Positions 1-64,000 of a DNA stretch of 64,000 nucleotides are shown here, piece by piece; position 1 is the first letter of the stretch, and the number at the start of each line of letters is the position of its first letter. The translations under genes and the position numbers were made by a program. The stretch comes from Halopseudomonas litoralis. GTDB taxonomy: Bacteria; Pseudomonadota; Gammaproteobacteria; Pseudomonadales; Pseudomonadaceae. The stretch lies in the NCBI RefSeq assembly GCF_900105005.1, contig NZ_LT629748.1, positions 2,232,001 to 2,296,000 on the forward strand. The letters run 5' to 3'. The notes beneath the pieces were generated by a model, which saw nothing but the letters and a program-made list of their open reading frames with translations, ran no database searches and was not told the DNA's origin.

Positions 1-2
1 GT

Positions 3-1010
3 CTGCGCCTGGACGCCGTGCACGCCATTAGCGAGATGGATTTTCTCATCAACTTCGAACGTCGGATTCGCAGCGCCGTACCCGAAGGGCGCCACGTGCA
101 TCTGATGCTGGAGAACGAGCACAATCAGGCCAACCTGCTCACTGAAGGCTACGATGCACAATGGAATGACGACGGTCATCACGCCTTGCATGTCCTGCTC
201 ACCGGCGAGAACGAAAGCTATTACAAGGATTTTGCCGAGGACACCACCATCAAGCTTGCCCGCTGCCTGAAGGAAGGTTTCATCTATCAGGGTGAAACCA
301 CCCGCAAGGGTGTCAACCGAGGCGAACCAAGCGGCCATCTGCCACCAACCGCCTTTATTCTGTTCCTGCAGAATCATGACCAGGTGGGCAATCGCGCCTT
401 CGGTGAACGGCTGATCACCCTCGCCGACCACCGCGCAGTCAAGGCCGCCTTGGGACTGGTGCTGTTGTGTCCGATGATCCCGCTGCTGTTCATGGGTGAG
501 GAATGGGGTTGCGAACAGCCGTTCCTGTTCTTCACCGATCATCATGATGAGTTGGGCCAGGCCGTGCGCGAGGGACGGCGCAACGAGTTTGCGGATTTTG
601 CCGCGTTCGCCGATGAAATGATCCGCCAGCGCATCCCCGACCCCAATTCACACAGCACCTATGTCAGCTCGGTGCCTGATCGTACCGGCGGCAATCCCAC
701 CGTGCAGGACGACTGGCTGGCCTATTACCGAAGTCTGCTGCGCCTGCGCCATGCGCATATTATGCCGCGTCTGCCCGGCACTCTGTCCGATGGCACCAGC
801 ATCCCCGGCGAAAAAGCTGTGTCCGCCTGCTGGCGGTTGGGTGACGGCAGCAGGCTGCGTATCGATCTCAACCTGTCGGATACGCCGGTGGTGGTCACGG
901 CTCCGGACCCCGGCACGACCATCATTCACGATTATCGCGCCAGTCTGTCCAAGGACGCGACCATCCTGCCGGGTTACAGCTCGCGAGCGATTCTGGATCA
1001 GGCTACATGA
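3..1010 (+). CDS. treZ: Malto-oligosyltrehalose trehalohydrolase, C-terminal part (cut by window edge)
   Basis: The reading frame is open from the left edge, so the true start is outside the window; about 335 C-terminal residues are present. The first codons read LRLDAVHAI, the GH13 strand that carries the catalytic aspartate. NHDQVGNRAFGER, typical of TreZ, follows about 120 residues later, then LLFMGEEWG. TreZ cleaves the alpha-1,4 bond next to the terminal trehalose unit made by TreY, releasing free trehalose in the cytoplasm. The stop overlaps the malQ start (ATGA), so it is translationally coupled to malQ, and treY follows. The treZ-malQ-treY order is the usual pseudomonad arrangement. 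Identification is firm from motifs and neighbours. Confidence 0.93.
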   Translation: MRLDAVHAISEMDFLINFERRIRSAVPEGRHVHLMLENEHNQANLLTEGYDAQWNDDGHHALHVLLTGENESYYKDFAEDTTIKLARCLKEGFIYQGETTRKGVNRGEPSGHLPPTAFILFLQNHDQVGNRAFGERLITLADHRAVKAALGLVLLCPMIPLLFMGEEWGCEQPFLFFTDHHDELGQAVREGRRNEFADFAAFADEMIRQRIPDPNSHSTYVSSVPDRTGGNPTVQDDWLAYYRSLLRLRHAHIMPRLPGTLSDGTSIPGEKAVSACWRLGDGSRLRIDLNLSDTPVVVTAPDPGTTIIHDYRASLSKDATILPGYSSRAILDQAT

Positions 1011-3079
1011 TCACCGAATCATTGCAGAAGCTGGCCCAGGAAGCCGGCATCAGCTGCGAATGGACTGATGCCCACGGCAACCTTGCCAGCCTCGACGAAT
1101 CCACTCTGCGCGGCGTGCTGGCGGCGCTTGATCTGCCCGCCGAGACGGATAGCCAGATCCGCGACAGCCTGGTGCAGACGCGCCAGTTCAGACAGGAAGC
1201 GGACGACGGCCCGTTACTCATCTGCGACGCCCAACAACCGATAGACCTGCGTGGCCGTCTCGCTGCCGGCAGCCGCTGCGATATCGTTCTGGAAGATGGC
1301 CAACAGCAGAGCCTGCAGGTAGATGCAGGCGGATGTCTGCCCGCCCTGCCCTGTGGGTATCATCAGTTGCAGTGTGGCGAGCAACAGCTTTTGCTCGCCT
1401 GCGCCCCCCATGCCGCGTTGTCGGTCGCCGAATTGACCGGCAACGACCAGCCTATCTGGGGATTGTCCGCGCAGGTCTATTCTCTGCGGCGAACCGGCGA
1501 TGGCGGCCTCGGCGACACCGCGGCGCTGGAGTATCTGGCACTCGCTGCAGCGCACAAAGGCGCCGCAGCCCTGGCCATCAGCCCGCTGCACGCCATGTTC
1601 AGCGCTCGGCCAGAGCAATACAGCCCTTATTCACCGTCCAGCCGCTCGTTGTTCAATATTCTGCATGCAGCGCCAGCGCAGGTGCTCGGCGTCGATGCTG
1701 TGGAGCGCGCTATCCATGAATGCGGTCTGCAGTTCGACCTGCAGACAATGGAACAGTCGGAGCTGATCGACTGGCCCGCCGTCTCGGCGCTGCGCCTGCG
1801 TCTGCTACGGCAACTGCATACCGACTTCTCCCAGGCTCCCGACCGGCTGCAAGCCGATTTTCACCAGTTCCGCACCGCCGGGGGTGCTCGCCTTGAACAG
1901 CACTGCTGCCACGAAGCCCTGCAACAGCACAGACTCGATCAGGACCTGAGCGGAGATTGGCGGGAGTGGCCGACCACGCTGCGCGACCCGAACTCGCCAC
2001 AGGTAGCTGAGTTCGCGCGCCAGCATGCCCCTGAACTGGACTTCCAAGCCTTTTGTCAGTGGTTGATCGACCGCTGTCTGGGCCATGTGCAAAGCCAATG
2101 TCGCGACGCCGGCATGGCGATCGGTCTGATCGCCGACATGGCTGTCGGTGCGGACCCCAGCGGCAGTTTCGGCTGGTCGCACCAACAGGAGTTATTGAAC
2201 CAGGTCAGCATCGGCGCACCGCCGGATCTACTCAGCCGCGACGGCCAGAACTGGGGCGTGGCGGCGTTTTCGCCTCTCGGCCTGAAACGCAGCGGCTATC
2301 ACGCCTTCATAGAAATGCTGCGCGCCAACCTGGCACATGCCGGCGGCATACGTATCGATCACATCATGGGTCTGCAACGCTTGTGGATCATCCCGGAAGG
2401 TGCCAACGCGCAGGACGGCGCGTACCTCAATTACCCGCTGGATGATTTTCTACGCCTGTTGGCGTTGGAATCCTGGCGGCACCGCGCACTGATCATCGGC
2501 GAGGATCTGGGTACCGTTCCCGAAGGGCTGCAGGACGCACTGGCCGAGCGCAATATCCTTGGAATGCGCGTGTTGCTGTTCGAACAACAGAACGATGAAC
2601 TGCCGGCGCCGGCGCAATGGTCCGACCGCGCCCTGGCCACCACTACTACTCATGACCTGCCGACGCTGACCGGTTGGCAATCGGGACGCGACATTGCCTG
2701 GCGCGAGCACGTCGGCCAAAGCAGCGTCGAACAGGCCGAGCTGGACCGCCAACATCGTAGTGAGGAAGTCCAGGTATTGCGTGAGGCGCTGCAGCGTGAA
2801 GGCCTGCTCGGCACAGAGAAGGACCCGCAGGCGCAGCTTGATGCCAGCATCCGGTTTCTCGGCCGCACCCCTGCGCCGCTGGTATTGATACCTCTGGAAG
2901 ATATTCTCGGCGCGACCGAGCAACCCAACCTGCCCGGCCCCGGCGATATGCACCCCAATTGGCGCCGACGCTGGTTGCAGCCAGCCGCACAGATGCTCGA
3001 CGCGCCCGCACCCGTCCGCCGCCTGCAATATCTGCACGAAGCGCGCCTGGCCCATAAAAGGAATGCCCGCCATGGTTGA
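1007..3079 (+). CDS. malQ: 4-alpha-glucanotransferase (amylomaltase)
   Basis: A 690-residue GH77 protein. Visible motifs are YSPYSPSSRSLFN in the N-terminal third, RIDHIMGLQRLW (catalytic aspartate region), LIIGEDLGTVPEG (acid/base glutamate) and TTTTHDLPTLTGWQSGRD near the C-terminus. The enzyme transfers maltodextrin segments between chains, which would supply chains of suitable length to TreY and rework chains released by GlgX. It overlaps treZ by 4 bases and treY by a few bases, so the three enzymes are probably made as one coupled unit. The length is normal for bacterial MalQ. Confidence 0.95.
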   Translation: MITESLQKLAQEAGISCEWTDAHGNLASLDESTLRGVLAALDLPAETDSQIRDSLVQTRQFRQEADDGPLLICDAQQPIDLRGRLAAGSRCDIVLEDGQQQSLQVDAGGCLPALPCGYHQLQCGEQQLLLACAPHAALSVAELTGNDQPIWGLSAQVYSLRRTGDGGLGDTAALEYLALAAAHKGAAALAISPLHAMFSARPEQYSPYSPSSRSLFNILHAAPAQVLGVDAVERAIHECGLQFDLQTMEQSELIDWPAVSALRLRLLRQLHTDFSQAPDRLQADFHQFRTAGGARLEQHCCHEALQQHRLDQDLSGDWREWPTTLRDPNSPQVAEFARQHAPELDFQAFCQWLIDRCLGHVQSQCRDAGMAIGLIADMAVGADPSGSFGWSHQQELLNQVSIGAPPDLLSRDGQNWGVAAFSPLGLKRSGYHAFIEMLRANLAHAGGIRIDHIMGLQRLWIIPEGANAQDGAYLNYPLDDFLRLLALESWRHRALIIGEDLGTVPEGLQDALAERNILGMRVLLFEQQNDELPAPAQWSDRALATTTTHDLPTLTGWQSGRDIAWREHVGQSSVEQAELDRQHRSEEVQVLREALQREGLLGTEKDPQAQLDASIRFLGRTPAPLVLIPLEDILGATEQPNLPGPGDMHPNWRRRWLQPAAQMLDAPAPVRRLQYLHEARLAHKRNARHG

Positions 3080-5843
3080 ACTGCGTGCCACCGTGCGTCT
3101 GCAATTTCATGCCGGCTTCAGCCTCGACGATGCCGTGCCACTGGTGGATTATTTTGCCCGTCTGGGCATCAGCCATATCTATGCCTCCCCTTTACTCAAG
3201 GCGCGTCCCGGCTCTTCACATGGCTACGATGTGATCGACCCGACCTGCGTCAACCCGGAGCTGGGCGGGGAACCGGCGCTACGTCGTCTGAGCGCCGCCC
3301 TGCACCAGCGGGACATGGGCCTGATCATGGATATCGTGCCCAACCACATGGCCGTGGATAGCGCCAACCCCTGGTGGCAGGACGTTCTTGAGTGGGGCGC
3401 AGCAAGCCCCTATGCCGGATTCTTCGATATCACCTGGCGCTCCCAGGATGAGTTCATGCGCGACCGCCTGCTGTTGCCGATCCTGCGCAGCGATTATCTG
3501 GAAGTACTCAAGGCCGGCGAAATACAGCTGATGTTCGATGCCCCGTCCGGCCGTTTTTTCTTCACCCATTTCGATCACCGCATGCCACTGGCGATGGCCT
3601 GCTATGCCGAGATCCTCCAACGGACCGGCACTGATGCGCTGGCCCGCATCGCCGACCGCTGCGCGGCGCTGACTGAAGAGTTCGGCGCCCACGCGCTGGC
3701 GGTACAGATCCGCCAGGATCTGGCGGCCATCGCCGAGGATGAATCAGCAGCGGCAATTCAGCAGGCGCTTCAGCACTTCGACCCCGGTACAGCGGAAGGC
3801 TGCCAGCGCCTGCACGGCCTGCTGGAATGCCAGCATTACCGCCTGGCCAGCTGGCGCACGGCCAATGATGACATCAACTGGCGGCGTTTCTTCGATGTCA
3901 ACGAACTGGTCAGCCTGCGCGCCGAGCAACCCAGAGTTTTCGAGGCCACTCACAGCAAGATATTCGAACTGGTCGAAGCGGGCATCATTGACGGACTGCG
4001 CATCGACCACATCGATGGCCTCGCCAACCCACGCGCTTACTGCCGCCGACTGCGCCGTCGTGTCGATCGACTGTTAGGCAGCGAACACCCGCATTTTCCC
4101 ATTCATGTGGAGAAGATCCTCGCCGCCGACGAACGTCTGCCTCTCGACTGGATGGTCGATGGCACCACCGGTTACGAATTCATGAACCGGATTTCCCTGT
4201 TGCAGCATGACCCCAACGGCCAGACCGATCTGGCGGAACTCTGGGGCAGCCTCAGCGGCCGCAGTATCGATTTCACAGAAGAAGTTCGCGAAGCTCGCGG
4301 CCTGGTATTGAGCAACTCGCTGGCCGCCGACTTCGAGATTCTCTGTCAGGCGCTGCTGCGCCTTGCGCGCTGCAGCCTGCGCACCCGGGATCTGACCCTG
4401 GGCGCGATACGCCGAGCATTGCGGGCACTGATCGTGCATTACCCGGTCTACCGCACCTACACCAATGTGTGTGCGCGCTCCGCCACCGACCAGTACTTCT
4501 TCGACCGCGCCCTTGCCGGGGCACGCACCGAACTGAGCAGCAACGACTGGCCAGTGCTGGAGCAGATCGATCGCTGGCTGGGCGGCGAGCCACTGCATGC
4601 CAGCCCGCCGGGACCGAAACGCCGTGTCCAGCAACGCCTGCTGTCCCGCTTCCATCAACTGACCTCCCCGGTGGCAGCCAAAGCGGTCGAAGATACCGCC
4701 TGCTACCGCTCGGCCATTCTGCTGTCACGCAATGATGTCGGCTTCGACCCGCAGCGTTTCAGCGCCAGCCTGGACTGGTTTCACAGCCAATGCATTGAAC
4801 AGGTGCAGCGTTTTCCGCTGGGCCTGTTGACCACCGCCAGCCATGACCACAAGCGCGGCGAGGATGCCCGCGCCAGGCTTGCCGTGATCAGTGAGCATGC
4901 ACCCTGGTTCGGCATTCAGGTACGTTTCTGGCGCAATCTGGCGGAGCCATTGCGGTCGGTGGTCCACGATCAGCCGGCGCCCGCGCCAGCTGATGAACTG
5001 ATGCTCTATCAGACCTTATTCAGCAGTTGGCCTCTGGGCCTGAGTGCCGATGACAGCAGTGGCTGCGCCGCCTTCGCTGAACGTGTTCTGGCCTGGCAGC
5101 GCAAGGCTTTGCGCGAAGCCAAACTGCGCAGCAGTTGGGCGGCACCTGACGATGCCTATGAAGAGGCGTGCCACGACTTCCTGCAGCGCTTGATGACCGG
5201 CCACGAGGCAGTTGAACTGCGTCGCGCGTTGGTGCACGCCGTGGAGCTGGCAGCCTGCAACGGTGCGCTGAACAGTCTGAGTCAATGCCTGCTGCGCATG
5301 ACCGCACCCGGCGTACCCGATCTGTATCAGGGCTGCGAGTACTGGGACTTCAGCATGGTCGATCCCGACAACCGCCGGCCGGTTGATTACGCCTTGCGCG
5401 AAATGAGTCTGAGACAAAGCGACCCCGTCACCGACCTGCTGCGCCAGTGGCGCGACGGGCATATCAAGCAATGGTTGATCACCAGGGTACTGAATGCCCG
5501 GCGCCGTCAGCCCGAGCTGTTCCGCCAGGGCAGCTACCAGCCTCTCACCGTGCATGGCCGCCATGCCGATCGGCTGGTTGCCTTCTGTCGGCGCCATGGC
5601 GATCAGTTGGCCATCTGCATCGCCCCGCGCCTCGCCGCGCCATTGCTCGGCGACAGCGAGGTGCCGCTGATTCCGGCGCAGCGCTGGGATGACACCCTGA
5701 TCGACCTTCCCGCAACCTATCTGACCAGCGTTCTGACCGGAGAAGCCGTAGCCAGCGGGCCTGCTGTACTGGTGAGTGAGCTGCTGTCCGCCGTCCCCGT
5801 GAATCTTCTTGTGACCACCCAGCATCAGGAATCCACACCATGA
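3072..5843 (+). CDS. treY: Malto-oligosyltrehalose synthase
   Basis: This GH13 enzyme isomerises the reducing end of a maltodextrin into a trehalose unit, the step before TreZ. Landmarks are SSHGYDVIDP, IMDIVPNHMA, DGLRIDHIDGLANP, HVEKILAADERLPLDW, VDGTTGYEF and SHDHKRGEDARARL, all characteristic of TreY. An earlier in-frame ATG at 3063 directly abuts the AAAAGGA ribosome site at 3056-3062. The ATG at 3072 lies 9 bases from it and gives MVELRATVRLQFH, so 3072 was chosen (923 aa). The gene starts inside the end of malQ and its stop overlaps the next start. Confidence 0.95.
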   Translation: MVELRATVRLQFHAGFSLDDAVPLVDYFARLGISHIYASPLLKARPGSSHGYDVIDPTCVNPELGGEPALRRLSAALHQRDMGLIMDIVPNHMAVDSANPWWQDVLEWGAASPYAGFFDITWRSQDEFMRDRLLLPILRSDYLEVLKAGEIQLMFDAPSGRFFFTHFDHRMPLAMACYAEILQRTGTDALARIADRCAALTEEFGAHALAVQIRQDLAAIAEDESAAAIQQALQHFDPGTAEGCQRLHGLLECQHYRLASWRTANDDINWRRFFDVNELVSLRAEQPRVFEATHSKIFELVEAGIIDGLRIDHIDGLANPRAYCRRLRRRVDRLLGSEHPHFPIHVEKILAADERLPLDWMVDGTTGYEFMNRISLLQHDPNGQTDLAELWGSLSGRSIDFTEEVREARGLVLSNSLAADFEILCQALLRLARCSLRTRDLTLGAIRRALRALIVHYPVYRTYTNVCARSATDQYFFDRALAGARTELSSNDWPVLEQIDRWLGGEPLHASPPGPKRRVQQRLLSRFHQLTSPVAAKAVEDTACYRSAILLSRNDVGFDPQRFSASLDWFHSQCIEQVQRFPLGLLTTASHDHKRGEDARARLAVISEHAPWFGIQVRFWRNLAEPLRSVVHDQPAPAPADELMLYQTLFSSWPLGLSADDSSGCAAFAERVLAWQRKALREAKLRSSWAAPDDAYEEACHDFLQRLMTGHEAVELRRALVHAVELAACNGALNSLSQCLLRMTAPGVPDLYQGCEYWDFSMVDPDNRRPVDYALREMSLRQSDPVTDLLRQWRDGHIKQWLITRVLNARRRQPELFRQGSYQPLTVHGRHADRLVAFCRRHGDQLAICIAPRLAAPLLGDSEVPLIPAQRWDDTLIDLPATYLTSVLTGEAVASGPAVLVSELLSAVPVNLLVTTQHQESTP

Positions 5844-6181
5844 CCAACGACGAACAACGTATCCGTGAACTCGCCCATCAGATCTGGGAAAGCGAAGGCA
5901 AACCCGAAGGCCAGAGTGAGCGTCACTGGCAGATGGCCTGCAAGTTGCTGCAGAGCGAACAGCAGGGAGACCTGCAACCCAGCCCCGCGAAGACCCGCAA
6001 GCCGCGCAAAAAGGCGGCGTCAGAGCTGCCCCCGGAAGACGAAACCCAACTGGAAAAACCTGCCCTGCTGGGCAAACCGGCCGGCGCAAAGAAACCCGAG
6101 CGAACGCCGCGCCAACCAGGCAGCACGGCGGCAAAAGCCACCAAGGCCAGCAAACCCGCTGCGAAGCGGAGCAAAGAGTAA
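5840..6181 (+). CDS. DUF2934-type small basic protein
   Basis: A 113-residue protein. Residues 1-40 (RIRELAHQIWESEGKPEG..ERHWQMA) match the short DUF2934 pattern. The rest is a lysine/alanine/proline-rich low-complexity tail (KTRKPRKKAAS, AAKATKASKPAAKRSK) that is probably disordered and may bind nucleic acid or glucan; that is a guess. It overlaps the treY stop by 4 bases and precedes glgX by 6 bases, so it is co-transcribed with the trehalose genes. A DUF2934 gene sits between treY and glgX in the comparable P. aeruginosa cluster as I recall it. Molecular role unknown. Confidence 0.8.
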   Translation: MTNDEQRIRELAHQIWESEGKPEGQSERHWQMACKLLQSEQQGDLQPSPAKTRKPRKKAASELPPEDETQLEKPALLGKPAGAKKPERTPRQPGSTAAKATKASKPAAKRSKE

Positions 6182-6187
6182 ACCATC

Positions 6188-8353
6188 ATGAATGCGAAGA
6201 AACAGGCTGCGCAATCAGCTCCCCAGATCATGCAAACCTCCCGGGTCTCCGAGGGCAAACCTTTCCCCCTCGGCGCCACCTGGGACGGACTGGGAGTGAA
6301 TTTTGCGCTGTTTTCCGCGCATGCCACCAAGGTGGAGCTCTGTCTTTTCGACAGCGATGGCAAGCAGGAGCTGGAGCGTATCGAACTGCCCGAATACACC
6401 AACGAGATCTGGCACGGCTATCTGCCTGACGCTCACCCCGGGATGGTCTACGGCTATCGCGTGTACGGTCCCTACGAACCGGATGCCGGGCACCGCTTCA
6501 ATCCCAACAAACTGTTGATCGACCCCTACGCCAGACAGCTGGTTGGCGAAATAAAATGGTCGGACCGGCTGTTCGGTTATACCCTCGGCTCGGCCGATGC
6601 CGACCTCAGTTTCGACGACCGTGACAGCGCCGCTCATATCCCCAAGGCCAAGGTCATCGACCCGGCATTCACCTGGGGCCGACATACTCATCGCCACACG
6701 CCCTGGGCTGAAACCATCATCTACGAAGGCCATGTGCGCGGCCTGAGCATGACCCATCCAGCCGTGCCAGAATCGGTGCGTGGTACCTTCGCCGGACTCA
6801 AACACCCGGAATTGCTCAAGCACATCCGCTCGCTCGGCGTCACCAGTGTCGAGCTGCTGCCGGTGCATGCCTTCGTCAATGACCAACATCTGCTCGACAA
6901 GCAATTGAGCAACTACTGGGGCTACAACAGCATTGCCTTCTTCGCCCCGCACCAGGCCTACCTGGCTACCGGCAATATCAATGAATTCAAGGAAATGGTC
7001 GCTCACCTGCATGCCGCGGGACTGGAGTTGATCATGGACGTGGTCTACAACCACACCGCCGAAGGTAATGAGCTGGGCCCGACCCTGTCCATGCGTGGCA
7101 TCGACAATGCCACTTATTATCGGCTGATGCCCGATGAGAAGCGCTACTACATCAACGACTCAGGCACCGGTAACACCTTGGATCTGAGTCATCCCTGCGT
7201 GCTGCAGATGGTCACCGACTCGCTGCGCTACTGGGCCACCGAAATGCAGGTCGACGGCTTCCGTTTCGACCTGGCGACCATTCTCGCCCGCCATGCCCAC
7301 GGCTTTGATGAGCGCCACGGATTTTTGGTCGCCTGCCGGCAGGACCCGGTATTGAGTCAGTGCAAATTGATTGCCGAGCCCTGGGACTGCGGCCCCGGTG
7401 GTTATCAGGTCGGCGGCTTCCCACCCGGCTGGGTGGAATGGAATGACCGTTTCCGCGATACCGCGCGGGCATTCTGGATGGGTGAGGAAGGCCAGATAGC
7501 CGATCTGGCAAACCGTCTCACGGCCTCCGGTGACCATTACAACCAGCGCGGCCGCCGCCCCTATGCCTCGGTCAACTTCGTCACCGCGCATGACGGCTTC
7601 ACCCTGCGCGATGTGGTCAGCTATGAACAGAAACACAACGAGGCCAACGGCGAAGACAACCAGGACGGCAGCGATCACAACATCTCGCGCAATCACGGCT
7701 GCGAGGGGCCGACTGAAGATCCCGAGATCAATGGTCTGCGCATGCGCCAGATGCGCAACCTGCTCGGCACTTTGATCTTCTCCCAGGGCACGCCCATGCT
7801 GCTGGCTGGCGACGAGTTCAGCCGCACCCAGCAGGGCAACAATAACGTCTATTGTCAGGACAATGAGCTGGGTTGGATTGATTGGAATATCGACCAGGAC
7901 GGCCGCGACTTGCTCAAGTTCACCCGCCGGTTGATAGCGCTGCGCCGCAGCTATCCGATCCTGCGGCGCGGACGTTTTCTGGTTGGCGAATACAATGAGG
8001 AGCTGGGCGTCAAGGATGTGACCTGGCTCTGCCCTACCGGCGAAGAGATGACCGCAGAGCAATGGGACGATCCCCATGCCCGCTGCCTCGGGATGCTGCT
8101 TGACGGTCGCGCTCAGCCCACCGGCATCCGCCGCAGCGGGGATGATGCCACCCTGCTGCTGTTGTTCAACGCTCACCATGATGCGGTCAATTTCTGCCTG
8201 CCCGAGGTCGCCCAGGGCAGCTGTTGGCACTGCCTGATCGATACGCACCGCCCCGAGCTGCGCAAGCGGGAAATCCATGAGTTCAACAGCGAGTTTCTGA
8301 TGACCGGTCACTCCCTGCTGTTGTTCGTATTGGAGTTGGAGGATGACAGCTGA
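6188..8353 (+). CDS. glgX: Glycogen debranching enzyme
   Basis: A 721-residue GH13 enzyme with an N-terminal CBM48-like beta domain (PLGATWDGLGVNFALFSAHA, residues about 27-110). The catalytic barrel follows: VELLPVHAFV, MDVVYNHTAEG, VDGFRFDLATIL (nucleophile), CKLIAEPWDCGPGGYQVGGF (acid/base) and FVTAHDGFTLRD. GlgX hydrolyses alpha-1,6 branches of glycogen limit dextrins. The chains released can feed MalQ and TreY/TreZ encoded just upstream, linking glucan breakdown to trehalose. It follows the DUF2934 gene by 6 bases. Confidence 0.95.
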   Translation: MNAKKQAAQSAPQIMQTSRVSEGKPFPLGATWDGLGVNFALFSAHATKVELCLFDSDGKQELERIELPEYTNEIWHGYLPDAHPGMVYGYRVYGPYEPDAGHRFNPNKLLIDPYARQLVGEIKWSDRLFGYTLGSADADLSFDDRDSAAHIPKAKVIDPAFTWGRHTHRHTPWAETIIYEGHVRGLSMTHPAVPESVRGTFAGLKHPELLKHIRSLGVTSVELLPVHAFVNDQHLLDKQLSNYWGYNSIAFFAPHQAYLATGNINEFKEMVAHLHAAGLELIMDVVYNHTAEGNELGPTLSMRGIDNATYYRLMPDEKRYYINDSGTGNTLDLSHPCVLQMVTDSLRYWATEMQVDGFRFDLATILARHAHGFDERHGFLVACRQDPVLSQCKLIAEPWDCGPGGYQVGGFPPGWVEWNDRFRDTARAFWMGEEGQIADLANRLTASGDHYNQRGRRPYASVNFVTAHDGFTLRDVVSYEQKHNEANGEDNQDGSDHNISRNHGCEGPTEDPEINGLRMRQMRNLLGTLIFSQGTPMLLAGDEFSRTQQGNNNVYCQDNELGWIDWNIDQDGRDLLKFTRRLIALRRSYPILRRGRFLVGEYNEELGVKDVTWLCPTGEEMTAEQWDDPHARCLGMLLDGRAQPTGIRRSGDDATLLLLFNAHHDAVNFCLPEVAQGSCWHCLIDTHRPELRKREIHEFNSEFLMTGHSLLLFVLELEDDS

Positions 8354-8388
8354 CCAGTCTGCCGCTGTTGCCGCTTCGTAAAAAGGCT

Positions 8389-8415
8389 GAACCAAGCGAC
8401 TACCGTTCAGTCGGA
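8389..8415 (+). promoter_or_regulatory. Weak AlgU/RpoE-type promoter candidate upstream of the dehydrogenase
   Basis: In the 120-base gap between glgX and the dehydrogenase, GAACCA (8389-8394) and TCGGA (8411-8415) are separated by 16 bases. This resembles the AlgU consensus GAACTT-N16/17-TCTGA with three mismatches. A separate start site would explain why a gap appears here in an otherwise overlapping gene run. A chance match is quite possible. Confidence 0.22.
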
Positions 8416-8473
8416 ACAAGTAAGACCTGAAAACGCAGCGCAGCAGTTTCCAGCCCCCAAGGGAGGACAGAGT

Positions 8474-9760
8474 ATGAAGGCCGTCGTATTTCATGATGTC
8501 GGTGATATTCGCCTGGAAGAAGTCGCCGACCCGGTGTTGCATGAGCCCACAGACGCCATCATCCGCCTGACCGCCTCCGCCATCTGCGGTACCGACCTGC
8601 ATTTCGTGCGCGGCAGCATCAGCGGTATGCGCAAGGGCACCATTCTGGGTCACGAAGGGGTGGGGGTGGTCGAAACTCTGGGTACTGATGTACGCAATCT
8701 GAAGGTCGGCGACCGGGTGATCGTTGCCTCAACCATCGCCTGCGGCAACTGCTCATATTGCCGCGCCGGCTATTATGCACAGTGCGACACAGCCAATCCC
8801 CAAGGCCCTCAAGCCGGCACCGCCTTCTTCGGTGGTCCGGAAGCCAACGGCAGTTTCGATGGGCTGCAGGCGGAAAAAGCCCGTATTCCTCACGCCAACA
8901 TCGGCCTGATCAAGATTCCCGATGCGATATCCGATGACCAGGCGATTCTGCTGTCCGACGTATTTCCCACCGGCTATTTCGGCGCGGAAATGGCGGAAAT
9001 CACCCCTGGCGATACCGTTGCGGTATTCGGTTGTGGCCCGGTCGGTCAATTCGCCATTGCCAGCGCACTGCTATTGGGCGCGGCGCGGGTGTTCGCCATC
9101 GATCATCTACCCGACAGGCTGGACATGGCGCGCTGTCAGGGTGCCGAAGTCATCGACTTTGATAAGGAGGATCCGGTCGCTACTCTGCAACGCCTGACCG
9201 GCGGTATCGGTGTGGATCGAGCCATCGATGCTGTCGGCGTGGACGCTGAACATTCCTGCCTGGATGCCGACTTGATGCACAAAGGTCATTTTCGCCAGGA
9301 AATGGCCGACAATGCGCCGCGAACCAATCCGGACGGTAATAACTGGCACCCCGGCGATGCGCCGAGCCAGGCACTGCAATGGGCCGTAGCCGGGCTGGCC
9401 AAAGCCGGTACCCTGTCAATCATCGGTCTGTACGCACCGCAATCGCGCACCTTCCCGATCGGCCTGGCCGCCAGCCGCAATCTGACCGTGAACATGGGCA
9501 ATTGCCATCACCGGCGCTATATCCCGCAGCTGCTGGAACTGGTACTCAGCGGCCGGGTCGATCCTGCCCAGATCCTCACCAAGGTCGAGCCCATGACGGA
9601 CAGCATCGAAGCCTTCAAGGCCTTTGACCGTCGCGCCTGTGGCTGGGTCAAAGTAGCCCTGCAGCCGGAGGGCAGTCATGCCGAAGAGCAACTGGACGAA
9701 GCTCTGGATGAGTCATTCCCGGCCAGTGATCCGCCTGCCATGGCGTCCCCGAAAGGCTGA
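8474..9760 (+). CDS. Zinc-dependent alcohol dehydrogenase with extra C-terminal motif
   Basis: A 428-residue medium-chain dehydrogenase. The catalytic zinc ligands are in AICGTDLHF and GHEGVGVVE, the structural zinc cysteines in CGNCSYCRAGYYAQC, and the nucleotide site in VFGCGPVGQFA. Length and the long insert around 260-310 resemble glutathione-independent formaldehyde dehydrogenases, but the substrate cannot be read from sequence. The ribosome site GGGAGGA lies about 8 bases before the ATG. After the normal enzyme end (WVKVALQPEG) comes a tail, EEQLDEALDESFPASDPPA, a motif also found as stand-alone small proteins or tails in proteobacteria. It heads a run continuing into the DUF72, EEP, clsB and YbhN genes. 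Confidence 0.85.
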   Translation: MKAVVFHDVGDIRLEEVADPVLHEPTDAIIRLTASAICGTDLHFVRGSISGMRKGTILGHEGVGVVETLGTDVRNLKVGDRVIVASTIACGNCSYCRAGYYAQCDTANPQGPQAGTAFFGGPEANGSFDGLQAEKARIPHANIGLIKIPDAISDDQAILLSDVFPTGYFGAEMAEITPGDTVAVFGCGPVGQFAIASALLLGAARVFAIDHLPDRLDMARCQGAEVIDFDKEDPVATLQRLTGGIGVDRAIDAVGVDAEHSCLDADLMHKGHFRQEMADNAPRTNPDGNNWHPGDAPSQALQWAVAGLAKAGTLSIIGLYAPQSRTFPIGLAASRNLTVNMGNCHHRRYIPQLLELVLSGRVDPAQILTKVEPMTDSIEAFKAFDRRACGWVKVALQPEGSHAEEQLDEALDESFPASDPPAMASPKG

Positions 9761-9771
9761 ATGGACAATCA

Positions 9772-10689
9772 ATGAGTAATGGAATCCGTATCGGTATTTC
9801 CGGCTGGCGTTATGAGCCCTGGCGCGGCGATTTCTATCCCGAGGGGCTGGTGCAGCGCCGCGAGCTGGAATACGCCTCACGCACGGTCAGCAGCATCGAG
9901 ATCAATGGCTCCTTCTATGCCTTGCAGACACCGGAGCGCTATATCAATTGGGGCGACGCCACGCCGGATGATTTCGTCTTCAGCGTCAAGGCCCCACGCT
10001 ATATCACCCATATCAAACGTCTGCGGGAGCTGACCGAGCCACTGGCCAACTTCTTCGCCTCCGGCCCCTTGCAGCTGGAACATAAACTCGGCGCGTTCCT
10101 CTGGCAGTTTCCGCCCAGCTTCAAATATGACCCCGCATTATTTGCCGAGCTGTTCGAGCGGCTGCCTTGCACCTTCGGCGAGGCCGAGAAATGTGCGGCG
10201 GGCAGTCCGCGTGTTGTCGAACAGCCGAGTTTAACCACGGCGGCCGATACCAGGCTGCGCCATGCGGTGGAAATCCGCCATCAGAGTTTCATGCAGGAGG
10301 ACTTCATCGAGCTACTGCGCAAGCACCGTATTGCCCTGGTGGTCGCGGACACGGCCGGCAAATGGCCGTTGATAGAGGAGCTGACTGCCGAGTTCATGTA
10401 CCTGCGTCTCCATGGTGACAAGGAGCTGTACAGCAGCGGCTATGACGAAGCTGCCCTGAGCGACTGGGCGCGCCGCATTCGCGCCTGGAGCAAGGGGCAA
10501 CAACCAAAAGATGCCCGACGCCTGTCCGACCATGAGGACAGCTCAACCGCTTCTCGGGATATTTATTGCTATTTCGATAACGACATCAAGGTCCGTGCGC
10601 CCTACGACGCCCGCCGGCTACTGGAAAAGCTCAACAAGGCCGGCTCACTCGAGATCATGCCGGGCCAATTGCCGGAGAGTTTTTTGTGA
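9772..10689 (+). CDS. DUF72 (YecE-like) family protein
   Basis: A 305-residue protein. It opens with [20 protein letters not shown] and continues with [55 protein letters not shown] and [18 protein letters not shown], the recognised pattern of DUF72 TIM-barrel proteins. The biochemical function of this family is not established. It starts 12 bases after the dehydrogenase stop and overlaps the next gene by 4 bases. A cytoplasmic location is expected as no signal or membrane segment is visible. Confidence 0.88.
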
Positions 10690-11474
10690 CACCACTCAGC
10701 TCCACCCAGGAGCACCTGACCAATCAGGCCCCACCGGTTCACTCGATCAGAGTGCTCACGGTCAATACCCACAAGGGTTTCAGCTGGCTCAACCGACGTT
10801 TCATTCTGCCGGAGCTGCGCGAGGCTGTGCGTACCCAGTCGTCCGATCTGGTATTTCTGCAGGAAGTGCTGGGCGTTCATGAGCGCCACGGCCAGGCAAT
10901 CGATAACTGGCCGGAGGCACCGCACTATGAGTTCCTCGCCGATACCATGTGGCCGGAATTCGCCTATGGCCGCAATGCGGTTTACCCCGATGGGCACCAT
11001 GGCAATGCGCTGCTGTCAAAATTTCCGATACTGCATTACGAGAATCTCGACGTGTCGATCAGCGGCACTGAGGAGCGCGGCTTGCTGCATGCCATTCTAG
11101 ACGTGCCGGGTCAGGCGGATCTGCACGCCATCTGCGTTCATCTGGGCCTGCGTGAGCGTCATCGTCGGCGCCAGCTGCGCCTGTTGTGCCGCTTGCTCGA
11201 CCGCTTGCCACCGGACGATCCAGTGATTATCGCCGGCGACTTCAATGACTGGCTGCAGCGCGCCGGGCCACGCTTGAGCCGCTGCGGACTCAAGGAAGCA
11301 TTTGTCACCGCCAATGGATCACCGGCGAAAAGTTTCCCGGCGCAATGGCCGTTGCTGTGTCTGGACCGGATCTATGTCCGCAACCTGACCACCCATGGAC
11401 CGGAAACCCTGATTCGGCGCCCCTGGTCGCACTTGTCCGACCATGCGCCACTGTCTGTCGAGGTACGTTTCTGA
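10686..11474 (+). CDS. Endonuclease/exonuclease/phosphatase (EEP) family protein
   Basis: A 262-residue EEP-fold hydrolase. Metal-binding and catalytic signatures are [11 protein letters not shown] (N-terminal Asn/His region), LVFLQEVLG (catalytic Glu), [10 protein letters not shown] (Asp/Asn) and [11 protein letters not shown] (terminal His). No signal peptide is seen. In related clusters a gene of this type precedes a cardiolipin synthase; a substrate such as a phospholipid head group or nucleic acid is possible but not shown. It is translationally coupled on both sides (4-base overlap upstream, TGATG overlap with clsB). Confidence 0.87.
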
Positions 11475-12709
11475 TGAGACCCATCTGGCGTGAAGGCAAT
11501 GAAGCGGAATTGCTGATCAACGGCGAAGAATTCTTTCCCCGCGTATTCGAAAAGATTCGTCAGGCGCGGCAGGAAGTCCTCCTGGAGACCTTCATCGTGC
11601 TGGAAGACAAGGTCGGCAAGGAATTGCAGCGGGCTTTGATCTGCGCGGCGAACAATGGCGCCCACGTGGAAGTCATCGTCGATGGCTACGGTACCGTCGA
11701 TCTGAGCGATGCCTACCTCGGTGAAATGCTGGCGGCAGGCATTCATGTGCACGTGTTCGATCCACAGCCGAGGCTGCTCGGCATGCGCACCAACCTGTTC
11801 CGCCGTCTGCATCGCAAGATCGTCGTCGTGGATAGCGAAATCGCCTATGTCGGCGGTATCAACTTCACAGCAGTGCATCTGGGTGACTATGGTCCCGGCG
11901 CCAAACAGGACTATGCCGTTGAGGTGCGTGGGCCGGTTGTGCACGATATCCGCCATGCCAGTCTCAATCTGTTTCGTCATGCCCGCCGCGAATTGCCTCT
12001 GCCTTTGAATCTCGGGCGCGGAATTCAGTCCCGCCATGCCGGCAGTGCCCGGATCATGCTGGCAATCCGCGATAACAACCGCCATACGTCGGACATCGAA
12101 GATCATTATCTGCGAGCGATCCGCTCAGCCAATTATCGACTGGTGATCGCCAATGCCTATTTCTTCCCCGGTTATCGCATGCTGCGGGAGCTGCGTAACG
12201 CCGCTCGCCGTGGCGTGCATGTCACGCTGATTCTGCAGGGCGAACCGGATATGCCCTGGGCGCGTCACTTCTCAACCTTCCTGTACAGCTATCTGCTGCG
12301 TAGCGGCGTGGTCATCCACGAATACTGCGAGCGCCCCTTGCACGGCAAGGTGGCCCTGATGGACCGCGAGTGGGTAACCGTCGGCTCAAGCAATCTCGAC
12401 CCACTGAGCCTGGCATTGAATCTGGAAGGCAACCTGTTCATTCGGGACCCGAAGCTCAACCAGCAGTTGTATGATCATCTGCATTCGCTGGCCGGCCAGC
12501 ATTGCAGTGAGATCACCGAAGCCAAGGCCACACGCGGATTCTGGTGGCGAGCGCCGATGACCTTTCTGTTCTTCCACTTCCTGCGGCACTTCCCGGCCAT
12601 CGCCGGCAACCTGCCTGCCCATACCCCACGCCTGGAGCCGTTGCTGCCGGTGGAGGAAGAACCTGAAGATGAACAGCTCGCACCGCTGGAACAGGAGAAG
12701 TTGCTATGA
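11474..12709 (+). CDS. clsB: Cardiolipin synthase B-type phospholipase D family protein
   Basis: The start at 11474 overlaps the previous stop (TGATG), giving a 411-aa protein, [17 protein letters not shown]. Two HKD motifs are clear: LHRKIVVVDSEIAYVGG in the first half and LHGKVALMDREWVTVGSSN in the second. These mark the PLD superfamily and ClsB-type cardiolipin synthases, which join phosphatidylglycerol to another phospholipid at the inner membrane. FHFLRHFPAI near the C-terminus may associate with membrane. Co-transcription with the EEP and YbhN-like genes suggests an envelope adaptation module attached to the osmoprotectant genes. The exact lipid product is inferred only from the family. 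Confidence 0.85.
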   Translation: MRPIWREGNEAELLINGEEFFPRVFEKIRQARQEVLLETFIVLEDKVGKELQRALICAANNGAHVEVIVDGYGTVDLSDAYLGEMLAAGIHVHVFDPQPRLLGMRTNLFRRLHRKIVVVDSEIAYVGGINFTAVHLGDYGPGAKQDYAVEVRGPVVHDIRHASLNLFRHARRELPLPLNLGRGIQSRHAGSARIMLAIRDNNRHTSDIEDHYLRAIRSANYRLVIANAYFFPGYRMLRELRNAARRGVHVTLILQGEPDMPWARHFSTFLYSYLLRSGVVIHEYCERPLHGKVALMDREWVTVGSSNLDPLSLALNLEGNLFIRDPKLNQQLYDHLHSLAGQHCSEITEAKATRGFWWRAPMTFLFFHFLRHFPAIAGNLPAHTPRLEPLLPVEEEPEDEQLAPLEQEKLL

Positions 12710-13680
12710 GCGACGCTAAGGAATCCAAGCCAGCCAACCGCCGCATGCGCTGGGCCAAGGGCGCGCTGACACTGTTCTTTTTCATCGCCATTCCGGTATT
12801 GCTGTATTTCCAGCTACGCAATATCGACTGGCAGGAGGTGTCGGGGGCACTGCGCGATTATCCGATCTGGTTGTTGGTCGGGGCTTTCGGTGTGGCCCTG
12901 CTCAGTTATCTGACCTACTGCTGCTATGACCTGCTCGGCCGTTATTACACAGGGCACAAGCTGCCGGTACGCCAGGTGATTCCGCTGGTATTTGTCTGTT
13001 ACGCATTCAACCTCAATCTTAATGCGCTGGTGGGCGGCGTGGCCCTGCGTTTTCGACTGTATTCACGCCTGGGGCTGGATGTACCCACCATCGCGCGGGT
13101 GTTCAGCCTGAGCATCATCACCAACTGGGTGGGCTATCTGTGGTTGGCCGGCGCGGTGTTCGCGCTGGGCATGGTCCAGCTGCCGGAAGGCTGGGCCATC
13201 GGCAACGTCGGCCTGCGCCTGATCGGCGTGGCCATGGTCATCGCCGCTGTCATGTATGTGCTGGCCTGCGCCTTTTCCACTCGGCGCAGCTGGCAGATCC
13301 GCGACCAGACCATTGAGCTGCCGTCATGGAAGCTGGCATTGGTGCAGGCTGCTGTCGGTGCACTCAATTGGTCACTGATGGCTGTGATCATCTGGCTGCT
13401 GCTGCCCGCTGAAGCCTTTTATCCCAGCGTGCTCGGGGTGCTGCTGATCAGCAGCATCGCCGGCGTCATCACCCACATCCCCGCCGGTCTCGGCGTGCTG
13501 GAAATGATCTTTCTCACCCTGCTGCAGGATCAGATGCCGAAAAGCAGCCTGCTCGCCGCCTTGATCGGCTACCGGGCCATCTACTTCCTGATGCCACTGG
13601 GCATAGCCCTGTGTGTGTACCTGGTACTGGAAAAGCGCGCCAAGACGATGCGCAGTGCCAATACAGTACCGGATGGTTGA
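12706..13680 (+). CDS. YbhN/LPG-synthase-like integral membrane protein
   Basis: A 324-residue protein with about eight hydrophobic segments, e.g. GALTLFFFIAIPVLLYF at the N-terminus and LLISSIAGVITHIPAGLGVL in the second half. The pattern NLNALVGGVALRFRLYSRLG..TIARVFSLSII, plus THIPAGLGVLEMIFL, matches the lysylphosphatidylglycerol-synthase transmembrane/YbhN superfamily (UPF0104). No aminoacyl-transferase domain is attached, so it is unlikely to make lysyl-PG itself. It overlaps clsB by 4 bases, and ybhN-like genes commonly neighbour clsB. Function is not defined. Confidence 0.83.
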   Translation: MSDAKESKPANRRMRWAKGALTLFFFIAIPVLLYFQLRNIDWQEVSGALRDYPIWLLVGAFGVALLSYLTYCCYDLLGRYYTGHKLPVRQVIPLVFVCYAFNLNLNALVGGVALRFRLYSRLGLDVPTIARVFSLSIITNWVGYLWLAGAVFALGMVQLPEGWAIGNVGLRLIGVAMVIAAVMYVLACAFSTRRSWQIRDQTIELPSWKLALVQAAVGALNWSLMAVIIWLLLPAEAFYPSVLGVLLISSIAGVITHIPAGLGVLEMIFLTLLQDQMPKSSLLAALIGYRAIYFLMPLGIALCVYLVLEKRAKTMRSANTVPDG

Positions 13681-13711
13681 TCGGGTCAGCCTCAGGCGAT
13701 GTCGGCGTTTT

Positions 13712-13774
13712 GTGGGAACGTCCTTGGGCGCGAGGGTTTTCTACAGACCATTCGCGGTCAAGACCGCTCACGCA
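13712..13774. repeat. REP-like pair in opposite orientations between convergent operons
   Basis: GTGGGAACGTCCTTGGGCGC at 13712-13731 resembles a pseudomonad REP. TTCGCGGTCAAGACCGCTCA starting at 13751 resembles the same type of element inverted, with the internal dyad GCGGTC-AA-GACCGC. The pair occupies most of the 109-base gap between the YbhN gene and glgB, which converge here. Such pairs (REPINs) are spread by REP-associated transposases and may act as transcription barriers. The match is by eye and the first copy is degenerate. Confidence 0.5.
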
Positions 13775-13789
13775 TAAGTCCGTTGCGCT

Positions 13790-15997
13790 TCAATCAGATC
13801 CCGCGGGCTCAAGGATCAGCGTTGCCAGTGGCGGTAGGTCCAGGCGCAGGGAGCTGGGTTGGCCGTGGCTGTCCTGCTCTTCTGCCACGAGCTCGCCATG
13901 ACTGCCAGCACCTGAACCGGAGAACATGTGGGCGTCGCTGTTGAGCAGTACTCGCCACTGCCCGGACCGGGGCACGCCGACCCGATAATCACTGCGTACC
14001 ACCGGGGTGAAGTTGTGTACCACCAGCACCATGGCTCCGTCGTCACCCCGCCGCAGCCAGGCGTATACGCTGTTGCTGCTGTCGTCACCGATCAGCCATT
14101 GGAAGCCGTCCGCACTGTCGTCACGTTGATGCAGCGCCGGATGTTCGCGGTAGAGCCGGTTGAGGTCGCGCAGCAGATCATGGGTCCCGCGATGCTCGTC
14201 ATAATTGAGCAGGTACCAGTCCAGCTGCCGGTCATGGCTCCATTCGCGCCACTGGCCGAACTCACACCCCATGAACAGCAGCTTCTTGCCCGGATGGCTC
14301 CACATGAATGAAAGATACAGGCGCAGGTTGGCGAATTGTTGCCAGCGATCGCCAGGCATCTTGCCGAGCAGCGAGCCCTTGCCATGTACCACCTCATCGT
14401 GTGACACCGGCAGAATGAAATGTTCGGTGAAGGCATATAACAGGCCGAAGGTGATCTGCTGATGATGGTAGCGCCGGTTCAGCGGGTCTTCGCCTATATA
14501 GCTGAGGGTGTCATGCATCCAGCCCATATTCCATTTGCCGGCAAAGCCCAGACCGCCCTCCCGGGTAGGCTGACTGACACCCGGCCAAGCGGTGGACTCT
14601 TCGGCGATCATGAGTGCGCCCGGAACCTCGGTGGCAACCACATCGTTCAGGTGACGCAGAAAGTCGATAGCCTCCAGATTCTCCCGTCCACCATGCCGGT
14701 TGGGAATCCACTCGCCGCTCTTGCGTGAATAGTCCCGGTACAGCATGGAAGCCACCGCATCGACGCGCAAACCATCAATGTGGTATTCGCGCAGCCAGTG
14801 CAGCGCCGAAGCCAGCATGAAGCCATGCACTTCAGTGCGTCCGAGGTTGTAGATGTGCGTATCCCAATCCGGATGCCAGCCCTCGAAGGGATGCGCGTAC
14901 TCATAAAGCGCCGTGCCGTCAAACCGGCCCAGGCCGTGAGCATCGCCGGGAAAATGCGCCGGCACCCAATCGAGAATGACGCCAATGCCAGCTTGGTGGC
15001 AGGCGTTGATGAAGCCGGCGAAATCCTCCGGGGTGCCATAGCGCGCTGTCGGTGCAAACTGCGATAGCGGTTGGTAGCCCCAGGAACCACCGAAGGGATG
15101 TTCCATCACCGGCAGCAGTTCGATATGGGTAAAGCCCATGTCCTGCACGTAAGGAATCAACTGCTCGCTCAATTCTGCCCAGCTCAGCGGCTCACCATCG
15201 ATATCGTTGCGGTGTCGCCAGGAGCCGGCGTGAACTTCATAGATCGACAGTGGCTTGGTACGCGATTGCGCGTCGTTACGCTGCGCCATCCACTGCTGAT
15301 CATCCCACTGGAAATTCACTCCGGCGGCGACCACCGAGCCGGTCGCGGGCGGTTTTTCGGTAGCCTGAGCCACCGGATCGGCCTTGAGCGGCAGCAGCCC
15401 TTCACGGCCAAGAATCTCGTATTTGTAGACCTCGCCCGGCCCGAGCCGGGGAATGAACAGCTCCCAGATACCCCCGCTCGGATGCAGGCGCATGGGGTGC
15501 CGGCGGCCATCCCAGCTGTTGAAATGCCCTACCACGGAAACCCGACGTGCGTTCGGCGCCCAGACCACGAAGCGCACCCCGGGAATGCCGTCTGCCTGCC
15601 ATGGTTGGGCACCAAAGCAGCGACCGAGATGACGGTGATTACCTTCACCGAACAGATAGATATCCAAGTCGCCCAGCTGCGGACCGAAGGCGTAAGGGTC
15701 TTCGGTTTCCTGCACGCCACCGCTCCAGTGAATGCGCAGGCGATAGGGTCGACGCTGCTCGATGGTGCGGGTGAACAAGCCTGGCGTGTGTTCGTCCATG
15801 CGGCCCACTGATTGACCGTTTTCATCCAGCAGCTCTACGTCCAGCGCACCCGGCTGCCAGGTACGGATGATGATGGATCCGTGCTGCTCGTGCGGGCCGA
15901 GAAAGGCAAAGGGATTGCCGTGCTCGGCGCGGATCAGCGCCTGAATATCCAAGTTCGGGTCATGCGCATTATCAGTACCGGTCGTCCCGTTGTTCAT
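13790..15997 (-). CDS. glgB: 1,4-alpha-glucan branching enzyme
   Basis: A 735-residue GH13 branching enzyme. An N-terminal CBM48-type region ([13 protein letters not shown], residues about 25-130) leads to a second beta domain ([19 protein letters not shown]) and the catalytic barrel: [54 protein letters not shown] (nucleophile), [13 protein letters not shown] (acid/base) and [15 protein letters not shown]. It introduces alpha-1,6 branches into linear glucan made by GlgE. The start lies 26 bases inside the end of treS, so translation is coupled; a weak GGAG is 10 bases upstream. It is the last gene of the leftward operon. Confidence 0.96.
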
Positions 15998-18900
15998 CAG
16001 TGCCGTTCTCCATCAGCGATTTGCATAACATCGTCAGTCCATCAAGAGGAACATCCAGCCATTCCGGACGATAACTGGCCTCGTAGCGTATTTCATAAGC
16101 TGCCTTTTCGATGCTGAACAGGGTCAGCGCAGCCTGTTCGCCCTGCTCCGCTCGCCAATCGTGTGGCAGCTCGGCACTGGCCTCCATGTAGGCTGCCAGA
16201 AACGTCTGAGCAGCCTGCTCTCGATAAGTCGTGCAGATATGCTGTCGCGCCTGCTGCGCCTCATCGGAATGGTCGGTGCCATGCACACTGCGCAGCGCCA
16301 TCTCGGCAGCATAATCGAACGAGCGCAGCATGCCGGTGACATCTTTCATCGGGCTCAGCCGCCTGCGTCGTTCTTCCAGACTTCGGGTTGGCTCGCCTTC
16401 AAAGTCAATGAAACAGGCATCACCCTGCACTACCAACACCTGCCCCAGATGCAGGTCCCCGTGCACCCGAATGCGCGCACCGCCTTCGCAGCGCCGCGCC
16501 AGCGCAGCCACTGCTTCATTCAAGTCCTGACGCCGCGCCAACAGCCAATCGGCGTTGTCGGCGGCAGCGGCATCGAGTTGATCGCGGTGGCCATCAATGT
16601 CATCCAGCGCAACCAGCAACTGCTCGCCTATCTGCTCGGCCCAGCGTTCACAATCGGCCTGCGTGGTGACAGCGAAACCGAAACCCTCACCACCCTGCGG
16701 ATCTGCCAGCAACAGATGCATTTGGCCCAGTCGCTGGCCAAGAGTTCCGGCAAAACTTTGCAGCTCGGCCAGGGCGGTGTACTGGTTCTCCTGTTCCGAG
16801 AAGCCGCCCACCAGCTGGTCGCGGATGGCGCGCTCCAGCGTATCGCGCGTCCATTGCCAGGCATCGCCCTGACTGTCGACATAGCCCTGCAGGATCATCA
16901 GAGTGTGCGCCGCCCCGGCATCGTCGACGCGGCGCACCTCACCAAGCAGGGGCGCAATGGCCGGGAACTCGCGCTCGGTGAGAAACCCACCCATCTCGAT
17001 CTCCGGATGTGCGCCGGGCATCACCCGGCGGATGACTTTCAGCATCATCCGCTCGCCGATGAGGATCGAGGTATTGGACTGCTCCACCGCCAACGCCTGG
17101 ATGTCTTCCTCGGGATGCTCTTCCAGCTGCAGCAATTTCGGTCCCGGCAAAAATTGGATTTCGCCTCCCTGCGCCGGCAGCACCGCGCTCTGGCGCAGGC
17201 TGCTCAATACCTTGCGAGTGAATCCGGACAGGGTCGAGGCATCGGTCAACAGCCCCAGCCGCGGACCACGGCGCAAGCGCGCCAATGCAAAGGCGGCGGC
17301 CGAATGGCCGGACGGCTCGGTAGCGTCGGTATTCTGCAGATAACCCATAGGCACCTGATAATGCTCTTCCCCCACGGTCACTTCACAGAGCACACAGGGC
17401 TCACTCTGCTCGCAGAAGGGAACTGCATACAGCAACCGGATCGGCGCCTCGTCCTCCGCCGTTCCCGAGAACCAGCGACGTTTGGCCAACCACTGCAGCA
17501 GGATTTCATGCTCCAGTACCCGACGACAGGCCGGCTTCAGCAGCTCCGACATGTCCTGCTTGATGACCAGGGTCGCCAGCTCCGGCAATGCCTGCACCGG
17601 TTCGATGTGCCAGCTGGGCATCTGACTCTCGTCTGCCAGCACGAACCAGTAGAAGCCATAGGGCGGCAGGGTCAGCAGATAGTGCAATTGGCCGATGGGC
17701 GGGAAACTGCTGCCGCCGAGCATCTCCACCGGGACCTTGCCTGACCAGGCGGATAGCTCCAGCTCGGTTGCCTGGGCGGCGCGGGACAGGTTGGCGACAC
17801 AGAGAATGATCTCCTGCCGGCCAGCATCGGTAGTGAATTCACGCAGATAGGCGATGGTCTTGCGGTTGGCCGGCGACAGCATCTTCAAGGTACCGCGACC
17901 GAACGCCTGCTGCTGTTTACGCACCGCCAGCATGCGCCGGGTCCAATTCAGCAGCGAATGTGGGTCACGGGCCTGAGCCTCGATGTTGATGGTCTGATAG
18001 CCATACAGCGGGTCCATGATCGGCGGCAGTACCATGCTCGCCGGATCGGCGCGGGAGAAACCGCCATTACGGTCTGTCGACCACTGCATAGGTGTGCGCA
18101 CCCCATCCCGATCGCCGAGAAAGATGTTGTCGCCCATGCCGATCTCGTCACCGTAATACAGCGTCGGCGTGCCCGGCATGGACAGCAGGAGACTGTTGAG
18201 CAGTTCGATACGCCGGCGGTCACGTTCCACCAGCGGCGCCAGTCGCCGGCGAATGCCCAGATTGATCCGTGCCCGGCGGTCTGCGGCATAGTAATTCCAC
18301 AGATAATCGCGCTCCTGATCGGTGACCATTTCCAGGGTCAATTCATCATGGTTGCGCAGGAAGATCGCCCACTGGCAGTTGTCGGGAATCTCCGGTGTCT
18401 GGCGCAGAATATCGGTAATCGGAAAGCGGTCTTCCTGGGCGATGGCCATGTACATGCGGGGCATCAGCGGAAAGTGGAAGGCCATGTGGCACTCGTCACC
18501 GGGGCCACCATCCTCGCCGCCGAAGTACAGTTGAGTGTCCTCGGGCCACTGATTGGCTTCGGCCAGCAGCATGCGATCGGGATAGGTGGCATCCAGTTCG
18601 GCGCGGATCTTTTTCAGCACCACGTGGGTTTCGGGCAGATTCTCGTTATTGGTGCCGTCACGCTCGATCAGATAGGGAATCGCATCCAGACGCATGCCGT
18701 CCACGCCCATATCCAGCCAGAAACGCATGACCGACAGCACCGCCTTGAGCACCTGCGGATTATCGAAATTCAGGTCGGGCTGATGGGAATAAAAGCGATG
18801 CCAGAAAAACTGCCCGGCGACCGGGTCCCAGGTCCAGTTGGACTTTTCGGTATCAAGAAAGATGATACGTGTGCCCTGATACAACTGATCGGTGTCGGAC

Positions 18901-19319
18901 CACACGTAGAAGTTCCGCTCCTTCGAGCCCTTCGGCGCCAGCCGCGCCCGCTGAAACCAGGGGTGCTGGTCGGAGGTATGGTTGACGACCAGCTCGGTAA
19001 TCACTCGCAACCCGCGCTTATGCGCCTCACGGATGAACCGGCGTACATCCGCCATGCTGCCGTAGTCCGGATGCACGCCACGGTAATCGGCAATATCGTA
19101 GCCATCGTCACGCCGTGGCGACGGGTAGAACGGCAGCAACCAGACCGTGTTCACACCCAAATCGACTATGTAATCCAACTTCTCGATCAGACCGGGGAAG
19201 TCACCGATGCCGTCGTTGTTGGCGTCGAAGAAGGACTTCACGTGAATCTGATAGATGATCGCATCTTTGTACCAGCACGGGTCATTGATAAATGCCGATG
19301 CTCGCGTTCGCCTTGCCAT
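15972..19319 (-). CDS. treS: Trehalose synthase fused to maltokinase
   Basis: A 1115-residue bifunctional protein. Residues 1 to about 545 are GH13 trehalose synthase ([60 protein letters not shown]). From about 570 on is a maltokinase domain with the phosphotransferase loop [15 protein letters not shown] and a following CFIDFEGEP metal site. TreS interconverts trehalose and maltose; the kinase traps maltose as maltose-1-phosphate, the GlgE substrate. An in-frame GTG at 19325 precedes ATG 19319. GAGG lies 5 bases before ATG 19319 and next to the glgE stop, so 19319 is preferred. The fusion replaces a separate mak gene. Confidence 0.95.
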
Positions 19320-19326
19320 AATCACC

Positions 19327-21300
19327 TCAGGCCATGGAGCGGATACGCCAGATACCGAACGGCAGATGCCAGGGTTCGATGCGCATCCATTGGTTTTTTC
19401 CGTGCCATGTCCAGGTATGGCCGTTCATCAGGTCTTCGCCGTGGGTACTGGCCCCGTCCTCCAGCCCCATTTCCCACAGCGGCAATTCGAAATGAGCTTC
19501 CTGTGCATTGAACGGGTCCAGACAAACGGCCACCAGAATGAAATTGGACAGGTCCTGCGTACGTTTGCCGAAGTACAGAATGTTGTCGTTCCATACAGTG
19601 TAGGACTGAAATCCAAGATGCGTCTGCAAGGCAGGATTGTGCCGACGTATGCGATTGAGCCGGGTAATCTCGGCGACAATATTGCCTGGGGCATGCCAAT
19701 CGCGCGGCCGCAGCTGGTACTTCTCCGAATTCAGATACTCCTCGCGCCCCGGCAGCGGCTCCGCCTCGCACAGCTCGAACCCCGAATACATGCCCCACAG
19801 CCCGGAGCCCATGGTCGCCAATGCGGCGCGGATCAGGAACCCGGCGCGCCCGGAGCGCTGCAGAAAGTACGGGTTGATATCCGGTGTATTGACGAAGAAG
19901 TTCGGGCGGTAGCAATCACGCCATGGCGGCTGATTCAGTTCGGTGAAATAGCTTTCCAGTTCCGGTTTGGTATCGCGCCAGGTGAAGTAGGTGTAGCTCT
20001 GGCTGAAGCCGATCTTGCCCAGGCGCGCCATCATCGCCGGACGGGTGAAGGCTTCGGCGAGAAAGATCACGTCAGGATGCTGCTGACGGATATCGGCGAT
20101 CAGCCACTCCCAGAACGGCAGCGGCTTGGTATGTGGATTGTCGACCCGAAACAGGGTCACGCCCTGCTCGACCCAGAACAGCACCACGTCGCGCAGAGCC
20201 AGCCATAGACCCGGCATGGCCTCTTCGGTGTAGAACTCCACATTGACGATGTCTTCGTATTTTTTCGGCGGGTTCTCCGCGTAGCGGATGCTGCCATCCG
20301 GACGCCAGTTGAACCAGCCGGGGTGTTCACGTAACCAGGGATGATCCGGCGAGCACTGGATGGCGAAGTCCAAGGCGATCTCCAGATCATGGCTCCGGGC
20401 CGCAGTGACCAGCCGGTGAAAGTCATCAAGGTTACCCAACAGCGGATGCAGCGCATCGTGCCCACCCTCGGCACTGCCGATGGCATAGGGGCTGCCGGGG
20501 TCATTCGGGCCGGCCTGCAGACTGTTGTTCGGCCCTTTACGATGAGTCAGGCCGATGGGATGAATCGGCGGAAAATACAATACATCAAAGCCCATGCGTG
20601 CAATGTCCGGCATCCGTCGAACGACGTCATCGAAGGTCCCGTGACGATGCGCATCTTCGGTCTGCGAGCGAGGAAAGAGTTCATACCAGCTGGCGAACTC
20701 TGCCAGCTGCCGCTCCACATCCAGTGGATACTCAGCGCTGCGAACCCGATGCCGGCGCTGCGCCGCCAACCCCATGATGTGCTGCGTATGACTGCTGAGC
20801 AACAGCGCTACCTGCGCATCCACACCGCCTGGCTGCGCCAGCTCCACCAGCAGCTCCTGGAGCATATCGATATGTTCGGGTGCAGCCCGTTCCAGGGTCT
20901 CCTGCAGCAGCCGCTCACCCTCCTGCAGCTCCAGATCGACAGACACGCCGGCCTGGTATTTCTTGCTCAATTCATCACAATAGCTGGCCCAGACATCCAC
21001 CCAGGCCTCTACTGCAAAATACAGTTTGCCAGCCTGACGGGGTGTCAGTTCGGCCTGCCAAAGATCGTTACCCAGCGGCAACATGGTGACGCGCTGCCAG
21101 ATCTCCTGTGCGGAACGGCGCCAGATGATCTCTGCCGCCAATTTGCCGTGACCGTCACAGATCAGCACCGCCGACAGGGCCAACTGCCTCCCCACCAGAG
21201 CCTTGGCCGCGCAGCGGCCCTGATCCACTATCGGCGTTATCGTCTCTATAGCGATCCGCGGCAGGCTGACGGCCTGCTCGACTGACAGTGATTCAGCCAT
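19327..21300 (-). CDS. glgE: Alpha-1,4-glucan:maltose-1-phosphate maltosyltransferase
   Basis: A 657-residue GH13_3 enzyme. Family landmarks are WYELFPRSQTE, VLYFPPIHPIG, GVTLFRVDNPHTKPLPFWEW (nucleophile aspartate), VIFLAEAFTRP (acid/base) and FVNTPDINPYFLQ. It adds maltose units from maltose-1-phosphate to a growing alpha-1,4 glucan, the polymerising step of the pathway fed by TreS-maltokinase. It overlaps the upstream dehydrogenase gene by 8 bases and ends 1 base before the upstream alternative start of treS. It sits in the leftward operon with treS and glgB, a complete route from trehalose to branched glucan. Confidence 0.95.
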   Translation of the reverse strand: MAESLSVEQAVSLPRIAIETITPIVDQGRCAAKALVGRQLALSAVLICDGHGKLAAEIIWRRSAQEIWQRVTMLPLGNDLWQAELTPRQAGKLYFAVEAWVDVWASYCDELSKKYQAGVSVDLELQEGERLLQETLERAAPEHIDMLQELLVELAQPGGVDAQVALLLSSHTQHIMGLAAQRRHRVRSAEYPLDVERQLAEFASWYELFPRSQTEDAHRHGTFDDVVRRMPDIARMGFDVLYFPPIHPIGLTHRKGPNNSLQAGPNDPGSPYAIGSAEGGHDALHPLLGNLDDFHRLVTAARSHDLEIALDFAIQCSPDHPWLREHPGWFNWRPDGSIRYAENPPKKYEDIVNVEFYTEEAMPGLWLALRDVVLFWVEQGVTLFRVDNPHTKPLPFWEWLIADIRQQHPDVIFLAEAFTRPAMMARLGKIGFSQSYTYFTWRDTKPELESYFTELNQPPWRDCYRPNFFVNTPDINPYFLQRSGRAGFLIRAALATMGSGLWGMYSGFELCEAEPLPGREEYLNSEKYQLRPRDWHAPGNIVAEITRLNRIRRHNPALQTHLGFQSYTVWNDNILYFGKRTQDLSNFILVAVCLDPFNAQEAHFELPLWEMGLEDGASTHGEDLMNGHTWTWHGKNQWMRIEPWHLPFGIWRIRSMA

Positions 21301-22147
21301 TGACGACCGTGCCTCCGTTGATATGGATTACCTGGCCGCTGACATAGGACGAGTCGGAACAGGCCAGATAGACATAGGCCGGCGCCAGCTCCGATGGTTG
21401 ACCGGGGCGCTTCATCGGGGTGCTGCCGCCGAACTCGGAAACCTGTTCCTCCGAGAAGGTCGAGGGGATGAGTGGCGTCCAGATAGGTCCCGGCGCCACG
21501 CCATTGACGCGGATGCCGCGGCTGCTGAGATTCATCGCCAATGAGCGGGTAAAACTGACAATCGCGCCTTTGGTGGCCGAATAATCGATCAATACCGGGT
21601 TGCCCTTGTAGGCGGTGATCGAAGTGGTATTGATGATCGAGCCGCCCTCGGGAATATGCGGCAACGCGGCCTTGGTCAGCAGGAACATGCCGAAGATATT
21701 GGTGCGGAAGGTCTGCTGCCACTGCTCGTCGCTGATATCCTCGAGCTTTTCCTGGGGGTGCTGTTCGCCGGCGTTGTTCACCAGTACATCAATCGCCCCC
21801 CATTTACCGGTTACCTCGTCCACCACCCGGCGACAGAACTCAGCATCCGCCACATCACCGGCCAAAGTCAGCACTTCGCCACCGGCCTTGCGGATTTCCT
21901 CTTCGGTCTTGCGCGCATCTTCATGGGAATCAAGATAGAGCAGCGCCACCTTGGCGCCCTCACGGGCATAGTGCACCACGACCGCGCGGCCTATGCCACT
22001 GTCGGCACCGGTGACCACAGCGACTTTGCCTTGCAGTTTGCCGCCTGATCGGTAATGTTCGGAGATGAACTCCGGTTGCGGGTACATCTGCTCTTCGGAA
22101 CCGGGTTCGTCCTGATGCTGCGGGGGTGGTGTCTGCTTGTCGCTCAT
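21293..22147 (-). CDS. Short-chain dehydrogenase/reductase
   Basis: A 284-residue classical SDR with a roughly 45-residue hydrophilic N-terminal extension (PPPQHQDEPGSEEQMYPQPE). The Rossmann motif is VVTGADSGIGRAV, followed by VLVNNAGEQHP, catalytic NTTSITAYKG and the active-site YSATKGAIVSFTRSLA. The extended form resembles the YghA type of stress-induced oxidoreductases. The substrate is unknown. It precedes glgE with an 8-base overlap, so expression is tied to glucan synthesis. ATG 22147 is preceded by a purine-rich GAGGAGA site. Confidence 0.88.
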   Translation of the reverse strand: MSDKQTPPPQHQDEPGSEEQMYPQPEFISEHYRSGGKLQGKVAVVTGADSGIGRAVVVHYAREGAKVALLYLDSHEDARKTEEEIRKAGGEVLTLAGDVADAEFCRRVVDEVTGKWGAIDVLVNNAGEQHPQEKLEDISDEQWQQTFRTNIFGMFLLTKAALPHIPEGGSIINTTSITAYKGNPVLIDYSATKGAIVSFTRSLAMNLSSRGIRVNGVAPGPIWTPLIPSTFSEEQVSEFGGSTPMKRPGQPSELAPAYVYLACSDSSYVSGQVIHINGGTVVNG

Positions 22148-22158
22148 GAGAAATCTCC

Positions 22159-22878
22159 TCAGCTTCCGCTCACGCCCAGCTCGCGGGCCAGCAGCGAACG
22201 AATGGTGTTCAGGTGACGTTGTTCTTCGGTCAGCGCATGGGTGAAGGTGCTGCCGATACTGGCGTGACCACCGTCGTCAGCCAGTTTGATCAGCAGTTCC
22301 CAGGCAGCGTGATCGGTCAGCTCAATGGTCAGCATGGCGTTCAACGCCTGGGCCAGGTTGGTACGCGGGTCGGTAATCACCTTGAGTGCGCCCGAGCCGA
22401 CCACGCCGGCCAGGTCCGCGCAGGGAGTCTGCGCCGTGGGATCTGCACCCAGCGCTTCCAGAGCATCGACCAACAGAAACATATGCGCTTCTTCCTCGTC
22501 GCGGATCTGCTTGAAAGTCGGAATCAGTTCTGCGCCGGTTTCACAGGCGGCAGCCTTGGCCATCAGCGCCTCATACAGGCGCACACCGGTCCGCTCGAAG
22601 GCCAGGCGTTCGCCCAATTTATCGATCAACAGCTCGGGATTGTTGCCCAGCATTTTGTCGAAGCTGCTTTTCAGCACCCCTTTGACCGAACCTGGAACAG
22701 GCACCGAACCTACATCGCCCTCCTCTCGATTCATCTGCTCACGGGCTTGCGCGAGGGCAGATGCGTCGCCCGGCAGGTCAGCAGGACGCTCATCGACATA
22801 GTCGACCATCTTGCGCGTATCTTCGGGCGACATTTGTGCCCCGGTAAAGTTATGTCCGAGTTTGGCGACTTTATTCAT
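22159..22878 (-). CDS. Ferritin-like domain protein
   Basis: A 239-residue helical protein with the spaced ligands of a di-iron ferritin-like four-helix bundle: LAFERTGVRLYEAL, IRDEEEAHMFLLVDALE, LTIELTDHAAWELL and EEQRHLNTIRSLL. The first 80 residues are polar and lack the fold. A role in iron or peroxide handling under stress is plausible by family but unproven. It lies 11 bases upstream of the SDR gene and 10 bases downstream of another ferritin-like gene. All are leftward with glgE-treS-glgB. Confidence 0.8.
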   Translation of the reverse strand: MNKVAKLGHNFTGAQMSPEDTRKMVDYVDERPADLPGDASALAQAREQMNREEGDVGSVPVPGSVKGVLKSSFDKMLGNNPELLIDKLGERLAFERTGVRLYEALMAKAAACETGAELIPTFKQIRDEEEAHMFLLVDALEALGADPTAQTPCADLAGVVGSGALKVITDPRTNLAQALNAMLTIELTDHAAWELLIKLADDGGHASIGSTFTHALTEEQRHLNTIRSLLARELGVSGS

Positions 22879-22888
22879 TGTTATGTCC

Positions 22889-24058
22889 TCACGGAGTTTT
22901 ACGGTTCAATTCAGTACCCGGCGTCCAGTTGTAACCTGCAGATACGATGTCCGAAGCAATACCCTGGGAATTGATGTGCCCGCGATATTCGAGCGACAGC
23001 GGGCTCTCCTGCTCCTTCGGCACATAGACGGTGCCGGAGGTGCGCAAGTCGGTCTCTTCAGCGAGCACCTTACGCACAAAGTCACGCTGACTCTTGAACT
23101 GAATCATGGTAGGGAGCGGGCCACCGAGCACCTCCGCCGGGTCGCGCCGTTCGATCTGCTTGAAGATATCGCAGGCCAGGTTCAACTGCCCCAGCTCGTA
23201 ATCCAGAAAGCGTTCCCACAGCGCCTTGATCCGTGGGTTCTCCTCCTGCTCGGCGCAGCTGGAATAGGCATAGACCTCCATCGCCTCATGCACCAGCCAT
23301 TTTTCCATCACGCTTTCGGAAGGATCCATGAGCGATTCGTACTGGGTGACATGCTGCTCCTCCACCGATGCGATTTCCGCATACAGCATGCGCGCCACCG
23401 GATCAGTGAAGGTAGGGCCGATGTTCATGTAATAGTCGTGGGTCTGATATTCAGCGCCGGTAATCAAGGCTGCATGGATCTTGGTGATCAGCTCAGCGTT
23501 GTTCTTGTCGTAGTTGTCGCGCAGGTCGCTTTCCGGCGCCCGGTGGTGTTCGGAGGTCTTTCGCCCGGGTACCAGGTCGGTATAACCCTGCAGGATGTTG
23601 TTGGCATCCTTGCCTTCCAGCCGATCAAGCATCGCCGCATAGCGATACAGGTGATCGAAATCTTCCAGCAGGCCGAACCGGTAGGTCTGGGCCTGATAGG
23701 GATCGGGCTCGGACTGGGCCACGGCGGCTGTCACTTCAATAGCCACCTGCTCATAGGCGATGGTCGTTTCCAGCGGCGAGTGGTCCGCAGACAGCAGCCA
23801 GTTGACCACGGTAGCCTGGTGTTGCTCGACGCGGCGGATTTGCGCCAGCGGCAACTGGAGGCGCTTGTCGAAGCGGGCGAGCAGATGCTTTACCCGCAAT
23901 GCGTCAAGCTCCACGCCGTTCATCAGAATGATTCGTACCCGAGTGAAGGCATCGTCATCCAGCTTACTCATCGGCCGGCTGGCCATTTCCTTCCAGGTAA
24001 ACTGTTGCTTCTCGAGTGGGGTGCCCTGATTATCAAGAATTCCGGAAAGACCGTGCAT
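22889..24058 (-). CDS. Uncharacterised ferritin-like (helical, possible di-iron) protein
   Basis: An earlier in-frame start at 24178 exists, but ATG 24058 has AGGAGG at 24063-24068, 4 bases upstream, and gives MHGLSGILDNQGTPLEKQQ, 389 aa. The upstream alternative would also run through the terminator at 24156-24190. Acidic/histidine pairs such as EIASVEEQHVTQYE, VHEAMEVYAYSSCAEQEE and DYELGQLNLACDIF suggest a ferritin-like helical bundle, longer than usual. No signal peptide is seen. I do not recognise a named family. It is probably the first gene of the leftward operon, separated by a terminator from the mini-gene upstream. Confidence 0.7.
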   Translation of the reverse strand: MHGLSGILDNQGTPLEKQQFTWKEMASRPMSKLDDDAFTRVRIILMNGVELDALRVKHLLARFDKRLQLPLAQIRRVEQHQATVVNWLLSADHSPLETTIAYEQVAIEVTAAVAQSEPDPYQAQTYRFGLLEDFDHLYRYAAMLDRLEGKDANNILQGYTDLVPGRKTSEHHRAPESDLRDNYDKNNAELITKIHAALITGAEYQTHDYYMNIGPTFTDPVARMLYAEIASVEEQHVTQYESLMDPSESVMEKWLVHEAMEVYAYSSCAEQEENPRIKALWERFLDYELGQLNLACDIFKQIERRDPAEVLGGPLPTMIQFKSQRDFVRKVLAEETDLRTSGTVYVPKEQESPLSLEYRGHINSQGIASDIVSAGYNWTPGTELNRKTP

Positions 24059-24155
24059 AATGCCTCCTGTCGCGGGAGAGTAATGCTGTGAAGAAACTCT
24101 GGGCAAACACTCTTCAACAACCGAAGAATGCTTATCAAGAGATTCTGGTGCAGGA

Positions 24156-24190
24156 CAAAAAAGCGGCGGAAGAATCAACTCCCGCCGCTG
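24156..24190 (-). terminator. Rho-independent terminator after the KGG mini-gene
   Basis: Read leftward: AGCGGCGG, a 12-base loop, CCGCCGCT, then a run of six T. Arms are 24182-24189 and 24162-24169. It follows the stop of the mini-gene by about 8 bases and ends that transcript before the ferritin-like gene at 24058. Confidence 0.88.
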
Positions 24191-24196
24191 TTCACA

Positions 24197-24295
24197 TCAA
24201 CTGCGCCGACTTCTCTCGCCGCCTTTCTGACCGGTCTCCGACGCACGCTGTGGATCTTCGGCGAAGTTACCTTTACCACCACGATGTTCAGTCAT
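24197..24295 (-). CDS. KGG-type stress-induced mini-protein (32 aa)
   Basis: A small gene found by reading the leftward strand. It starts MTEHRGGKGNFAEDPQRASE and continues with GQKGG before a short arginine/serine tail. This is the repeating glycine-rich pattern of the KGG (YciG-like) stress proteins, here with only about one and a half repeats. A GGGA stretch lies roughly 9 bases before the ATG and a strong terminator follows the stop. Family members are stationary-phase or RpoS-linked in enterics; the molecular role is unknown. Its place beside the trehalose/glgE operon and ligD fits the stress theme. Confidence 0.75.
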   Translation of the reverse strand: MTEHRGGKGNFAEDPQRASETGQKGGERSRRS

Positions 24296-24331
24296 GTCAG
24301 TTTTCCCGTTTCGTTTCATTTCGAAGTTAGA

Positions 24332-24356
24332 AGTGAGCCCCACGCGGGCGCTCACT
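24332..24356. promoter_or_regulatory. Inverted repeat in the leader of the mini-gene
   Basis: AGTGAGC (24332-24338) and GCTCACT (24350-24356) form perfect 7-base arms around an 11-base GC-rich centre, 37 bases upstream of the mini-gene start. It could be an operator or an RNA hairpin in the untranslated leader. Nothing distinguishes the two. Confidence 0.4.
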
Positions 24357-24517
24357 ATGAATAGGCAGGACGGACACCAAGTCGTTCATATCTTTCTTAT
24401 ATCCAATAATCATCATGTCATTACCAGATATAACCACCCTTCAAACTACCGCTTCGCTTCAGTATCGGGGTTCGCCGAGCGTGCCAGAAACGCCTGAGTT
24501 ACTTCATGCATCGAAGT

Positions 24518-24544
24518 TCAGACATTCATCATTCGCCGAAGTTA
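24518..24544 (-). promoter_or_regulatory. AlgU/RpoE-type promoter candidate (leftward)
   Basis: Reading leftward, TAACTT (24544-24539), 16 bases, TCTGA (24522-24518). The AlgU (sigma-22) consensus is GAACTT-N16/17-TCTGA, so only one base differs. It points toward the mini-gene at 24295, leaving a leader of about 215 bases that contains the inverted repeat at 24332-24356. The rest of the 473-base gap 24296-24768 is AT-rich and holds no other convincing gene. Confidence 0.38.
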
Positions 24545-24768
24545 GATATGGAAAGTTTATGTCTAACGTCTCGCCTGGCATATGCCGAGATCACTGCAAC
24601 ATCATATTAGTGGCTAATGAGGCATACCCAGGGACATTCTGATAAACCGTATCAAGCGGTAACATCCAGGGTCTCCGCACTCCTTCCATCGGATAAGCGT
24701 CCTCTCAATTTGTAATATCAGTCGCCTCGTCTAAATTTACTCAACCACTCATCATCCTGGAGGATACA

Positions 24769-25104
24769 ATGCTTACCAATTTGCCCGTATGGCGTGCGGC
24801 ATTACCGGATTGCGATATCTCCGCAGATGAACGACCTGACGGAAGCCTTGTTCTGATAGTAAAGTCGGCAGATGGAAAGGAACTCAGACGTGTTCTGCCC
24901 AGTGATATGAAGAATGCTGATCACGTCATTCGCCGGGTGCGGCTGGATCTGATGCTGGCCAAGGGTCAGGCGCCTACCCGTGAAGTCATAGGCACTATCG
25001 ACGTCTCCACTCTCCCCACCTACAACAATGGCCAGCTGTACAAGACTCGCGCTGCCAGTTTGTGGGAAAGACGCCGCCTGGCGATGAAAGCCTCAATGAA
25101 CTGA
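24769..25104 (+). CDS. Small DUF3509-like protein
   Basis: A 111-residue protein with a good ribosome site (GGAGGA, about 8 bases upstream). The core ISADERPDGSLVLIVKSADG, followed by KELRRVLPSDMKN and IRRVRLDLMLAKG, resembles the DUF3509 family of small Pseudomonas proteins. This is recalled rather than searched. The C-terminal 40 residues (LPTYNNGQLYKTRAASLWE) look unlike the core. It is a single-gene unit, preceded by the long AT-rich region and followed by a strong terminator. No function is known. Confidence 0.6.
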   Translation: MLTNLPVWRAALPDCDISADERPDGSLVLIVKSADGKELRRVLPSDMKNADHVIRRVRLDLMLAKGQAPTREVIGTIDVSTLPTYNNGQLYKTRAASLWERRRLAMKASMN

Positions 25105-25128
25105 GCCCTCGCCAAACAACGCACCTTC

Positions 25129-25154
25129 AAGCCCTCTGACTTCAGGGGGCTTTT
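25129..25154 (+). terminator. Terminator overlapping the ligD stop codon
   Basis: AAGCCCTCTG, loop ACTT, CAGGGGGCTT, then TTTT: a 10-base stem with one G-T pair at 25129-25152. It ends the DUF3509-like transcript. The ligD stop codon (25142-25144, opposite strand) lies inside the loop and stem, so the two convergent genes share this sequence. Confidence 0.85.
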
Positions 25155-27709
25155 GCGTTCAACTGCTCCCAGTAGCTCTGCTTGATACGTTGACGATTGC
25201 GATATCCAGACCAGGGATCCTCCGCCAATTGTTCAAGGCGCTCGTGCAGATTACCGATATGCCATTGCGCCGCGCTGCGCAGTTCCTGCAGTTCGTCCCT
25301 TGCGATGGGTACCGATACCGCAAGCCCCGGACGTGCCCTGACCGAATAGGCCGCCACGGTACTGGCGCCATGCTGGTTACGCAGGTAATCAATGAATATC
25401 TTACCGACCCGGTTACGCGGCCCCATCTTGTCGGTGAAGCGATCCGGCAGCTGCCGGGTGACAAAGCTGGAGATTGCTTTGCTGAATGCCTTGGCCGTAT
25501 CCCAATCAGCATGCCGGGCAAGCGGAATGACGATATGCATGCCCTTGCCGCCACTGGTTTTCAACCAGCTTTCCAAACCCAGCTCATCCAGCACAGCGAG
25601 CACCAACTCGGTGGCTTCGATCATGCTTCTCCAGGGCAGACCCTCACCCGGGTCCAGATCCAGAGTGATGCGATCGGGCTTGTCGATATTATTGCTGCTT
25701 GATCCCCAGGTATGAAATTCGATGGTGCCCATCTGCACCGCCCCGATCAGCGCGCGGACATTATTCACCTCCATGTAGCTGCCATGTTCGGGATCCAGCG
25801 CCGGGTCGAGATGGCGGATATTCGGTATGGCCAGGCGTTCCGCATGCTTCTGGAAGAACTGCTCGCCCTCCACCCCTTCCGGCGCACGCAATAGCGATAC
25901 CGGCCGACCAGCCAGGTGCGGTACGGCCCAATCAGCAATGCTCTCGTAGAAAGCCGCAAGATCGCCCTTGGTGGCGCCGCTCAGCTGATCAATCACCCGC
26001 TGCGCATTGCTTATCCTGACGCCGGCCACCTTGCCGGATACGCGTTTGCTTCCCATGACCTTCTCCACCTGCTCAGGCGCGACGGGCTCTTCGCGCACGA
26101 CTTCCCGGGCCGGCTTGTCAGTGCGCAGGGAGATGAATACCGGCTGGCGGATGATGTTCGCGCCGGTCCATTCGGCAAATTCCACTTCGCATACCAGTTG
26201 CGGCTTGACCCAGGTGACGGTGCGCGCGTCGGGAACGGTTCCCTTGACTGGCTGCCGGTCCTGCCGGATTGCCTTGAGCTGTTTATGAATGGCGCTGATG
26301 CGCGCCTGGTTGAAGCCGGTACCGACTCGACCAGCGTAGACCAGCCTATCGTCATCTTTGGCATTCACACCCAGCAACAAGGAGCCGAAGCCGGTACGGC
26401 TGCCCTTAGGTGCGGTAAACCCGATGATCACGAATTCCTGGCGTTGCTTGCACTTGAGCTTGATCCAGTCAGCACTGCGCCGCGACACATAGAGACTGCC
26501 GGCCCGTTTGCCAATAATCCCTTCCAGAGACATATCGCAGGCGCTCTTGAAGATCGAGACATAATCCGCTTCGAAGGTATGGGAAAACCGCAGCAGCTCA
26601 CCTGTCTGCCCGGAGAGCATCTGTTCCAAAGCGGCGCGTCGTGCTTCCAGCGGCTGCCGACGCAGGTCTTCACCTTTCAGAAAGGGCGCGTCAAACAGGT
26701 AGAGCAGCATCCGCTGGCTGCGCTCGGTATCAAAGGCGTTCTGCAACGCCTGAAAGTCCGGCATGCCGTCCTCATTGAGAACCACCAGTTCACCATCCAG
26801 CCAGCTGTTTTTCAGTTTCAGCGCGGCCAGTTCCCGGCATTGCTCGGGCAGCTTGTGACTCCAGTCGTGGCCGTTGCGAGTAAAGATGTTTACCTTGCCC
26901 TTGGCATCAATGCGCACCATCAGGCGGTAGCCATCGAACTTGATCTCGTAGCGCCAATCGCCTGCCGGCGGCTGGCTTGCCAGAGTGGCCAATTGTGGGC
27001 CGAGCATCTCGGGGAATCTTTCACTGCCAGCCTTGGCGCTGGCTTTGTTTTTTTTCGCTTTCGCAGCAGACTTGGCTGCGGCCTTGGTCGCCTTGGGTTC
27101 GGCCGGCTGATCAACAGCCATGGTGCGCCCGGTTTTCTCATCGATTACCGAACCGGATATCACACTTTCGGGGCGTTCGCGCAGCACATCGAATTCATCG
27201 GCATCCCGGGCGGCATGGTCCTTTTCCTTGATCAGCAGCCACTGTTCCTTGTCTCCACTGCCAGGCAGCCGGGTGCGTACCAGTGTCCAGTTCCCGGTCA
27301 ATTTTTCACCGATCAGGGTGAATTTCATTTTGCCGTCGCGGTAGGCCTTGCTGGGGTCGCCCTCGGGTTGCCAGATACCCTGATCCCAGACGATGACATC
27401 GCCACCGCCGTATTGCCCCTTGGGAATGCTGCCCTCGAAACTGCCATAGCTCAGTGGGTGGTCTTCCACATGCACTGCCAGTCGCTTGTCCTTCGGGTCC
27501 AGGCTCGGCCCCTTGGGCACGGCCCAGCTCACCAGGGTGCCATCCAGCTCCAGGCGGAAATCGTAATGCAGGCGCCGTGCGGCATGCTTCTGGATGACAA
27601 AGCTCAGCGAACCGGCATCCGCACGCTCGCCTTGCGCGGTCTGGCCCTGCGGCTCGCGTGTCTTCTGGAAATCGCGTTTGCGGTTGTATTCGGTGAGAGG
27701 TCTGGGCAT
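25142..27709 (-). CDS. ligD: Multifunctional NHEJ DNA ligase D
   Basis: An 855-residue protein with the three LigD modules in Pseudomonas order. First is the phosphoesterase domain (residues about 25-190: KHAARRLHYDFRLELDGTLV, HVEDHPLSYGSFEGSIPKG). A lysine/alanine-rich linker (about 205-230) follows. The ATP-dependent ligase domain has nucleotidyl motif YEIKFDGYR (about 250-540). The primase-polymerase domain is C-terminal (about 570-850: GTIEFHTWGSS, RITLDLDPGEGLPW, LKTSGGKGMHIVIPL). With Ku, encoded 32 bases upstream, it repairs double-strand breaks in non-replicating cells. Its stop lies in a shared terminator hairpin. Confidence 0.96.
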   Translation of the reverse strand: MPRPLTEYNRKRDFQKTREPQGQTAQGERADAGSLSFVIQKHAARRLHYDFRLELDGTLVSWAVPKGPSLDPKDKRLAVHVEDHPLSYGSFEGSIPKGQYGGGDVIVWDQGIWQPEGDPSKAYRDGKMKFTLIGEKLTGNWTLVRTRLPGSGDKEQWLLIKEKDHAARDADEFDVLRERPESVISGSVIDEKTGRTMAVDQPAEPKATKAAAKSAAKAKKNKASAKAGSERFPEMLGPQLATLASQPPAGDWRYEIKFDGYRLMVRIDAKGKVNIFTRNGHDWSHKLPEQCRELAALKLKNSWLDGELVVLNEDGMPDFQALQNAFDTERSQRMLLYLFDAPFLKGEDLRRQPLEARRAALEQMLSGQTGELLRFSHTFEADYVSIFKSACDMSLEGIIGKRAGSLYVSRRSADWIKLKCKQRQEFVIIGFTAPKGSRTGFGSLLLGVNAKDDDRLVYAGRVGTGFNQARISAIHKQLKAIRQDRQPVKGTVPDARTVTWVKPQLVCEVEFAEWTGANIIRQPVFISLRTDKPAREVVREEPVAPEQVEKVMGSKRVSGKVAGVRISNAQRVIDQLSGATKGDLAAFYESIADWAVPHLAGRPVSLLRAPEGVEGEQFFQKHAERLAIPNIRHLDPALDPEHGSYMEVNNVRALIGAVQMGTIEFHTWGSSSNNIDKPDRITLDLDPGEGLPWRSMIEATELVLAVLDELGLESWLKTSGGKGMHIVIPLARHADWDTAKAFSKAISSFVTRQLPDRFTDKMGPRNRVGKIFIDYLRNQHGASTVAAYSVRARPGLAVSVPIARDELQELRSAAQWHIGNLHERLEQLAEDPWSGYRNRQRIKQSYWEQLNAKAP

Positions 27710-27741
27710 TGCCGATTCTCCACGCGGTGGTTATCCGGCGC

Positions 27742-28614
27742 TCAGCCGGATTTCTTTTTGCGGGCCGGGGCAGAGTCTGCATCATCGGACTTGCGCGAGC
27801 GGCTCTTGCCGCCTTTGGCAGTCTTGCTACCGCCCAGGCTGCGCTTCAGCAGCTCGGTCAGGTCCACCACATCGGCCGTCTGCCGCTCCTCGTCCGTGTC
27901 CTCGGCCTCGACCGCCTGAATCTCGCCGGCATTGGCCTTTTCTTCAACCAGCGCCATGATGTCGTCCTCGAAGGTATTACGGTATTCGTCCGGCTCCCAT
28001 TCGGCGTCCATGTCTTCCACCAGCCGCTTGGCCATATCCAGCTCCTTCTTGCTGAGTTTGGCCTCCGTTACATCAGCTTTCAGGTCGAGATGCGAAACCC
28101 CACGCACTTCGGATGGCCAGCGCAGCATGATCAGTACCAACGCCGATTCCAACGGCATCAGCGCCGCCAGATTCTGCTTGGTTCGCACCACCACATTGGC
28201 CAGCGCCACCTTGCCGGTGCTGATCAGGGTTTCGCGCAGCAAGGCATACACCTTCTCACCCCGGCGATCAGGACTCAGGAAGTAGGGCTTGTAGATATTC
28301 AGTAGCGGGATGGCTGCGCTGTCGATAAAGGAAAAGATATCAATGGTGCGCGTGGCCTCGGGAAGTGCTGCCTTGATCTCGTCCTCGCTGATGATGACGT
28401 AACGGCCTTTCTCGAACTCCACACCCTTGACGATGTGTTCGGACGCCACTTCCTTGCCGGTCGCCTTGTTGATCCGCTTGTATCCGACCGGATCCATGGT
28501 CCTTTCGTCGAGCCAGTCGAAATCGATCCCGCTGGAACTGGTGGCGGAGACCAGCGATACCGGAATATGTACCAGACCAAAACTGATTGCGCCTTTCCAG
28601 ATTGCCCGTGCCAT
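27742..28614 (-). CDS. ku: Ku homodimer protein for end joining
   Basis: A 290-residue bacterial Ku beginning MARAIWKGAISFGLVHIPVS, with KRINKATGKEV, GRYVIISEDEIKAALPEATR and SFIDSAAIPLLNIYKPYFL of the Ku core and barrel. The last roughly 40 residues are lysine/arginine-rich (SRSRKSDDADSAPARKKKSG), the typical basic tail. Ku binds DNA ends and recruits LigD. It is transcribed into ligD with a 32-base gap. A GGGAG ribosome site sits about 10 bases before the ATG. Confidence 0.96.
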   Translation of the reverse strand: MARAIWKGAISFGLVHIPVSLVSATSSSGIDFDWLDERTMDPVGYKRINKATGKEVASEHIVKGVEFEKGRYVIISEDEIKAALPEATRTIDIFSFIDSAAIPLLNIYKPYFLSPDRRGEKVYALLRETLISTGKVALANVVVRTKQNLAALMPLESALVLIMLRWPSEVRGVSHLDLKADVTEAKLSKKELDMAKRLVEDMDAEWEPDEYRNTFEDDIMALVEEKANAGEIQAVEAEDTDEERQTADVVDLTELLKRSLGGSKTAKGGKSRSRKSDDADSAPARKKKSG

Positions 28615-28643
28615 AACCTTGCTACTCCCGGCTATTGTCTACG

Positions 28644-28671
28644 GATGACCCGGTAGCCAACGCAAAAGTTC
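28644..28671 (-). promoter_or_regulatory. AlgU/RpoE-type promoter candidate for ku-ligD
   Basis: Leftward reading gives GAACTT (28671-28666), exactly the AlgU minus-35 hexamer, 17 bases, then TCATC (28648-28644), which only partly fits TCTGA. It lies about 30 bases upstream of the ku start. It would place end joining under envelope-stress control along with neighbouring stress genes. The minus-10 part is weak. Confidence 0.33.
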
Positions 28672-28796
28672 AGGTAGCCGCTCGCCGGAAAAAACAATGA
28701 ACCATCTCCCCGTAGCCGGGGGTCTGTATTTTCATATGGGTCACTCATAGAGGCACGCCGAGACTCGGGGCGAACCTGAACGGGAGAACAATCCAA

Positions 28797-29012
28797 ATGA
28801 GCCAGAAGCACCGGTTTCTCATCAGCTACATTCTCGACAACCAACCCATGAATATCGAAGTGCAAGGCAGTGCCGAGCATATGACGCCCGAGCAGGCCAG
28901 GGCGCACGTCGAGGCGCGCCATGACGGGAGTTCATCGGAGCAGATTACCGATATCCGCATCACACCCGTCCTGCATCCTGATTCGGAGCCCGGCCACAAC
29001 TATCAACCCTGA
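28797..29012 (+). CDS. Small conserved-looking hypothetical protein
   Basis: A 71-residue soluble protein with a clear GGGAGA ribosome site 7 bases upstream. It reads like a small alpha/beta fold: FLISYILDNQPMNIEVQGSA, then a helix AEHMTPEQARAHVEARH and a strand TDIRITPVL. It is divergent from ku and first in a rightward run of small stress-type genes. I do not recognise a named family. Confidence 0.65.
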   Translation: MSQKHRFLISYILDNQPMNIEVQGSAEHMTPEQARAHVEARHDGSSSEQITDIRITPVLHPDSEPGHNYQP

Positions 29013-29035
29013 TCACTACCGCCTGGAGAACCCGC

Positions 29036-29156
29036 ATGCGCGCACTCACCTACCATGGCTGTCATGACGTCCGTGTCCATAGCGTGCCGGATCCGACCAT
29101 TCTCGAAGATGATCACCGCCGTGACTAAGGACGACAAGGTGATCCTGACGCCGTAA
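29036..29156 (+). pseudogene. Gutted zinc alcohol dehydrogenase (both ends left, middle lost)
   Basis: MRALTYHGCHDVRVHSVPDP at 29036 is the textbook N-terminus of a zinc-dependent alcohol dehydrogenase and has its own ribosome site (GGAGA). After 30 codons it hits TAA at 29126. In another frame the next codons read TKDDKVILTP and stop at 29154-29156, like the usual C-terminus of the same family. The simplest reading is one internal deletion of about 1 kb that left both ends and a frameshift. It lies between the 71-aa gene and the Rho_N-type gene. Confidence 0.62.
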
Positions 29157-29179
29157 CCCAAACGAACGGGAGAATCGAC

Positions 29180-29554
29180 ATGCCACAAGGTGATAAAGAC
29201 AAGTACACCGACAAACAGGAACGCAAGGCCGAGCACATCGAAAAAAGCTACGAGCGCAAAGGTGTCTCGAAGAAGGAAGCCGAGTCCCGCGCCTGGGCTA
29301 CCGTCAACAAGCAATCCGGCGGCGGTAACCGTACGGGTGGTTCCGGCCAGAAAAAATCCGCCAGCAGCAAGGAGGCGTCGCGCAGTGATTCAGCCAAACA
29401 GGCTGCCGCCACGCGCAAGGCCGGGTCCCGTTCTGCTTCCTTGCAGGACCAGACCAAGGACCAACTGATGGCCAAGGCAAGATCCAAGAACATCCATGGC
29501 CGTTCCACCATGCGCAAGCAGGAGCTGGTCAACGCGCTGCGCAAGGCCAACTGA
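29180..29554 (+). CDS. Basic protein with C-terminal Rho_N/SAP-like domain
   Basis: A 124-residue strongly basic protein. Residues 5-50 (DKYTDKQERKAEHIEKSYER, GVSKKEAESRAWATVNKQSG) form a helical pattern seen in small proteins often annotated as plasmid stabilisation proteins. A serine/lysine/alanine linker follows. The last 36 residues (TKDQLMAKARSKNIHGRSTM..ELVNALRKAN) fit the Rho N-terminal or SAP-like nucleic-acid-binding helix-turn-helix. Nucleic acid binding is therefore likely, its purpose unknown. It is part of the rightward small-gene run next to ku-ligD. Confidence 0.7.
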   Translation: MPQGDKDKYTDKQERKAEHIEKSYERKGVSKKEAESRAWATVNKQSGGGNRTGGSGQKKSASSKEASRSDSAKQAAATRKAGSRSASLQDQTKDQLMAKARSKNIHGRSTMRKQELVNALRKAN

Positions 29555-29565
29555 AGGAGAAACAC

Positions 29566-29823
29566 ATGTATCGAATACTACGTGAGCTGACCAGAAAACC
29601 GGCGGCGAAGAATGTGAGCAGCACCGAGAAGTGGGTGTCGATTGGTGGCGGGTTGCTGTTGATCGGCAAAGGCCTCGCCCGACCGGGGCCGATGCGCTTT
29701 ATCAATCTCGCGCTGGGAGCGGCGGCAGTCTACCGGGGAGCGCGGGGCTATAGTCCGACCAAGCAGCGATTGCGTAACGTGCGGGCACAGCGCGTGACGC
29801 CCCCCGCCAATCAGCCCAAGTAA
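29566..29823 (+). CDS. Small protein with a hydrophobic hairpin
   Basis: An 85-residue protein with an excellent ribosome site (AAGGAGA, about 6 bases upstream). Residues 22-60 contain WVSIGGGLLLIGKGLARPGP and FINLALGAAAVYRGARGY, two short hydrophobic glycine-rich stretches separated by a basic turn, as in DUF2892-type small inner-membrane proteins. The ends are basic. It lies 11 bases after the Rho_N-type gene. No function is assigned. Confidence 0.62.
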   Translation: MYRILRELTRKPAAKNVSSTEKWVSIGGGLLLIGKGLARPGPMRFINLALGAAAVYRGARGYSPTKQRLRNVRAQRVTPPANQPK

Positions 29824-29865
29824 TGCGTGCGATACAGAGCACATCGATATCCGGGGGAGCGCTCA

Positions 29866-30984
29866 TTGGATACCTTCACCTCGTCAGGCAAATCCGCCGT
29901 GGCGCTGCTCGCCACAGGGGAGCCGACATCAGCACATGAACAGCATGTGCATAAGCATCTGGGGACCAGGATTGCCGCCCTGCTCGGTATCGAGTTTGCC
30001 GAGCTGCGCGACGCTGGCCAGGTAATTCCGCCGGGGCTGTACGTTATTCCCTATACCACCCTGGTCGCGCCGCAACCGACCATCAGTACCGACAATGACC
30101 TGTTCGGCGGTCTGGTAGCCCAGCCGTTCATGGCGACCAAGGCCATTTCCCACCCTCTGGTCAGCGATAACGCCACCGCGCCTACGGGCTGGACCGAGCG
30201 TTTCATGGAGGTGGCGGGAGATGTTGTGCTGCGTGGCTTCAGCGCGTTTGATGTGGACGATGCCCTGCGCGCCGGACAGATCCTGCTTCAACAGGGGCCG
30301 CTGCGCGCCAAGGAAGTGCTCGGCCGGGCCGGACGCGGGCAGCGGGTCATTCAATCAGTGGCCGAACTGGAAGCCTGGCTCGGCCAGCAGAATGCCTCCC
30401 TGGTTCGAAAGGACGGTGTGGTACTGGAGCAGAACCTGCTGTCGGTCAAAACCTACAGCGTTGGCCAGGTGCGCATTGCCGGCATCACAGCCAGCTACTT
30501 CGGAACCCAGAATCTGACCAGAGCCAATGACGGCGAAGCAGTGTATGGCGGTTCGGACCTGTGGTTGGTGCGCGGTGATTACGCTGCACTGTTGCAACAG
30601 ATGAACGAGCCACTGGCGCGCGCAGCCATCAGGCAGGCGGCCCTCTATGAGCAGGCCGCCGAAGCCGCCTTTCCCGGCTTCATCGCCTCACGACGCAATT
30701 GCGATGTAGCCGTGGGAATCGACCCGACCGGGCAGCAGCGCAGTGGTGTGCTGGAGCAATCCTGGCGCATCGGCGGTGCCAGCAGTGCGGAAATCCATGC
30801 CCTGGAAGCCTTCGCCGCCGACCCGACATTGCAGCGGCTGCAGGCTTCCAGCTGGGAGGCCTACGGCGATACACCGATCATTCCGCAAGGGGTGTCGGTG
30901 CTGTATCTGGGTGATGCCCCGTCGACCGGCCCCATCACCATCGGAGTGAGGATCAGCCCATGGCAGCAACCAGCGAAACCATAG
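29866..30984 (+). CDS. DUF3182 family protein
   Basis: An in-frame GTG at 29827 is possible, but GGGGGAG at 29853-29859 sits 6 bases before a TTG at 29866, giving 372 aa starting (M)DTFTSSGKSAVALLATGEP. Features include QPFMATKAISHPL, RAKEVLGRAGRGQRVI, GVVLEQNLLSVKTYSVGQ, YGGSDLWLVRGD and SRRNCDVAVGIDPTGQQRSG, which recall the ATP-grasp-like arrangement of DUF3182. The function of the family is not known. It overlaps the hydrolase gene by 25 bases, so they are coupled. Confidence 0.72.
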   Translation: MDTFTSSGKSAVALLATGEPTSAHEQHVHKHLGTRIAALLGIEFAELRDAGQVIPPGLYVIPYTTLVAPQPTISTDNDLFGGLVAQPFMATKAISHPLVSDNATAPTGWTERFMEVAGDVVLRGFSAFDVDDALRAGQILLQQGPLRAKEVLGRAGRGQRVIQSVAELEAWLGQQNASLVRKDGVVLEQNLLSVKTYSVGQVRIAGITASYFGTQNLTRANDGEAVYGGSDLWLVRGDYAALLQQMNEPLARAAIRQAALYEQAAEAAFPGFIASRRNCDVAVGIDPTGQQRSGVLEQSWRIGGASSAEIHALEAFAADPTLQRLQASSWEAYGDTPIIPQGVSVLYLGDAPSTGPITIGVRISPWQQPAKP

Positions 30985-31709
30985 AGCTCACCGTGGAGAA
31001 TGAGCAGATTGCCGGCACCCTGCTCGCCCCCCACCATCAGATGCCCGGCATTCTCTTCGTGCATGGCTGGGGTGGCAGCCAGACCCGCGACATGATGCGC
31101 GCCAAGGGCATTGCCGGCCTCGGCTGCGTGTGCCTGACCTTCGACCTGCGCGGTCACGAGAAAACCCTGCTGCAGAAGCAGACTGTGACCCGAGGACACA
31201 ACCTGGAAGACATTCTCGTCGCCTACGATCGCCTCGCTGAACACCCTTCCACAGACCCAGACCGCATAGCTGTCATCGGCACCAGCTATGGCGGCTACCT
31301 GGCAACCATTCTCACCACCTTGCGGCCGGTACGCTGGCTGGCGATGCGGGTACCGGCGCTGTATTGGGATGAGCAATGGAATCTACCCAAGCAACAGCTG
31401 GACCGTCAGCAGCTGATGCAATATCGACAAAGCATCCTCGGCCCGCTGGACAATCGTGCACTTGGCGCGTGCGCCACCTTCGAGGGCGATGTGCTGATCG
31501 TCGAGTCCGAACATGATGAACATGTACCGCACGACACCATCATGAATTACCGCTCGTCCTTCCGAAAAGCACACTCGATGACCCATCGCATCATCGACGG
31601 TGCCGACCATGGCTTGTCCAGCGAGCGATGCCAGCAGGCCTACACCACCATCCTGAACAATTGGATCAGCGAGATGATCATTGGCGACCGGATTGGTCAC
31701 TTGTCGTGA
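30960..31709 (+). CDS. Alpha/beta hydrolase
   Basis: A 249-residue alpha/beta hydrolase of the dienelactone/acyl-peptidase type. The oxyanion region is GILFVHGWGGSQ, the nucleophile elbow AVIGTSYGGYLAT, the acid VLIVESEHDEHVPH and the histidine IIDGADHGLSSE. The substrate is unknown. No signal peptide is present. It begins inside DUF3182, which suggests the two act together. A 70-base gap separates it from the next gene. Confidence 0.82.
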   Translation: MAATSETIELTVENEQIAGTLLAPHHQMPGILFVHGWGGSQTRDMMRAKGIAGLGCVCLTFDLRGHEKTLLQKQTVTRGHNLEDILVAYDRLAEHPSTDPDRIAVIGTSYGGYLATILTTLRPVRWLAMRVPALYWDEQWNLPKQQLDRQQLMQYRQSILGPLDNRALGACATFEGDVLIVESEHDEHVPHDTIMNYRSSFRKAHSMTHRIIDGADHGLSSERCQQAYTTILNNWISEMIIGDRIGHLS

Positions 31710-31779
31710 TGATTTAGGTTGAACCTTGGTGGCCGGTTTTTTCTCTATTCAAATACATACCCGAAAGTAGAGGTGAGAT

Positions 31780-32469
31780 ATGCATAACGCAAAACCGACA
31801 CACTTGAAGCTCCTGGCCTGCGCCGTGATGTCAGTGGCTCTGGGTTGCGGAACCGCAGTCGCCCAGACGACCAGCAACGAACCGACACATGGGATAGACC
31901 GATCCACCCAGACTTCCGGCCCGACCGGTACACCAGCCACCACTGGTGATGGCGGCAGCGCTGATACCACCGGCGCCATTCGCAGCCACGATGAGGTCGA
32001 TGGTGGTATGGCGGGTATGAATACTGATAACGACACCATTGATGCAGAGGATTTCCTCGAGGAAGCCTCGGCCAAGGGTGTAGCGGAAATTGAAACCGGC
32101 CAGAAAGCCCTGGAAGAGTCTCAATCAGCTGAAGTCAAGAAATTCGCCGAGAGGATGATCAAGGATCATGCGGCGGCCAATGAGAAGATGGCCGAACTCG
32201 CTGCATCCAAGAATCTGGAAATCTCCGATGAAGCAACCCTGATGGACAAGGCCAAGACCATGATCCTGGAGGCCCGTGAGGGTGAGTCATTCGATGCGGC
32301 CTACGCCAACAATCAGGTTGCCGCGCATGAACAGACCATTGAGCTATTCGAAAAAGCCGCACGCTCGGATGATGCCGAAGTAGCCGCCTTCGCCAAGGAG
32401 ACCCTGCCGAAACTCAAGGATCACCTGAAGCAGGCCCAGGCGCTGGTCGAGGCCACCCCAGAAGACTGA
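31780..32469 (+). CDS. DUF4142 family exported protein
   Basis: A 229-residue protein with an N-terminal export signal (HLKLLACAVMSVALGCGTAVA). Both a signal-peptidase I site after AVA and a lipobox-like VALGC are possible. A threonine/glycine-rich linker leads to the helical DUF4142 core from about residue 85 (DFLEEASAKGVAEIETGQKA, VKKFAERMIKDHAAANEKM, HEQTIELFEKAARSDDAEVA). Members are periplasmic ferritin-like bundles of unclear role, often stress-induced. GAGGTGAG precedes the ATG and a strong terminator follows the stop, so it is a separate unit. Confidence 0.82.
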   Translation: MHNAKPTHLKLLACAVMSVALGCGTAVAQTTSNEPTHGIDRSTQTSGPTGTPATTGDGGSADTTGAIRSHDEVDGGMAGMNTDNDTIDAEDFLEEASAKGVAEIETGQKALEESQSAEVKKFAERMIKDHAAANEKMAELAASKNLEISDEATLMDKAKTMILEAREGESFDAAYANNQVAAHEQTIELFEKAARSDDAEVAAFAKETLPKLKDHLKQAQALVEATPED

Positions 32470-32495
32470 CATCGAATGCTCCTTCGATGATTCGG

Positions 32496-32522
32496 GGCCC
32501 GGACTATTCCGGGCCTTTTTTT
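32496..32522 (+). terminator. Terminator after the DUF4142 gene
   Basis: GGCCCGGA, loop CTAT, TCCGGGCC at 32496-32515 followed by seven T. It is a strong intrinsic terminator 27 bases after the stop. Confidence 0.92.
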
Positions 32523-32527
32523 GTCTC

Positions 32528-34153
32528 TCAGCTGGCCGCCGCCGGTGCAGCCGCCTCGAAACTGTCCGCCCGCGCCATCGACCACATCCGCTGATAGAAC
32601 TCCCCCTCTACTTCCCCGCTGAGCAGCGCGCCCGGCTTGAGGTAGACATGCATCTGGGAATACAGTTTGATCTCGGTAGCGGACAACCTGTGCACCAGAA
32701 AGCGCGGCTCCAACTGGGCTGGGTGAGACAAGCCCGCCGCCGCCAGCATCTCGGATAACGCAATCATGGTGTTGCGATGGAAGTGATACACCCGCTGCGC
32801 CTTGTCCGGGACCACCAGCGCACGCTGGCGCAGCGGGTCTTGGGTGGCAACACCGGTCGGACAGGTATTTGTGTGGCAGCTGCGTGATTGGATGCAGCCG
32901 ATGGCAAACATGAAGCCCCGAGCAGAGTTTACCCAGTCAGCTCCTATCGCCAACACCGAAGCAACATCGAATGCGCTGATGATCTTGCCACTGGCGCCGA
33001 TACGGATCTGATCGCGCAACCCGACGCCCACCAGCGTGTTGTGCACGAACATCACTCCCTCGCGCAGCGGCGCACCAATATGGTTGGTGAACTCCAGCGG
33101 CGCCGCTCCGGTCCCGCCCTCCTTGCCGTCGACCACGATGAAGTCCGGCACTATGCCGGTGTCCAGCATGGCCTTGGCGATGGCCATGAACTCCCACGGG
33201 TGCCCCAGGCACAGCTTGAACCCGACCGGCTTGCCTTCAGCCAGATCCCGCAGGCGCTGAATGAACTGCAGCAGCTCCACCGGTGTGGAAAAGGTCGTGT
33301 GCCGCGCCGGCGAAATACAGTCCTGGCCCTGCGGAATGCCCCGGGTAGCGGCAATTTCCGCACTGATCTTGTGCTTGGGCAGAATCCCACCATGCCCGGG
33401 CTTGGCGCCCTGGCTCAGCTTGATCTCGATCATCTTCACCTGAGGTCGGCGCGCTTGAGTCGCAAAACGCTCCGGATCAAAGGCGCCATTCTCATCCCGA
33501 CAACCGAAATAGCCGCTGCCCAACTCCCAGATCAAATCCCCGCCGTGCTCAAGGTGATAGGGGCTGATGCTGCCCTCCCCAGTGTCATGCGCAAAGTTGC
33601 CCAACCGCGCGCCTTTGTTCAGCGCCTCGATGGCATTGGCGCTGAGCGAGCCGAAGCTCATGGCGGAGATATTGAATACCGATGCCGAATATGGCTGCAG
33701 ACACTGCGGCCCACCGATCGCTACGCGAAACTCATCCGGATTGCCGTGCACCACCGGCAACATGGAATGGCTGATGAATTCATAACCGACCTGATTGACA
33801 TCCTTCAGGGTGCCGAAGGGCGTATCCGCTGTCTGATTCTTGGCGCGGGCATACACCAGCGAACGCTGCGCCCGGGAAAACGGCAGCTGCTCGTTATCAC
33901 TCTCGATCAGATATTGGCGGATTTCCGGGCGGATGCTTTCCACCAGATAACGAACGTTGCCGAGAATCGGATAATTGCGCCGCACGGCATGCTTGTGCTG
34001 TAGCAGATCAAACACCCCGAGCAGGCTGAGCGCACCGGTGAGCAGGGTAAACGGCCACAGCCAGCCCTCCACGAACAGAAACGGCAGACTGACAAGGGTG
34101 AACAGGACACACACAGCGAAGAAGGTGTAGCGATTGAACAATGACAGATTCAT
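32528..34153 (-). CDS. FMN-binding glutamate synthase family membrane protein
   Basis: ATG 34153 (MNLSLFNRYTFFAV) has GGGAG 5 bases upstream and gives 541 aa; a longer frame to 34219 would enter the tRNA terminator. Two N-terminal hydrophobic segments (residues about 10-50) are followed by the glutamate synthase FMN barrel: ISAMSFGSLSANAIEALNKG, HDTGEGSISPYHLEHGGDL, KLSQGAKPGHGGILP, VVDGKEGGTGAAP and a cysteine cluster CIQSRSCHTNTCPTGVATQ. There is no amidotransferase domain, so it is not a full glutamate synthase. The physiological substrate is unknown. Confidence 0.85.
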   Translation of the reverse strand: MNLSLFNRYTFFAVCVLFTLVSLPFLFVEGWLWPFTLLTGALSLLGVFDLLQHKHAVRRNYPILGNVRYLVESIRPEIRQYLIESDNEQLPFSRAQRSLVYARAKNQTADTPFGTLKDVNQVGYEFISHSMLPVVHGNPDEFRVAIGGPQCLQPYSASVFNISAMSFGSLSANAIEALNKGARLGNFAHDTGEGSISPYHLEHGGDLIWELGSGYFGCRDENGAFDPERFATQARRPQVKMIEIKLSQGAKPGHGGILPKHKISAEIAATRGIPQGQDCISPARHTTFSTPVELLQFIQRLRDLAEGKPVGFKLCLGHPWEFMAIAKAMLDTGIVPDFIVVDGKEGGTGAAPLEFTNHIGAPLREGVMFVHNTLVGVGLRDQIRIGASGKIISAFDVASVLAIGADWVNSARGFMFAIGCIQSRSCHTNTCPTGVATQDPLRQRALVVPDKAQRVYHFHRNTMIALSEMLAAAGLSHPAQLEPRFLVHRLSATEIKLYSQMHVYLKPGALLSGEVEGEFYQRMWSMARADSFEAAAPAAAS

Positions 34154-34204
34154 TCCAGCTCCCGGCGACAGATCAGTCCCCGAGTCTAGCAGGAGCGCAC
34201 AACG

Positions 34205-34234
34205 AAAAAACCCTCGCATCTTGCGATGCGAGGG
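34205..34234 (-). terminator. Terminator of the tRNA operon
   Basis: Leftward: CCCTCGCATC, loop GCAA, GATGCGAGGG, then six T. A 10-base perfect stem with a stable GNRA loop starts about 10 bases after the tRNA-Asp 3-prime end. Confidence 0.93.
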
Positions 34235-34243
34235 TTTTGAATA

Positions 34244-34320
34244 TGGCGCAGTGGACGGGACTCGAACCCGCGACCCCCGGCGTGACAGGCCGGTATTCTA
34301 ACCAACTGAACTACCACTGC
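34244..34320 (-). tRNA. tRNA-Asp (GTC)
   Basis: 77 bases including encoded CCA. The acceptor arm GCAGTGG pairs with CCACTGC. The anticodon loop reads CTGTCAC with GTC in the middle, and the T loop is GTTCGAGTC. The D arm is normal. It is second in a two-tRNA transcript, 13 bases after tRNA-Val. Confidence 0.96.
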
Positions 34321-34333
34321 GCGTTACCTCGAG

Positions 34334-34409
34334 TGGTGGGTGATGACGGGATCGAACCGCCGACCCTCTGCTTGTAAGGCAGATGCTCTCCCAGCTGAGC
34401 TAATCACCC
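34334..34409 (-). tRNA. tRNA-Val (TAC)
   Basis: 76 bases including encoded CCA. The acceptor GGGTGAT pairs with ATCACCC. The anticodon loop is CTTACAA with TAC in the middle, and the T loop is GTTCGATCC. It is first of the two tRNAs behind a sigma-70 promoter. Confidence 0.96.
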
Positions 34410-34431
34410 ATATGCTCTCGAAGTGGAGCGC

Positions 34432-34460
34432 ATTCTAGACAGGTTTTTTGCTTCTGGCAA
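34432..34460 (-). promoter_or_regulatory. Sigma-70 promoter of the tRNA operon
   Basis: Leftward TTGCCA (34460-34455), 17 bases, TAGAAT (34437-34432), followed by a GC-rich stretch (GCGCTCC) typical of stringently controlled stable-RNA promoters. It lies about 23 bases upstream of tRNA-Val. Confidence 0.75.
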
Positions 34461-34503
34461 TCACTACCGTTGTTCAAATGTGTGAACAGAGCCCAACCAG
34501 TCC

Positions 34504-34543
34504 AAAAAAGAAATGCGGGCAGCAAGCGAACCCCTGCTGCCCG
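34504..34543 (-). terminator. Terminator after hpf
   Basis: Leftward: CGGGCAGCA, a 10-base loop, TGCTGCCCG, then CATTTCTTTTTT. The stem spans 34543 to 34516 and the T run 34509 to 34504, just after the hpf stop. Confidence 0.88.
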
Positions 34544-34551
34544 GTGGCGAA

Positions 34552-34971
34552 TTACTCGCCGGCGCTGCGCGATTGCTCGTCAGCAAGAAAATCCTCTTCC
34601 AGCAAAGCATCCTGATCCGCTGGGTCCACTGGCTCGGGAGCCAGCTGTGGAGAAACGCGTTTGGCGCGTAATTTACCGTATAGGGTGGTCAGCGAGGTGT
34701 TGAGCTTTTCGATGGCCCCATCGACCGCCAGGTGAACCGATTCCGCCTTATGCGTGACGGAGACGGGCTGCTGACCCTTGGGCCGCGCTTCTATCTGGCA
34801 ACGCTTGTCGTGGGGGCCAGCCTTGTCGCCATTCTCGTCGGCGATATGCACGACGACCCGGGTCACCACATCATCAAAGCGCTCCAGCTTGCTGCTGATA
34901 CTGGCACTCACCCACTCCGCCAGTTGAGCACTGCCTTCAACGTGATTGTCGCCATGAACCTGAATTTGCAT
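34552..34971 (-). CDS. hpf: Ribosome hibernation-promoting factor / YfiA-like protein
   Basis: A 139-residue protein. Residues 1-100 match the HPF/RaiA fold: MQIQVHGDNHVEGSAQLAEW, SKLERFDDVVTRVVVHIADE, KRCQIEARPKGQQPVSV and DGAIEKLNTSLTTLYGKLRAKR. The C-terminal 40 residues are acidic and unlike the dimerisation domain of long HPF. It would bind the small subunit in stationary or stressed cells. This copy is away from the rpoN-ptsN locus, where hpf usually sits in pseudomonads, so it may be a second paralogue. GAGGG lies about 7 bases before the ATG. Confidence 0.83.
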   Translation of the reverse strand: MQIQVHGDNHVEGSAQLAEWVSASISSKLERFDDVVTRVVVHIADENGDKAGPHDKRCQIEARPKGQQPVSVTHKAESVHLAVDGAIEKLNTSLTTLYGKLRAKRVSPQLAPEPVDPADQDALLEEDFLADEQSRSAGE

Positions 34972-35119
34972 AAGCTTTCCCTCTTCATCTTGATTCGGAA
35001 ACCTGCACTTAACTACAGTATGACCAGACTACGCCATCCTGCCCAGGATTGGCATGATTCATATCAACTTATGCCATAACGCGCCTTTCGGCCCCCTTCA
35101 GAAATAACATTCCCGAAGC

Positions 35120-35154
35120 ACAGGTGAAACCGACCTGTAACCTCAGTGAGGTTA
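35120..35154. promoter_or_regulatory. Two adjoining dyads upstream of phaG (operator-like)
   Basis: ACAGGT-GAAACCG-ACCTGT (35120-35138) and TAACCTCA-G-TGAGGTTA (35138-35154) are perfect inverted repeats that meet at one shared base, 41 bases upstream of the phaG start. Perfect adjoining dyads in a promoter-sized gap suggest a transcription-factor site. They are not followed by a T run, so not a terminator. The binding protein is unknown. Confidence 0.5.
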
Positions 35155-35194
35155 ACTACACCCCAGTGACGTTCATCTTTACGAGGTGTGGGAC

Positions 35195-36055
35195 ATGTAT
35201 GCAGAAAAGGCGGTGGTGCAGGTGCATGGCGACCTGAAGGTGCAAACGCGCTTCTACCCCAACCCGCGTAGCGACAGCACCATCATCCTGGTCAACGGCT
35301 CACTGGCGACCAGCGCCTCCTTCCACCAGGCCCTGCGCTTTTTGCAGCCGCTGTTCAATGTGGTGCTGTTCGACCAGCCCTATTGCGGCATGTCGCGCCC
35401 ACACAATAAATCCCTGCGCATGCTCGGCAAGGAAGATGAAGCGCTGATTCTGCTCGATCTGATCGAGCATTTCCGTGCCGATCAGGTGATGTCGTTCTCT
35501 TGGGGTGCGGTATCGACGCTGCTGGCGCTGGCGCAACGACCGGCACGCATCAAACGGGCGGTCATCAGCTCGTTCTCACCGGTGCTGAACCGGTCAATGA
35601 TGGATTATCTGATAACCGGCCAGGAATACCTGGCAGCCTGTGATCGACACAAAATCGCCACCTTGGTCAATGACACCATCGGCAAGCATCTACCACCGCT
35701 GTTCAAGCGCTGCAATTTCCGACATATATCCACACTGGAAGTGCACGAATACGCCCAGATGCTTCACCACATCCGTCAGGTTCTGAACCTGGATCCCGAC
35801 CGCTATATGCAGTGCGTGGGCAACATAGATGTGCCGCTGCTGTTTCTCAATGGCGAGCTGGATGAGTACACCACCCCGACGGACGCGCTGTATTTTGCTG
35901 ATCTGGCGCGCCGCTCGGAATATGTGACCATCCGCAATGCCGGGCACTTTCTGGAAAGCGAACATCAGACCGCCTGGGAAGATGTGCGTGAAGCCACGGA
36001 GCGGTTTCTATTGGCGCCTGACGCCGAGGATGTACGCCTGGCGATGGTCAGCTGA
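35195..36055 (+). CDS. phaG: PhaG-type (R)-3-hydroxyacyl-ACP acyltransferase/thioesterase
   Basis: GAGGTG at 35183-35188 sits 6 bases before ATG 35195 (286 aa); an in-frame GTG at 35186 overlaps that site and was not used. Stretches such as IILVNGSLATSASFHQALRF, NVVLFDQPY, VMSFSWGAVSTLLALAQ, LVNDTIGKHLPPLFKR and HEYAQMLHHIRQVL match PhaG of fluorescent pseudomonads closely from memory; RhlA is a more distant relative. The nucleophile serine is in SFSWG, the acid near ELDEYTTP and the histidine in NAGHFLE. PhaG diverts fatty-acid intermediates to 3-hydroxyacyl products for polyhydroxyalkanoate. No other PHA gene is nearby. Confidence 0.86.
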   Translation: MYAEKAVVQVHGDLKVQTRFYPNPRSDSTIILVNGSLATSASFHQALRFLQPLFNVVLFDQPYCGMSRPHNKSLRMLGKEDEALILLDLIEHFRADQVMSFSWGAVSTLLALAQRPARIKRAVISSFSPVLNRSMMDYLITGQEYLAACDRHKIATLVNDTIGKHLPPLFKRCNFRHISTLEVHEYAQMLHHIRQVLNLDPDRYMQCVGNIDVPLLFLNGELDEYTTPTDALYFADLARRSEYVTIRNAGHFLESEHQTAWEDVREATERFLLAPDAEDVRLAMVS

Positions 36056-36093
36056 GTCGTCCCTGACTGAAACAAGGCGCGCGCGGCGACACC

Positions 36094-36417
36094 TCAGAGC
36101 CCATCACCTCTGGGCTCTGTCGTTGTATCACTGTCAACACCCGGGTCAACCTGCTCATTAGGCAACCCACCCGGCTCGGTACCCAACCCGGGATCCCTGT
36201 CCAGCTCGTCGCGCAGATTATCGTCCTCCGGCATCATCGGCTCATTGGTGGGCGCAGGGGTGTCATTCATCGGGAGGTCGGCAGGGTCAGCCGGCGTACC
36301 GTAGGCTTCTTCCGCTGGCACCTCGTTGTCCATAGGTAAAGTCGTGTCAGGATCGTCGTCGCCACAGCCTGCCAACACCAAAGCAAACAGGGGAATGCTC
36401 AGATAAGTAAGTCGCAT
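36094..36417 (-). CDS. Small acidic lipoprotein
   Basis: Starting at ATG 36417 (GGAG 7 bases upstream) the 107-residue product begins MRLTYLSIPLFALVLAGCGD, a lipoprotein signal with lipobox LAGC and cysteine 18. Aspartates after the cysteine could favour inner-membrane retention. The mature part is low-complexity, rich in Asp, Glu, Pro and Thr (DNEVPAEEAYGTPADPADLP) with no fold visible. Its last codons lie in a 9-base hairpin (CAGAGCCCA/TGGGCTCTG) shared with the phaG 3-prime side. No function assigned. Confidence 0.72.
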   Translation of the reverse strand: MRLTYLSIPLFALVLAGCGDDDPDTTLPMDNEVPAEEAYGTPADPADLPMNDTPAPTNEPMMPEDDNLRDELDRDPGLGTEPGGLPNEQVDPGVDSDTTTEPRGDGL

Positions 36418-36502
36418 GGAATTCTCCACATGTAATGGGTCCATGCGTTTGGACAGGCCTTGAACGCACAAGTGCCAATTTAAACCGACACCGGCCCCGT
36501 CC

Positions 36503-37921
36503 TCACCCTGCAAATAACTTCCCTTCCACATCCAACCCCGCATCCCGCATCTGCGCCAGCTTGTAACGCAGCGTCCGTGGGCTGATACCAAGTCGTTCGG
36601 CGGTTTCCTTGCGGCGGCCGCGTTCGCTGCGCAGGGTATCAATGATCAGCTGATACTCGCGCTGTTTCACATCATGCCCCAGGCCACTGCCGACCGCAGG
36701 TATAGGCGATGCCACAGCCGGCTGACTGGCCACCGCAGGCGCAGTAACAGGCGGCACCCAGGCATCATTCGGCATGATCGCCGTGCCAGGCGCAGTCGCC
36801 AGACACAGATCCAACGCCCGAATCACCCCACCCTGCTGCAGTATCAGTGCCCGCTGCACGGCGTTGTCCAGTTCACGCACGTTGCCCGGCCAGGCATGTT
36901 GCTGCAGTGCCTGGCAGGCATCTGCAGCAAAGCGCACCGGGCTCTGGTTCATCTTGCCGATATGCTTGGCCAACAGCCGCTCGGCAATCGGCAGAATATC
37001 CGCCGGACGCTCGCGCAACGGCTGCCACTGCAGCGGGAACACACCCAGGCGATAATACAGATCCTCACGGAAACGCCCGGCAGCCACTTCGCCAGGCATG
37101 TCCCGGTTGGTGGTAGCGATAATGCGGATATCCAGCTGGATCAGCTTGCGCCCCCCCACCCGCTCAACCTCACGCTCCTGAATCACCCGCAACAGCTTGG
37201 CCTGCAACGCCAGCGGCATTTCCGAGATTTCATCCAGCAGCAGCGTACCGCCATTGGCCTGCTCAAACTTGCCCGGCGCCGCAGCAACCGCACCGGTAAA
37301 AGCGCCCTTCTCATGCCCAAACAATGTCGCCTCGAGCATGTTCTCCGGAATCGCCGCGCAGTTGATGGCGATATACGGCTGACTGGCACGGGGTGACTGC
37401 TGGTGAATGTAGCGCGCCAGCACCTCCTTGCCCGTGCCGGATTCACCGGAAATCAACACGGTCGAATCACTGGCCGCCACCCGCTGCGCCAACTGCAACA
37501 ACTGCTGACTGGATGGATCAACCGCCACCGGCCCATTATCCGCCCCACCCCGCAACCGGCCCTGGGCATGCAGGGCAACCAGATCTAACAATGCAGACGG
37601 CTCGAAAGGCTTGACCAGATAGTCCACCGCACCCTCACGCATGGCTTCCACGGCATTCTGCACCGTGCCATAGGCGGTCATCAGCAGCACCGGCAATTGC
37701 GGGTGACGCTCGCGCAATACGCGCAGCAGCGCATGCCCGTCCATGCCCGGCATGTTCACATCACTGATGACCATAGCCACGTTGTGCCGCTGCAGCACCG
37801 CCAGCGCCTGCTCACCATCCGCCGCTTCCAGATAGTCGTAACCGCCCAACAACAGGGTATCGGCCAGCGCCTCACGCAGCGCCTTGTCGTCTTCCACCAA
37901 TAGAATGCGTGGGCCTGTCAT
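36503..37921 (-). CDS. fleR: Sigma-54-dependent flagellar response regulator FleR
   Basis: A 472-residue NtrC-type protein. The receiver (residues 1-120: ILLVEDDKALREALADTLLL, phospho-acceptor in VISDVNMPGMDG) is followed by the AAA+ domain with Walker A GESGTGKE, GAFTGA loop ([14 protein letters not shown]) and Walker B LLLDEISEM. The C-terminal Fis-type helix-turn-helix is AERLGISPRTLRYKLAQMRD. With FleS it activates class III flagellar genes through sigma-54. It overlaps fleS by 4 bases. In P. aeruginosa fliE follows fleR; here a lipoprotein gene and phaG follow. Confidence 0.94.
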   Translation of the reverse strand: MTGPRILLVEDDKALREALADTLLLGGYDYLEAADGEQALAVLQRHNVAMVISDVNMPGMDGHALLRVLRERHPQLPVLLMTAYGTVQNAVEAMREGAVDYLVKPFEPSALLDLVALHAQGRLRGGADNGPVAVDPSSQQLLQLAQRVAASDSTVLISGESGTGKEVLARYIHQQSPRASQPYIAINCAAIPENMLEATLFGHEKGAFTGAVAAAPGKFEQANGGTLLLDEISEMPLALQAKLLRVIQEREVERVGGRKLIQLDIRIIATTNRDMPGEVAAGRFREDLYYRLGVFPLQWQPLRERPADILPIAERLLAKHIGKMNQSPVRFAADACQALQQHAWPGNVRELDNAVQRALILQQGGVIRALDLCLATAPGTAIMPNDAWVPPVTAPAVASQPAVASPIPAVGSGLGHDVKQREYQLIIDTLRSERGRRKETAERLGISPRTLRYKLAQMRDAGLDVEGKLFAG

Positions 37922-39117
37922 ACCAAAGCTCCTCCAGCGATCACCAAGGACTGAACCGGCAAGACCAGTTCAGCCCAGGTGCCCTGCCCTGCCCGGCTGC
38001 GCAACAGAAACGCGCCACCATGGGCATGGGCAACCGACTTCACCACAGACACACCCAGCCCGGTGCCCTGGGCACGGGTGGTATAGAAAGGTTCACCGAT
38101 CCTGGCCAATTCAGCCGGCGTCATGCCGCGTCCGACATCCACCACGCTCAGGCTCAACCGCCCTTCCTGCAGGCGCTGGCAGACCTTCAGCCGGGCCGCC
38201 GGCGTACCCGCCTGAATGGCATTATCGATCAGGTTGAGTGCCGCGCCGATCAGGGTTTCCCGGTTGCAATGCAACTGCACGCCGGGCGGACAGCGATCCA
38301 CCCAGCGACAATCTGCCCCGGACTCGCCGATCAGCGTTTCGGCCTGCTGTTGCAGGTCGGCAAAGAATTCATGTGCGGATAACCGATCCGTCAGCGGCAG
38401 ATCGCCCTTGGCAAACAGCAGCATGTCACGCACCTGCTGCTCAATGGTCTGCAGACGGTCCTTTAGCCGCTGGCTGAAGCGCTGCCGGTGCGTCACCGAC
38501 AGGTCCGGCTGGTGCAGATGGCTGGCATACAGCAAGGCGGTCGACAGTGGTGTACGGATCTGATGAGCCAGCGAAGCGACCATGCGCCCAAGCGCAGACA
38601 GCCGCTCATTGCGCGCCACCTGAGTTTGCAACTGGCGGGTTTCGGTCAGGTCGGTCAGCAGAATGATCTGGCCCGGCTCGTCACGCAGGGAACGGGTCGC
38701 CAACGAAACGCGACGGCCACTGCGCAGAGAGACTTCATGGTAATCGTCATCACGGGGAGCAAAACGGTCACGGATCAGTTCGCGCCAGAGCTGGCCTTCG
38801 AGGGGTTCACCGAGCAGTTCGCGGGCGGCCGGATTGGCCTCGCGCACCACACCGCGCCCATCCAGCACGATCACGCCACCGGGCAGCAGATCCAGCAGGT
38901 TCTGCAGACGGCCGGCCAGGCAGGCCTTTTCCGCCAGCTCGCGGGTGCGCTGGGCATTGACCTCAGCCAACTGCGCCTGCAACTGCTCGACCTGTTGTTC
39001 GAGCAGCCCGTGGGATTCACGCAGCTGGTCGGACATCCGACTGAACAGGTCATGGGCCTGCTCCAGTTTTTCCCTGTCCTGCGCGTTCTGCGACAGGTTC
39101 CTAGCGGTAACAGCCAT
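37918..39117 (-). CDS. fleS: Flagellar sensor kinase FleS
   Basis: ATG 39117 (MAVTARNLSQNAQ) has AGGGGAG 5 bases upstream and is preferred over the in-frame codon at 39138; it gives 399 aa. A coiled-coil region (about 30-70) precedes a PAS domain (LLPGGVIVLDGRGVVREANP), the phospho-acceptor LGRMVASLAHQIRTPLSTAL and the ATPase domain (NLIDNAIQAGT, VVDVGRGMTPAEL, GTGLGVSVVKSVAHAHGG). There is no transmembrane segment, so it is a cytoplasmic kinase, as known for FleS. It is co-transcribed with fleR and preceded by a sigma-54 promoter. Confidence 0.93.
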   Translation of the reverse strand: MAVTARNLSQNAQDREKLEQAHDLFSRMSDQLRESHGLLEQQVEQLQAQLAEVNAQRTRELAEKACLAGRLQNLLDLLPGGVIVLDGRGVVREANPAARELLGEPLEGQLWRELIRDRFAPRDDDYHEVSLRSGRRVSLATRSLRDEPGQIILLTDLTETRQLQTQVARNERLSALGRMVASLAHQIRTPLSTALLYASHLHQPDLSVTHRQRFSQRLKDRLQTIEQQVRDMLLFAKGDLPLTDRLSAHEFFADLQQQAETLIGESGADCRWVDRCPPGVQLHCNRETLIGAALNLIDNAIQAGTPAARLKVCQRLQEGRLSLSVVDVGRGMTPAELARIGEPFYTTRAQGTGLGVSVVKSVAHAHGGAFLLRSRAGQGTWAELVLPVQSLVIAGGALV

Positions 39118-39156
39118 CGGGGCTCCCCTGATATACACACTACTGCAGGGGATGAA

Positions 39157-39172
39157 AGCAAGGCTTATGCCA
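39157..39172 (-). promoter_or_regulatory. Sigma-54 promoter of fleSR
   Basis: Leftward TGGCATAAGCCTTGCT has GG and GC separated by 10 bases as required for RpoN (consensus TGGCAC-N5-TTGCW). It lies 40 bases before the fleS start. FleQ with RpoN drives fleSR in P. aeruginosa, and fleQ is the next gene upstream here. Confidence 0.82.
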
Positions 39173-39227
39173 TAACCAGAAATTACTTAAAAATCAAAAT
39201 CTTAACGATAAACCAAACCAGGCGACG

Positions 39228-40733
39228 TCAGTCTTCTGACAGTTCCCGCCCAGCTCCGCCATCGATATCGCGCTGAATGCCATATTTGCGCATCTTCTCC
39301 ACCAGGGTAGTCCGACGAATCCGTAGCCGCTCCGCCGCACGCGCCACCACATAATTAGCCTCGTTCAGCGCCTGCTGGATCAGGGTTTGTTCCAGGCCAC
39401 CCAGATATTCCTTGAGATCCAACCCCTCGGGCGGCAGTCCGGCCAGATCGTTGAACCCGGGCATGCCGGGATTCCAGGGGTTTTCATCGCCCTCATTGCC
39501 ATTACCGTTATCACGCAGTTGGCGCAGATCTTCCTGGTCATCCTCGACATAACGGAACTTGCGCGGCAACTCGCCAACACCGATCACCCCATGGGGATGC
39601 ATGATCGCCATGCGCTCGACCAGGTTGGCCAACTCGCGCACGTTGCCTGGCCAGGGGTGCTGACACAGGGACATGATCGCCGCACTGCTGAAGCGGATCG
39701 AGCCGCGCTTCTCGTTTTCCAGCCGGGTGATCAGCTCGTTGAGCAGCAACGGCAGGTCTTCGATGCGCTCGCGCAGGGGCGGCATCTCGATCGGGAAGAC
39801 GTGCAGGCGGTAGTACAGATCCTCGCGGAAGGTGCCATCGAGGATCATCTGCTCCAGGTTCTTGTGCGTGGCGGCAATGACGCGAACGTCTGCCTGTTGT
39901 GGCTTGTTACTGCCGACCCGCTCGAAGGTGCGCTCCTGCAGCACGCGCAGCAGTTTCACCTGCATGCTCATCGGCATGTCGCCGATTTCATCGAGAAACA
40001 GCGTGCCGCCGCTGGCCAGCTCAAAGCGCCCCGCCCGGCTGTTGATCGCTCCGGTGAATGCGCCCTTCTCGTGGCCGAACAGCTCGCTCTCCAGCAGCTC
40101 GGCCGGAATCGCCCCGCAATTGACGGGCACAAAAGGCGCGTCCTTGCGTTGCGAATGGTAATGCAGATTGCGCGCCACCACTTCCTTGCCGGTACCCGAG
40201 TCACCCAGAATCAGTACAGTAGCCTCGGTATCGGCCACCTGCTTCATCATCTGTCGCACCAACTGGATCGGGCGACTGGTGCCCACCAGACTGCGGAACA
40301 GATTCGGCTCGCGCTGGCGTTTGCGTTTGCGTTGGTGACCCTCGGCAAACACTTCACGATAGACCTGCGCCCGGTGCAGGGTATCCAGCAACTGGTTATA
40401 ACTCAGCGGCGGCTCGATCACGCTCAGCAGGCGCTGGCGCAGATGCTCGGGCCAGCTGGCCGTCTGTTCCCGGCCCAGCATGACTACCGGCAGGTGCGCA
40501 TCCCATTTATCGATCTGCTCCAGCAGCCCATCTGCGCCAACCGGATGCTGACACTGGCCCAACACCACACATTTTACCGCCGCGGCAGAAGGCAGATGCG
40601 CGTCCACGTCCTGCTGCCACGCGGAAGACGTAGTAAACAGCGTGTCTTCTCCGAGAAATTCGAGAATCAGGTTGAGGTTGTGGCGGCTTTGAGAACAATC
40701 GTCAATCAGGAGAATATGGCTATTGAGCTGCAT
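39228..40733 (-). CDS. fleQ: Flagellar master regulator FleQ
   Basis: A roughly 501-residue protein from ATG 40733 ([20 protein letters not shown]). The N-terminal FleQ receiver-like domain lacks a normal phosphorylation pocket. The AAA+ domain has [15 protein letters not shown] (Walker A), [13 protein letters not shown] and [13 protein letters not shown] (Walker B). The C-terminal helix-turn-helix is [20 protein letters not shown]. FleQ binds c-di-GMP and toggles flagellar and matrix genes. No good ribosome site is visible before 40733 (AAGGA is 14 bases away), so the start is uncertain. Confidence 0.93.
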
Positions 40734-40812
40734 GAGAGGCAGAGAGTCCTTTTGGTTTACACGCACAAAGCAATAGCGCTGGCACAGCGCCATAATTGCG
40801 GGTACAGGACAC

Positions 40813-40841
40813 AAGGTAGAGCGATTAGACGCACCAGTCAA
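40813..40841 (-). promoter_or_regulatory. Sigma-70 promoter candidate for fleQ
   Basis: Leftward TTGACT (40841-40836), 17 bases, TACCTT (40818-40813), about 80 bases before the chosen fleQ start. It also argues against the longer in-frame start at 40841, which would lie in the minus-35 box. Confidence 0.45.
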
Positions 40842-40949
40842 ATACTTGGCGCACTTTCTGGCGTTATCGGTCGGATAACTTATTAGCAGCAGGAACTAAT
40901 GTTACTTTTTGATGTCATGGTGCCAGAAAAGCTCATCTTGATCCCACCG

Positions 40950-41246
40950 TCAAGTAAACATCTGATAAACCTTGGCGCCCTGTTTGCTACGCTGCACACC
41001 CTGCAGCTCCTCAGCCAGCTTGCCCTGCACCGCCTGGCACAGACCGATAACCTCACGGTAGGTTTCTGACAGCGAACCCAGCAACTCGGCAAGCAGTGCC
41101 TCGTCACGGTCAGGTTGCGCCATGGCCTGCTGCACCAGCTCGCGGCACAACCGGTCCAGCTCACCCACCTGCTGCCAGTCACCTGCCTGCACAGCGGTGA
41201 TCAGCGCCTTGTGGGTCTCCTGCAATTGTTCAACGGCAACGGCCAT
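40950..41246 (-). CDS. fliT: FliT-like flagellar chaperone
   Basis: From ATG 41246 (AGGAG about 8 bases upstream) the product is 98 residues and all-helical: EQLQETHKALITAVQAGDWQ, ELDRLCRELVQQAMAQ, LAELLGSLSETYREVIGLCQ. Size, helix pattern and location after fliS match FliT-type chaperones of FliD; sequence conservation in this family is low. In P. aeruginosa a comparable small ORF lies between fliS and fleQ. Co-transcription with fliD-fliS is likely (19-base gap). Confidence 0.7.
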   Translation of the reverse strand: MAVAVEQLQETHKALITAVQAGDWQQVGELDRLCRELVQQAMAQPDRDEALLAELLGSLSETYREVIGLCQAVQGKLAEELQGVQRSKQGAKVYQMFT

Positions 41247-41265
41247 GGATAATCTCCTACAGAGC

Positions 41266-41646
41266 TCAGGACTGGCGAATGCCATCCCAGCCTTCTTTGA
41301 TTTCACGCAACAGTCTGGCGACATCATCCAGCATGCTCGGGTCATTCTTCAGGTTAGCCTGACTCAGCCGCTGCTGCATGAAAGCGTAGAGATTATCCAG
41401 ATTCGCCGCAATCTCGCCACCCTTCTCGGTATCCACCGCCTCACGCAGGCCACCAATAATGCCCATCGCCTTGCCAATCAGCTCACCCTTGAGCGCGATA
41501 TTACCGTACTCCATCGCACCCTTGGCCTGCGCAATGCGCTGCAACCCGCCTTCCAGCAGCATCTGGATCAAACGATGCGGGTCAGCCTCACTCACCTGAG
41601 CGTTAACGTTGACGGTCTGGTACTGCTTCATTGCGTAGGCATTCAT
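41266..41646 (-). CDS. fliS: Flagellin export chaperone FliS
   Basis: A 126-residue protein with the FliS signature: MNAYAMKQYQTVNVNAQVSE, ADPHRLIQMLLEGGLQRIAQ, GELIGKAMGIIGGLREAVD, EIAANLDNLYAFMQQRLSQA and LLREIKEGWDGI. FliS binds the C-terminus of flagellin and prevents premature polymerisation. This copy retains the AYxxxQ-type N-terminus and is the more canonical of two paralogues. Confidence 0.92.
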   Translation of the reverse strand: MNAYAMKQYQTVNVNAQVSEADPHRLIQMLLEGGLQRIAQAKGAMEYGNIALKGELIGKAMGIIGGLREAVDTEKGGEIAANLDNLYAFMQQRLSQANLKNDPSMLDDVARLLREIKEGWDGIRQS

Positions 41647-41738
41647 ATGACAGGTTTCCTGAAGATCTGTTGCAGATACTTCAGTTATCGGCAGCGGGTG
41701 GGAAACTTGAGGGGGAATTTTGAAGCTAGCGGGCTTCC

Positions 41739-41778
41739 GGGCTGTAGCGCGCCTGCGCTACGCCTTACGGCCTAGCCC
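41739..41778. repeat. REP-like structured element between the fliS paralogues
   Basis: GGGCT (41739-41743) and AGCCC (41774-41778) enclose GTAGCGC-GCCT-GCGCTAC (41744-41761) and an asymmetric GC-rich segment. A short hairpin closed by an outer stem is the shape of pseudomonad REP elements. It lies in the 193-base gap between the fliS copies and may stabilise or attenuate the transcript. No second copy was noticed in this window. Confidence 0.5.
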
Positions 41779-41839
41779 TCGACGCCCACAATACCACTGC
41801 TGAATCGGGACGTAGAGCGTGTGGAGCGATCAAAACGCC

Positions 41840-42208
41840 TTACTTCGGCTCGATCGCATCCCAGCCTTCCTTAATCTCTTCCAGCAACACCTGCACCTCA
41901 TCCAACGACCGCGGCGTCTCATCCAATGCCACCCCTGCCAGCTTGCGGGTCATGTAGTCATACAAACCATCCAGATTCTCGGCAATCTCCCCACCCAGCT
42001 CCTTGTCCAGCGACGCCTGCAGCGCACCGATAATGCTGATGGTACTGCTCACCGCCACACCCCGACGCTCCGGATTACCGGTCGCCTGGGCATGACGCGC
42101 AAGCTTGATGCGCTCAATGGCACCATTAAGCAGCAGCTGAACCGCGCGGTACTGGGAGACTTCCTGGGCCAGGTTGACTTGTTTGTAGGTGTCGATGGGG
42201 CTTTTCAT
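41840..42208 (-). CDS. Second FliS-like chaperone
   Basis: A 122-residue FliS paralogue. It shares [36 protein letters not shown] and [13 protein letters not shown] with the neighbour fliS but lacks the AYxxxQ start (it begins [20 protein letters not shown]). P. aeruginosa also has a fliS-like gene next to fliS. One copy may serve flagellin and the other FliD or another late substrate; that is inference. Its ATG overlaps the fliD stop (TAATG), so it is tightly coupled to fliD. Confidence 0.85.
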
Positions 42209-43653
42209 TATTTATCCTGTTTTACGACGCCAGGCAGGCTGTCGAGTTGGGCGGTCAGGAAGGAGCTGGTGCTGCTCATTTGCGATACCAGCGAGTCCAT
42301 GGCGTTGAATTGTGCGAACAGGCGCGACTCCAGCTTGGTCAAGCGCATCGTCAGCGCCTCACGCTGATCATCCACGCTGGATATGGTGTTCTGCAGCGCC
42401 TTGGTGCGGTTGTCCAATACGCCACCGCTTTCGGTATACGGCTTCACCTTGTTTTCCAGCCGCGCCATCAACCCCTGCTCGCCGGTAAAGAAGGCGTTCA
42501 CCTGCTCGAAGTTATTGTCCAGCGCCTTGTTCATTTTGGTGTTATCCAACGCCAAGGTGCCGTCGCGCTGTGTACTGACACCCAAGTCAGCCAGAATGCG
42601 GATACCCTGACCACTGGCCGGCGAACCCAGCTCACTTCGCATGGCGCTCATGAATGAACGTACCGATGCGTCGCCTACCAGCGCGGCAGCCAGTGGCTCG
42701 GTATCGTCGCCACCCACCTCTGTCACACTGGTCAGCGTATTCACGCTCCCCAGCATCTTGTTATAAGCATCGACAAAGTCGTTGATCGATTTACGAACGC
42801 CGGCCTTGTCCTCGGTCACACCCAGATTGATTGTCTCGGCATTGTCCTGGGCCTCTTCCGACTGCGCCTTGTTCAATGTCAGCGTCACACCTTCAATGGC
42901 GTCTTCAACGGTATTGCTGGCACTGCTCAGGTTGATACCATCAATCGCCAGATTGGCATCGCGTGAATAGCTGATGACCCGTGCTGCCCGGGGATCATCC
43001 GGGGTGATCGGTTCAAAATCAGCCTCAGTACCCGATGGCGGCGCAAACGCCAGCGTGTCCAGCTCACCAGTGGCATTCGATACCGCCACGCTGATGTCAT
43101 TACCGGTGCCCGCCTCACTCGAACTCAACACCAACCGCGCCCCGCCCTCACCGTTCGGGTCATTGACGATGGTCGCACTCAGCCCGCTGTCCTTGCCCGC
43201 TGCGTTGATCGCATCGCGGATATCGGTCAGGCTGGCGTCGGACACGTCGATACTCAGCGACTCCTCGCCTGCATTGATGGTCAGAGTACCGCTGCCGATG
43301 GCGTCACTGGCACTATCAAAACCGGCCAGCGCCACCTTGCTGCTCTGCGCCAGGTTGAATACCTGCACGTTGTAATTGCCGGCAACGGCCTTGGAGTCCG
43401 CTGTGATGCTGACAATATCCGCTGCGCTGGAAGTAGCACTGCGCTTTTCAAACAGCGCCGGATCATTGAGCTTTTCGAGGGCAGTCTGAAAGGTCGACAA
43501 CGCACTGCGGAACTGCCCCAGCGCAGATACCTTGGAGGTAGTGGTTTTTTCCAGCCGATCAAGCTGCGCCGTCTTCGGTGCCGCTTCCGCGTTCACCAGC
43601 GCCTTGACCATGCCGTTGACGTCCATACCTGAACCGATACCGGTAATTGCCAT
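42208..43653 (-). CDS. fliD: Flagellar cap protein FliD
   Basis: A 481-residue HAP2 protein. The N-terminal domain is [20 protein letters not shown] with the polymerisation helix. The centre is serine/alanine/glycine-rich with a flagellin-IN-like segment ([20 protein letters not shown]). The C-terminal domain ends [20 protein letters not shown]. FliD forms the cap that guides flagellin assembly at the filament tip. It has its own sigma-54 promoter and is coupled to the fliS-like gene. Confidence 0.95.
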
Positions 43654-43717
43654 AACCCTACCCTCTGCGACCGTTTATTGACGCTTCGCTTGCAAAAATG
43701 AAAACCTCAAGCAATAA

Positions 43718-43733
43718 AGCACAGATCGTGCCA
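43718..43733 (-). promoter_or_regulatory. Sigma-54 promoter of the fliD operon
   Basis: Leftward TGGCACGATCTGTGCT carries the full TGGCACG minus-24 element and GC at minus-12 with correct 10-base spacing. It lies 65 bases before the fliD start. It should read fliD, both fliS copies and fliT, with FleQ as likely activator. Confidence 0.85.
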
Positions 43734-43738
43734 ATACG

Positions 43739-43780
43739 CCCCCCTCTCCCCTCGCGGGAGAGGGGCCAGGGGAGAGGGGG
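43739..43780. repeat. Three-armed C/G-rich inverted repeat between flaG and fliD
   Basis: One C-rich arm CCCCTCTCCC (43741-43750) faces two G-rich arms, GGGAGAGGGG (43756-43765) and GGGGAGAGGGGG (43769-43780). Either can pair with the first, so two alternative hairpins are possible. Elements of this type recur in intergenic DNA of pseudomonads and xanthomonads. It directly abuts the sigma-54 promoter on its upstream side and follows the flaG stop, where it may act as a transcription end or activator-exclusion element. Confidence 0.6.
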
Positions 43781-43789
43781 AACCAACCC

Positions 43790-44149
43790 TCAAACCTCTC
43801 CCCGAAACAAAACACTGTTCATCTCAGCCAGATTCTCCGCCAGCCGCAACGCTTCCTCTGAAGGCATCTGCCGAATAACATCGCCAGTACTCGCCTCCGT
43901 CACCTTCACTACCATGCGCCCACTTTCATCATCCAGCTGAAACTGGATATTCCTAGCAGCCACATCCACATATTCCTGCATCTCCTCCACCGCCGCCAGC
44001 ACCTGCTCGCGGTCCGGTTCGGTCATGCTGTCATTCTCCCGCGTCTCGCTCGCCGGTTGGGCGACAGTCACGGCTGTTATCTCGTTCGTTCTGGCAGCAG
44101 GCGCAACAGCCCCCACCCCAGCCCTGTTGTTGAGCGATCCCATATCCAT
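43790..44149 (-). CDS. flaG: Flagellar protein FlaG
   Basis: A 119-residue protein with an N-terminal low-complexity part and the FlaG domain from about residue 45: VLAAVEEMQEYVDVAARNIQ, FQLDDESGRMVVKVTEASTG, DVIRQMPSEEALRLAENLAE. FlaG influences filament length in Pseudomonas and Vibrio. It lies 73 bases after fliC, with a hairpin between them, so it probably receives partial read-through from the fliC promoter. Confidence 0.9.
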   Translation of the reverse strand: MDMGSLNNRAGVGAVAPAARTNEITAVTVAQPASETRENDSMTEPDREQVLAAVEEMQEYVDVAARNIQFQLDDESGRMVVKVTEASTGDVIRQMPSEEALRLAENLAEMNSVLFRGEV

Positions 44150-44173
44150 GGTTTTTCCTCCACACAGGACAAA

Positions 44174-44201
44174 GCGGGAGAAGAGTCGCCCCTTCCCCCG
44201 C
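44174..44201 (-). terminator. Attenuator-like hairpin between fliC and flaG
   Basis: Leftward GCGGGGGAAG, an 8-base loop, CTTCTCCCGC (one G-T pair), then CTTTGTCC. The stem is good but the T run is short, consistent with partial termination that gives much fliC and less flaG mRNA. Confidence 0.5.
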
Positions 44202-44222
44202 CAGTCATACTGCTAGCTTACC

Positions 44223-46550
44223 TTAGCCCAGCAGGCTGAGGACCGCTTGCGGCAGTTGGTTGGCCTGAGCCAGCATCGCAGTACCCGCCTGCTGCATGAT
44301 CTGGTTCTTGGCCAGGTTGGCAGACTCTGCAGCATAGTCGGTGTCCATGATGCGACCGCGGGCGGCAGAAGCGTTCTCAGCAATGTTCTGCAGGTTGCTG
44401 ATGGTGGAGTCGAAGCGGTTCTGCACCGCACCCAGCTTGGCGCGTTCGCTGTCGATTTGCTGCATGGCACCGTCGAGGACCTGGATGGCTTGTTGTGCGC
44501 CTTCGGCTGAGGTGATGTCGAGGTTAGAGACAGAGACCTCTTCCTCCACACCCTCAAACTTGCCTTCAGGTGCCGCTTCAACTGTGGTCTTCAATCCTAG
44601 CGCGGCCAGACCGGTACCGTCAGCACCGTCCTTGACCGTAAAGGACTCATTGCCCGAGAACAGCTCAAGCGTACCGTCACTCTTTACACTGGCGCTGACG
44701 CCGGTGCTGGCAGTGTTGATTGCAGTAGCAACCGCTTCCATATCGCTATTAGCAGCCAGCTTGACTTCAGTACCGTTCAGGTTGATCGAGGTGGCTTCCT
44801 GCAGCTTGGCTGAGGTGGTGCCAGAGGTCAGACCGATAGTACTCAGCGAGCCCGCAACATCATCAGCCAGCTCGATGCTCTCGCCCTTACCATCAGAGGA
44901 AGACAGCACCACGCGCCCGTTCTCGTCTTTAGCCGTCACGCCGGTTTCCGAAGTCTGATCGTTGATCGACTTCACCACCGCCGTAATATCATCACCCTTA
45001 TTGAAGGAGATGGTGACATCGTTGAGCTTGAAGCTGCCATCTTTGGCTGCGCCGCCGTTGGAGGCTGCACCTGCTTCGACCGGCCTAGGGGTGGATCCCT
45101 CAGTCAGCCCCAGAGCATTGCTGGTAGCGCTGGCGACAATGTTGAAATCAACCTTCGAACCCAGTGCGAGTTCGCCCTGATCATTCACCGACGCTGTCAC
45201 ACCAGTAGTAGTGGTGTGCTCATTAATCTTCCCGACTACATCAGTCAGCGTATCGCCTGCGTCTAGCGTGATGCCGGTTTCACCAATGGTGAGGTCACCT
45301 GCGGCACCTACGTCAAGAATTGCGTCACGCAGGTTTGTGGTGCCGGTGACACTACTCCGAGAGGCAGCTCCAGTGGCATCGGCAACCAAGCCAGTGTTAT
45401 TGCCAGCACCAGTAACATTAAAGGCTGAAGTACCTTGCAGCTTCAGAGCACCGGTCTCAGCATCCACACTCGCGGTTACGCCGGTATTTGTGGTGTGCGC
45501 ATTGATCTGCTCAAGAACACCGCCGGCACCTTCAAGGCGACCGGTTCCACCTTCTGTTGGCGCCAGTTCAATATCGGTTACCGTACCACCAACATTCAGG
45601 CTAAGAGTGCCGCTGACTTTTGGCAGTGTAAACGCGCCTGCTGACCTGTCCTCAGCAGGCGTATTGCCAGTTGTCAATCCCAACGCCTCACTGGTAACGC
45701 TAGCAGTGACGGCAATGCTGTAATCCGAACTCAACTGAATATTACCATCGTCAGTAAGCTCAGCGTTTACACCAGTGGTAGAGGCTCGTTCGTTAATTTT
45801 TCCAACTACCGCTTCTGCATCGTCTCCTTCTGCCAGAGCTATATTGATGCCATTCAGATTCAGATCACCTGCGGTTGTGTCGCTCAGGGTAGCAGGTGGG
45901 GTCCCCACGATCGACGCATCACTCGACACTGCTATAGAAGCACCCGTCGCAGTAGACGGCGCGAATTTGTTGGCTGCACCTGTAACCGATGCACTCAGCA
46001 TGCTTTCCCCACCGCTGACCTTGGCCGAGCTGAAGCTGCCTTTCAGCGCAGAAGCACTCACACTGCTCAGACCAAAGGACACTGTCTCGTTGGCATTGGA
46101 GCCGATCTGGAAGCTGGTATTACCCATGGAGCCGTCAAGCAGCTTCTTGCCACCGAAGGCAGTGGTTTCGGAGATACGGGTCAGCTCACCGGACAGCGAG
46201 GAGAATTCCTGTTGCAGAGCGGCACGCTCGGTTTCGCTGTTGGAACCGTTGGCCGATTGCAGAGCCAGGTCACGCATACGCTGCATGATGTTGGTCGATT
46301 CCTGCATCGCACCTTCAGCAGTCTGAGCGATGGAAACGCCGTCGTTGGCGTTCTTCACCGCCACGTTCAGACCATTGATCTGGTTGGTCAAACGGTTGGA
46401 AATCTGCAGGCCAGCCGCATCATCTTTCGCGCTATTGATCTGCGAACCGGTGGACAGACGCTCCAGCGAAGTAGCCAGTGCGTTGGTAGAACCACTCAGG
46501 TTACGCTGAGCGTTCAGGGAAGCAATATTGCTGTTTACTGTAAGAGCCAT
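44223..46550 (-). CDS. fliC: Flagellin with repeat-expanded central domain
   Basis: A 775-residue flagellin; Pseudomonas FliC is usually about 390-490. The conserved D0/D1 ends are intact: residues 1 to about 175 ([40 protein letters not shown]) and about 690-775 ([39 protein letters not shown]). Between them lie about five related units with a flagellin-IN-type core, at roughly residues 246 ([14 protein letters not shown]), 344 ([14 protein letters not shown]), 436 ([14 protein letters not shown]), 523 ([14 protein letters not shown]) and 604 ([12 protein letters not shown]). These would form a large surface-exposed domain. A sigma-28 promoter lies about 100 bases upstream. Confidence 0.95.
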
Positions 46551-46647
46551 GAAGTAGTTCTCCGTTGACCAAAATCAATGTTTGCCTGAGCTTGCGACTC
46601 ATGGGCCGGTCATCCCCAGGCACCCATAATGTTCGCGTTCAATCTCG

Positions 46648-46674
46648 TTATCGGCGTAGTGGCCAGGAGCTTTA
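46648..46674 (-). promoter_or_regulatory. Sigma-28 (FliA) promoter of fliC
   Basis: Leftward TAAAGCTC (46674-46667), 11 bases, GCCGATAA (46655-46648). The consensus is TAAAGTTT-N11-GCCGATAA, so the minus-10 element is perfect and spacing exact. Confidence 0.92.
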
Positions 46675-47012
46675 ATCTTTTTCAGGAAAATTTTTCTGAC
46701 ACCTTGACAGCCCCAAAAGCAACCGCCGCCGACACTCAAGGTATCGGACGTCAGGACAAAACCTTTAGCCCTCCTTTGGGGCAGGTTTAATTGGGGTCAG
46801 ATGAGTGTTTAGCCCGGGCGCGCTTCAGGAAAAAAGGGTCAGGTACATCTACGCACTGACCCGGTGGATGCGGTGATGAAGGCCTTAGGAGTGGACAGAA
46901 ATTGAACGAAGTCAAACGATGTCAATAGCGTTCATGGCAATGTGGAATGAATCAACTTACCTATGGCATTCTACTCAGTTAATACATGAGAAATGCCCCA
47001 CTGAGGTTAAGC
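46675..47012. other. Gap between fliC promoter and accessory array
   Basis: This 338-base stretch contains no gene I can support. It holds a partial array motif (GGGGTCAGATGAG near 46793) and the first full but diverged motif at 46836-46850. Downstream of 46860 it becomes more AT-rich. This is where the core flagellar region ends and the accessory array begins. Confidence 0.5.
46836..46850 (+). repeat. Array motif copy 1 (diverged)
   Basis: GGGTCAGGTACATCT preceded by six A. It differs from the common form by one missing G and T to C near the end. It is the left border of the module that holds the IS-split small ORF. Confidence 0.7.
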
Positions 47013-47083
47013 ATGCCAAGCCAGCGTCCATTAAAGAAATTTGAAGTTACCTATAGCAATAAGAGTGGCGATGTGCGCCCTAA

Positions 47084-48273
47084 GGAAGGTCTGAAATACC
47101 GGCCATATGGGCGGCGATTATGACCTCGGCTCACAAAAAAAACATTTCAGGAACGATTTCATCGCCCTCAGTCGCGTTTTCAGCTCGTTGCAGCCCCTTT
47201 TCGGCCATCCAGGCCGCTGTACCCAGTACTCCGGGCGGATTTATCCTGCACTTAACAGCTGTTTTCGGGCCATCCATAGGTTGGCCAGGGCGAACAAGGT
47301 ATGCAACTGGGCCGTGTTCTTCGCCAGGCCCTTGTAGCGCACCTTGGTGAATCCGAACTGGCATTTGATCACTCGAAACGGATGCTCGACCTTGGCTCGT
47401 GTACTGGCTTTGGCCCGCTCGATTCGGCGCAAGCCTTTCTCGATCAGCTTGGTTTTGCTCAATGTCTTGAGCTTGCCTGGGCGCATCGCAATCGACCAGA
47501 CCACCTGCTTGCGCCCTTTGTGTTCATCCCGTTTCTGAACGCCGGTATAGCCGGCGTCACCGCATACATGGGTTTCTTCGCCATGCAGAAGCTTGTCTAC
47601 CTGAGTAACATCGCCCGCATTGGCCGCCGTCCCCACGAGACTGTGAACCAGCCCTGACTCAGCATCAACGCCAATGTGGGCCTTCATGCCAAAATAATAC
47701 TGGTTACCCTTCTTGGTCTGATGCATCTCGGGATCGCGCTTACCTTCTTTGTTCTTGGTCGAACTGGGTGCATGAATGATGGTTGCATCGACCACGGTGC
47801 CGTGGCGCAGCATTAGCCCGTGCTCACCCAGGTAACGATTGACCACTTCGAACAACGCCGTGGACAGGCCGTAGCGTTCCAGCAGCCGACGGAATTTGAG
47901 AATAGTGGTTTCATCCGGAATGCGATCAAGTTGAAGGCCCGCGAAGAGTCGCAAGATGGTGGTTTCATACAGCGCTTCTTCCATCGCTGGATCGCTGTAC
48001 CCAAACCAGTTCTGCATCAGATGAACTCGCAGCATCGCGTCGAGCGGGTAAGCAGGTCGACCACCTTCGCCCTTGGGATAGTGCGGCTCGATCAGCGCCA
48101 GCAATGGCTTCCAGGGAACCACTCGATCCATTTCCAGCAGAAAGCGCTCACGGCGGGTCTGCTTACGTTTACCAGCGTATTCGGCGTCTGCAAAGCTCAT
48201 CTGTTTCATGCGGTGGTCTCGAAAATGGCGCTGACGCATTTTACCTTTTCAGGAAGTCTTTTTCAGACCTTCC
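47084..48273 (-). mobile_element. IS5-family insertion sequence, copy A
   Basis: 1190 bp with terminal inverted repeats starting GGAAGGTCTGAAA, flanked on both sides by CTAA (47080-47083 and 48274-48277), the YTAR-type 4-base duplication typical of IS5 elements. It carries one transposase gene. It has the same length and the same transposase as copy B at 50898-52087, in the opposite orientation. It interrupts a small ORF. Confidence 0.93.
47241..48239 (-). CDS. IS5-family transposase (copy A)
   Basis: 332 residues; an internal start at 48209 (MKQMSFADAEYAGKRKQTRR) is the alternative. N-terminal DUF772-type helix-turn-helix region: MLRVHLMQNWFGYSDPAMEE. DDE catalytic residues lie in HGTVVDATIIHAPSSTKNKE (first D), HVCGDAGYTGVQKRDEHKGR (second D) and RAKVEHPFRVIKCQFGFTKV (E). 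The protein is identical to that of copy B. The frame is intact, so the element may be active. Confidence 0.94.
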   Translation of the reverse strand: MRQRHFRDHRMKQMSFADAEYAGKRKQTRRERFLLEMDRVVPWKPLLALIEPHYPKGEGGRPAYPLDAMLRVHLMQNWFGYSDPAMEEALYETTILRLFAGLQLDRIPDETTILKFRRLLERYGLSTALFEVVNRYLGEHGLMLRHGTVVDATIIHAPSSTKNKEGKRDPEMHQTKKGNQYYFGMKAHIGVDAESGLVHSLVGTAANAGDVTQVDKLLHGEETHVCGDAGYTGVQKRDEHKGRKQVVWSIAMRPGKLKTLSKTKLIEKGLRRIERAKASTRAKVEHPFRVIKCQFGFTKVRYKGLAKNTAQLHTLFALANLWMARKQLLSAG

Positions 48274-48337
48274 CTAAAACCACTATCGCCGTCGGCCCTG
48301 ACAATCGCTCCGTGAGGATTAGATTTGAAAGCAAAAA

Positions 48338-48354
48338 GGGGTCAGGTACATTTT
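48338..48354 (+). repeat. Array motif copy 2
   Basis: GGGGTCAGGTACATTTT preceded by CAAAAA and followed by CCGCCAAAAAACGACGGCAA. It is the left border of truncated olsB copy A. Copies 2-5 share the longer downstream sequence as well. Confidence 0.9.
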
Positions 48355-48365
48355 CCGCCAAAAAA

Positions 48366-48817
48366 CGACGGCAAGCTGAATGAACAGCGTTTCCCTAACA
48401 CACTGGCCTGTATCAATCAGACACCGCTATCATCCAAACAGCATCAAATATTCATCCAGTTGCAACAGGCCGTGAGCAGCAAGGGCTTTGCTCACGGACG
48501 CTGCGCTGGAGGTAATTTGATGACACAAGTGGCGCAGATGCGACAGGCCGCACCGGCCATCCCGCCCTCACCGCTGATCGAACTCACCACATGCCCTGAC
48601 GCTCTGGCGGGAGCCCAGGCCCTGCGCTACTGGGTGTTTGCCGAGGAATGCGGAGCCAGACTATCCACTCCCGTGGACGGGCTGGATATCGATGAGTTTG
48701 ATACGCACTGCGAACATCTGCTGGTGCGTGACCGGCTCACCGGTAACGTTGTGGCCACCACCCGGCTGCTGGATAGCGAAGGCTCCAAGCGTACTGGCAG
48801 CTTCTACAGCGGAGTTT
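48366..48817 (+). pseudogene. Truncated olsB 5-prime copy A
   Basis: This repeats the upstream region and first roughly 98 codons of the intact olsB at 52213. ATG is at 48520 after the same GGAGGT site, with MTQVAQMRQAAPAIPPS, ALRYWVFAEECGARLS, FDTHCEHLLVRDRLTGNV and TRLLDSEGSKRTGSFYS. Homology ends near 48812-48817, where GVYFFLT begins and the frame runs into the toxin gene on the other strand. The acyltransferase core is missing, so the product should be inactive. Several substitutions relative to the intact gene show some age. Confidence 0.85.
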
Positions 48818-48831
48818 ATTTCTTTCTGACC

Positions 48832-49146
48832 CTATCTATAGCGCTCCCGCCAATAGCCGGGCTTACGGGAGTGATGAGCCACCGCAATTACGATAACCTC
48901 ACCCGGTAGTTCAATCGCGACTATATCGTATGGGAAGCGATCCAGAATTAGTCGTTTTACCCCGGTATCAACAGCCTCTTTGCACAGCGGCGATAAGGGG
49001 ATGAAGTTTTCTTCGATAACGTCGATGGCGGCTTCAATAGTAGCGAAAAACTCGGCTCCAAGTCCGGGCTGTTCATATTCGTACCATGCCGCAGCCTCCA
49101 TGGCTTCCTGGGAGGCTTCTTCCAGTATCCTTACTGTACGCACCAT
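48832..49146 (-). CDS. ParE/RelE-family toxin (copy A)
   Basis: A 104-residue protein: VRTVRILEEASQEAMEAAAW, YEYEQPGLGAEFFATIEAAI, VKRLILDRFPYDIVAIELPG and IVIAVAHHSRKPGYWRERYR. The RFPYDIVAI and AVAHHSRKPGYW blocks are typical of ParE/RelE-type toxins. The start overlaps the antitoxin stop (TAATG). Its stop codon is followed, leftward, by GGTCAGAAA, an inverted partial version of the array motif. Copy C at 50217 differs at two positions only. Confidence 0.87.
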   Translation of the reverse strand: MVRTVRILEEASQEAMEAAAWYEYEQPGLGAEFFATIEAAIDVIEENFIPLSPLCKEAVDTGVKRLILDRFPYDIVAIELPGEVIVIAVAHHSRKPGYWRERYR

Positions 49147-49382
49147 TACTGGCCTATTCTCGCTCGCATCCTTGTCCGGAACTCATCGCGACTGAGCAAC
49201 GTGGCCTTTCCGCTTTTGACCTTAGCCACCCGGCGAATAATTTCACCGTTCCAGGCTTGCTCAACAGAGTCGTCGCCGGGGCCGTCCAGACTCATTATGA
49301 GTTCGCGAGCCAATGCTGCACGCTCCGACGCGGAGAGCGTGGAGATTTGGGAGCGCAGGTGGTCCAAAGTTTCGGTAGTCAT
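49146..49382 (-). CDS. Addiction-module antitoxin (copy A)
   Basis: 78 residues from ATG 49382 (GGAG 5 bases upstream): MTTETLDHLRSQISTLSASE, ERAALARELIMSLDGP, NGEIIRRVAKVKSGKATLLS, RDEFRTRMRARIGQ. This is the pattern of the small antitoxins called addiction module component (TIGR02574-like) that pair with ParE-type toxins. It is the first gene of the pair and would neutralise the toxin encoded just after it. Confidence 0.84.
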   Translation of the reverse strand: MTTETLDHLRSQISTLSASERAALARELIMSLDGPGDDSVEQAWNGEIIRRVAKVKSGKATLLSRDEFRTRMRARIGQ

Positions 49383-49421
49383 GGCGACTCCACAGGTGGC
49401 GATGCAGTTATGCAGCAAAAA

Positions 49422-49438
49422 GGGGTCAGGTACATTTT
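49422..49438 (+). repeat. Array motif copy 3
   Basis: GGGGTCAGGTACATTTT in the same orientation, preceded by GCAAAAA. It is the left border of truncated olsB copy B and sits 39 bases after the antitoxin start. Confidence 0.9.
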
Positions 49439-49445
49439 CCGCCAA

Positions 49446-49717
49446 AAAACGACGGCAAGCTGAATTGATCAGCGTTTCCCTAACATACTGGCCTGTATCA
49501 ATCAGACACCGCTATCATCCAAACAGCATCAAATATTCATCCAGTTGCAACAGGCCGTGAGCAGCATGGGCTTTGCTCACGGACGCTGCGCTGGAGGTAA
49601 TTTGATGACACAAGTGGCGCAGATGCGACAGCCCGCACCGGCCATCCCGCCCTCACTGCTGATCGAACTCACCACATGCCCTGACGCTCTGGCGGAAGCC
49701 CAGGCCCTGCGCTACCG
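49446..49717 (+). pseudogene. Truncated olsB 5-prime copy B (shortest)
   Basis: The same upstream region and GGAGGT site, ATG 49605, then about 38 codons ending at ALRYR, where array motif copy 4 follows at once (CGC-AAAAAGGGG). The break is earlier than in copies A and C. The product would be a short peptide ending in motif-encoded KKGSGTFSAK. Confidence 0.85.
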
Positions 49718-49723
49718 CAAAAA

Positions 49724-49740
49724 GGGGTCAGGTACATTTT
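49724..49740 (+). repeat. Array motif copy 4
   Basis: GGGGTCAGGTACATTTT directly joined to the end of olsB copy B on its left and beginning copy C on its right. The join shows the motif itself is one boundary of the event. Confidence 0.9.
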
Positions 49741-49747
49741 CCGCCAA

Positions 49748-50204
49748 AGACGACGGCAAGCTGAATTGATCAGCGTTTCCCTAACATACTGGCCTGTATC
49801 AATCAGACACCGCTATCATCCAAACAGCATCAAATATTCATCCAGTTGCAACAGGCCGTGAGCAGCATGGGCTTTGCTCACGGACGCTGCGCTGGAGGTA
49901 ATTTGATGCCACAAGTGGCATAGATGCGACAGGCCGCACCGGCCATCCCGCCCTCACTGCTGATCGAACTCACCACATGCCCTGACGCTCTGGCGGAAGC
50001 CCAGGCCCTGCGCTACCGGGTGTTTGCCGAGGAATGCGGAGCCAGACTATCCACTCCCGTGGCCGGGCTGGATATCGATGAGTTTGATACGCACTGCGAG
50101 CATCTGCTGGTGCGTGACCAGCTCACCGGTAACGTTGTGGCCACCACCCGGCTGCTGGATAGCGAAGGCTCCAAGTGTGCTGGCGGCTTCTACAGCGGAG
50201 TTTA
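49748..50204 (+). pseudogene. Truncated olsB 5-prime copy C
   Basis: It repeats the olsB leader and about 98 codons, breaking at the same place as copy A (FYSGVYFF). The start region is also damaged: ATG 49906 is followed by an in-frame TAG at 49921-49923 (MPQVA then stop). A second toxin-antitoxin pair follows exactly as in copy A, so the block olsB fragment plus TA was duplicated as a unit. Confidence 0.85.
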
Positions 50205-50216
50205 TTTCTTCTGACC

Positions 50217-50531
50217 CTATCTATAGCGCTCCCGCCAATAGCCGGGCTTACGGGAGTGATGAGCCACCGCAATTACGATAACCTCATCCGGTAGTTCAAT
50301 CGCGACTATATCGTATGGGAAGCGATCCAGAATTAGTCGTTTTACCCCGGTATCAACAGCCTCTTTGCAGAGCGGCGATAAGGGGATGAAGTTTTCTTCG
50401 ATAACGTCGATGGCGGCTTCACTAGTAGCGAAAAACTCGGCTCCAAGTCCGGGCTGTTCATATTCGTACCATGCCGCAGCCTCCATGGCTTCCTGCGAGG
50501 CTTCTTCCAGTATCCTTACTGTACGCACCAT
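50217..50531 (-). CDS. ParE/RelE-family toxin (copy C)
   Basis: 104 residues, identical to copy A except EFFATSEAAI for EFFATIEAAI and LPDEVIVIA for LPGEVIVIA. It has the same TAATG overlap with its antitoxin. The frame is intact. Near-identity with copy A means the two antitoxins are probably interchangeable. Confidence 0.87.
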   Translation of the reverse strand: MVRTVRILEEASQEAMEAAAWYEYEQPGLGAEFFATSEAAIDVIEENFIPLSPLCKEAVDTGVKRLILDRFPYDIVAIELPDEVIVIAVAHHSRKPGYWRERYR

Positions 50532-50767
50532 TACTGGCCTATTCTCGCTCGCATCCTTGTCCGGAACTCATCGCGACTGAGCAACTTGGCCTTTCCGCTT
50601 TTGACCTTAGCCACCCGGCGAATAATTTCACCGTTCCAGGCTTGCTCAACAGAGTCGTCGCCGGGGCCGTCCAGACTCATTATGAGTTCGCGAGCCAATG
50701 CTGCACGCTCCGACGCGGAGAGCGTGGAGATTTGGGAGCGCAGGTGGTCCAAAGTTTCGGTAGTCAT
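50531..50767 (-). CDS. Addiction-module antitoxin (copy C)
   Basis: 78 residues, differing from copy A at one position (SGKAKLLS against SGKATLLS). The sequence upstream of its start runs about 60 bases further before the next motif than in copy A. This suggests copy C keeps more of the original flank. Confidence 0.84.
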   Translation of the reverse strand: MTTETLDHLRSQISTLSASERAALARELIMSLDGPGDDSVEQAWNGEIIRRVAKVKSGKAKLLSRDEFRTRMRARIGQ

Positions 50768-50835
50768 GGCGACTCCACAGGTGGCGATGCAGTTATGCTA
50801 TCCCGATTCAGACCCCCTAACAAGGCGACCAAAAA

Positions 50836-50852
50836 GGGGTCAGGTACATTTT
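50836..50852 (+). repeat. Array motif copy 5
   Basis: GGGGTCAGGTACATTTT preceded by CAAAAA. It is the left border of the intact olsB-olsA module, now separated from olsB by IS5 copy B. Confidence 0.9.
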
Positions 50853-50897
50853 CCGCCAAAAGACGACGGCAAGCTGAATTGATCAGCGTTTCCCTAA

Positions 50898-52087
50898 GGA
50901 AGGTCTGAAAAAGACTTCCTGAAAAGGTAAAATGCGTCAGCGCCATTTTCGAGACCACCGCATGAAACAGATGAGCTTTGCAGACGCCGAATACGCTGGT
51001 AAACGTAAGCAGACCCGCCGTGAGCGCTTTCTGCTGGAAATGGATCGAGTGGTTCCCTGGAAGCCATTGCTGGCGCTGATCGAGCCGCACTATCCCAAGG
51101 GCGAAGGTGGTCGACCTGCTTACCCGCTCGACGCGATGCTGCGAGTTCATCTGATGCAGAACTGGTTTGGGTACAGCGATCCAGCGATGGAAGAAGCGCT
51201 GTATGAAACCACCATCTTGCGACTCTTCGCGGGCCTTCAACTTGATCGCATTCCGGATGAAACCACTATTCTCAAATTCCGTCGGCTGCTGGAACGCTAC
51301 GGCCTGTCCACGGCGTTGTTCGAAGTGGTCAATCGTTACCTGGGTGAGCACGGGCTAATGCTGCGCCACGGCACCGTGGTCGATGCAACCATCATTCATG
51401 CACCCAGTTCGACCAAGAACAAAGAAGGTAAGCGCGATCCCGAGATGCATCAGACCAAGAAGGGTAACCAGTATTATTTTGGCATGAAGGCCCACATTGG
51501 CGTTGATGCTGAGTCAGGGCTGGTTCACAGTCTCGTGGGGACGGCGGCCAATGCGGGCGATGTTACTCAGGTAGACAAGCTTCTGCATGGCGAAGAAACC
51601 CATGTATGCGGTGACGCCGGCTATACCGGCGTTCAGAAACGGGATGAACACAAAGGGCGCAAGCAGGTGGTCTGGTCGATTGCGATGCGCCCAGGCAAGC
51701 TCAAGACATTGAGCAAAACCAAGCTGATCGAGAAAGGCTTGCGCCGAATCGAGCGGGCCAAAGCCAGTACACGAGCCAAGGTCGAGCATCCGTTTCGAGT
51801 GATCAAATGCCAGTTCGGATTCACCAAGGTGCGCTACAAGGGCCTGGCGAAGAACACGGCCCAGTTGCATACCTTGTTCGCCCTGGCCAACCTATGGATG
51901 GCCCGAAAACAGCTGTTAAGTGCAGGATAAATCCGCCCGGAGTACTGGGTACAGCGGCCTGGATGGCCGAAAAGGGGCTGCAACGAGCTGAAAACGCGAC
52001 TGAGGGCGATGAAATCGTTCCTGAAATGTTTTTTTTGTGAGCCGAGGTCATAATCGCCGCCCATATGGCCGGTATTTCAGACCTTCC
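50898..52087 (+). mobile_element. IS5-family insertion sequence, copy B
   Basis: 1190 bp, the same ends as copy A (GGAAGGTCTGAAA inverted repeats), with CTAA duplications at 50894-50897 and 52088-52091. The empty-site sequence (TTTCCCTAACATACTG) is preserved in olsB copies B and C, so this insertion is later than, or absent from, the duplications. It sits 125 bases upstream of the intact olsB start. Confidence 0.94.
50932..51930 (+). CDS. IS5-family transposase (copy B)
   Basis: 332 residues identical to copy A, with the DDE residues in VVDATIIHAP, CGDAGYTG and KVEHPFRVIK. It is transcribed toward olsB. Internal start at 50962 is possible. Two identical intact copies 2.6 kb apart imply recent transposition. 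Confidence 0.94.
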   Translation: MRQRHFRDHRMKQMSFADAEYAGKRKQTRRERFLLEMDRVVPWKPLLALIEPHYPKGEGGRPAYPLDAMLRVHLMQNWFGYSDPAMEEALYETTILRLFAGLQLDRIPDETTILKFRRLLERYGLSTALFEVVNRYLGEHGLMLRHGTVVDATIIHAPSSTKNKEGKRDPEMHQTKKGNQYYFGMKAHIGVDAESGLVHSLVGTAANAGDVTQVDKLLHGEETHVCGDAGYTGVQKRDEHKGRKQVVWSIAMRPGKLKTLSKTKLIEKGLRRIERAKASTRAKVEHPFRVIKCQFGFTKVRYKGLAKNTAQLHTLFALANLWMARKQLLSAG

Positions 52088-52162
52088 CTAACATACTGAC
52101 CTGTATCAATCAGACACCGCTATCATTCAAACAGCATCAAATATTCATCCAGTTGCAACAGG

Positions 52163-52190
52163 CCGTGAGCAGCATGGGCTTTGCTCACGG
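52163..52190 (+). promoter_or_regulatory. Leader hairpin upstream of olsB
   Basis: CCGTGAGCA, a 10-base loop, TGCTCACGG: a 9-base perfect stem ending 10 bases before the GGAGGT ribosome site (52201-52206). The same stem occurs before all three truncated olsB copies. It could regulate translation or mRNA stability. There is no T run, so it is not a terminator. Confidence 0.5.
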
Positions 52191-52212
52191 ACGCTGCGCT
52201 GGAGGTAATTTG

Positions 52213-52974
52213 ATGACACAAGTGGCACAGATGCGACAGGCCGCACCGGGCATCCCGCCCTCACTGCCGATCGAACTCACCACATGCCCTGACGCTCTGG
52301 CAGAAGCCCAGGCCCTGCGCTACCGGGTGTTTGCCGAGGAATGCGGAGCCAGACTATCCACTCCCGTGGCCGGGCTGGATATCGATGAGTTTGATACGCA
52401 CTGCGAACATCTGCTGGTGCGTGACCGGCTCACCGGTAACGTTGTGGCCACCACCCGGCTGCTGGATAGCGAAGGCGCCAAGCGTGCTGGCGGCTTCTAC
52501 AGCGAAGGGGAGTTCCATCTGGTCGGACTGGCGCAGTTACGCGGCCCGATTCTGGAAATCGGTCGCACCTGCGTGCATCCGGACTACCGCAACGGCGCTA
52601 CTATCTCGACCCTCTGGTCGGGGCTGGCGCAATTGATGCGCGAACGCAATTACAGTTTTCTGATGGGCTGTGCCAGCATCGGCATGGGCGATGACGGTAT
52701 CCAGGCGCAGGCTGTCATGCAGCGGCTGCGCCAGCGCTATCTCAACCGGGAATGGCTGAACGCGGTACCCCGCCGTCCGCTGGCGGACATGCCCTTACCG
52801 GATAACGTGATTGCCCAGATTCCTCCACTTCTGAAAGCCTATGTACGGCTGGGCGCCACCCTCTGCGGCGAACCCTGCTGGGATCCGGAATTCAACGTCG
52901 CGGATGTGCTCATTCTGCTTCACAGCCAGCAGCTGTGTCCCCGCTACGCCCGCCACTTCAAGGCCGTTAGCTGA
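52213..52974 (+). CDS. olsB: L-ornithine N-alpha-acyltransferase (intact copy)
   Basis: ATG 52213 after GGAGGT (6-base spacing) gives 253 aa; a longer in-frame start at 52153 falls in the leader. Motifs: ALRYRVFAEECGARLS, HLLVRDRLTGNVVATTRLLD, GPILEIGRTCVHPDYRNGAT and FLMGCASIGMGD, typical of the OlsB GNAT-like family. OlsB transfers a 3-hydroxyacyl chain from ACP to ornithine, the first step of ornithine lipid synthesis. It is followed by olsA after 10 bases. IS5 copy B and array motif 5 sit just upstream, so its natural promoter may be disrupted. Confidence 0.9.
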   Translation: MTQVAQMRQAAPGIPPSLPIELTTCPDALAEAQALRYRVFAEECGARLSTPVAGLDIDEFDTHCEHLLVRDRLTGNVVATTRLLDSEGAKRAGGFYSEGEFHLVGLAQLRGPILEIGRTCVHPDYRNGATISTLWSGLAQLMRERNYSFLMGCASIGMGDDGIQAQAVMQRLRQRYLNREWLNAVPRRPLADMPLPDNVIAQIPPLLKAYVRLGATLCGEPCWDPEFNVADVLILLHSQQLCPRYARHFKAVS

Positions 52975-52984
52975 GAGCCGTTAT

Positions 52985-53761
52985 TTGAAACCTTTGCTGC
53001 GCCGCATATGGCGGCTCCCCTTGGTGACCAGCTGGGTACTGCTCGGCCTGCTGCTGGCAGGCCTGCTGCCGCTCTGGCCGCAAGCCAGGCGTCATGCCCT
53101 GTGCGAAGGCATGACCCTGTTCTGGATGCGCGGCCTGCTGCGTCTGTTACCACTGCGCATCCAGCGCCATGGCCAACCGATCGGCCACCCTGCTGTCTGG
53201 GTGGGCAATCACATTTCCTGGCTGGATATCATTCTGCTCGGCGCGGTGTCCCCGGTTCGCTTTATTGCCAAGGCGGAGGTGCGCCAATGGCCGCTGCTGG
53301 GCTGGCTGGCAGCAAGCGCCGGCACCCTGTTTGTGCGGCGTGGCCAGGCCAGTGGCGGTGACCTGTATCAGCAGATGACCGCTGCACTGCAACAGCAGCA
53401 AAGCCTGATGATCTTTGCTGAAGGCACCACCACGCCCGGAGCCGGGGTACGCACCTTCCATGGCCGCCTGTTGAGTTGCGCGGTGGAGCAACAAGTACCG
53501 GTACAGCCGGTAGCCCTGCGCTATTGCGAGCAGGGACAGCTATCCCGGACCGCCGCTTTTATCGATGACGACGAGTTCTCCAGCCATCTGTGGCAATTAT
53601 TGGGCAGCCCGACCATAGATGTGGAGCTGCATTTTCTGCCCGCGATCGACAGCTGCAATATCGAGCGTAACCCACTGGCCAGGCGTACCCGCCAGGCGGT
53701 GGTTCAGGCTCTGGGGCTGGACGACAGCAAGCCCGGCCAATCTGCCGACGCCGCCGCCTGA
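52985..53761 (+). CDS. olsA: Lyso-ornithine lipid acyltransferase
   Basis: The frame is open from 52841, but a TTG at 52985, just after the olsB stop, with GAGAG upstream, gives MKPLLRRIWRLPLVTSW (258 aa). One N-terminal membrane segment (WVLLGLLLAGLLPLW) precedes the PlsC acyltransferase motifs: VGNHISWLDIILL (HX4D), AKAEVRQWPLLGWLA and LMIFAEGTTTPG. OlsA adds the second, ester-linked acyl chain to finish ornithine lipid at the inner membrane. The olsB-olsA order is as in other pseudomonads. Confidence 0.88.
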   Translation: MKPLLRRIWRLPLVTSWVLLGLLLAGLLPLWPQARRHALCEGMTLFWMRGLLRLLPLRIQRHGQPIGHPAVWVGNHISWLDIILLGAVSPVRFIAKAEVRQWPLLGWLAASAGTLFVRRGQASGGDLYQQMTAALQQQQSLMIFAEGTTTPGAGVRTFHGRLLSCAVEQQVPVQPVALRYCEQGQLSRTAAFIDDDEFSSHLWQLLGSPTIDVELHFLPAIDSCNIERNPLARRTRQAVVQALGLDDSKPGQSADAAA

Positions 53762-53798
53762 GATTCGGCAAAACGGATCACCTGTGGCATGAATGCCA

Positions 53799-53818
53799 AG
53801 GAGTCAGGTACATTTTAC
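53799..53818 (+). repeat. Array motif copy 6 (diverged)
   Basis: AGGAGTCAGGTACATTTTAC. GGGG has become GGAG and the preceding A run is lost; the TCAGGTACATTTT core is intact. It is the right border of olsBA and the left border of the BrnTA module. The remaining 53762-54002 gap shows no gene. Confidence 0.72.
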
Positions 53819-53984
53819 CGGTATTCGGCATGGACCCCGGCTCTTCAGATACTGAGAACGCCCGCACATTCCTGCACCAGTCCACTTGATCCCATCACCA
53901 ATACCGCCAATGCTGTCCTTCCACCTTTCTCATGCTATCCGAAGCAGCCCTCGGGTGAGCTTCCGGTATAGCCGCCAAACTTTT

Positions 53985-53996
53985 TTGTAGATACAA
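53985..53996. promoter_or_regulatory. Palindrome upstream of brnT
   Basis: TTGTA-GA-TACAA, a perfect 12-base dyad ending 6 bases before the brnT start. BrnTA systems are autorepressed through palindromes in their promoter, so this is a likely operator half or whole site. Confidence 0.45.
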
Positions 53997-54002
53997 TTAA
54001 CC

Positions 54003-54272
54003 GTGAACATTGAGTTCGATCCAGCCAAGAATCAACGCAACATTATAGAGCGTGGGCTCCCTTTCGAGGAGGTAGCAGATTTCGAGTTCGAGAGCGCTTT
54101 GTTCTGGATAGATGATCGCAAGGACTATGGCGAGCAGCGCATCCGAGCCTTGGGCTATATCGGCAAGCGGCTCCACGCCTTGGTGTTTGCTGAGACGATG
54201 ACCGGCATCCGGATCATTAGTTTTCGCAAAGCTAACAGACGCGAGATAAAACATTATGAATCGCAAACCTGA
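54003..54272 (+). CDS. brnT: BrnT ribonuclease toxin
   Basis: 89 residues with a GTG start: MNIEFDPAKNQRNIIERGLP, FEEVADFEFESALFWIDDRK, GEQRIRALGYIGKRLHALVF, IRIISFRKANRREIKHYES. The FDPAKN start, GEQRIRALG and RIISFRKANRREIKHYE are the BrnT signature (RelE-like fold). No strong ribosome site precedes it, so translation may be weak. It overlaps brnA by 17 bases. Confidence 0.93.
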   Translation: MNIEFDPAKNQRNIIERGLPFEEVADFEFESALFWIDDRKDYGEQRIRALGYIGKRLHALVFAETMTGIRIISFRKANRREIKHYESQT

Positions 54273-54528
54273 CCCCGAGCGGCTCGATGCTGACAATCCC
54301 GAGTGGACTGCGGACGAAGTAGCCAACGCCAAGAGCTTCTCCGACCTGAACACGAGCCTACGCAAGAAACTGGCTAGCCGCACCCGCGGCCCACAGAAAG
54401 CGCCAACCAAGACTCAGGTATCTGTACGCCTGAGTACCGAAGTGCTTGACTACTTCAAAGCCAGCGGTAACGGCTGGCAGACGCGTTTGGATGAGGCATT
54501 AAAGGAGTATGTAAGGGAGCATCAGTGA
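54256..54528 (+). CDS. brnA: BrnA antitoxin
   Basis: 90 residues: NPEWTADEVANAKSFSDL in the N-terminal toxin-binding part and TKTQVSVRLSTEVLDYFKAS, GWQTRLDEALKEYVREHQ in the C-terminal ribbon-helix-helix-type DNA-binding part. It would neutralise BrnT and repress the operon. The stop codon is directly joined to GAAAAGGGGTCTG, a partial array motif, so the module ends at the array border. Confidence 0.92.
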   Translation: MNRKPDPERLDADNPEWTADEVANAKSFSDLNTSLRKKLASRTRGPQKAPTKTQVSVRLSTEVLDYFKASGNGWQTRLDEALKEYVREHQ

Positions 54529-54543
54529 AAAGGGGTCTGAAAA

Positions 54544-54559
54544 GGGGTCAGGTACATTT
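54544..54559 (+). repeat. Array motif copy 7 (with a partial copy at 54532)
   Basis: GGGGTCAGGTACATTT preceded by AAA; a partial GGGGTCTG lies 12 bases before it, so two motif starts are stacked. It borders BrnTA on the left and the IS66 remnant plus HicAB on the right. Confidence 0.88.
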
Positions 54560-54598
54560 GACCGTAAGGAGTTTGACGCAACGGTACGAGCATGAGCC

Positions 54599-54810
54599 CT
54601 GGATTACAGCCTGAAACGCTGAGTAGCGCTGACGCGCTACCTGGATGACGGTGCTGTGCCCCTCGACAACACTGGGTTGAAAACCAGGTCCGGCCTTGGG
54701 CCCTCGGCAGCAGCAACTGGTTGTTCGCCGGTTCGCTACGCAGTGGTCAACGGGCCGCTGCGGTGATGTCCTTGATCCAATCGGCCAAGCTGAATGGCCA
54801 TGATCCCAAA
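54599..54810 (+). pseudogene. IS66-family transposase (TnpC) C-terminal remnant
   Basis: Read in two frames it gives LDYSLKR, a TGA at 54620-54622 where Trp is expected, then VALTRYLDDGAVPLDN. After a frameshift near 54680 it continues WALGSSNWLFAGSLRSGQRA and VMSLIQSAKLNGHDP. This is the near C-terminal part of IS66 TnpC. Stop, frameshift and missing ends make it a dead fragment. It sits next to motif copy 7. Confidence 0.8.
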
Positions 54811-54820
54811 GCAAGTTGAA

Positions 54821-55219
54821 CTACTGCAGTGCCCGCAGCGACGCATCTGCGAGAAAGCCTGAGCGGCTTCTGTGCTCCGGATGATTCTTCACATATTCAT
54901 CAATCCGGGCCAACAGGTGCTCCGGCAAGGTTGCATTGAAGCGCACCGCTTTGCCCAGGTAAGGCGTTACATCAAAGTCCACCAGAGCCCAGACGCCATC
55001 AGCATACTCCGGGTCCACCACATGTATGTCCACGTCGTTCGCCTGCGGTAAGGGACTCCCATCCGCCACCAGCCCCTCGAAATGCAATGCCAGCGCTTCA
55101 CGCACATTATCCAGCGCTTCGGCCATGGTCTCGCCTGCAGAAAAGCAGCCGGGCACATCAGGCACGGTCACGCCGTACTCGCTGTCAGCCTCTTTGTGTA
55201 GCACTACAGGATATTTCAC
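54821..55219 (-). CDS. hicB: HicB antitoxin
   Basis: 132 residues: MKYPVVLHKEADSEYGVTVP, DVPGCFSAGETMAEALDNVR, EALALHFEGL, then RFNATLPEHLLARIDEYVKN and RSGFLADASLRAL. The N-terminal degraded RNase-H-like fold and C-terminal DNA-binding part are as in HicB. It lies 25 bases downstream of hicA in the usual hicA-hicB order. Confidence 0.93.
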   Translation of the reverse strand: MKYPVVLHKEADSEYGVTVPDVPGCFSAGETMAEALDNVREALALHFEGLVADGSPLPQANDVDIHVVDPEYADGVWALVDFDVTPYLGKAVRFNATLPEHLLARIDEYVKNHPEHRSRSGFLADASLRALQ

Positions 55220-55244
55220 TGTAAACCCTCCTGCATCGCCAGCA

Positions 55245-55427
55245 TCACTTGATACCAGCCTGCTTCAAAATACTATTGACCGTACCCTTTGGCAGGTCTG
55301 CCTTTGGGTGGGGAACGGTCACCCTCCCCGGTCGTTCTGGGTGCTTGAATTGATGGTGGCTGCCCTTCACGGCTACCTCATACCATCCATGTTCAATCAG
55401 CAGACCAATCACTTGTCTACTGCGCAT
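55245..55427 (-). CDS. hicA: HicA mRNA interferase toxin
   Basis: 60 residues: MRSRQVIGLLIEHGWYEVAV, KGSHHQFKHPERPGRVTVPH, PKADLPKGTVNSILKQAGI. The active-site histidine lies in GSHHQF within a dsRBD-like fold. AGGAG is 7 bases upstream. A direct repeat GTGTAT-N4-GTGTAT lies about 45 bases upstream and may be the HicB operator. Confidence 0.93.
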   Translation of the reverse strand: MRSRQVIGLLIEHGWYEVAVKGSHHQFKHPERPGRVTVPHPKADLPKGTVNSILKQAGIK

Positions 55428-55499
55428 CAGCGTCTCCTTGCTTGCCTGAGCCCACTATACACACCATACACACAAACAGGAAACGGAAAAGGGGAAAAA

Positions 55500-55518
55500 G
55501 GGGTCAGGTACATTTACG
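55500..55518 (+). repeat. Array motif copy 8
   Basis: GGGGTCAGGTACATTTACG preceded by GAAAAA. It is the left border of the Y1 transposase module, 130 bases before its start codon, and the right border of HicAB. Confidence 0.9.
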
Positions 55519-55647
55519 TTTATGCACTTACGATTGCGTTTTATCGTACCTTTTTGCACAAGATCACAGTTTAGCCGTCTACCGGTGTCAATTGACCGAG
55601 CCATGGTTCAATGTGAGCTGCTCAATCCATCCATGGAGGGTTATGCG

Positions 55648-56349
55648 ATGCCGCGTCAACCGCGACTGGAAGTCGTTGGGCTGCCACATCATATCGTGCA
55701 GCGGGGTGTCGACCGACAAGCCGTTTTCTTCGATCACCGGTGCTATCTGGAATATCTGCATCTGCTTGACGTGTATGCGAGCCACTTGGAGATGAGCGTG
55801 CATAGCTGGTGCCTGATGACCAACCATGTGCACCTGCTGCTGACCCCAACCATTCCCGGTACTCTCAGCCGGCTTATGCAGAACCTCAACCGGATGTATG
55901 TCCAGCGGATCAACACCCGCTTCGAGCGAACTGGACATTTGTGGGCTGGGCGATTCAAGGCAAGTGTGGTCGATAGCGACAGCTATCTGCTCAGTTGCAT
56001 GCGTTATATCGAACTTAACCCGGTACGGGCTCGGATGGTTGAACACCCCCGGAGCTATCCATGGAGCTCCTGGCATGCCAATGTCGGTGAGCGGCAATCC
56101 AGACTGGTAAACCCACACGCCGAATACACCGCCCTTGGCACAACGCCGACGGAACGTCAGGACAATTATCGAGCCTGGATCCTAAAGGATGAATCGGAAT
56201 GCATAACCGCTGAGCTGCGCAATGCCACTCAGCAGAACGCAGCCTTTGGGTCACCACACTTCGCCCAGCAAATCGAACAGATGCTCGGACGGGACGTGAC
56301 GGTCAAAGCACGTGGACGGCCCCGGAAGGGTGAAAAGGGGTCAGGGTGA
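55648..56349 (+). CDS. REP-associated (Y1, HUH) transposase
   Basis: From ATG 55648 (GGAGGG about 8 bases upstream) the product is 233 aa: MPRQPRLEVVGLPHHIVQRG, then the HUH motif in WCLMTNHVHLLLTP, FERTGHLWAGRFKASVVDSD and the catalytic tyrosine region YLLSCMRYIELNPVRARMV. This is the Y1_Tnp single-strand transposase family; absence of an IS200-type partner and the long C-terminus suggest the REP-associated (RAYT) group. The last codons, RKGEKGSG-stop, are encoded by a partial array motif (56337-56348). Full motif copies lie on both sides. Confidence 0.9.
   Translation: MPRQPRLEVVGLPHHIVQRGVDRQAVFFDHRCYLEYLHLLDVYASHLEMSVHSWCLMTNHVHLLLTPTIPGTLSRLMQNLNRMYVQRINTRFERTGHLWAGRFKASVVDSDSYLLSCMRYIELNPVRARMVEHPRSYPWSSWHANVGERQSRLVNPHAEYTALGTTPTERQDNYRAWILKDESECITAELRNATQQNAAFGSPHFAQQIEQMLGRDVTVKARGRPRKGEKGSG
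56337..56348 (+). repeat. Partial array motif inside the transposase 3-prime end
   Basis: GGGGTCAGGGTG, preceded by GAAAA. The core GGGGTCAGG is intact but TACATTT is replaced, and the transposase stop codon falls at its end. Confidence 0.75.
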
Positions 56350-56374
56350 AAAAAAGCAGAAAAGAAGGAGAAAA

Positions 56375-56391
56375 GGGGTCAGGTACATTTT
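56375..56391 (+). repeat. Array motif copy 10
   Basis: GGGGTCAGGTACATTTT preceded by GAAAA and followed by CCG as in copies 2-5. It is the right border of the transposase module and the left border of the Phd/ParE module. Confidence 0.9.
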
Positions 56392-56406
56392 CCGTGCGTA
56401 GCCAGG

Positions 56407-56706
56407 TCATGTTCCTCTTGCTGGTAACTCAAGTTGCCTCTCACTCCGCCAGACTCGAACGAGCACAACTTCATCGGCTTGCCTCAAGTAGACAACGCGA
56501 AAAGGCGCGTGAATGAGTTCGCGAATGTAACCCAGACTGAATTCCGGAACCATTCTGCCCGCGTCAGGGTGACACTGCAGCATTTCCGATTGCTTCAAAA
56601 TAGCGGTCACGTACTCGTCACCGATACCCGGCACATTCTGTTCTTTGTAGTACTCTTGAATAGCTTGCAAGTCTTCAAGGGCAGACTGTGCAATGCGCAA
56701 CTCCAT
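56407..56706 (-). CDS. ParE/RelE-superfamily toxin
   Basis: 99 residues: MELRIAQSALEDLQAIQEYY, VPGIGDEYVTAILKQSEMLQ, HPDAGRMVPEFSLGYIRELI, FRVVYLRQADEVVLVRVWRS. The RELIHAPFRVVYL and VVLVRVWRSER blocks are typical of ParE/RelE toxins. It is unrelated at sequence level to the duplicated toxins at 48832 and 50217. Its ATG directly follows the antitoxin stop. Confidence 0.9.
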   Translation of the reverse strand: MELRIAQSALEDLQAIQEYYKEQNVPGIGDEYVTAILKQSEMLQCHPDAGRMVPEFSLGYIRELIHAPFRVVYLRQADEVVLVRVWRSERQLELPARGT

Positions 56707-56976
56707 TTACTTGATGCCCAACTGCTGCTTGGCTTGCTCCAAGGAAACAGTGTTACCTTCACGAGCATCCATAAGCCCCTGCGCCACCGCCTTTACAAAC
56801 CGCAACTCCTCTGCAGTTCTCTCATAATCCTCGAGCCCCTGAACAACAGCTATTCCGCGGCCACGACTGGTAATCAGGATTGGACGATGGGTATCCTGGG
56901 CTCGACCAACCACCTTTCCGGGATTGATCTTCAAGTCTGAGAGAGGAATGACGTCTTCTGAGAATTTCACTTGCAT
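56707..56976 (-). CDS. Phd/YefM-family antitoxin
   Basis: From ATG 56976 the product is 89 aa: MQVKFSEDVIPLSDLKINPG, VVGRAQDTHRPILITSRGRG, AVVQGLEDYERTAEELRFVK. This is the Phd/YefM N-terminal DNA-binding fold followed by a toxin-binding tail. A longer in-frame start at 57012 is possible but would put the start next to the operator. No strong ribosome site is visible. Confidence 0.9.
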   Translation of the reverse strand: MQVKFSEDVIPLSDLKINPGKVVGRAQDTHRPILITSRGRGIAVVQGLEDYERTAEELRFVKAVAQGLMDAREGNTVSLEQAKQQLGIK

Positions 56977-57014
56977 GGTGGTAGCTACTTGGCTGGGAAT
57001 CGAGACCCACAATT

Positions 57015-57039
57015 AGCACCAGTTGACTGGTGCTGTCAA
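57015..57039 (-). promoter_or_regulatory. Promoter/operator of the Phd/ParE pair
   Basis: A perfect 20-base palindrome AGCACCAGTTGACTGGTGCT (57015-57034) overlaps, in the leftward direction, a consensus minus-35 TTGACA (57039-57034). It lies 39 bases upstream of the antitoxin start, just where Phd-type antitoxins bind to repress their operon. Confidence 0.7.
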
Positions 57040-57060
57040 GCAGGTGAAAAAGGCTCCGGT

Positions 57061-57082
57061 TAGATTTACCACCCCCCTTTTT
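57061..57082 (-). repeat. Possible degenerate, inverted array motif
   Basis: Leftward AAAAAGGGGGGTGGTAAATC resembles AAAAAGGGGTCAGGTACATT at most positions. It would be the right border of the array and the only inverted copy of this length. The match is weak. Confidence 0.3.
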
Positions 57083-57208
57083 CGCCACTTGATACCAAAT
57101 GAATCGGCTATGCTGGTATAGAAAGCTAAGCAAGGGGCCGCTTTAGCTTCTGGCCAGAATCTGTCATTGGCTTGCTCCTTTCCGCGCCGCGCATTACGGA
57201 AACCACCA

Positions 57209-60200
57209 ATGTTGCCAAAGCTGTTATCTTCTGACGAACGCTTGCTGCGGATAATCGGTGCCGCCCTGCTAGGTCTTCTATTCGCCTTTTTTGCCTGGTC
57301 CGGTCAAGCGAAACGGGACCAGGCGTGGGAAGCGCAGTTCGCAACTCATGCGCAGATGCAGCGTCTGGCTGTCCAGCAATCCCAGCATGCCATTCGCAGG
57401 CAAGCGCTTATGGCTGCACAGAGCGTGGCGGCAGATCCAGATACGCAAGAGCTGATCCGGCAAATAGAGCGGGCCGTCGAGCGTGACGGCATCCACAGTC
57501 CTGCACTGCTGAGTCTACGTAGCCAGCTCCAGCAGAGCCTGGGTCAAGTCTGGAGAGTACTGAAAGAATCCGGAGCCGACCAGTTACATATTCACTTGAG
57601 CCCCGACGTAATCAGCCTGTTGCGAATGCATCAGTCAGATGCATGGGGAGACGAACTTGCCGCCTGGCGCCCGATGGCAGACCGGGTGCAGCGCACCGGC
57701 ATTCCTTTCAGCGGTCTTTCTGCGGGTCGGTATGGTGTAGGCATCCGCGCCATCGTACCCGTGTTTGCCGTCGACAATGATGACCGTGTGGTAGCCAGCG
57801 TGGAGGTCGGTTTCGGCATCGGCTCTGCGCTGTATCAGCTGGATAATGAGTTGCAGGCGAGCCTCGCCGTGCTGATCAATACATCAGCGGTACAAGACCT
57901 TCTCATCGACCAATCCAACGCAGGCCAGCTTAGAATAGGAGGAGATAGCTGGTCCATCGAGCGCTACTCGCAGCCGAGTATTGTCCAATGGCTACAGGAG
58001 AATGAACTCCCGCATGATCTGGTAACCGGCCAGGCGCATAGGGTGCAGATAGATGACCGGCAATTTCTATTGACGCCAATACCACTGCAGCACTTCAGTA
58101 ATACGGATAATGACGCCCCGCCCCATGCACTGATGCTGACCTGGCGCGACATCACTCCGCTCTGGAACAACTACGCAAACAGCAAGCGGCTGGCACCCGT
58201 TTACTGGGGGCTGAGCTATCTGGCCTCACTGGCCCTGATGGGGGCCTTGATGCTGGGCACACGGCATATGGTCCGGAGTCAGGAGCGAGCTCGGCAGCGA
58301 GCCCTGCTGGAGGAAGCCAAGCTGCGCGAGGCCAACCGCAAACTATCCGATATTATCGTCGCAAGCCAGTCCGCCTATATCACCGAAGACAACCGGAACC
58401 AGAGTTTCGACCGCCTGCTTGAGCAGATACTGGAGCTGAGCGACAGCCAGTTTGGCTTTATAGGCCAGGTGCTGCGCGATGAACATGCTGAGCCCTACCT
58501 GAAGGTTCACGCCATCAGCGACATCTCCTGGGATATGGAAAGTGCCGCCATTCTCCGCATACATGGCCCCCAAGGCATGATATTTCGCCGCCTCGACACC
58601 CTGTTTGGACAAGTGCTGCTGACTGGCGATGCCTACCTGTCGAATGATGCGGCGGCGGACCCGAATAACAACCGGCTCCCACCGGGCCACCCGCCACTGC
58701 AGACGTTCGCCGGCCTGCCGATCTATTTCGGTGAGGAGATGATAGGCATGCTCGCCTTGGCAAATCGCAGCAATGGATACGACGACCGCCTCGTCGAATT
58801 CCTCGCGCCTCTGCTGAGTAGCCTGGGTCAGTTGATACATGCGCTGGTCAAGGACAGGCAAGAACACATCACAGCACGGCGCCTGGAACATCAACGCCAG
58901 GCGCTGCGCGCCATGAATGAGATTGCCGGTGTACCCGAGCTGGATGTCACCAGCCAGCTCAAGCAGGTATTGGAGCTTGGCTGTCGCTACCTGGGTATGG
59001 ACATGGGCATCGTCAGTCGCATTACAGGCGATGATTACCTGGTCGTAGCCCAGCACAGCAAAGACGCTCAGGTCACCGAAGGCGAGCATTTCCCGCTGGG
59101 CAGAACCTATTGCGCGCTGACGCTGCAACAGCAGGATGTGCTATCCATCCAGGACCTGGAACAGTCACCCTATAGCGGCCATCTGTGCGATAAAGCCTTT
59201 GATCTGAGAAGCTATATTTCGGTGAGCCTGATGGTTGGCGATGAGCGCTACGGCACGCTGAGTTTCTCCTCATCCGACCCACGGCTACAACCCTTCGAAG
59301 AACCCGATATGGAGTTCGTTCGGTTACTCGGCCCTTGGGTAAGCGAAGCGCTGAGACGAGACATCATGCAGCAGGAACGCGAGCAATTACTGGCGCGCTT
59401 CGAAAAACTGACTACGCATTTGCCGGGGGTAATTTATCAATATCAGCTGAATCAAGACAGGCCTGGCTGGTTTCCATACTGCAGTAAGGGACTGGAAGAA
59501 ATCTTTGGCACTACTCCAGAGCAAGCGCAGAAAGATGCCGAAAACGTGCTCTCGCGAATTCATGCAGAGGACCGTCAGGGCGTTACGGACAGCATCCGCA
59601 TTTCGGCTGATAACCTTGATGAGTGGCAAAGCGAATTCCGAGTAGAACATCCCCTGTTTGGCGAGCGTTGGGTAGCCGGAGTGGCCAGCCCTGAAGCGCT
59701 TGAGGATGGCACTCTTGTCTGGCACGGTTTTGCTGCCGACATTACCCAGCGCAAACAGATGGAAATGACCCTGGAGTTGGAACGTGCACGACTGGCCAGC
59801 ATCATTCGAGGCGCCATTCTCGGCACCTGGGAATGGAACGTGCAGACCGGGGAAACCTTTTATAACGAGCTCTGGTATGACATCAACGGATACACCCCGG
59901 AAGAATTGCAACCAACCGAGGTCGGAACCTGGCGGGGTCTCATCCATCCGGAAGATCGAGCCGAAGCGGATCGTGTGTTCCAGGCGCATTTCGATCAGGA
60001 CCTCGATTATATCGACTTCCGATACCGGATACGCCACCGGGACAGGCACTGGGTCTGGGTACATGATCGTGGTCAGTTGATCCGCCGCGATACCAAAGGG
60101 CTGCCGCTCTGGGTCAGTGGTATCTGTACCGACATCACCGAAGACATTCAACGTGACACGGAGATCCGTCAGGCCCGAGCCTTCCTCCGAGCCGTTATCG

Positions 60201-61675
60201 ACGCCTCGACAGAAGTCGCGGTGATCGCCACTGATCTGGACGGCATCATCACACTCTTCAACACAGGTGCATCCAATCTGCTGGGCTATAGAGCCGATGA
60301 GATGATCGGCAAGCACACCCCCACATGCTTTCATCTGGACAGTGAACTTGGACGGCGTGCACAGATACTCAGCACCGAACATGGACACCCGATTGATCAC
60401 CGCGAAGCACTGTTGGCCAATGCTCGCCGTGGGCAGCCGGAAACCCTGCCCTGGATCTATATTCACAAGGACCGAAGTCAGCGTCTGGTGAATCTGACAG
60501 TAACAGGCATTCGTGATCAGAACGACGAGTTAACCGGATTTCTCGGCGTCGCCACAGACATGACCGAGCTCATTCAGGCAACCCGCGAGCTGCAGCGCAG
60601 CGAAACCCATTTTCGCAACATGGTGAGTACTCTGCCGGGGGCGGTGTACCGCTGCGCCGTGGATGAGAGCCGGACAATCACTTATTTAAGCAGTGAAATC
60701 GAAGCGATCACCGGGTATCCAGCTGAGGATTTCATCAACAATAGAATCCGCAGCTACCTGAGCATCCTGCACCCGGATGACGTTCCCTCTGGTCTGAGCA
60801 GAACCCGCGCTCTGGCCCAACACGAGAGCTTCGAGCTGACCTACCGCATCATCCACGCCGAGGGCCACGAGATCTGGATCCGCGATAAGGGCCGGGGAGA
60901 ATACGACGCCGAGGGCCGACTGTTATGGATCAGCGGTTTCATCTGGGACGTGACCGAGCGCTACCGTATCGAACAAATGAAAACCGAATTTGTTTCCACC
61001 GTCAGCCATGAACTGCGTACGCCCCTTACCGCCATCAGTGGTGCCCTGAGGCTGCTGGAAGGCGGTGCGCTGGGCGAATTACCTAACTCCATGCGCAAAA
61101 TGCTGGGTATCGCTCTGAATAACAGCCGCACCCTGACCAGCCTGGTAAACGATCTTCTGGATCTGGACAAGCTGGCGGCGAACAGAATGCACTTCGATAT
61201 ACAGCGTCTGTTAATAAAACCCCTGTTGAGCGAAGCGCTGGATGCCAATCGTGCCTATGCTGACCAGTTCAACGTCACCCTGCGCTGCGGTCATGTTGAC
61301 CCGGTTCTGGTCAACGTGGATCCTCGGCGGCTCGGCCAGGTGCTCGCCAATTATCTGTCAAACGCCGCCAAGTTCTCCCATGAGGGTGGCACTGTGACGT
61401 TAGATGCTCGCTACGCCGCCGGCCGCGTACGCATCAGTGTTACCGACGAGGGCGAGGGGATACCGCCCGAAGCACATGATCGGTTGTTCGAACGCTTCTC
61501 TCAGATGGACAGTTCCACTACCCGGCGGCGCGGCGGAACCGGACTGGGGCTGGCAGTGACCAAGGATCTGGTAGAGCATATGGGAGGGCAGGTCGGCTTC
61601 GAGTCCGCGCCGGACAAAGGCTCAACCTTCTGGTGTGAACTGGACGCCGAACCCGTCGACGATGTGGAAGCATGA
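57209..61675 (+). CDS. Large multi-sensor histidine kinase
   Basis: From ATG 57209 ([19 protein letters not shown]) the product is 1488 aa. A membrane segment at about 13-30 and another at about 330-352 enclose a periplasmic sensor of about 300 residues (Cache-like by size and pattern). GAF domains lie at about 395-547 and 579-720. PAS domains start near 736, 867, 990 and 1136. The phospho-acceptor helix is [20 protein letters not shown] (about 1260) and the ATPase domain about 1368-1480 ([44 protein letters not shown]). There is no receiver domain. The signal is unknown; a lone receiver and a cyclase follow. Confidence 0.9.
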
Positions 61676-61729
61676 CAGACCACAGAAGATGCCTGAAAAC
61701 CCGCGAATCAGCGGCCGGAGCCGATTCAT

Positions 61730-62122
61730 ATGAAACAGCTTGAACGTATTCTGCACATTGAAGATGATGCGTCGATTCGCGAGATCGCCCGGGTGGCTCT
61801 GGAAGTCGTCGGTGGGCTCACCATCAAAACCTGTGCGTCCGGGTCTGCCGGACTAGCCGCTGTTGAACAGTTCCGGCCGGACCTGATATTGCTGGATGTG
61901 ATGATGCCGGGGATGGATGGACCGGACACCCTGCGCCAGCTCGAGCAGATGCGGGTACTGGAAACCTGTCCCTTGGTATTCATGACGGCCAAGATACAGC
62001 CCGACGAACTAGAGGAATACAAACGCATGGGCGCCACCGCTGTCATAGTAAAGCCCTTTGATCCCATGAGTTTGTCGGATCAACTGAGAGAGGTTTGGGA
62101 GGCTTGGCATGGACAAGGCTGA
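61730..62122 (+). CDS. Single-domain response regulator (CheY-like)
   Basis: 130 residues forming one receiver: LERILHIEDDASIREIARVA (acid pair), LILLDVMMPGMDGPDTL (phospho-acceptor Asp), PLVFMTAKIQP (Thr) and GATAVIVKPFDPMSLS (Lys). No output domain. It lies 54 bases after the kinase and overlaps the next gene by 14 bases, so it probably relays phosphate from the kinase to the HPt domain of the cyclase. Confidence 0.92.
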   Translation: MKQLERILHIEDDASIREIARVALEVVGGLTIKTCASGSAGLAAVEQFRPDLILLDVMMPGMDGPDTLRQLEQMRVLETCPLVFMTAKIQPDELEEYKRMGATAVIVKPFDPMSLSDQLREVWEAWHGQG

Positions 62123-63764
62123 ACAGCTTCATCAGCGGCTGGCGATACTGGCCAAGGGGTTCCGAGCGCGCCTGGACAACGAACTTCCAGCACTGGATAA
62201 GCAGATGCGTGAGCTGCCGGAGTCCTGGCCAGCCGCTGCGGATTCGCTGCAACGCACCCGTGATCAGTTGCATAAACTGGCCGGTGCCGCCGGGACCTTC
62301 GGCTACCCGGCGCTCGGCTCGAAGGCCCACGAGCTGGAGTATCAGGTTCGCGATCTGATTGAGCAGCAGCAATGCGACAACGCTGCACGCCAGGCGCTCA
62401 TAGAAGGCGTCATTGAACTCGCCCAGCTGAGACACAGCGCAACAACGGAATCGCCGACAGCCCCAGCAGAACCCGCCAGCGAATATGTAGACAGGCCGCG
62501 CGTTATATATGTATTCGAGCAAGACGACCAGTTCGCCAAACGCCTGCGTCATACGCTGGAAAGTTTCGGCTACCAAGTGATACTGCACTCCACCCTCGAT
62601 GAGCTGCAACAGGTTTTGACCACCGACAAAGCAGACGCGTTAATTTTTGATCTCAGTGGCGGGGCCCAGAGCACCGAGCTGCTGGAGAATCTGCAGCGTC
62701 TTCAGGATCAACGACACAAGCCGTTGCCGCTGATTCTGATCAGCGACCGTGAAGATTTCACCTTTCAGCTGAGCGCAGTACGCGCCGGCGCCCAAGGGCT
62801 GTTTCCCACACCGGTCGACCTGACAGCACTGGAAAACCAGCTTGAACGTTGTTTCAACAACCTGCATAGCGAGCCGTTTCGGATCCTGCTGGTCGATGAT
62901 GACGAAACCCTGGCGCAACGTTATCAAGCGGTACTGAACAGTGCCGCCATGCGTGTAGAGATTGTCAGTGATCCGCGCATATTGCTTGAGCGGATGGACG
63001 CCTTCCTGCCCGACGTTATTCTCATGGATATCAATATGCCGAATTACTCCGGACCCGAGTTGGCGCAGATGATCCGCCTCAACGACAGCTGGCTGCGCGT
63101 GCCGGTGGTGTATCTTTCCGCCGAGACGGATGCGACCCGACAGAAGGATGCGTTGTTCAAAGCCGGGGATGATTTCATTACCAAGCCCATTTCCGACAAT
63201 GCCTTGATCAACGCGGTGTATTCCCGTGCCCAACGCGCGCGGTTGCTCAGCCAGGCGCTCGCCCGTGACAGCCTGACTGGCCTGCTCAAGCATGCCGACA
63301 TCAAGGAGCAGATCGAAATTGAGTTGGAGCGTGCCTGCCGGACGCGCCGCCCGGTAAGCATCGCCATGATCGACATTGATCATTTCAAGTCGGTAAACGA
63401 TCAATATGGCCACGCCGTGGGTGACAATGTGATTCGTGCACTGGCCAATCTACTGCGCCAGCGTCTGCGCAAGATCGACCGACTGGGTCGTTATGGCGGC
63501 GAAGAGTTTGTCGCAGTGTTGCCCGATTGCCACGCCGAGGACGCTAAACGCATCCTCGATGAAATCCGCGTGGCGTTCAACGAGTTGCAGTTCAGCGCCA
63601 GCAATGGCCTGTTCCATTGCAGCTTCAGCGCCGGCGTGAGCGCTTGCCAGGCGCCCTTATGGGAAACCAGCGGACAGCTCGCAAGCGCCGACGCCAGACT
63701 CTACCTGGCGAAATCCCAGGGCCGCAACTGCATAGTATCGACGGCTGATACGACCCAGGTTTGA
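62109..63764 (+). CDS. HPt-REC-REC-GGDEF diguanylate cyclase
   Basis: 551 residues. An HPt-like helical domain (1 to about 115) carries RDQLHKLAGAAGTFG with histidine 55. REC1 (about 130-245) keeps ALIFDLSGG but has TPVD where the conserved Lys-Pro is expected, so it may be a non-phosphorylated scaffold. REC2 (about 258-380) is complete: RILLVDDDE, VILMDINMPNYSG, DDFITKPIS. The GGDEF domain (about 386-545) has SLTGLLKH, IDIDHFKSVNDQYGH and active-site GRYGGEEF, with inhibitory-site RKID five residues before GGEEF. It should make c-di-GMP in response to phosphorelay from the upstream genes. Confidence 0.92.
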   Translation: MDKAEQLHQRLAILAKGFRARLDNELPALDKQMRELPESWPAAADSLQRTRDQLHKLAGAAGTFGYPALGSKAHELEYQVRDLIEQQQCDNAARQALIEGVIELAQLRHSATTESPTAPAEPASEYVDRPRVIYVFEQDDQFAKRLRHTLESFGYQVILHSTLDELQQVLTTDKADALIFDLSGGAQSTELLENLQRLQDQRHKPLPLILISDREDFTFQLSAVRAGAQGLFPTPVDLTALENQLERCFNNLHSEPFRILLVDDDETLAQRYQAVLNSAAMRVEIVSDPRILLERMDAFLPDVILMDINMPNYSGPELAQMIRLNDSWLRVPVVYLSAETDATRQKDALFKAGDDFITKPISDNALINAVYSRAQRARLLSQALARDSLTGLLKHADIKEQIEIELERACRTRRPVSIAMIDIDHFKSVNDQYGHAVGDNVIRALANLLRQRLRKIDRLGRYGGEEFVAVLPDCHAEDAKRILDEIRVAFNELQFSASNGLFHCSFSAGVSACQAPLWETSGQLASADARLYLAKSQGRNCIVSTADTTQV

Positions 63765-63812
63765 GGGTTGCGCCCTGATTCCACAGCCATGCCAGCGCCA
63801 CACTCCGATTAT

Positions 63813-64000
63813 TTACCTGGGAGCGAGAGATTTCATCAGGCTGCCGTAGGAAATATCGGTATTTTTCGTTCCACTTTGGCTACCGCAGGATATGCCGTCT
63901 CCGATGTACTTTGCAGTGCACTCTGCTACCAGTGCCAGGGCGTCAACATTCAAACTGGCAGATTCCGCCATGGTAATGACGTACTGGTAGTAGGTTGGCG
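63813..64000 (-). CDS. C-terminal part of an unidentified leftward gene
   Basis: A leftward frame is open from the window edge to TAA at 63813-63815, giving 61 residues: YYQYVITMAESASLNVDALA, LVAECTAKYIGDGISCGS, then a serine-rich end KNTDISYGSLMKSLAPR. The two cysteines, 12 residues apart, may form a disulfide, suggesting an exported protein. The start is beyond the window. It converges with the cyclase gene. Family not recognised. Confidence 0.5.
   Translation of the reverse strand, partial: PTYYQYVITMAESASLNVDALALVAECTAKYIGDGISCGSQSGTKNTDISYGSLMKSLAPR

Follow-up and report, generated by a model that had tools for sequence, protein, structure and literature searches.

Among the systems described so far, the closest to the locus presented here are the TIRtrons, in which a Y1 gene is flanked by inverted GGGGWSAS repeats, a repeat type met in other parts of the genome too, as families, dimers and clusters; the accessible portion of that paper describes no gene-cassette array, toxin-antitoxin (TA) modules or gene capture (Di Nocera, 2013; PMC3733652). 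TnpAREP proteins of subclass 2.1 occur in 14.9% of surveyed strains and, according to the parts of the source at hand, have no function assigned and no REP-like sequences found for them (Quentin, 2018; PMC6006769). Studied TnpAREP enzymes cleave at C/T or C/A, as given in the excerpted text of PMC8266576.

We analyzed a 64,000-nucleotide stretch of the Halopseudomonas litoralis chromosome (NZ_LT629748.1, positions 2,232,001 to 2,296,000; hereafter the window), which holds, between a flagellin gene and a sensor-kinase gene, a 9.6-kb repeat-bearing block. A scan for AAAAGGGGTCAGGTACATTT allowing up to three mismatches retrieved nine copies, seven of them exact and all nine on the + strand, and there were no matches in 100 shuffles. 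An earlier note, made from the sequence alone, had counted about ten copies pointing the same way; nine of these hold, each starting 3–5 nt before the position it gave, which is that of the G run, and a right-half copy that it placed near 56337 was found at 56333, but its list lacked two further right halves, at 54528 and 55487. The features of the block, with coordinates in the window and strand, are:

46793..46800, +, GGGGTCAG core of another repeat family (GGGGTCAGATGAG), left rim of the array
46831..46850, +, repeat copy 1, 2 mismatches
47081..48276, −, IS5-family insertion splitting a small ORF, identical to 50895-52090 and inverted relative to it
48334..48353, +, repeat copy 2, exact
48520..48814, +, olsB 5' fragment 1
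48826..48832, −, GGGTCAG core of another repeat family, at the olsB fragment/TA junction
48832..49379, −, TA pair, ParE-like toxin (sub-threshold) and Unstab_antitox, from Pfam
49418..49437, +, repeat copy 3, exact
49605..49717, +, olsB 5' fragment 2, truncated right at repeat copy 4
49720..49739, +, repeat copy 4, exact
49906..50199, +, olsB 5' fragment 3
50211..50217, −, GGGTCAG core of the same other family, at the second copy of the olsB fragment/TA junction
50217..50767, −, second ParE-like/Unstab TA pair, near-identical to the first, which is the one scanned with Pfam
50832..50851, +, repeat copy 5, exact
50895..52090, +, IS5-family insertion within the olsBA leader
52213..52974, +, intact olsB, ornithine N-acyltransferase-like
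52841..53761, +, acyltransferase ORF read as olsA, with an uncertain start codon
53762..53805, +, stretch homologous to the 3' end of a neighbour gene, ending at GGAGTC, after which the rest of repeat copy 6 follows
53796..53815, +, repeat copy 6, 3 mismatches, left half being neighbour-gene sequence
54003..54528, +, BrnTA module, genes for toxin BrnT and antitoxin BrnA
54528..54539, +, right-half repeat AAAAGGGGTCTG, stacked against the 5' side of copy 7
54540..54559, +, repeat copy 7, exact
54594..54807, no strand assigned, mobile-element remnant, matching mobile-element DNA ("IS66" is the earlier note's name)
54821..55427, −, HicAB module, genes for antitoxin HicB and toxin HicA
55487..55494, +, right-half repeat AAAAGGGG, stacked against the 5' side of copy 8
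55496..55515, +, repeat copy 8, exact
55642..56349, +, Y1/HUH transposase, TIRYT type (NHVH, YIELNP)
56333..56344, +, right-half repeat that supplies the final codons of the transposase
56371..56390, +, repeat copy 9, exact
56407..57012, −, ParE toxin and Phd/YefM antitoxin genes
57061..57086, −, degenerate reverse repeat, right rim of the array

The last of these shows 77% complementarity to 55491-55516, the stretch containing copy 8, and near the left rim homology with genomes G003 and G036 stops at 46771. The repeat is of a known kind: it belongs to the GGGGWSAS repeats of TIRYT/TIRtron, TnpAREP subclass 2.1. The window and the TIRtron, as far as its accessible description goes, have in common a Y1 gene with GGGGWSAS repeats at its flanks, but the TIRtron repeats are inverted around the gene whereas those of the window are direct and separate unrelated modules. 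REP/REPIN-RAYT systems likewise pair a Y1 enzyme with cognate palindromic repeats, but the window repeats lack the GT[AG]G foot and bound gene modules, and they are few: the exact 16-mer occurs ten times in the whole genome, seven times in the array and three times in a second cluster at 3.474-3.480 Mb, so that the distinction already drawn from dispersed REPs is upheld. Across the order, this 16-mer was found in 2 of 390 genomes. Three window repeats that were folded gave weak structures (z −0.45 to 0.57).

Module contents were taken from Pfam/NCBIfam matches of the module ORFs (Acetyltransf_5, Acyltransferase, BrnT/BrnA, HicB/HicA, Y1_Tnp, ParE/Phd, Unstab_antitox), which gave a ParE-like/Unstab TA pair, BrnTA, HicAB, Phd/ParE, olsBA and the Y1 gene, with four TA types in all. 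The best NCBIfam matches to the Acetyltransf_5 protein are OlsB models, below their cut-offs, and the ParE-like partner of Unstab_antitox also matches below its cut-off. Module genes lie on both strands, while the repeat keeps one direction throughout. The earlier claims that repeats mark module borders and that the Y1 transposase belongs to the array are borne out, with two corrections: in the first gap an IS5-family copy interrupts a small ORF, and the leader of olsBA is split by the identical inverted copy. All three olsB 5' fragments and the intact olsB share the same motif-leader start at a repeat, and the sequences upstream of it differ.

Comparison with relatives resolved exactly two module ends, the right ends of HicAB and olsBA. 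Homology of HicAB with G003 (87%) ends exactly at GGGGTCA / AGAGGTCA, in repeat copy 8; a mobile-element remnant lies to the left, where comparison does not resolve the module's end, and BrnTA homology stops short of the repeats. An olsB match is present in 30 of 37 genus genomes (one a weak partial), and in the four relatives read (G003, G036, G008 and G007) olsA continues into a neighbour gene in convergent orientation. The array olsBA ends inside this gene at GGAGTC, a break within coding sequence at which the relatives lack the full repeat, and the native site in the window's own genome, G000, has kept the convergent neighbour and the other neighbour and lost olsBA. The left end of olsBA is ambiguous in its leader. 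As the native remnant and the array copy have diverged, the move was not recent. The convergent neighbour is presumably acpH, a name that, like those of the MBL-fold neighbour, the VOC gene and the pilin genes, we read from translations; one pilin, in L182, matched Pfam Pilin. Separately, homologs of a second gene that is a candidate for capture (L108:12814-13392) occupy a common locus in G035, G005 and G025.

The window Y1 protein is the only Y1_Tnp match in the genome. It has N61-H62-V63-H64 and Y122-I-E-L-N-P, the HUH and Y motifs of subclass 2.1, and N61, H62, H64, Y122, E124, N126 and P127 are invariant across 28 sequences. Its NHVH and YIELNP, its length of about 235 aa with a C-terminal extension and its low copy number agree with the available portion of the subclass description, from which it departs in the W[EQ] motif (WA in the window protein) and in the covarying 13-nt-loop hairpin found here (PMC6006769). 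The window protein and its close relatives read WAGRFK, and most of the more distant Y1 relatives have WE or WQ; because this one minor motif is missing, we classify the protein by its motifs as subclass-2.1-like. An AlphaFold2 model predicts three helices beyond the core (169-181, 186-197 and 205-215), where the subclass has a helix-turn-helix-like extension; Pfam gave no HTH match for the protein at E<=0.001, and the best structural match of the model is the REP-bound RAYT 4er8. IS200/IS605 elements (IS608) share the fold and the HUH/Y1 catalytic motifs, and a target adjoining the left end would give head-to-tail inserts; they differ in having Y---Q where the window protein, with no second Y1_Tnp match in its genome, has YIELNP; their ends move with TnpA as a unit, and for the array modules movement is proposed.

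GGGGWSAS repeats lie at both ends of the Y1 gene, with GGGGTCAG at 55500 upstream and at 56337 and 56375 downstream; they are on the + strand on both sides rather than inverted (TIR), and a 92% relative (L128, G008) has a − copy downstream of Y1. Across 79 TIRYT loci, the density of the 8-mer was 2.84/kb within 300 bp of the gene versus 0.136/kb at 3-8 kb, and since the core lies <=300 bp from the Y1 gene in 57 of them, the repeat belongs to the biology of Y1. At these 57 loci, repeats upstream were 73 + and 5 −, and downstream 49 − and 4 +. TIRYT repeats form hairpins with a 13-nt loop and covariation support. At distant loci, 50 pairs not enclosing the locus's Y1 gene showed no excess of same-direction spacing (26 same-direction versus 24 opposed), which is thus not a general feature there. 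Because lone copies exist, for example directly after Flp pilin stop codons, the repeat need not bound a cassette. Viral contigs contained no exact 19-mer, and on plasmids Y1 relatives (E limit 1e-50) were found in four records, all at <60% identity.

Among the 37 genus genomes, only G000, G003, G008 and G036 had at least three repeat matches (<=1 mismatch). A Y1 at 91-100% identity is present in three of these four (truncated in G003) and listed for no other genus genome, which counts for the link between motif and Y1 that the earlier note wanted checked; G036 has repeats and no close Y1. Beside flagellin, at the site of the window array, G003 and G036 have other arrays that include TA families, that of G003 comprising HicA/HicB, ParD/ParE, Phd/ParE, RelE with an HTH partner, PIN/Phd, BrnA and Unstab_antitox, as well as a second HicB beside a hicA stretch bearing a deletion. 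The modules common to the window and G003 arrays differ in order. Neither an empty site for a single module, which the earlier note had suggested looking for, nor a circular form or excision was seen.

We propose that the array grew by a TIRYT-type transposase, or a relative, cutting and joining at the single-stranded GGGGTCAG repeat, to which we give just under an even chance. The Y1 or a relative is predicted to cut the single-stranded repeat at about GGGGTC/A, which fits the C/T or C/A cleavage of the TnpAREP enzymes studied. The right end of one module would be joined to the left end of the next, and in each full repeat a right end (...AAAAGGGGTC) would meet a left end (AGGTACATTT...) at a joint. 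That right end would in turn serve as target for the next left end, giving head-to-tail growth, and a chance core match in a host gene, such as GGAGTC at the olsBA border, could stand in for a right end, by which nearby host genes such as olsBA would be captured. Half-repeats are polar: around 27 full copies there were nine distinct right halves upstream and two downstream, against no left halves upstream and six downstream, and 15 of the 17 half-copies (nine of the 17 from one genome, G036) fit opposite-side stacking, as at a right-end/left-end joint. The TA pairs may contribute to keeping the array where it is. We judge the odds almost even that the block is a cassette array that works without an integrase and owes its shape to a single-strand transposase. 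We consider doubtful the fuller proposal that a domesticated Y1/HUH transposase runs an integron-like capture array, extending itself head to tail because a cassette right end (GGGGTC) is the target for the next left end, capturing core genes such as olsBA through chance GGGGTC-like sites and stabilized by TA pairs.

The best-surviving alternative, possible although the balance lies somewhat against it, is a passive hypervariable locus, in which REP-like TIRYT repeats were sprinkled between genes at a flagellin-side hot spot that gathers TA genes by ordinary horizontal transfer, homologous recombination between repeats duplicated and shuffled modules, and the transposase copies only the repeats. 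The flagellin-side region is indeed unlike in all three species compared, right after a shared promoter side, and the olsB-fragment/TA blocks are segmental duplications with a 1385-bp spacing; IS5-family copies and another mobile-element remnant lie inside the array, and the single repeats downstream of pilin genes and the lack of a direct-repeat excess in distant loci point the same way. Such a locus does not readily account for nine of nine repeats in one direction, polar half-repeats, exact copies confined to two clusters or core-placed breaks in two separate comparisons, one of them within a coding gene lacking the full repeat in relatives. It is very unlikely that the transposase of the IS5 family, with its pair of identical copies in inverted orientation, rather than Y1, built the olsB-fragment part with the repeats as bystanders: identical 1196-bp arms do enclose all three olsB fragments, and IS ends have matches elsewhere in the genome, but no IS5 copy lies among the modules right of 53796, the borders of modules fall on repeats and not on IS ends, and the IS copies sit inside the small ORF and the olsBA leader and are therefore likely later than the modules. 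Least credible of all is an array whose repeat is the att site of an integrase encoded elsewhere, with Y1 as one more cassette, since, for all its likeness to chromosomal (super)integrons as the accessible literature portrays them (same-direction small TA-bearing modules whose order varies between species) and the repeats without a close Y1 in G036, no integron recombinase was found among the module ORFs scanned, as the earlier note had held, and the border repeat is of TIRYT type and probably not attC, its core lying near Y1 in most TIRYT loci. We also take the size and hairpin of the window repeat to be unlike attC.

Outside the genus, TA families showed no clear enrichment between repeats: 40 ORFs from same-direction intervals had six TA or HEPN/nucleotidyltransferase matches (counted as member-family matches, some of which may share one protein), versus two in 40 length-matched controls drawn from 564 others, counted over 25 of the 27 control families. 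Plasmid records matching the array DNA (53790-56420) numbered 827, and in none did the match exceed 80% of the query; among the 20 matches listed, three were to HicAB and 17 to the mobile-element remnant. A HicAB on an Azotobacter plasmid has these genes in common with the array, but its match stops short of the repeat, and the single Rfam match in 44000-60000, sub-threshold, unrelated and overlapping hicB, was taken as chance. TIRYT repeats bounding TA cassettes were not found in the titles and abstracts searched, most subscription literature lying outside their reach. As far as these searches reach, the repeats separating modules, the differing arrays at the flagellin site of two congeners, the core-placed homology breaks, the loss of olsBA at its native site, the polar half-copies and the covarying hairpin with a 13-nt loop are new. 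If subclass-2.1 enzymes do join modules at these repeats, they would constitute a second, integrase-independent cassette-collecting system, and, as the covarying hairpin defines a 28-nt substrate, the role of domesticated RAYT-like transposases would become testable with it.

The repeat, a 20-mer with a GGGGTCA core, borders a row of small gene modules beside the flagellin gene. The earlier note had described about ten motif copies pointing the same way, and nine full copies were indeed found, all on the + strand, with 0 in 100 shuffles. The module genes themselves lie on both strands, so the direction of the repeats is not a simple consequence of gene direction. The features concerned are the following.

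46831-56390, + strand: nine copies of the 20-mer repeat, seven of them exact
55642-56349, + strand: gene for the Y1 (HUH) transposase
47081-48276 and 50895-52090: IS5-family copies, identical in sequence and inverted relative to each other

The only Y1_Tnp match of the host genome (G000) is the array gene. Seven of the ten exact 16-mers in the whole genome are in the array; the remaining three, on the opposite strand, form a second cluster at 3.474-3.480 Mb. Permitting one mismatch adds four copies: one in the array, a pair at 220 kb and a single one at 2.335 Mb. The 2.6 kb between the IS5-family copies, made up of olsB fragments and toxin-antitoxin (TA) pairs, could be inverted by these copies. 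A sub-threshold Rfam match to the CPEB3 ribozyme (window 55137-55232, E 0.015) overlaps hicB and is probably due to chance.

The window Y1 protein carries the NHVH and YIELNP motifs, the stated signature of TnpAREP subclass 2.1 (PMC6006769); the same source takes the TIRYTs of PMC3733652 to be the probable equivalent of this subclass. An AlphaFold2 model of the protein (pLDDT 89.6) had the REP-bound RAYT 4er8 as its best structural match. GGGGWSAS is described as common to many TIRYT repeats (PMC3733652). A search of named genomes with an alignment of 28 sequences confirmed 560 places, of which the best 80 were retained, representing 79 distinct TIRYT loci. The density of GGGG[TA]CAG was 2.84/kb within 300 bp of the gene compared with 0.136/kb at 3-8 kb; at least one copy lay within 300 bp in 57 of the 79 loci, and this 8-mer was missing there in the other 22, some of which have a short flank. 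Upstream of the gene 73 copies were on + and 5 on -, and downstream 49 were on - and 4 on +. The GGGG[TA]CAG core is therefore real and usually inverted around the Y1 gene, whereas in the window array the repeats around the gene are direct.

The repeat is also predicted to fold. In 131 copies, the five bases before GGGG pair with the five bases past a 13-nt loop at 2.85 of 5 positions, compared with 1.96 for arms combined across loci (z 9.6); with the loop set to 12 or 14 nt, z fell to 3.7 and 0.4, respectively. Covariation over six pairs, using one copy from each of 57 loci, was 0.425 versus 0.194 in shuffled data, with 0 of 500 shuffles reaching 0.425; these shuffles ignore the kinship of the loci, and one-column slides, which preserve relatedness, gave 0.248 and 0.155. 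Unpaired cells made up 36% of the six-pair alignment. One copy from the genus relative G036 folds well (z -5.6), and the three window copies tested fold weakly (z -0.45 to 0.57). Partial or complete self-complementarity of some TIRs had already been noted (PMC3733652), whereas PMC6006769 reports that no REP-like sequences were found for subclass 2.1, in contrast to the covarying hairpin seen here.

Among 390 genomes of the order, the exact 16-mer occurs in two, G000 and G315; G315 has a single copy, and its Y1 shows 46% identity. Allowing one mismatch, three or more matches were found only in G000, G003, G008 and G036 of the 37 genus genomes, with one match each in G007 and G034 (the latter apparently inside coding sequence). 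G000, G008 and G003 encode a Y1 protein with 91-100% identity (88 residues only in G003), which is absent from the repeat-bearing G036; the Y1 matches listed for the remaining genus genomes reach at most 53% identity. The repeat thus tracks this Y1 subfamily, G036 being the one exception.

The flagellin flanks of G003 and G036 align with the window as far as 46771, beyond which each genome is different. The G003 array includes HicA/HicB, a second HicB (adjoining a hicA stretch with a 33-bp gap relative to the window), ParD/ParE, Phd/ParE, RelE with an HTH partner, PIN/Phd, BrnA and Unstab_antitox families, as well as a Y1 remnant that is truncated at a repeat in reverse orientation. It has seven full-length repeats in a loose scan, six of them in the direction of the window. 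Reading away from flagellin, G003 has the Y1 remnant followed by BrnTA and HicAB, and G000 has BrnTA followed by HicAB and Y1. G036 has five repeats, all +, with ParE and YhfG families, its contig ending inside the array. HicAB of G000 and G003 are 87% identical as far as the GGGGTCA core, where the similarity stops.

An olsB match was detected in 30 of the 37 genus genomes (one weak and partial), and the array contains the sole full-length match of the host. Four motif-leader-olsB starts have the repeat as their common left border, and the sequence before it differs. In G003, G036, G008 and G007 the end of olsA runs into a convergent neighbour gene, which we take to be acpH; the G000 array copy continues 44 bp beyond olsA into neighbour-gene sequence and ends at GGAGTC, where AGGTACATTT begins. 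As G007 has AAGTCAG at this break position, the repeat core may have been partly present beforehand. Both neighbour genes are still present at the native G000 site (814.5-817.2 kb), and between them olsBA is deleted down to a short remnant of its ends, with the scar near 815885-815909 (L127, G000:C1:811000-821000). Since remnant and array copy differ, the array olsBA would be either old or from another lineage.

Partial repeats are distributed as a joint would predict. Within 60 bp of 27 full copies on 11 stretches, distinct right halves numbered nine upstream and two downstream, and left halves none upstream and six downstream. Thus 15 of these 17 lie on the side that a right-end/left-end joint would predict, provided that lost cassettes leave one end. 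Of the 17, nine come from G036, and the upstream half in G003 (L114) matches poorly. C|T is the cleavage site of the TnpAREP enzymes studied, and one of them also cleaves C|A (PMC8266576); cleavage at the window repeat would be at C|A. The IS608 left end adjoins its target tetranucleotide (PMC6006769); if the right end were identical to the target, successive inserts would be arranged head to tail.

Outside the array, a Flp-pilin-like gene in G003, G008 and G036 (L114, L112 and L263) has a copy of the repeat (a variant in G036) no more than ~30 nt from its stop codon; the copy was absent from the G025 stretch examined. In L108 and L110, genes resembling type IV pilins also have copies nearby. 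In the second cluster (L108, ~12600-12700 and 14150-14210) the repeat adjoins a REP-like palindrome, ~30 bp of which recur in several genus genomes, and a gene between two repeats (L108:12814-13392) has homologues at one common locus in G035, G005 and G025. At 220 kb in G000, a presumably glyoxalase/VOC-like gene (L109:8275-8538) is shortened at a repeat copy.

In the distant loci, L185 (a Thiodiazotropha MAG) has 36 GGGG[TA]CAG copies of several families at 6239-15381, of which 32 are on + and 32 are over 300 bp away from the Y1 gene; several gaps hold a single ORF. Small genes also occupy repeat-bounded gaps in the Pseudomonas and Thiotrichaceae MAG loci L138, L173, L181 and L183, the L183 gap starting with what we read as an RHS-like fragment, and one ORF among those tallied matched Imm11. 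Across 50 gaps of 250-2500 bp from the 79 loci, not enclosing the locus's own Y1 (a few enclose another), 26 were same-direction and 24 opposed, and Pfam tallies outside the genus gave no clear TA excess. The repeat-bordered cassette system proposed in the earlier note is thus well supported in this genus and a possibility elsewhere. The kind of transposase and of repeat were known already; new is the arrangement, a TA-bearing array with a defined joint, which appears to have incorporated genes of the host.
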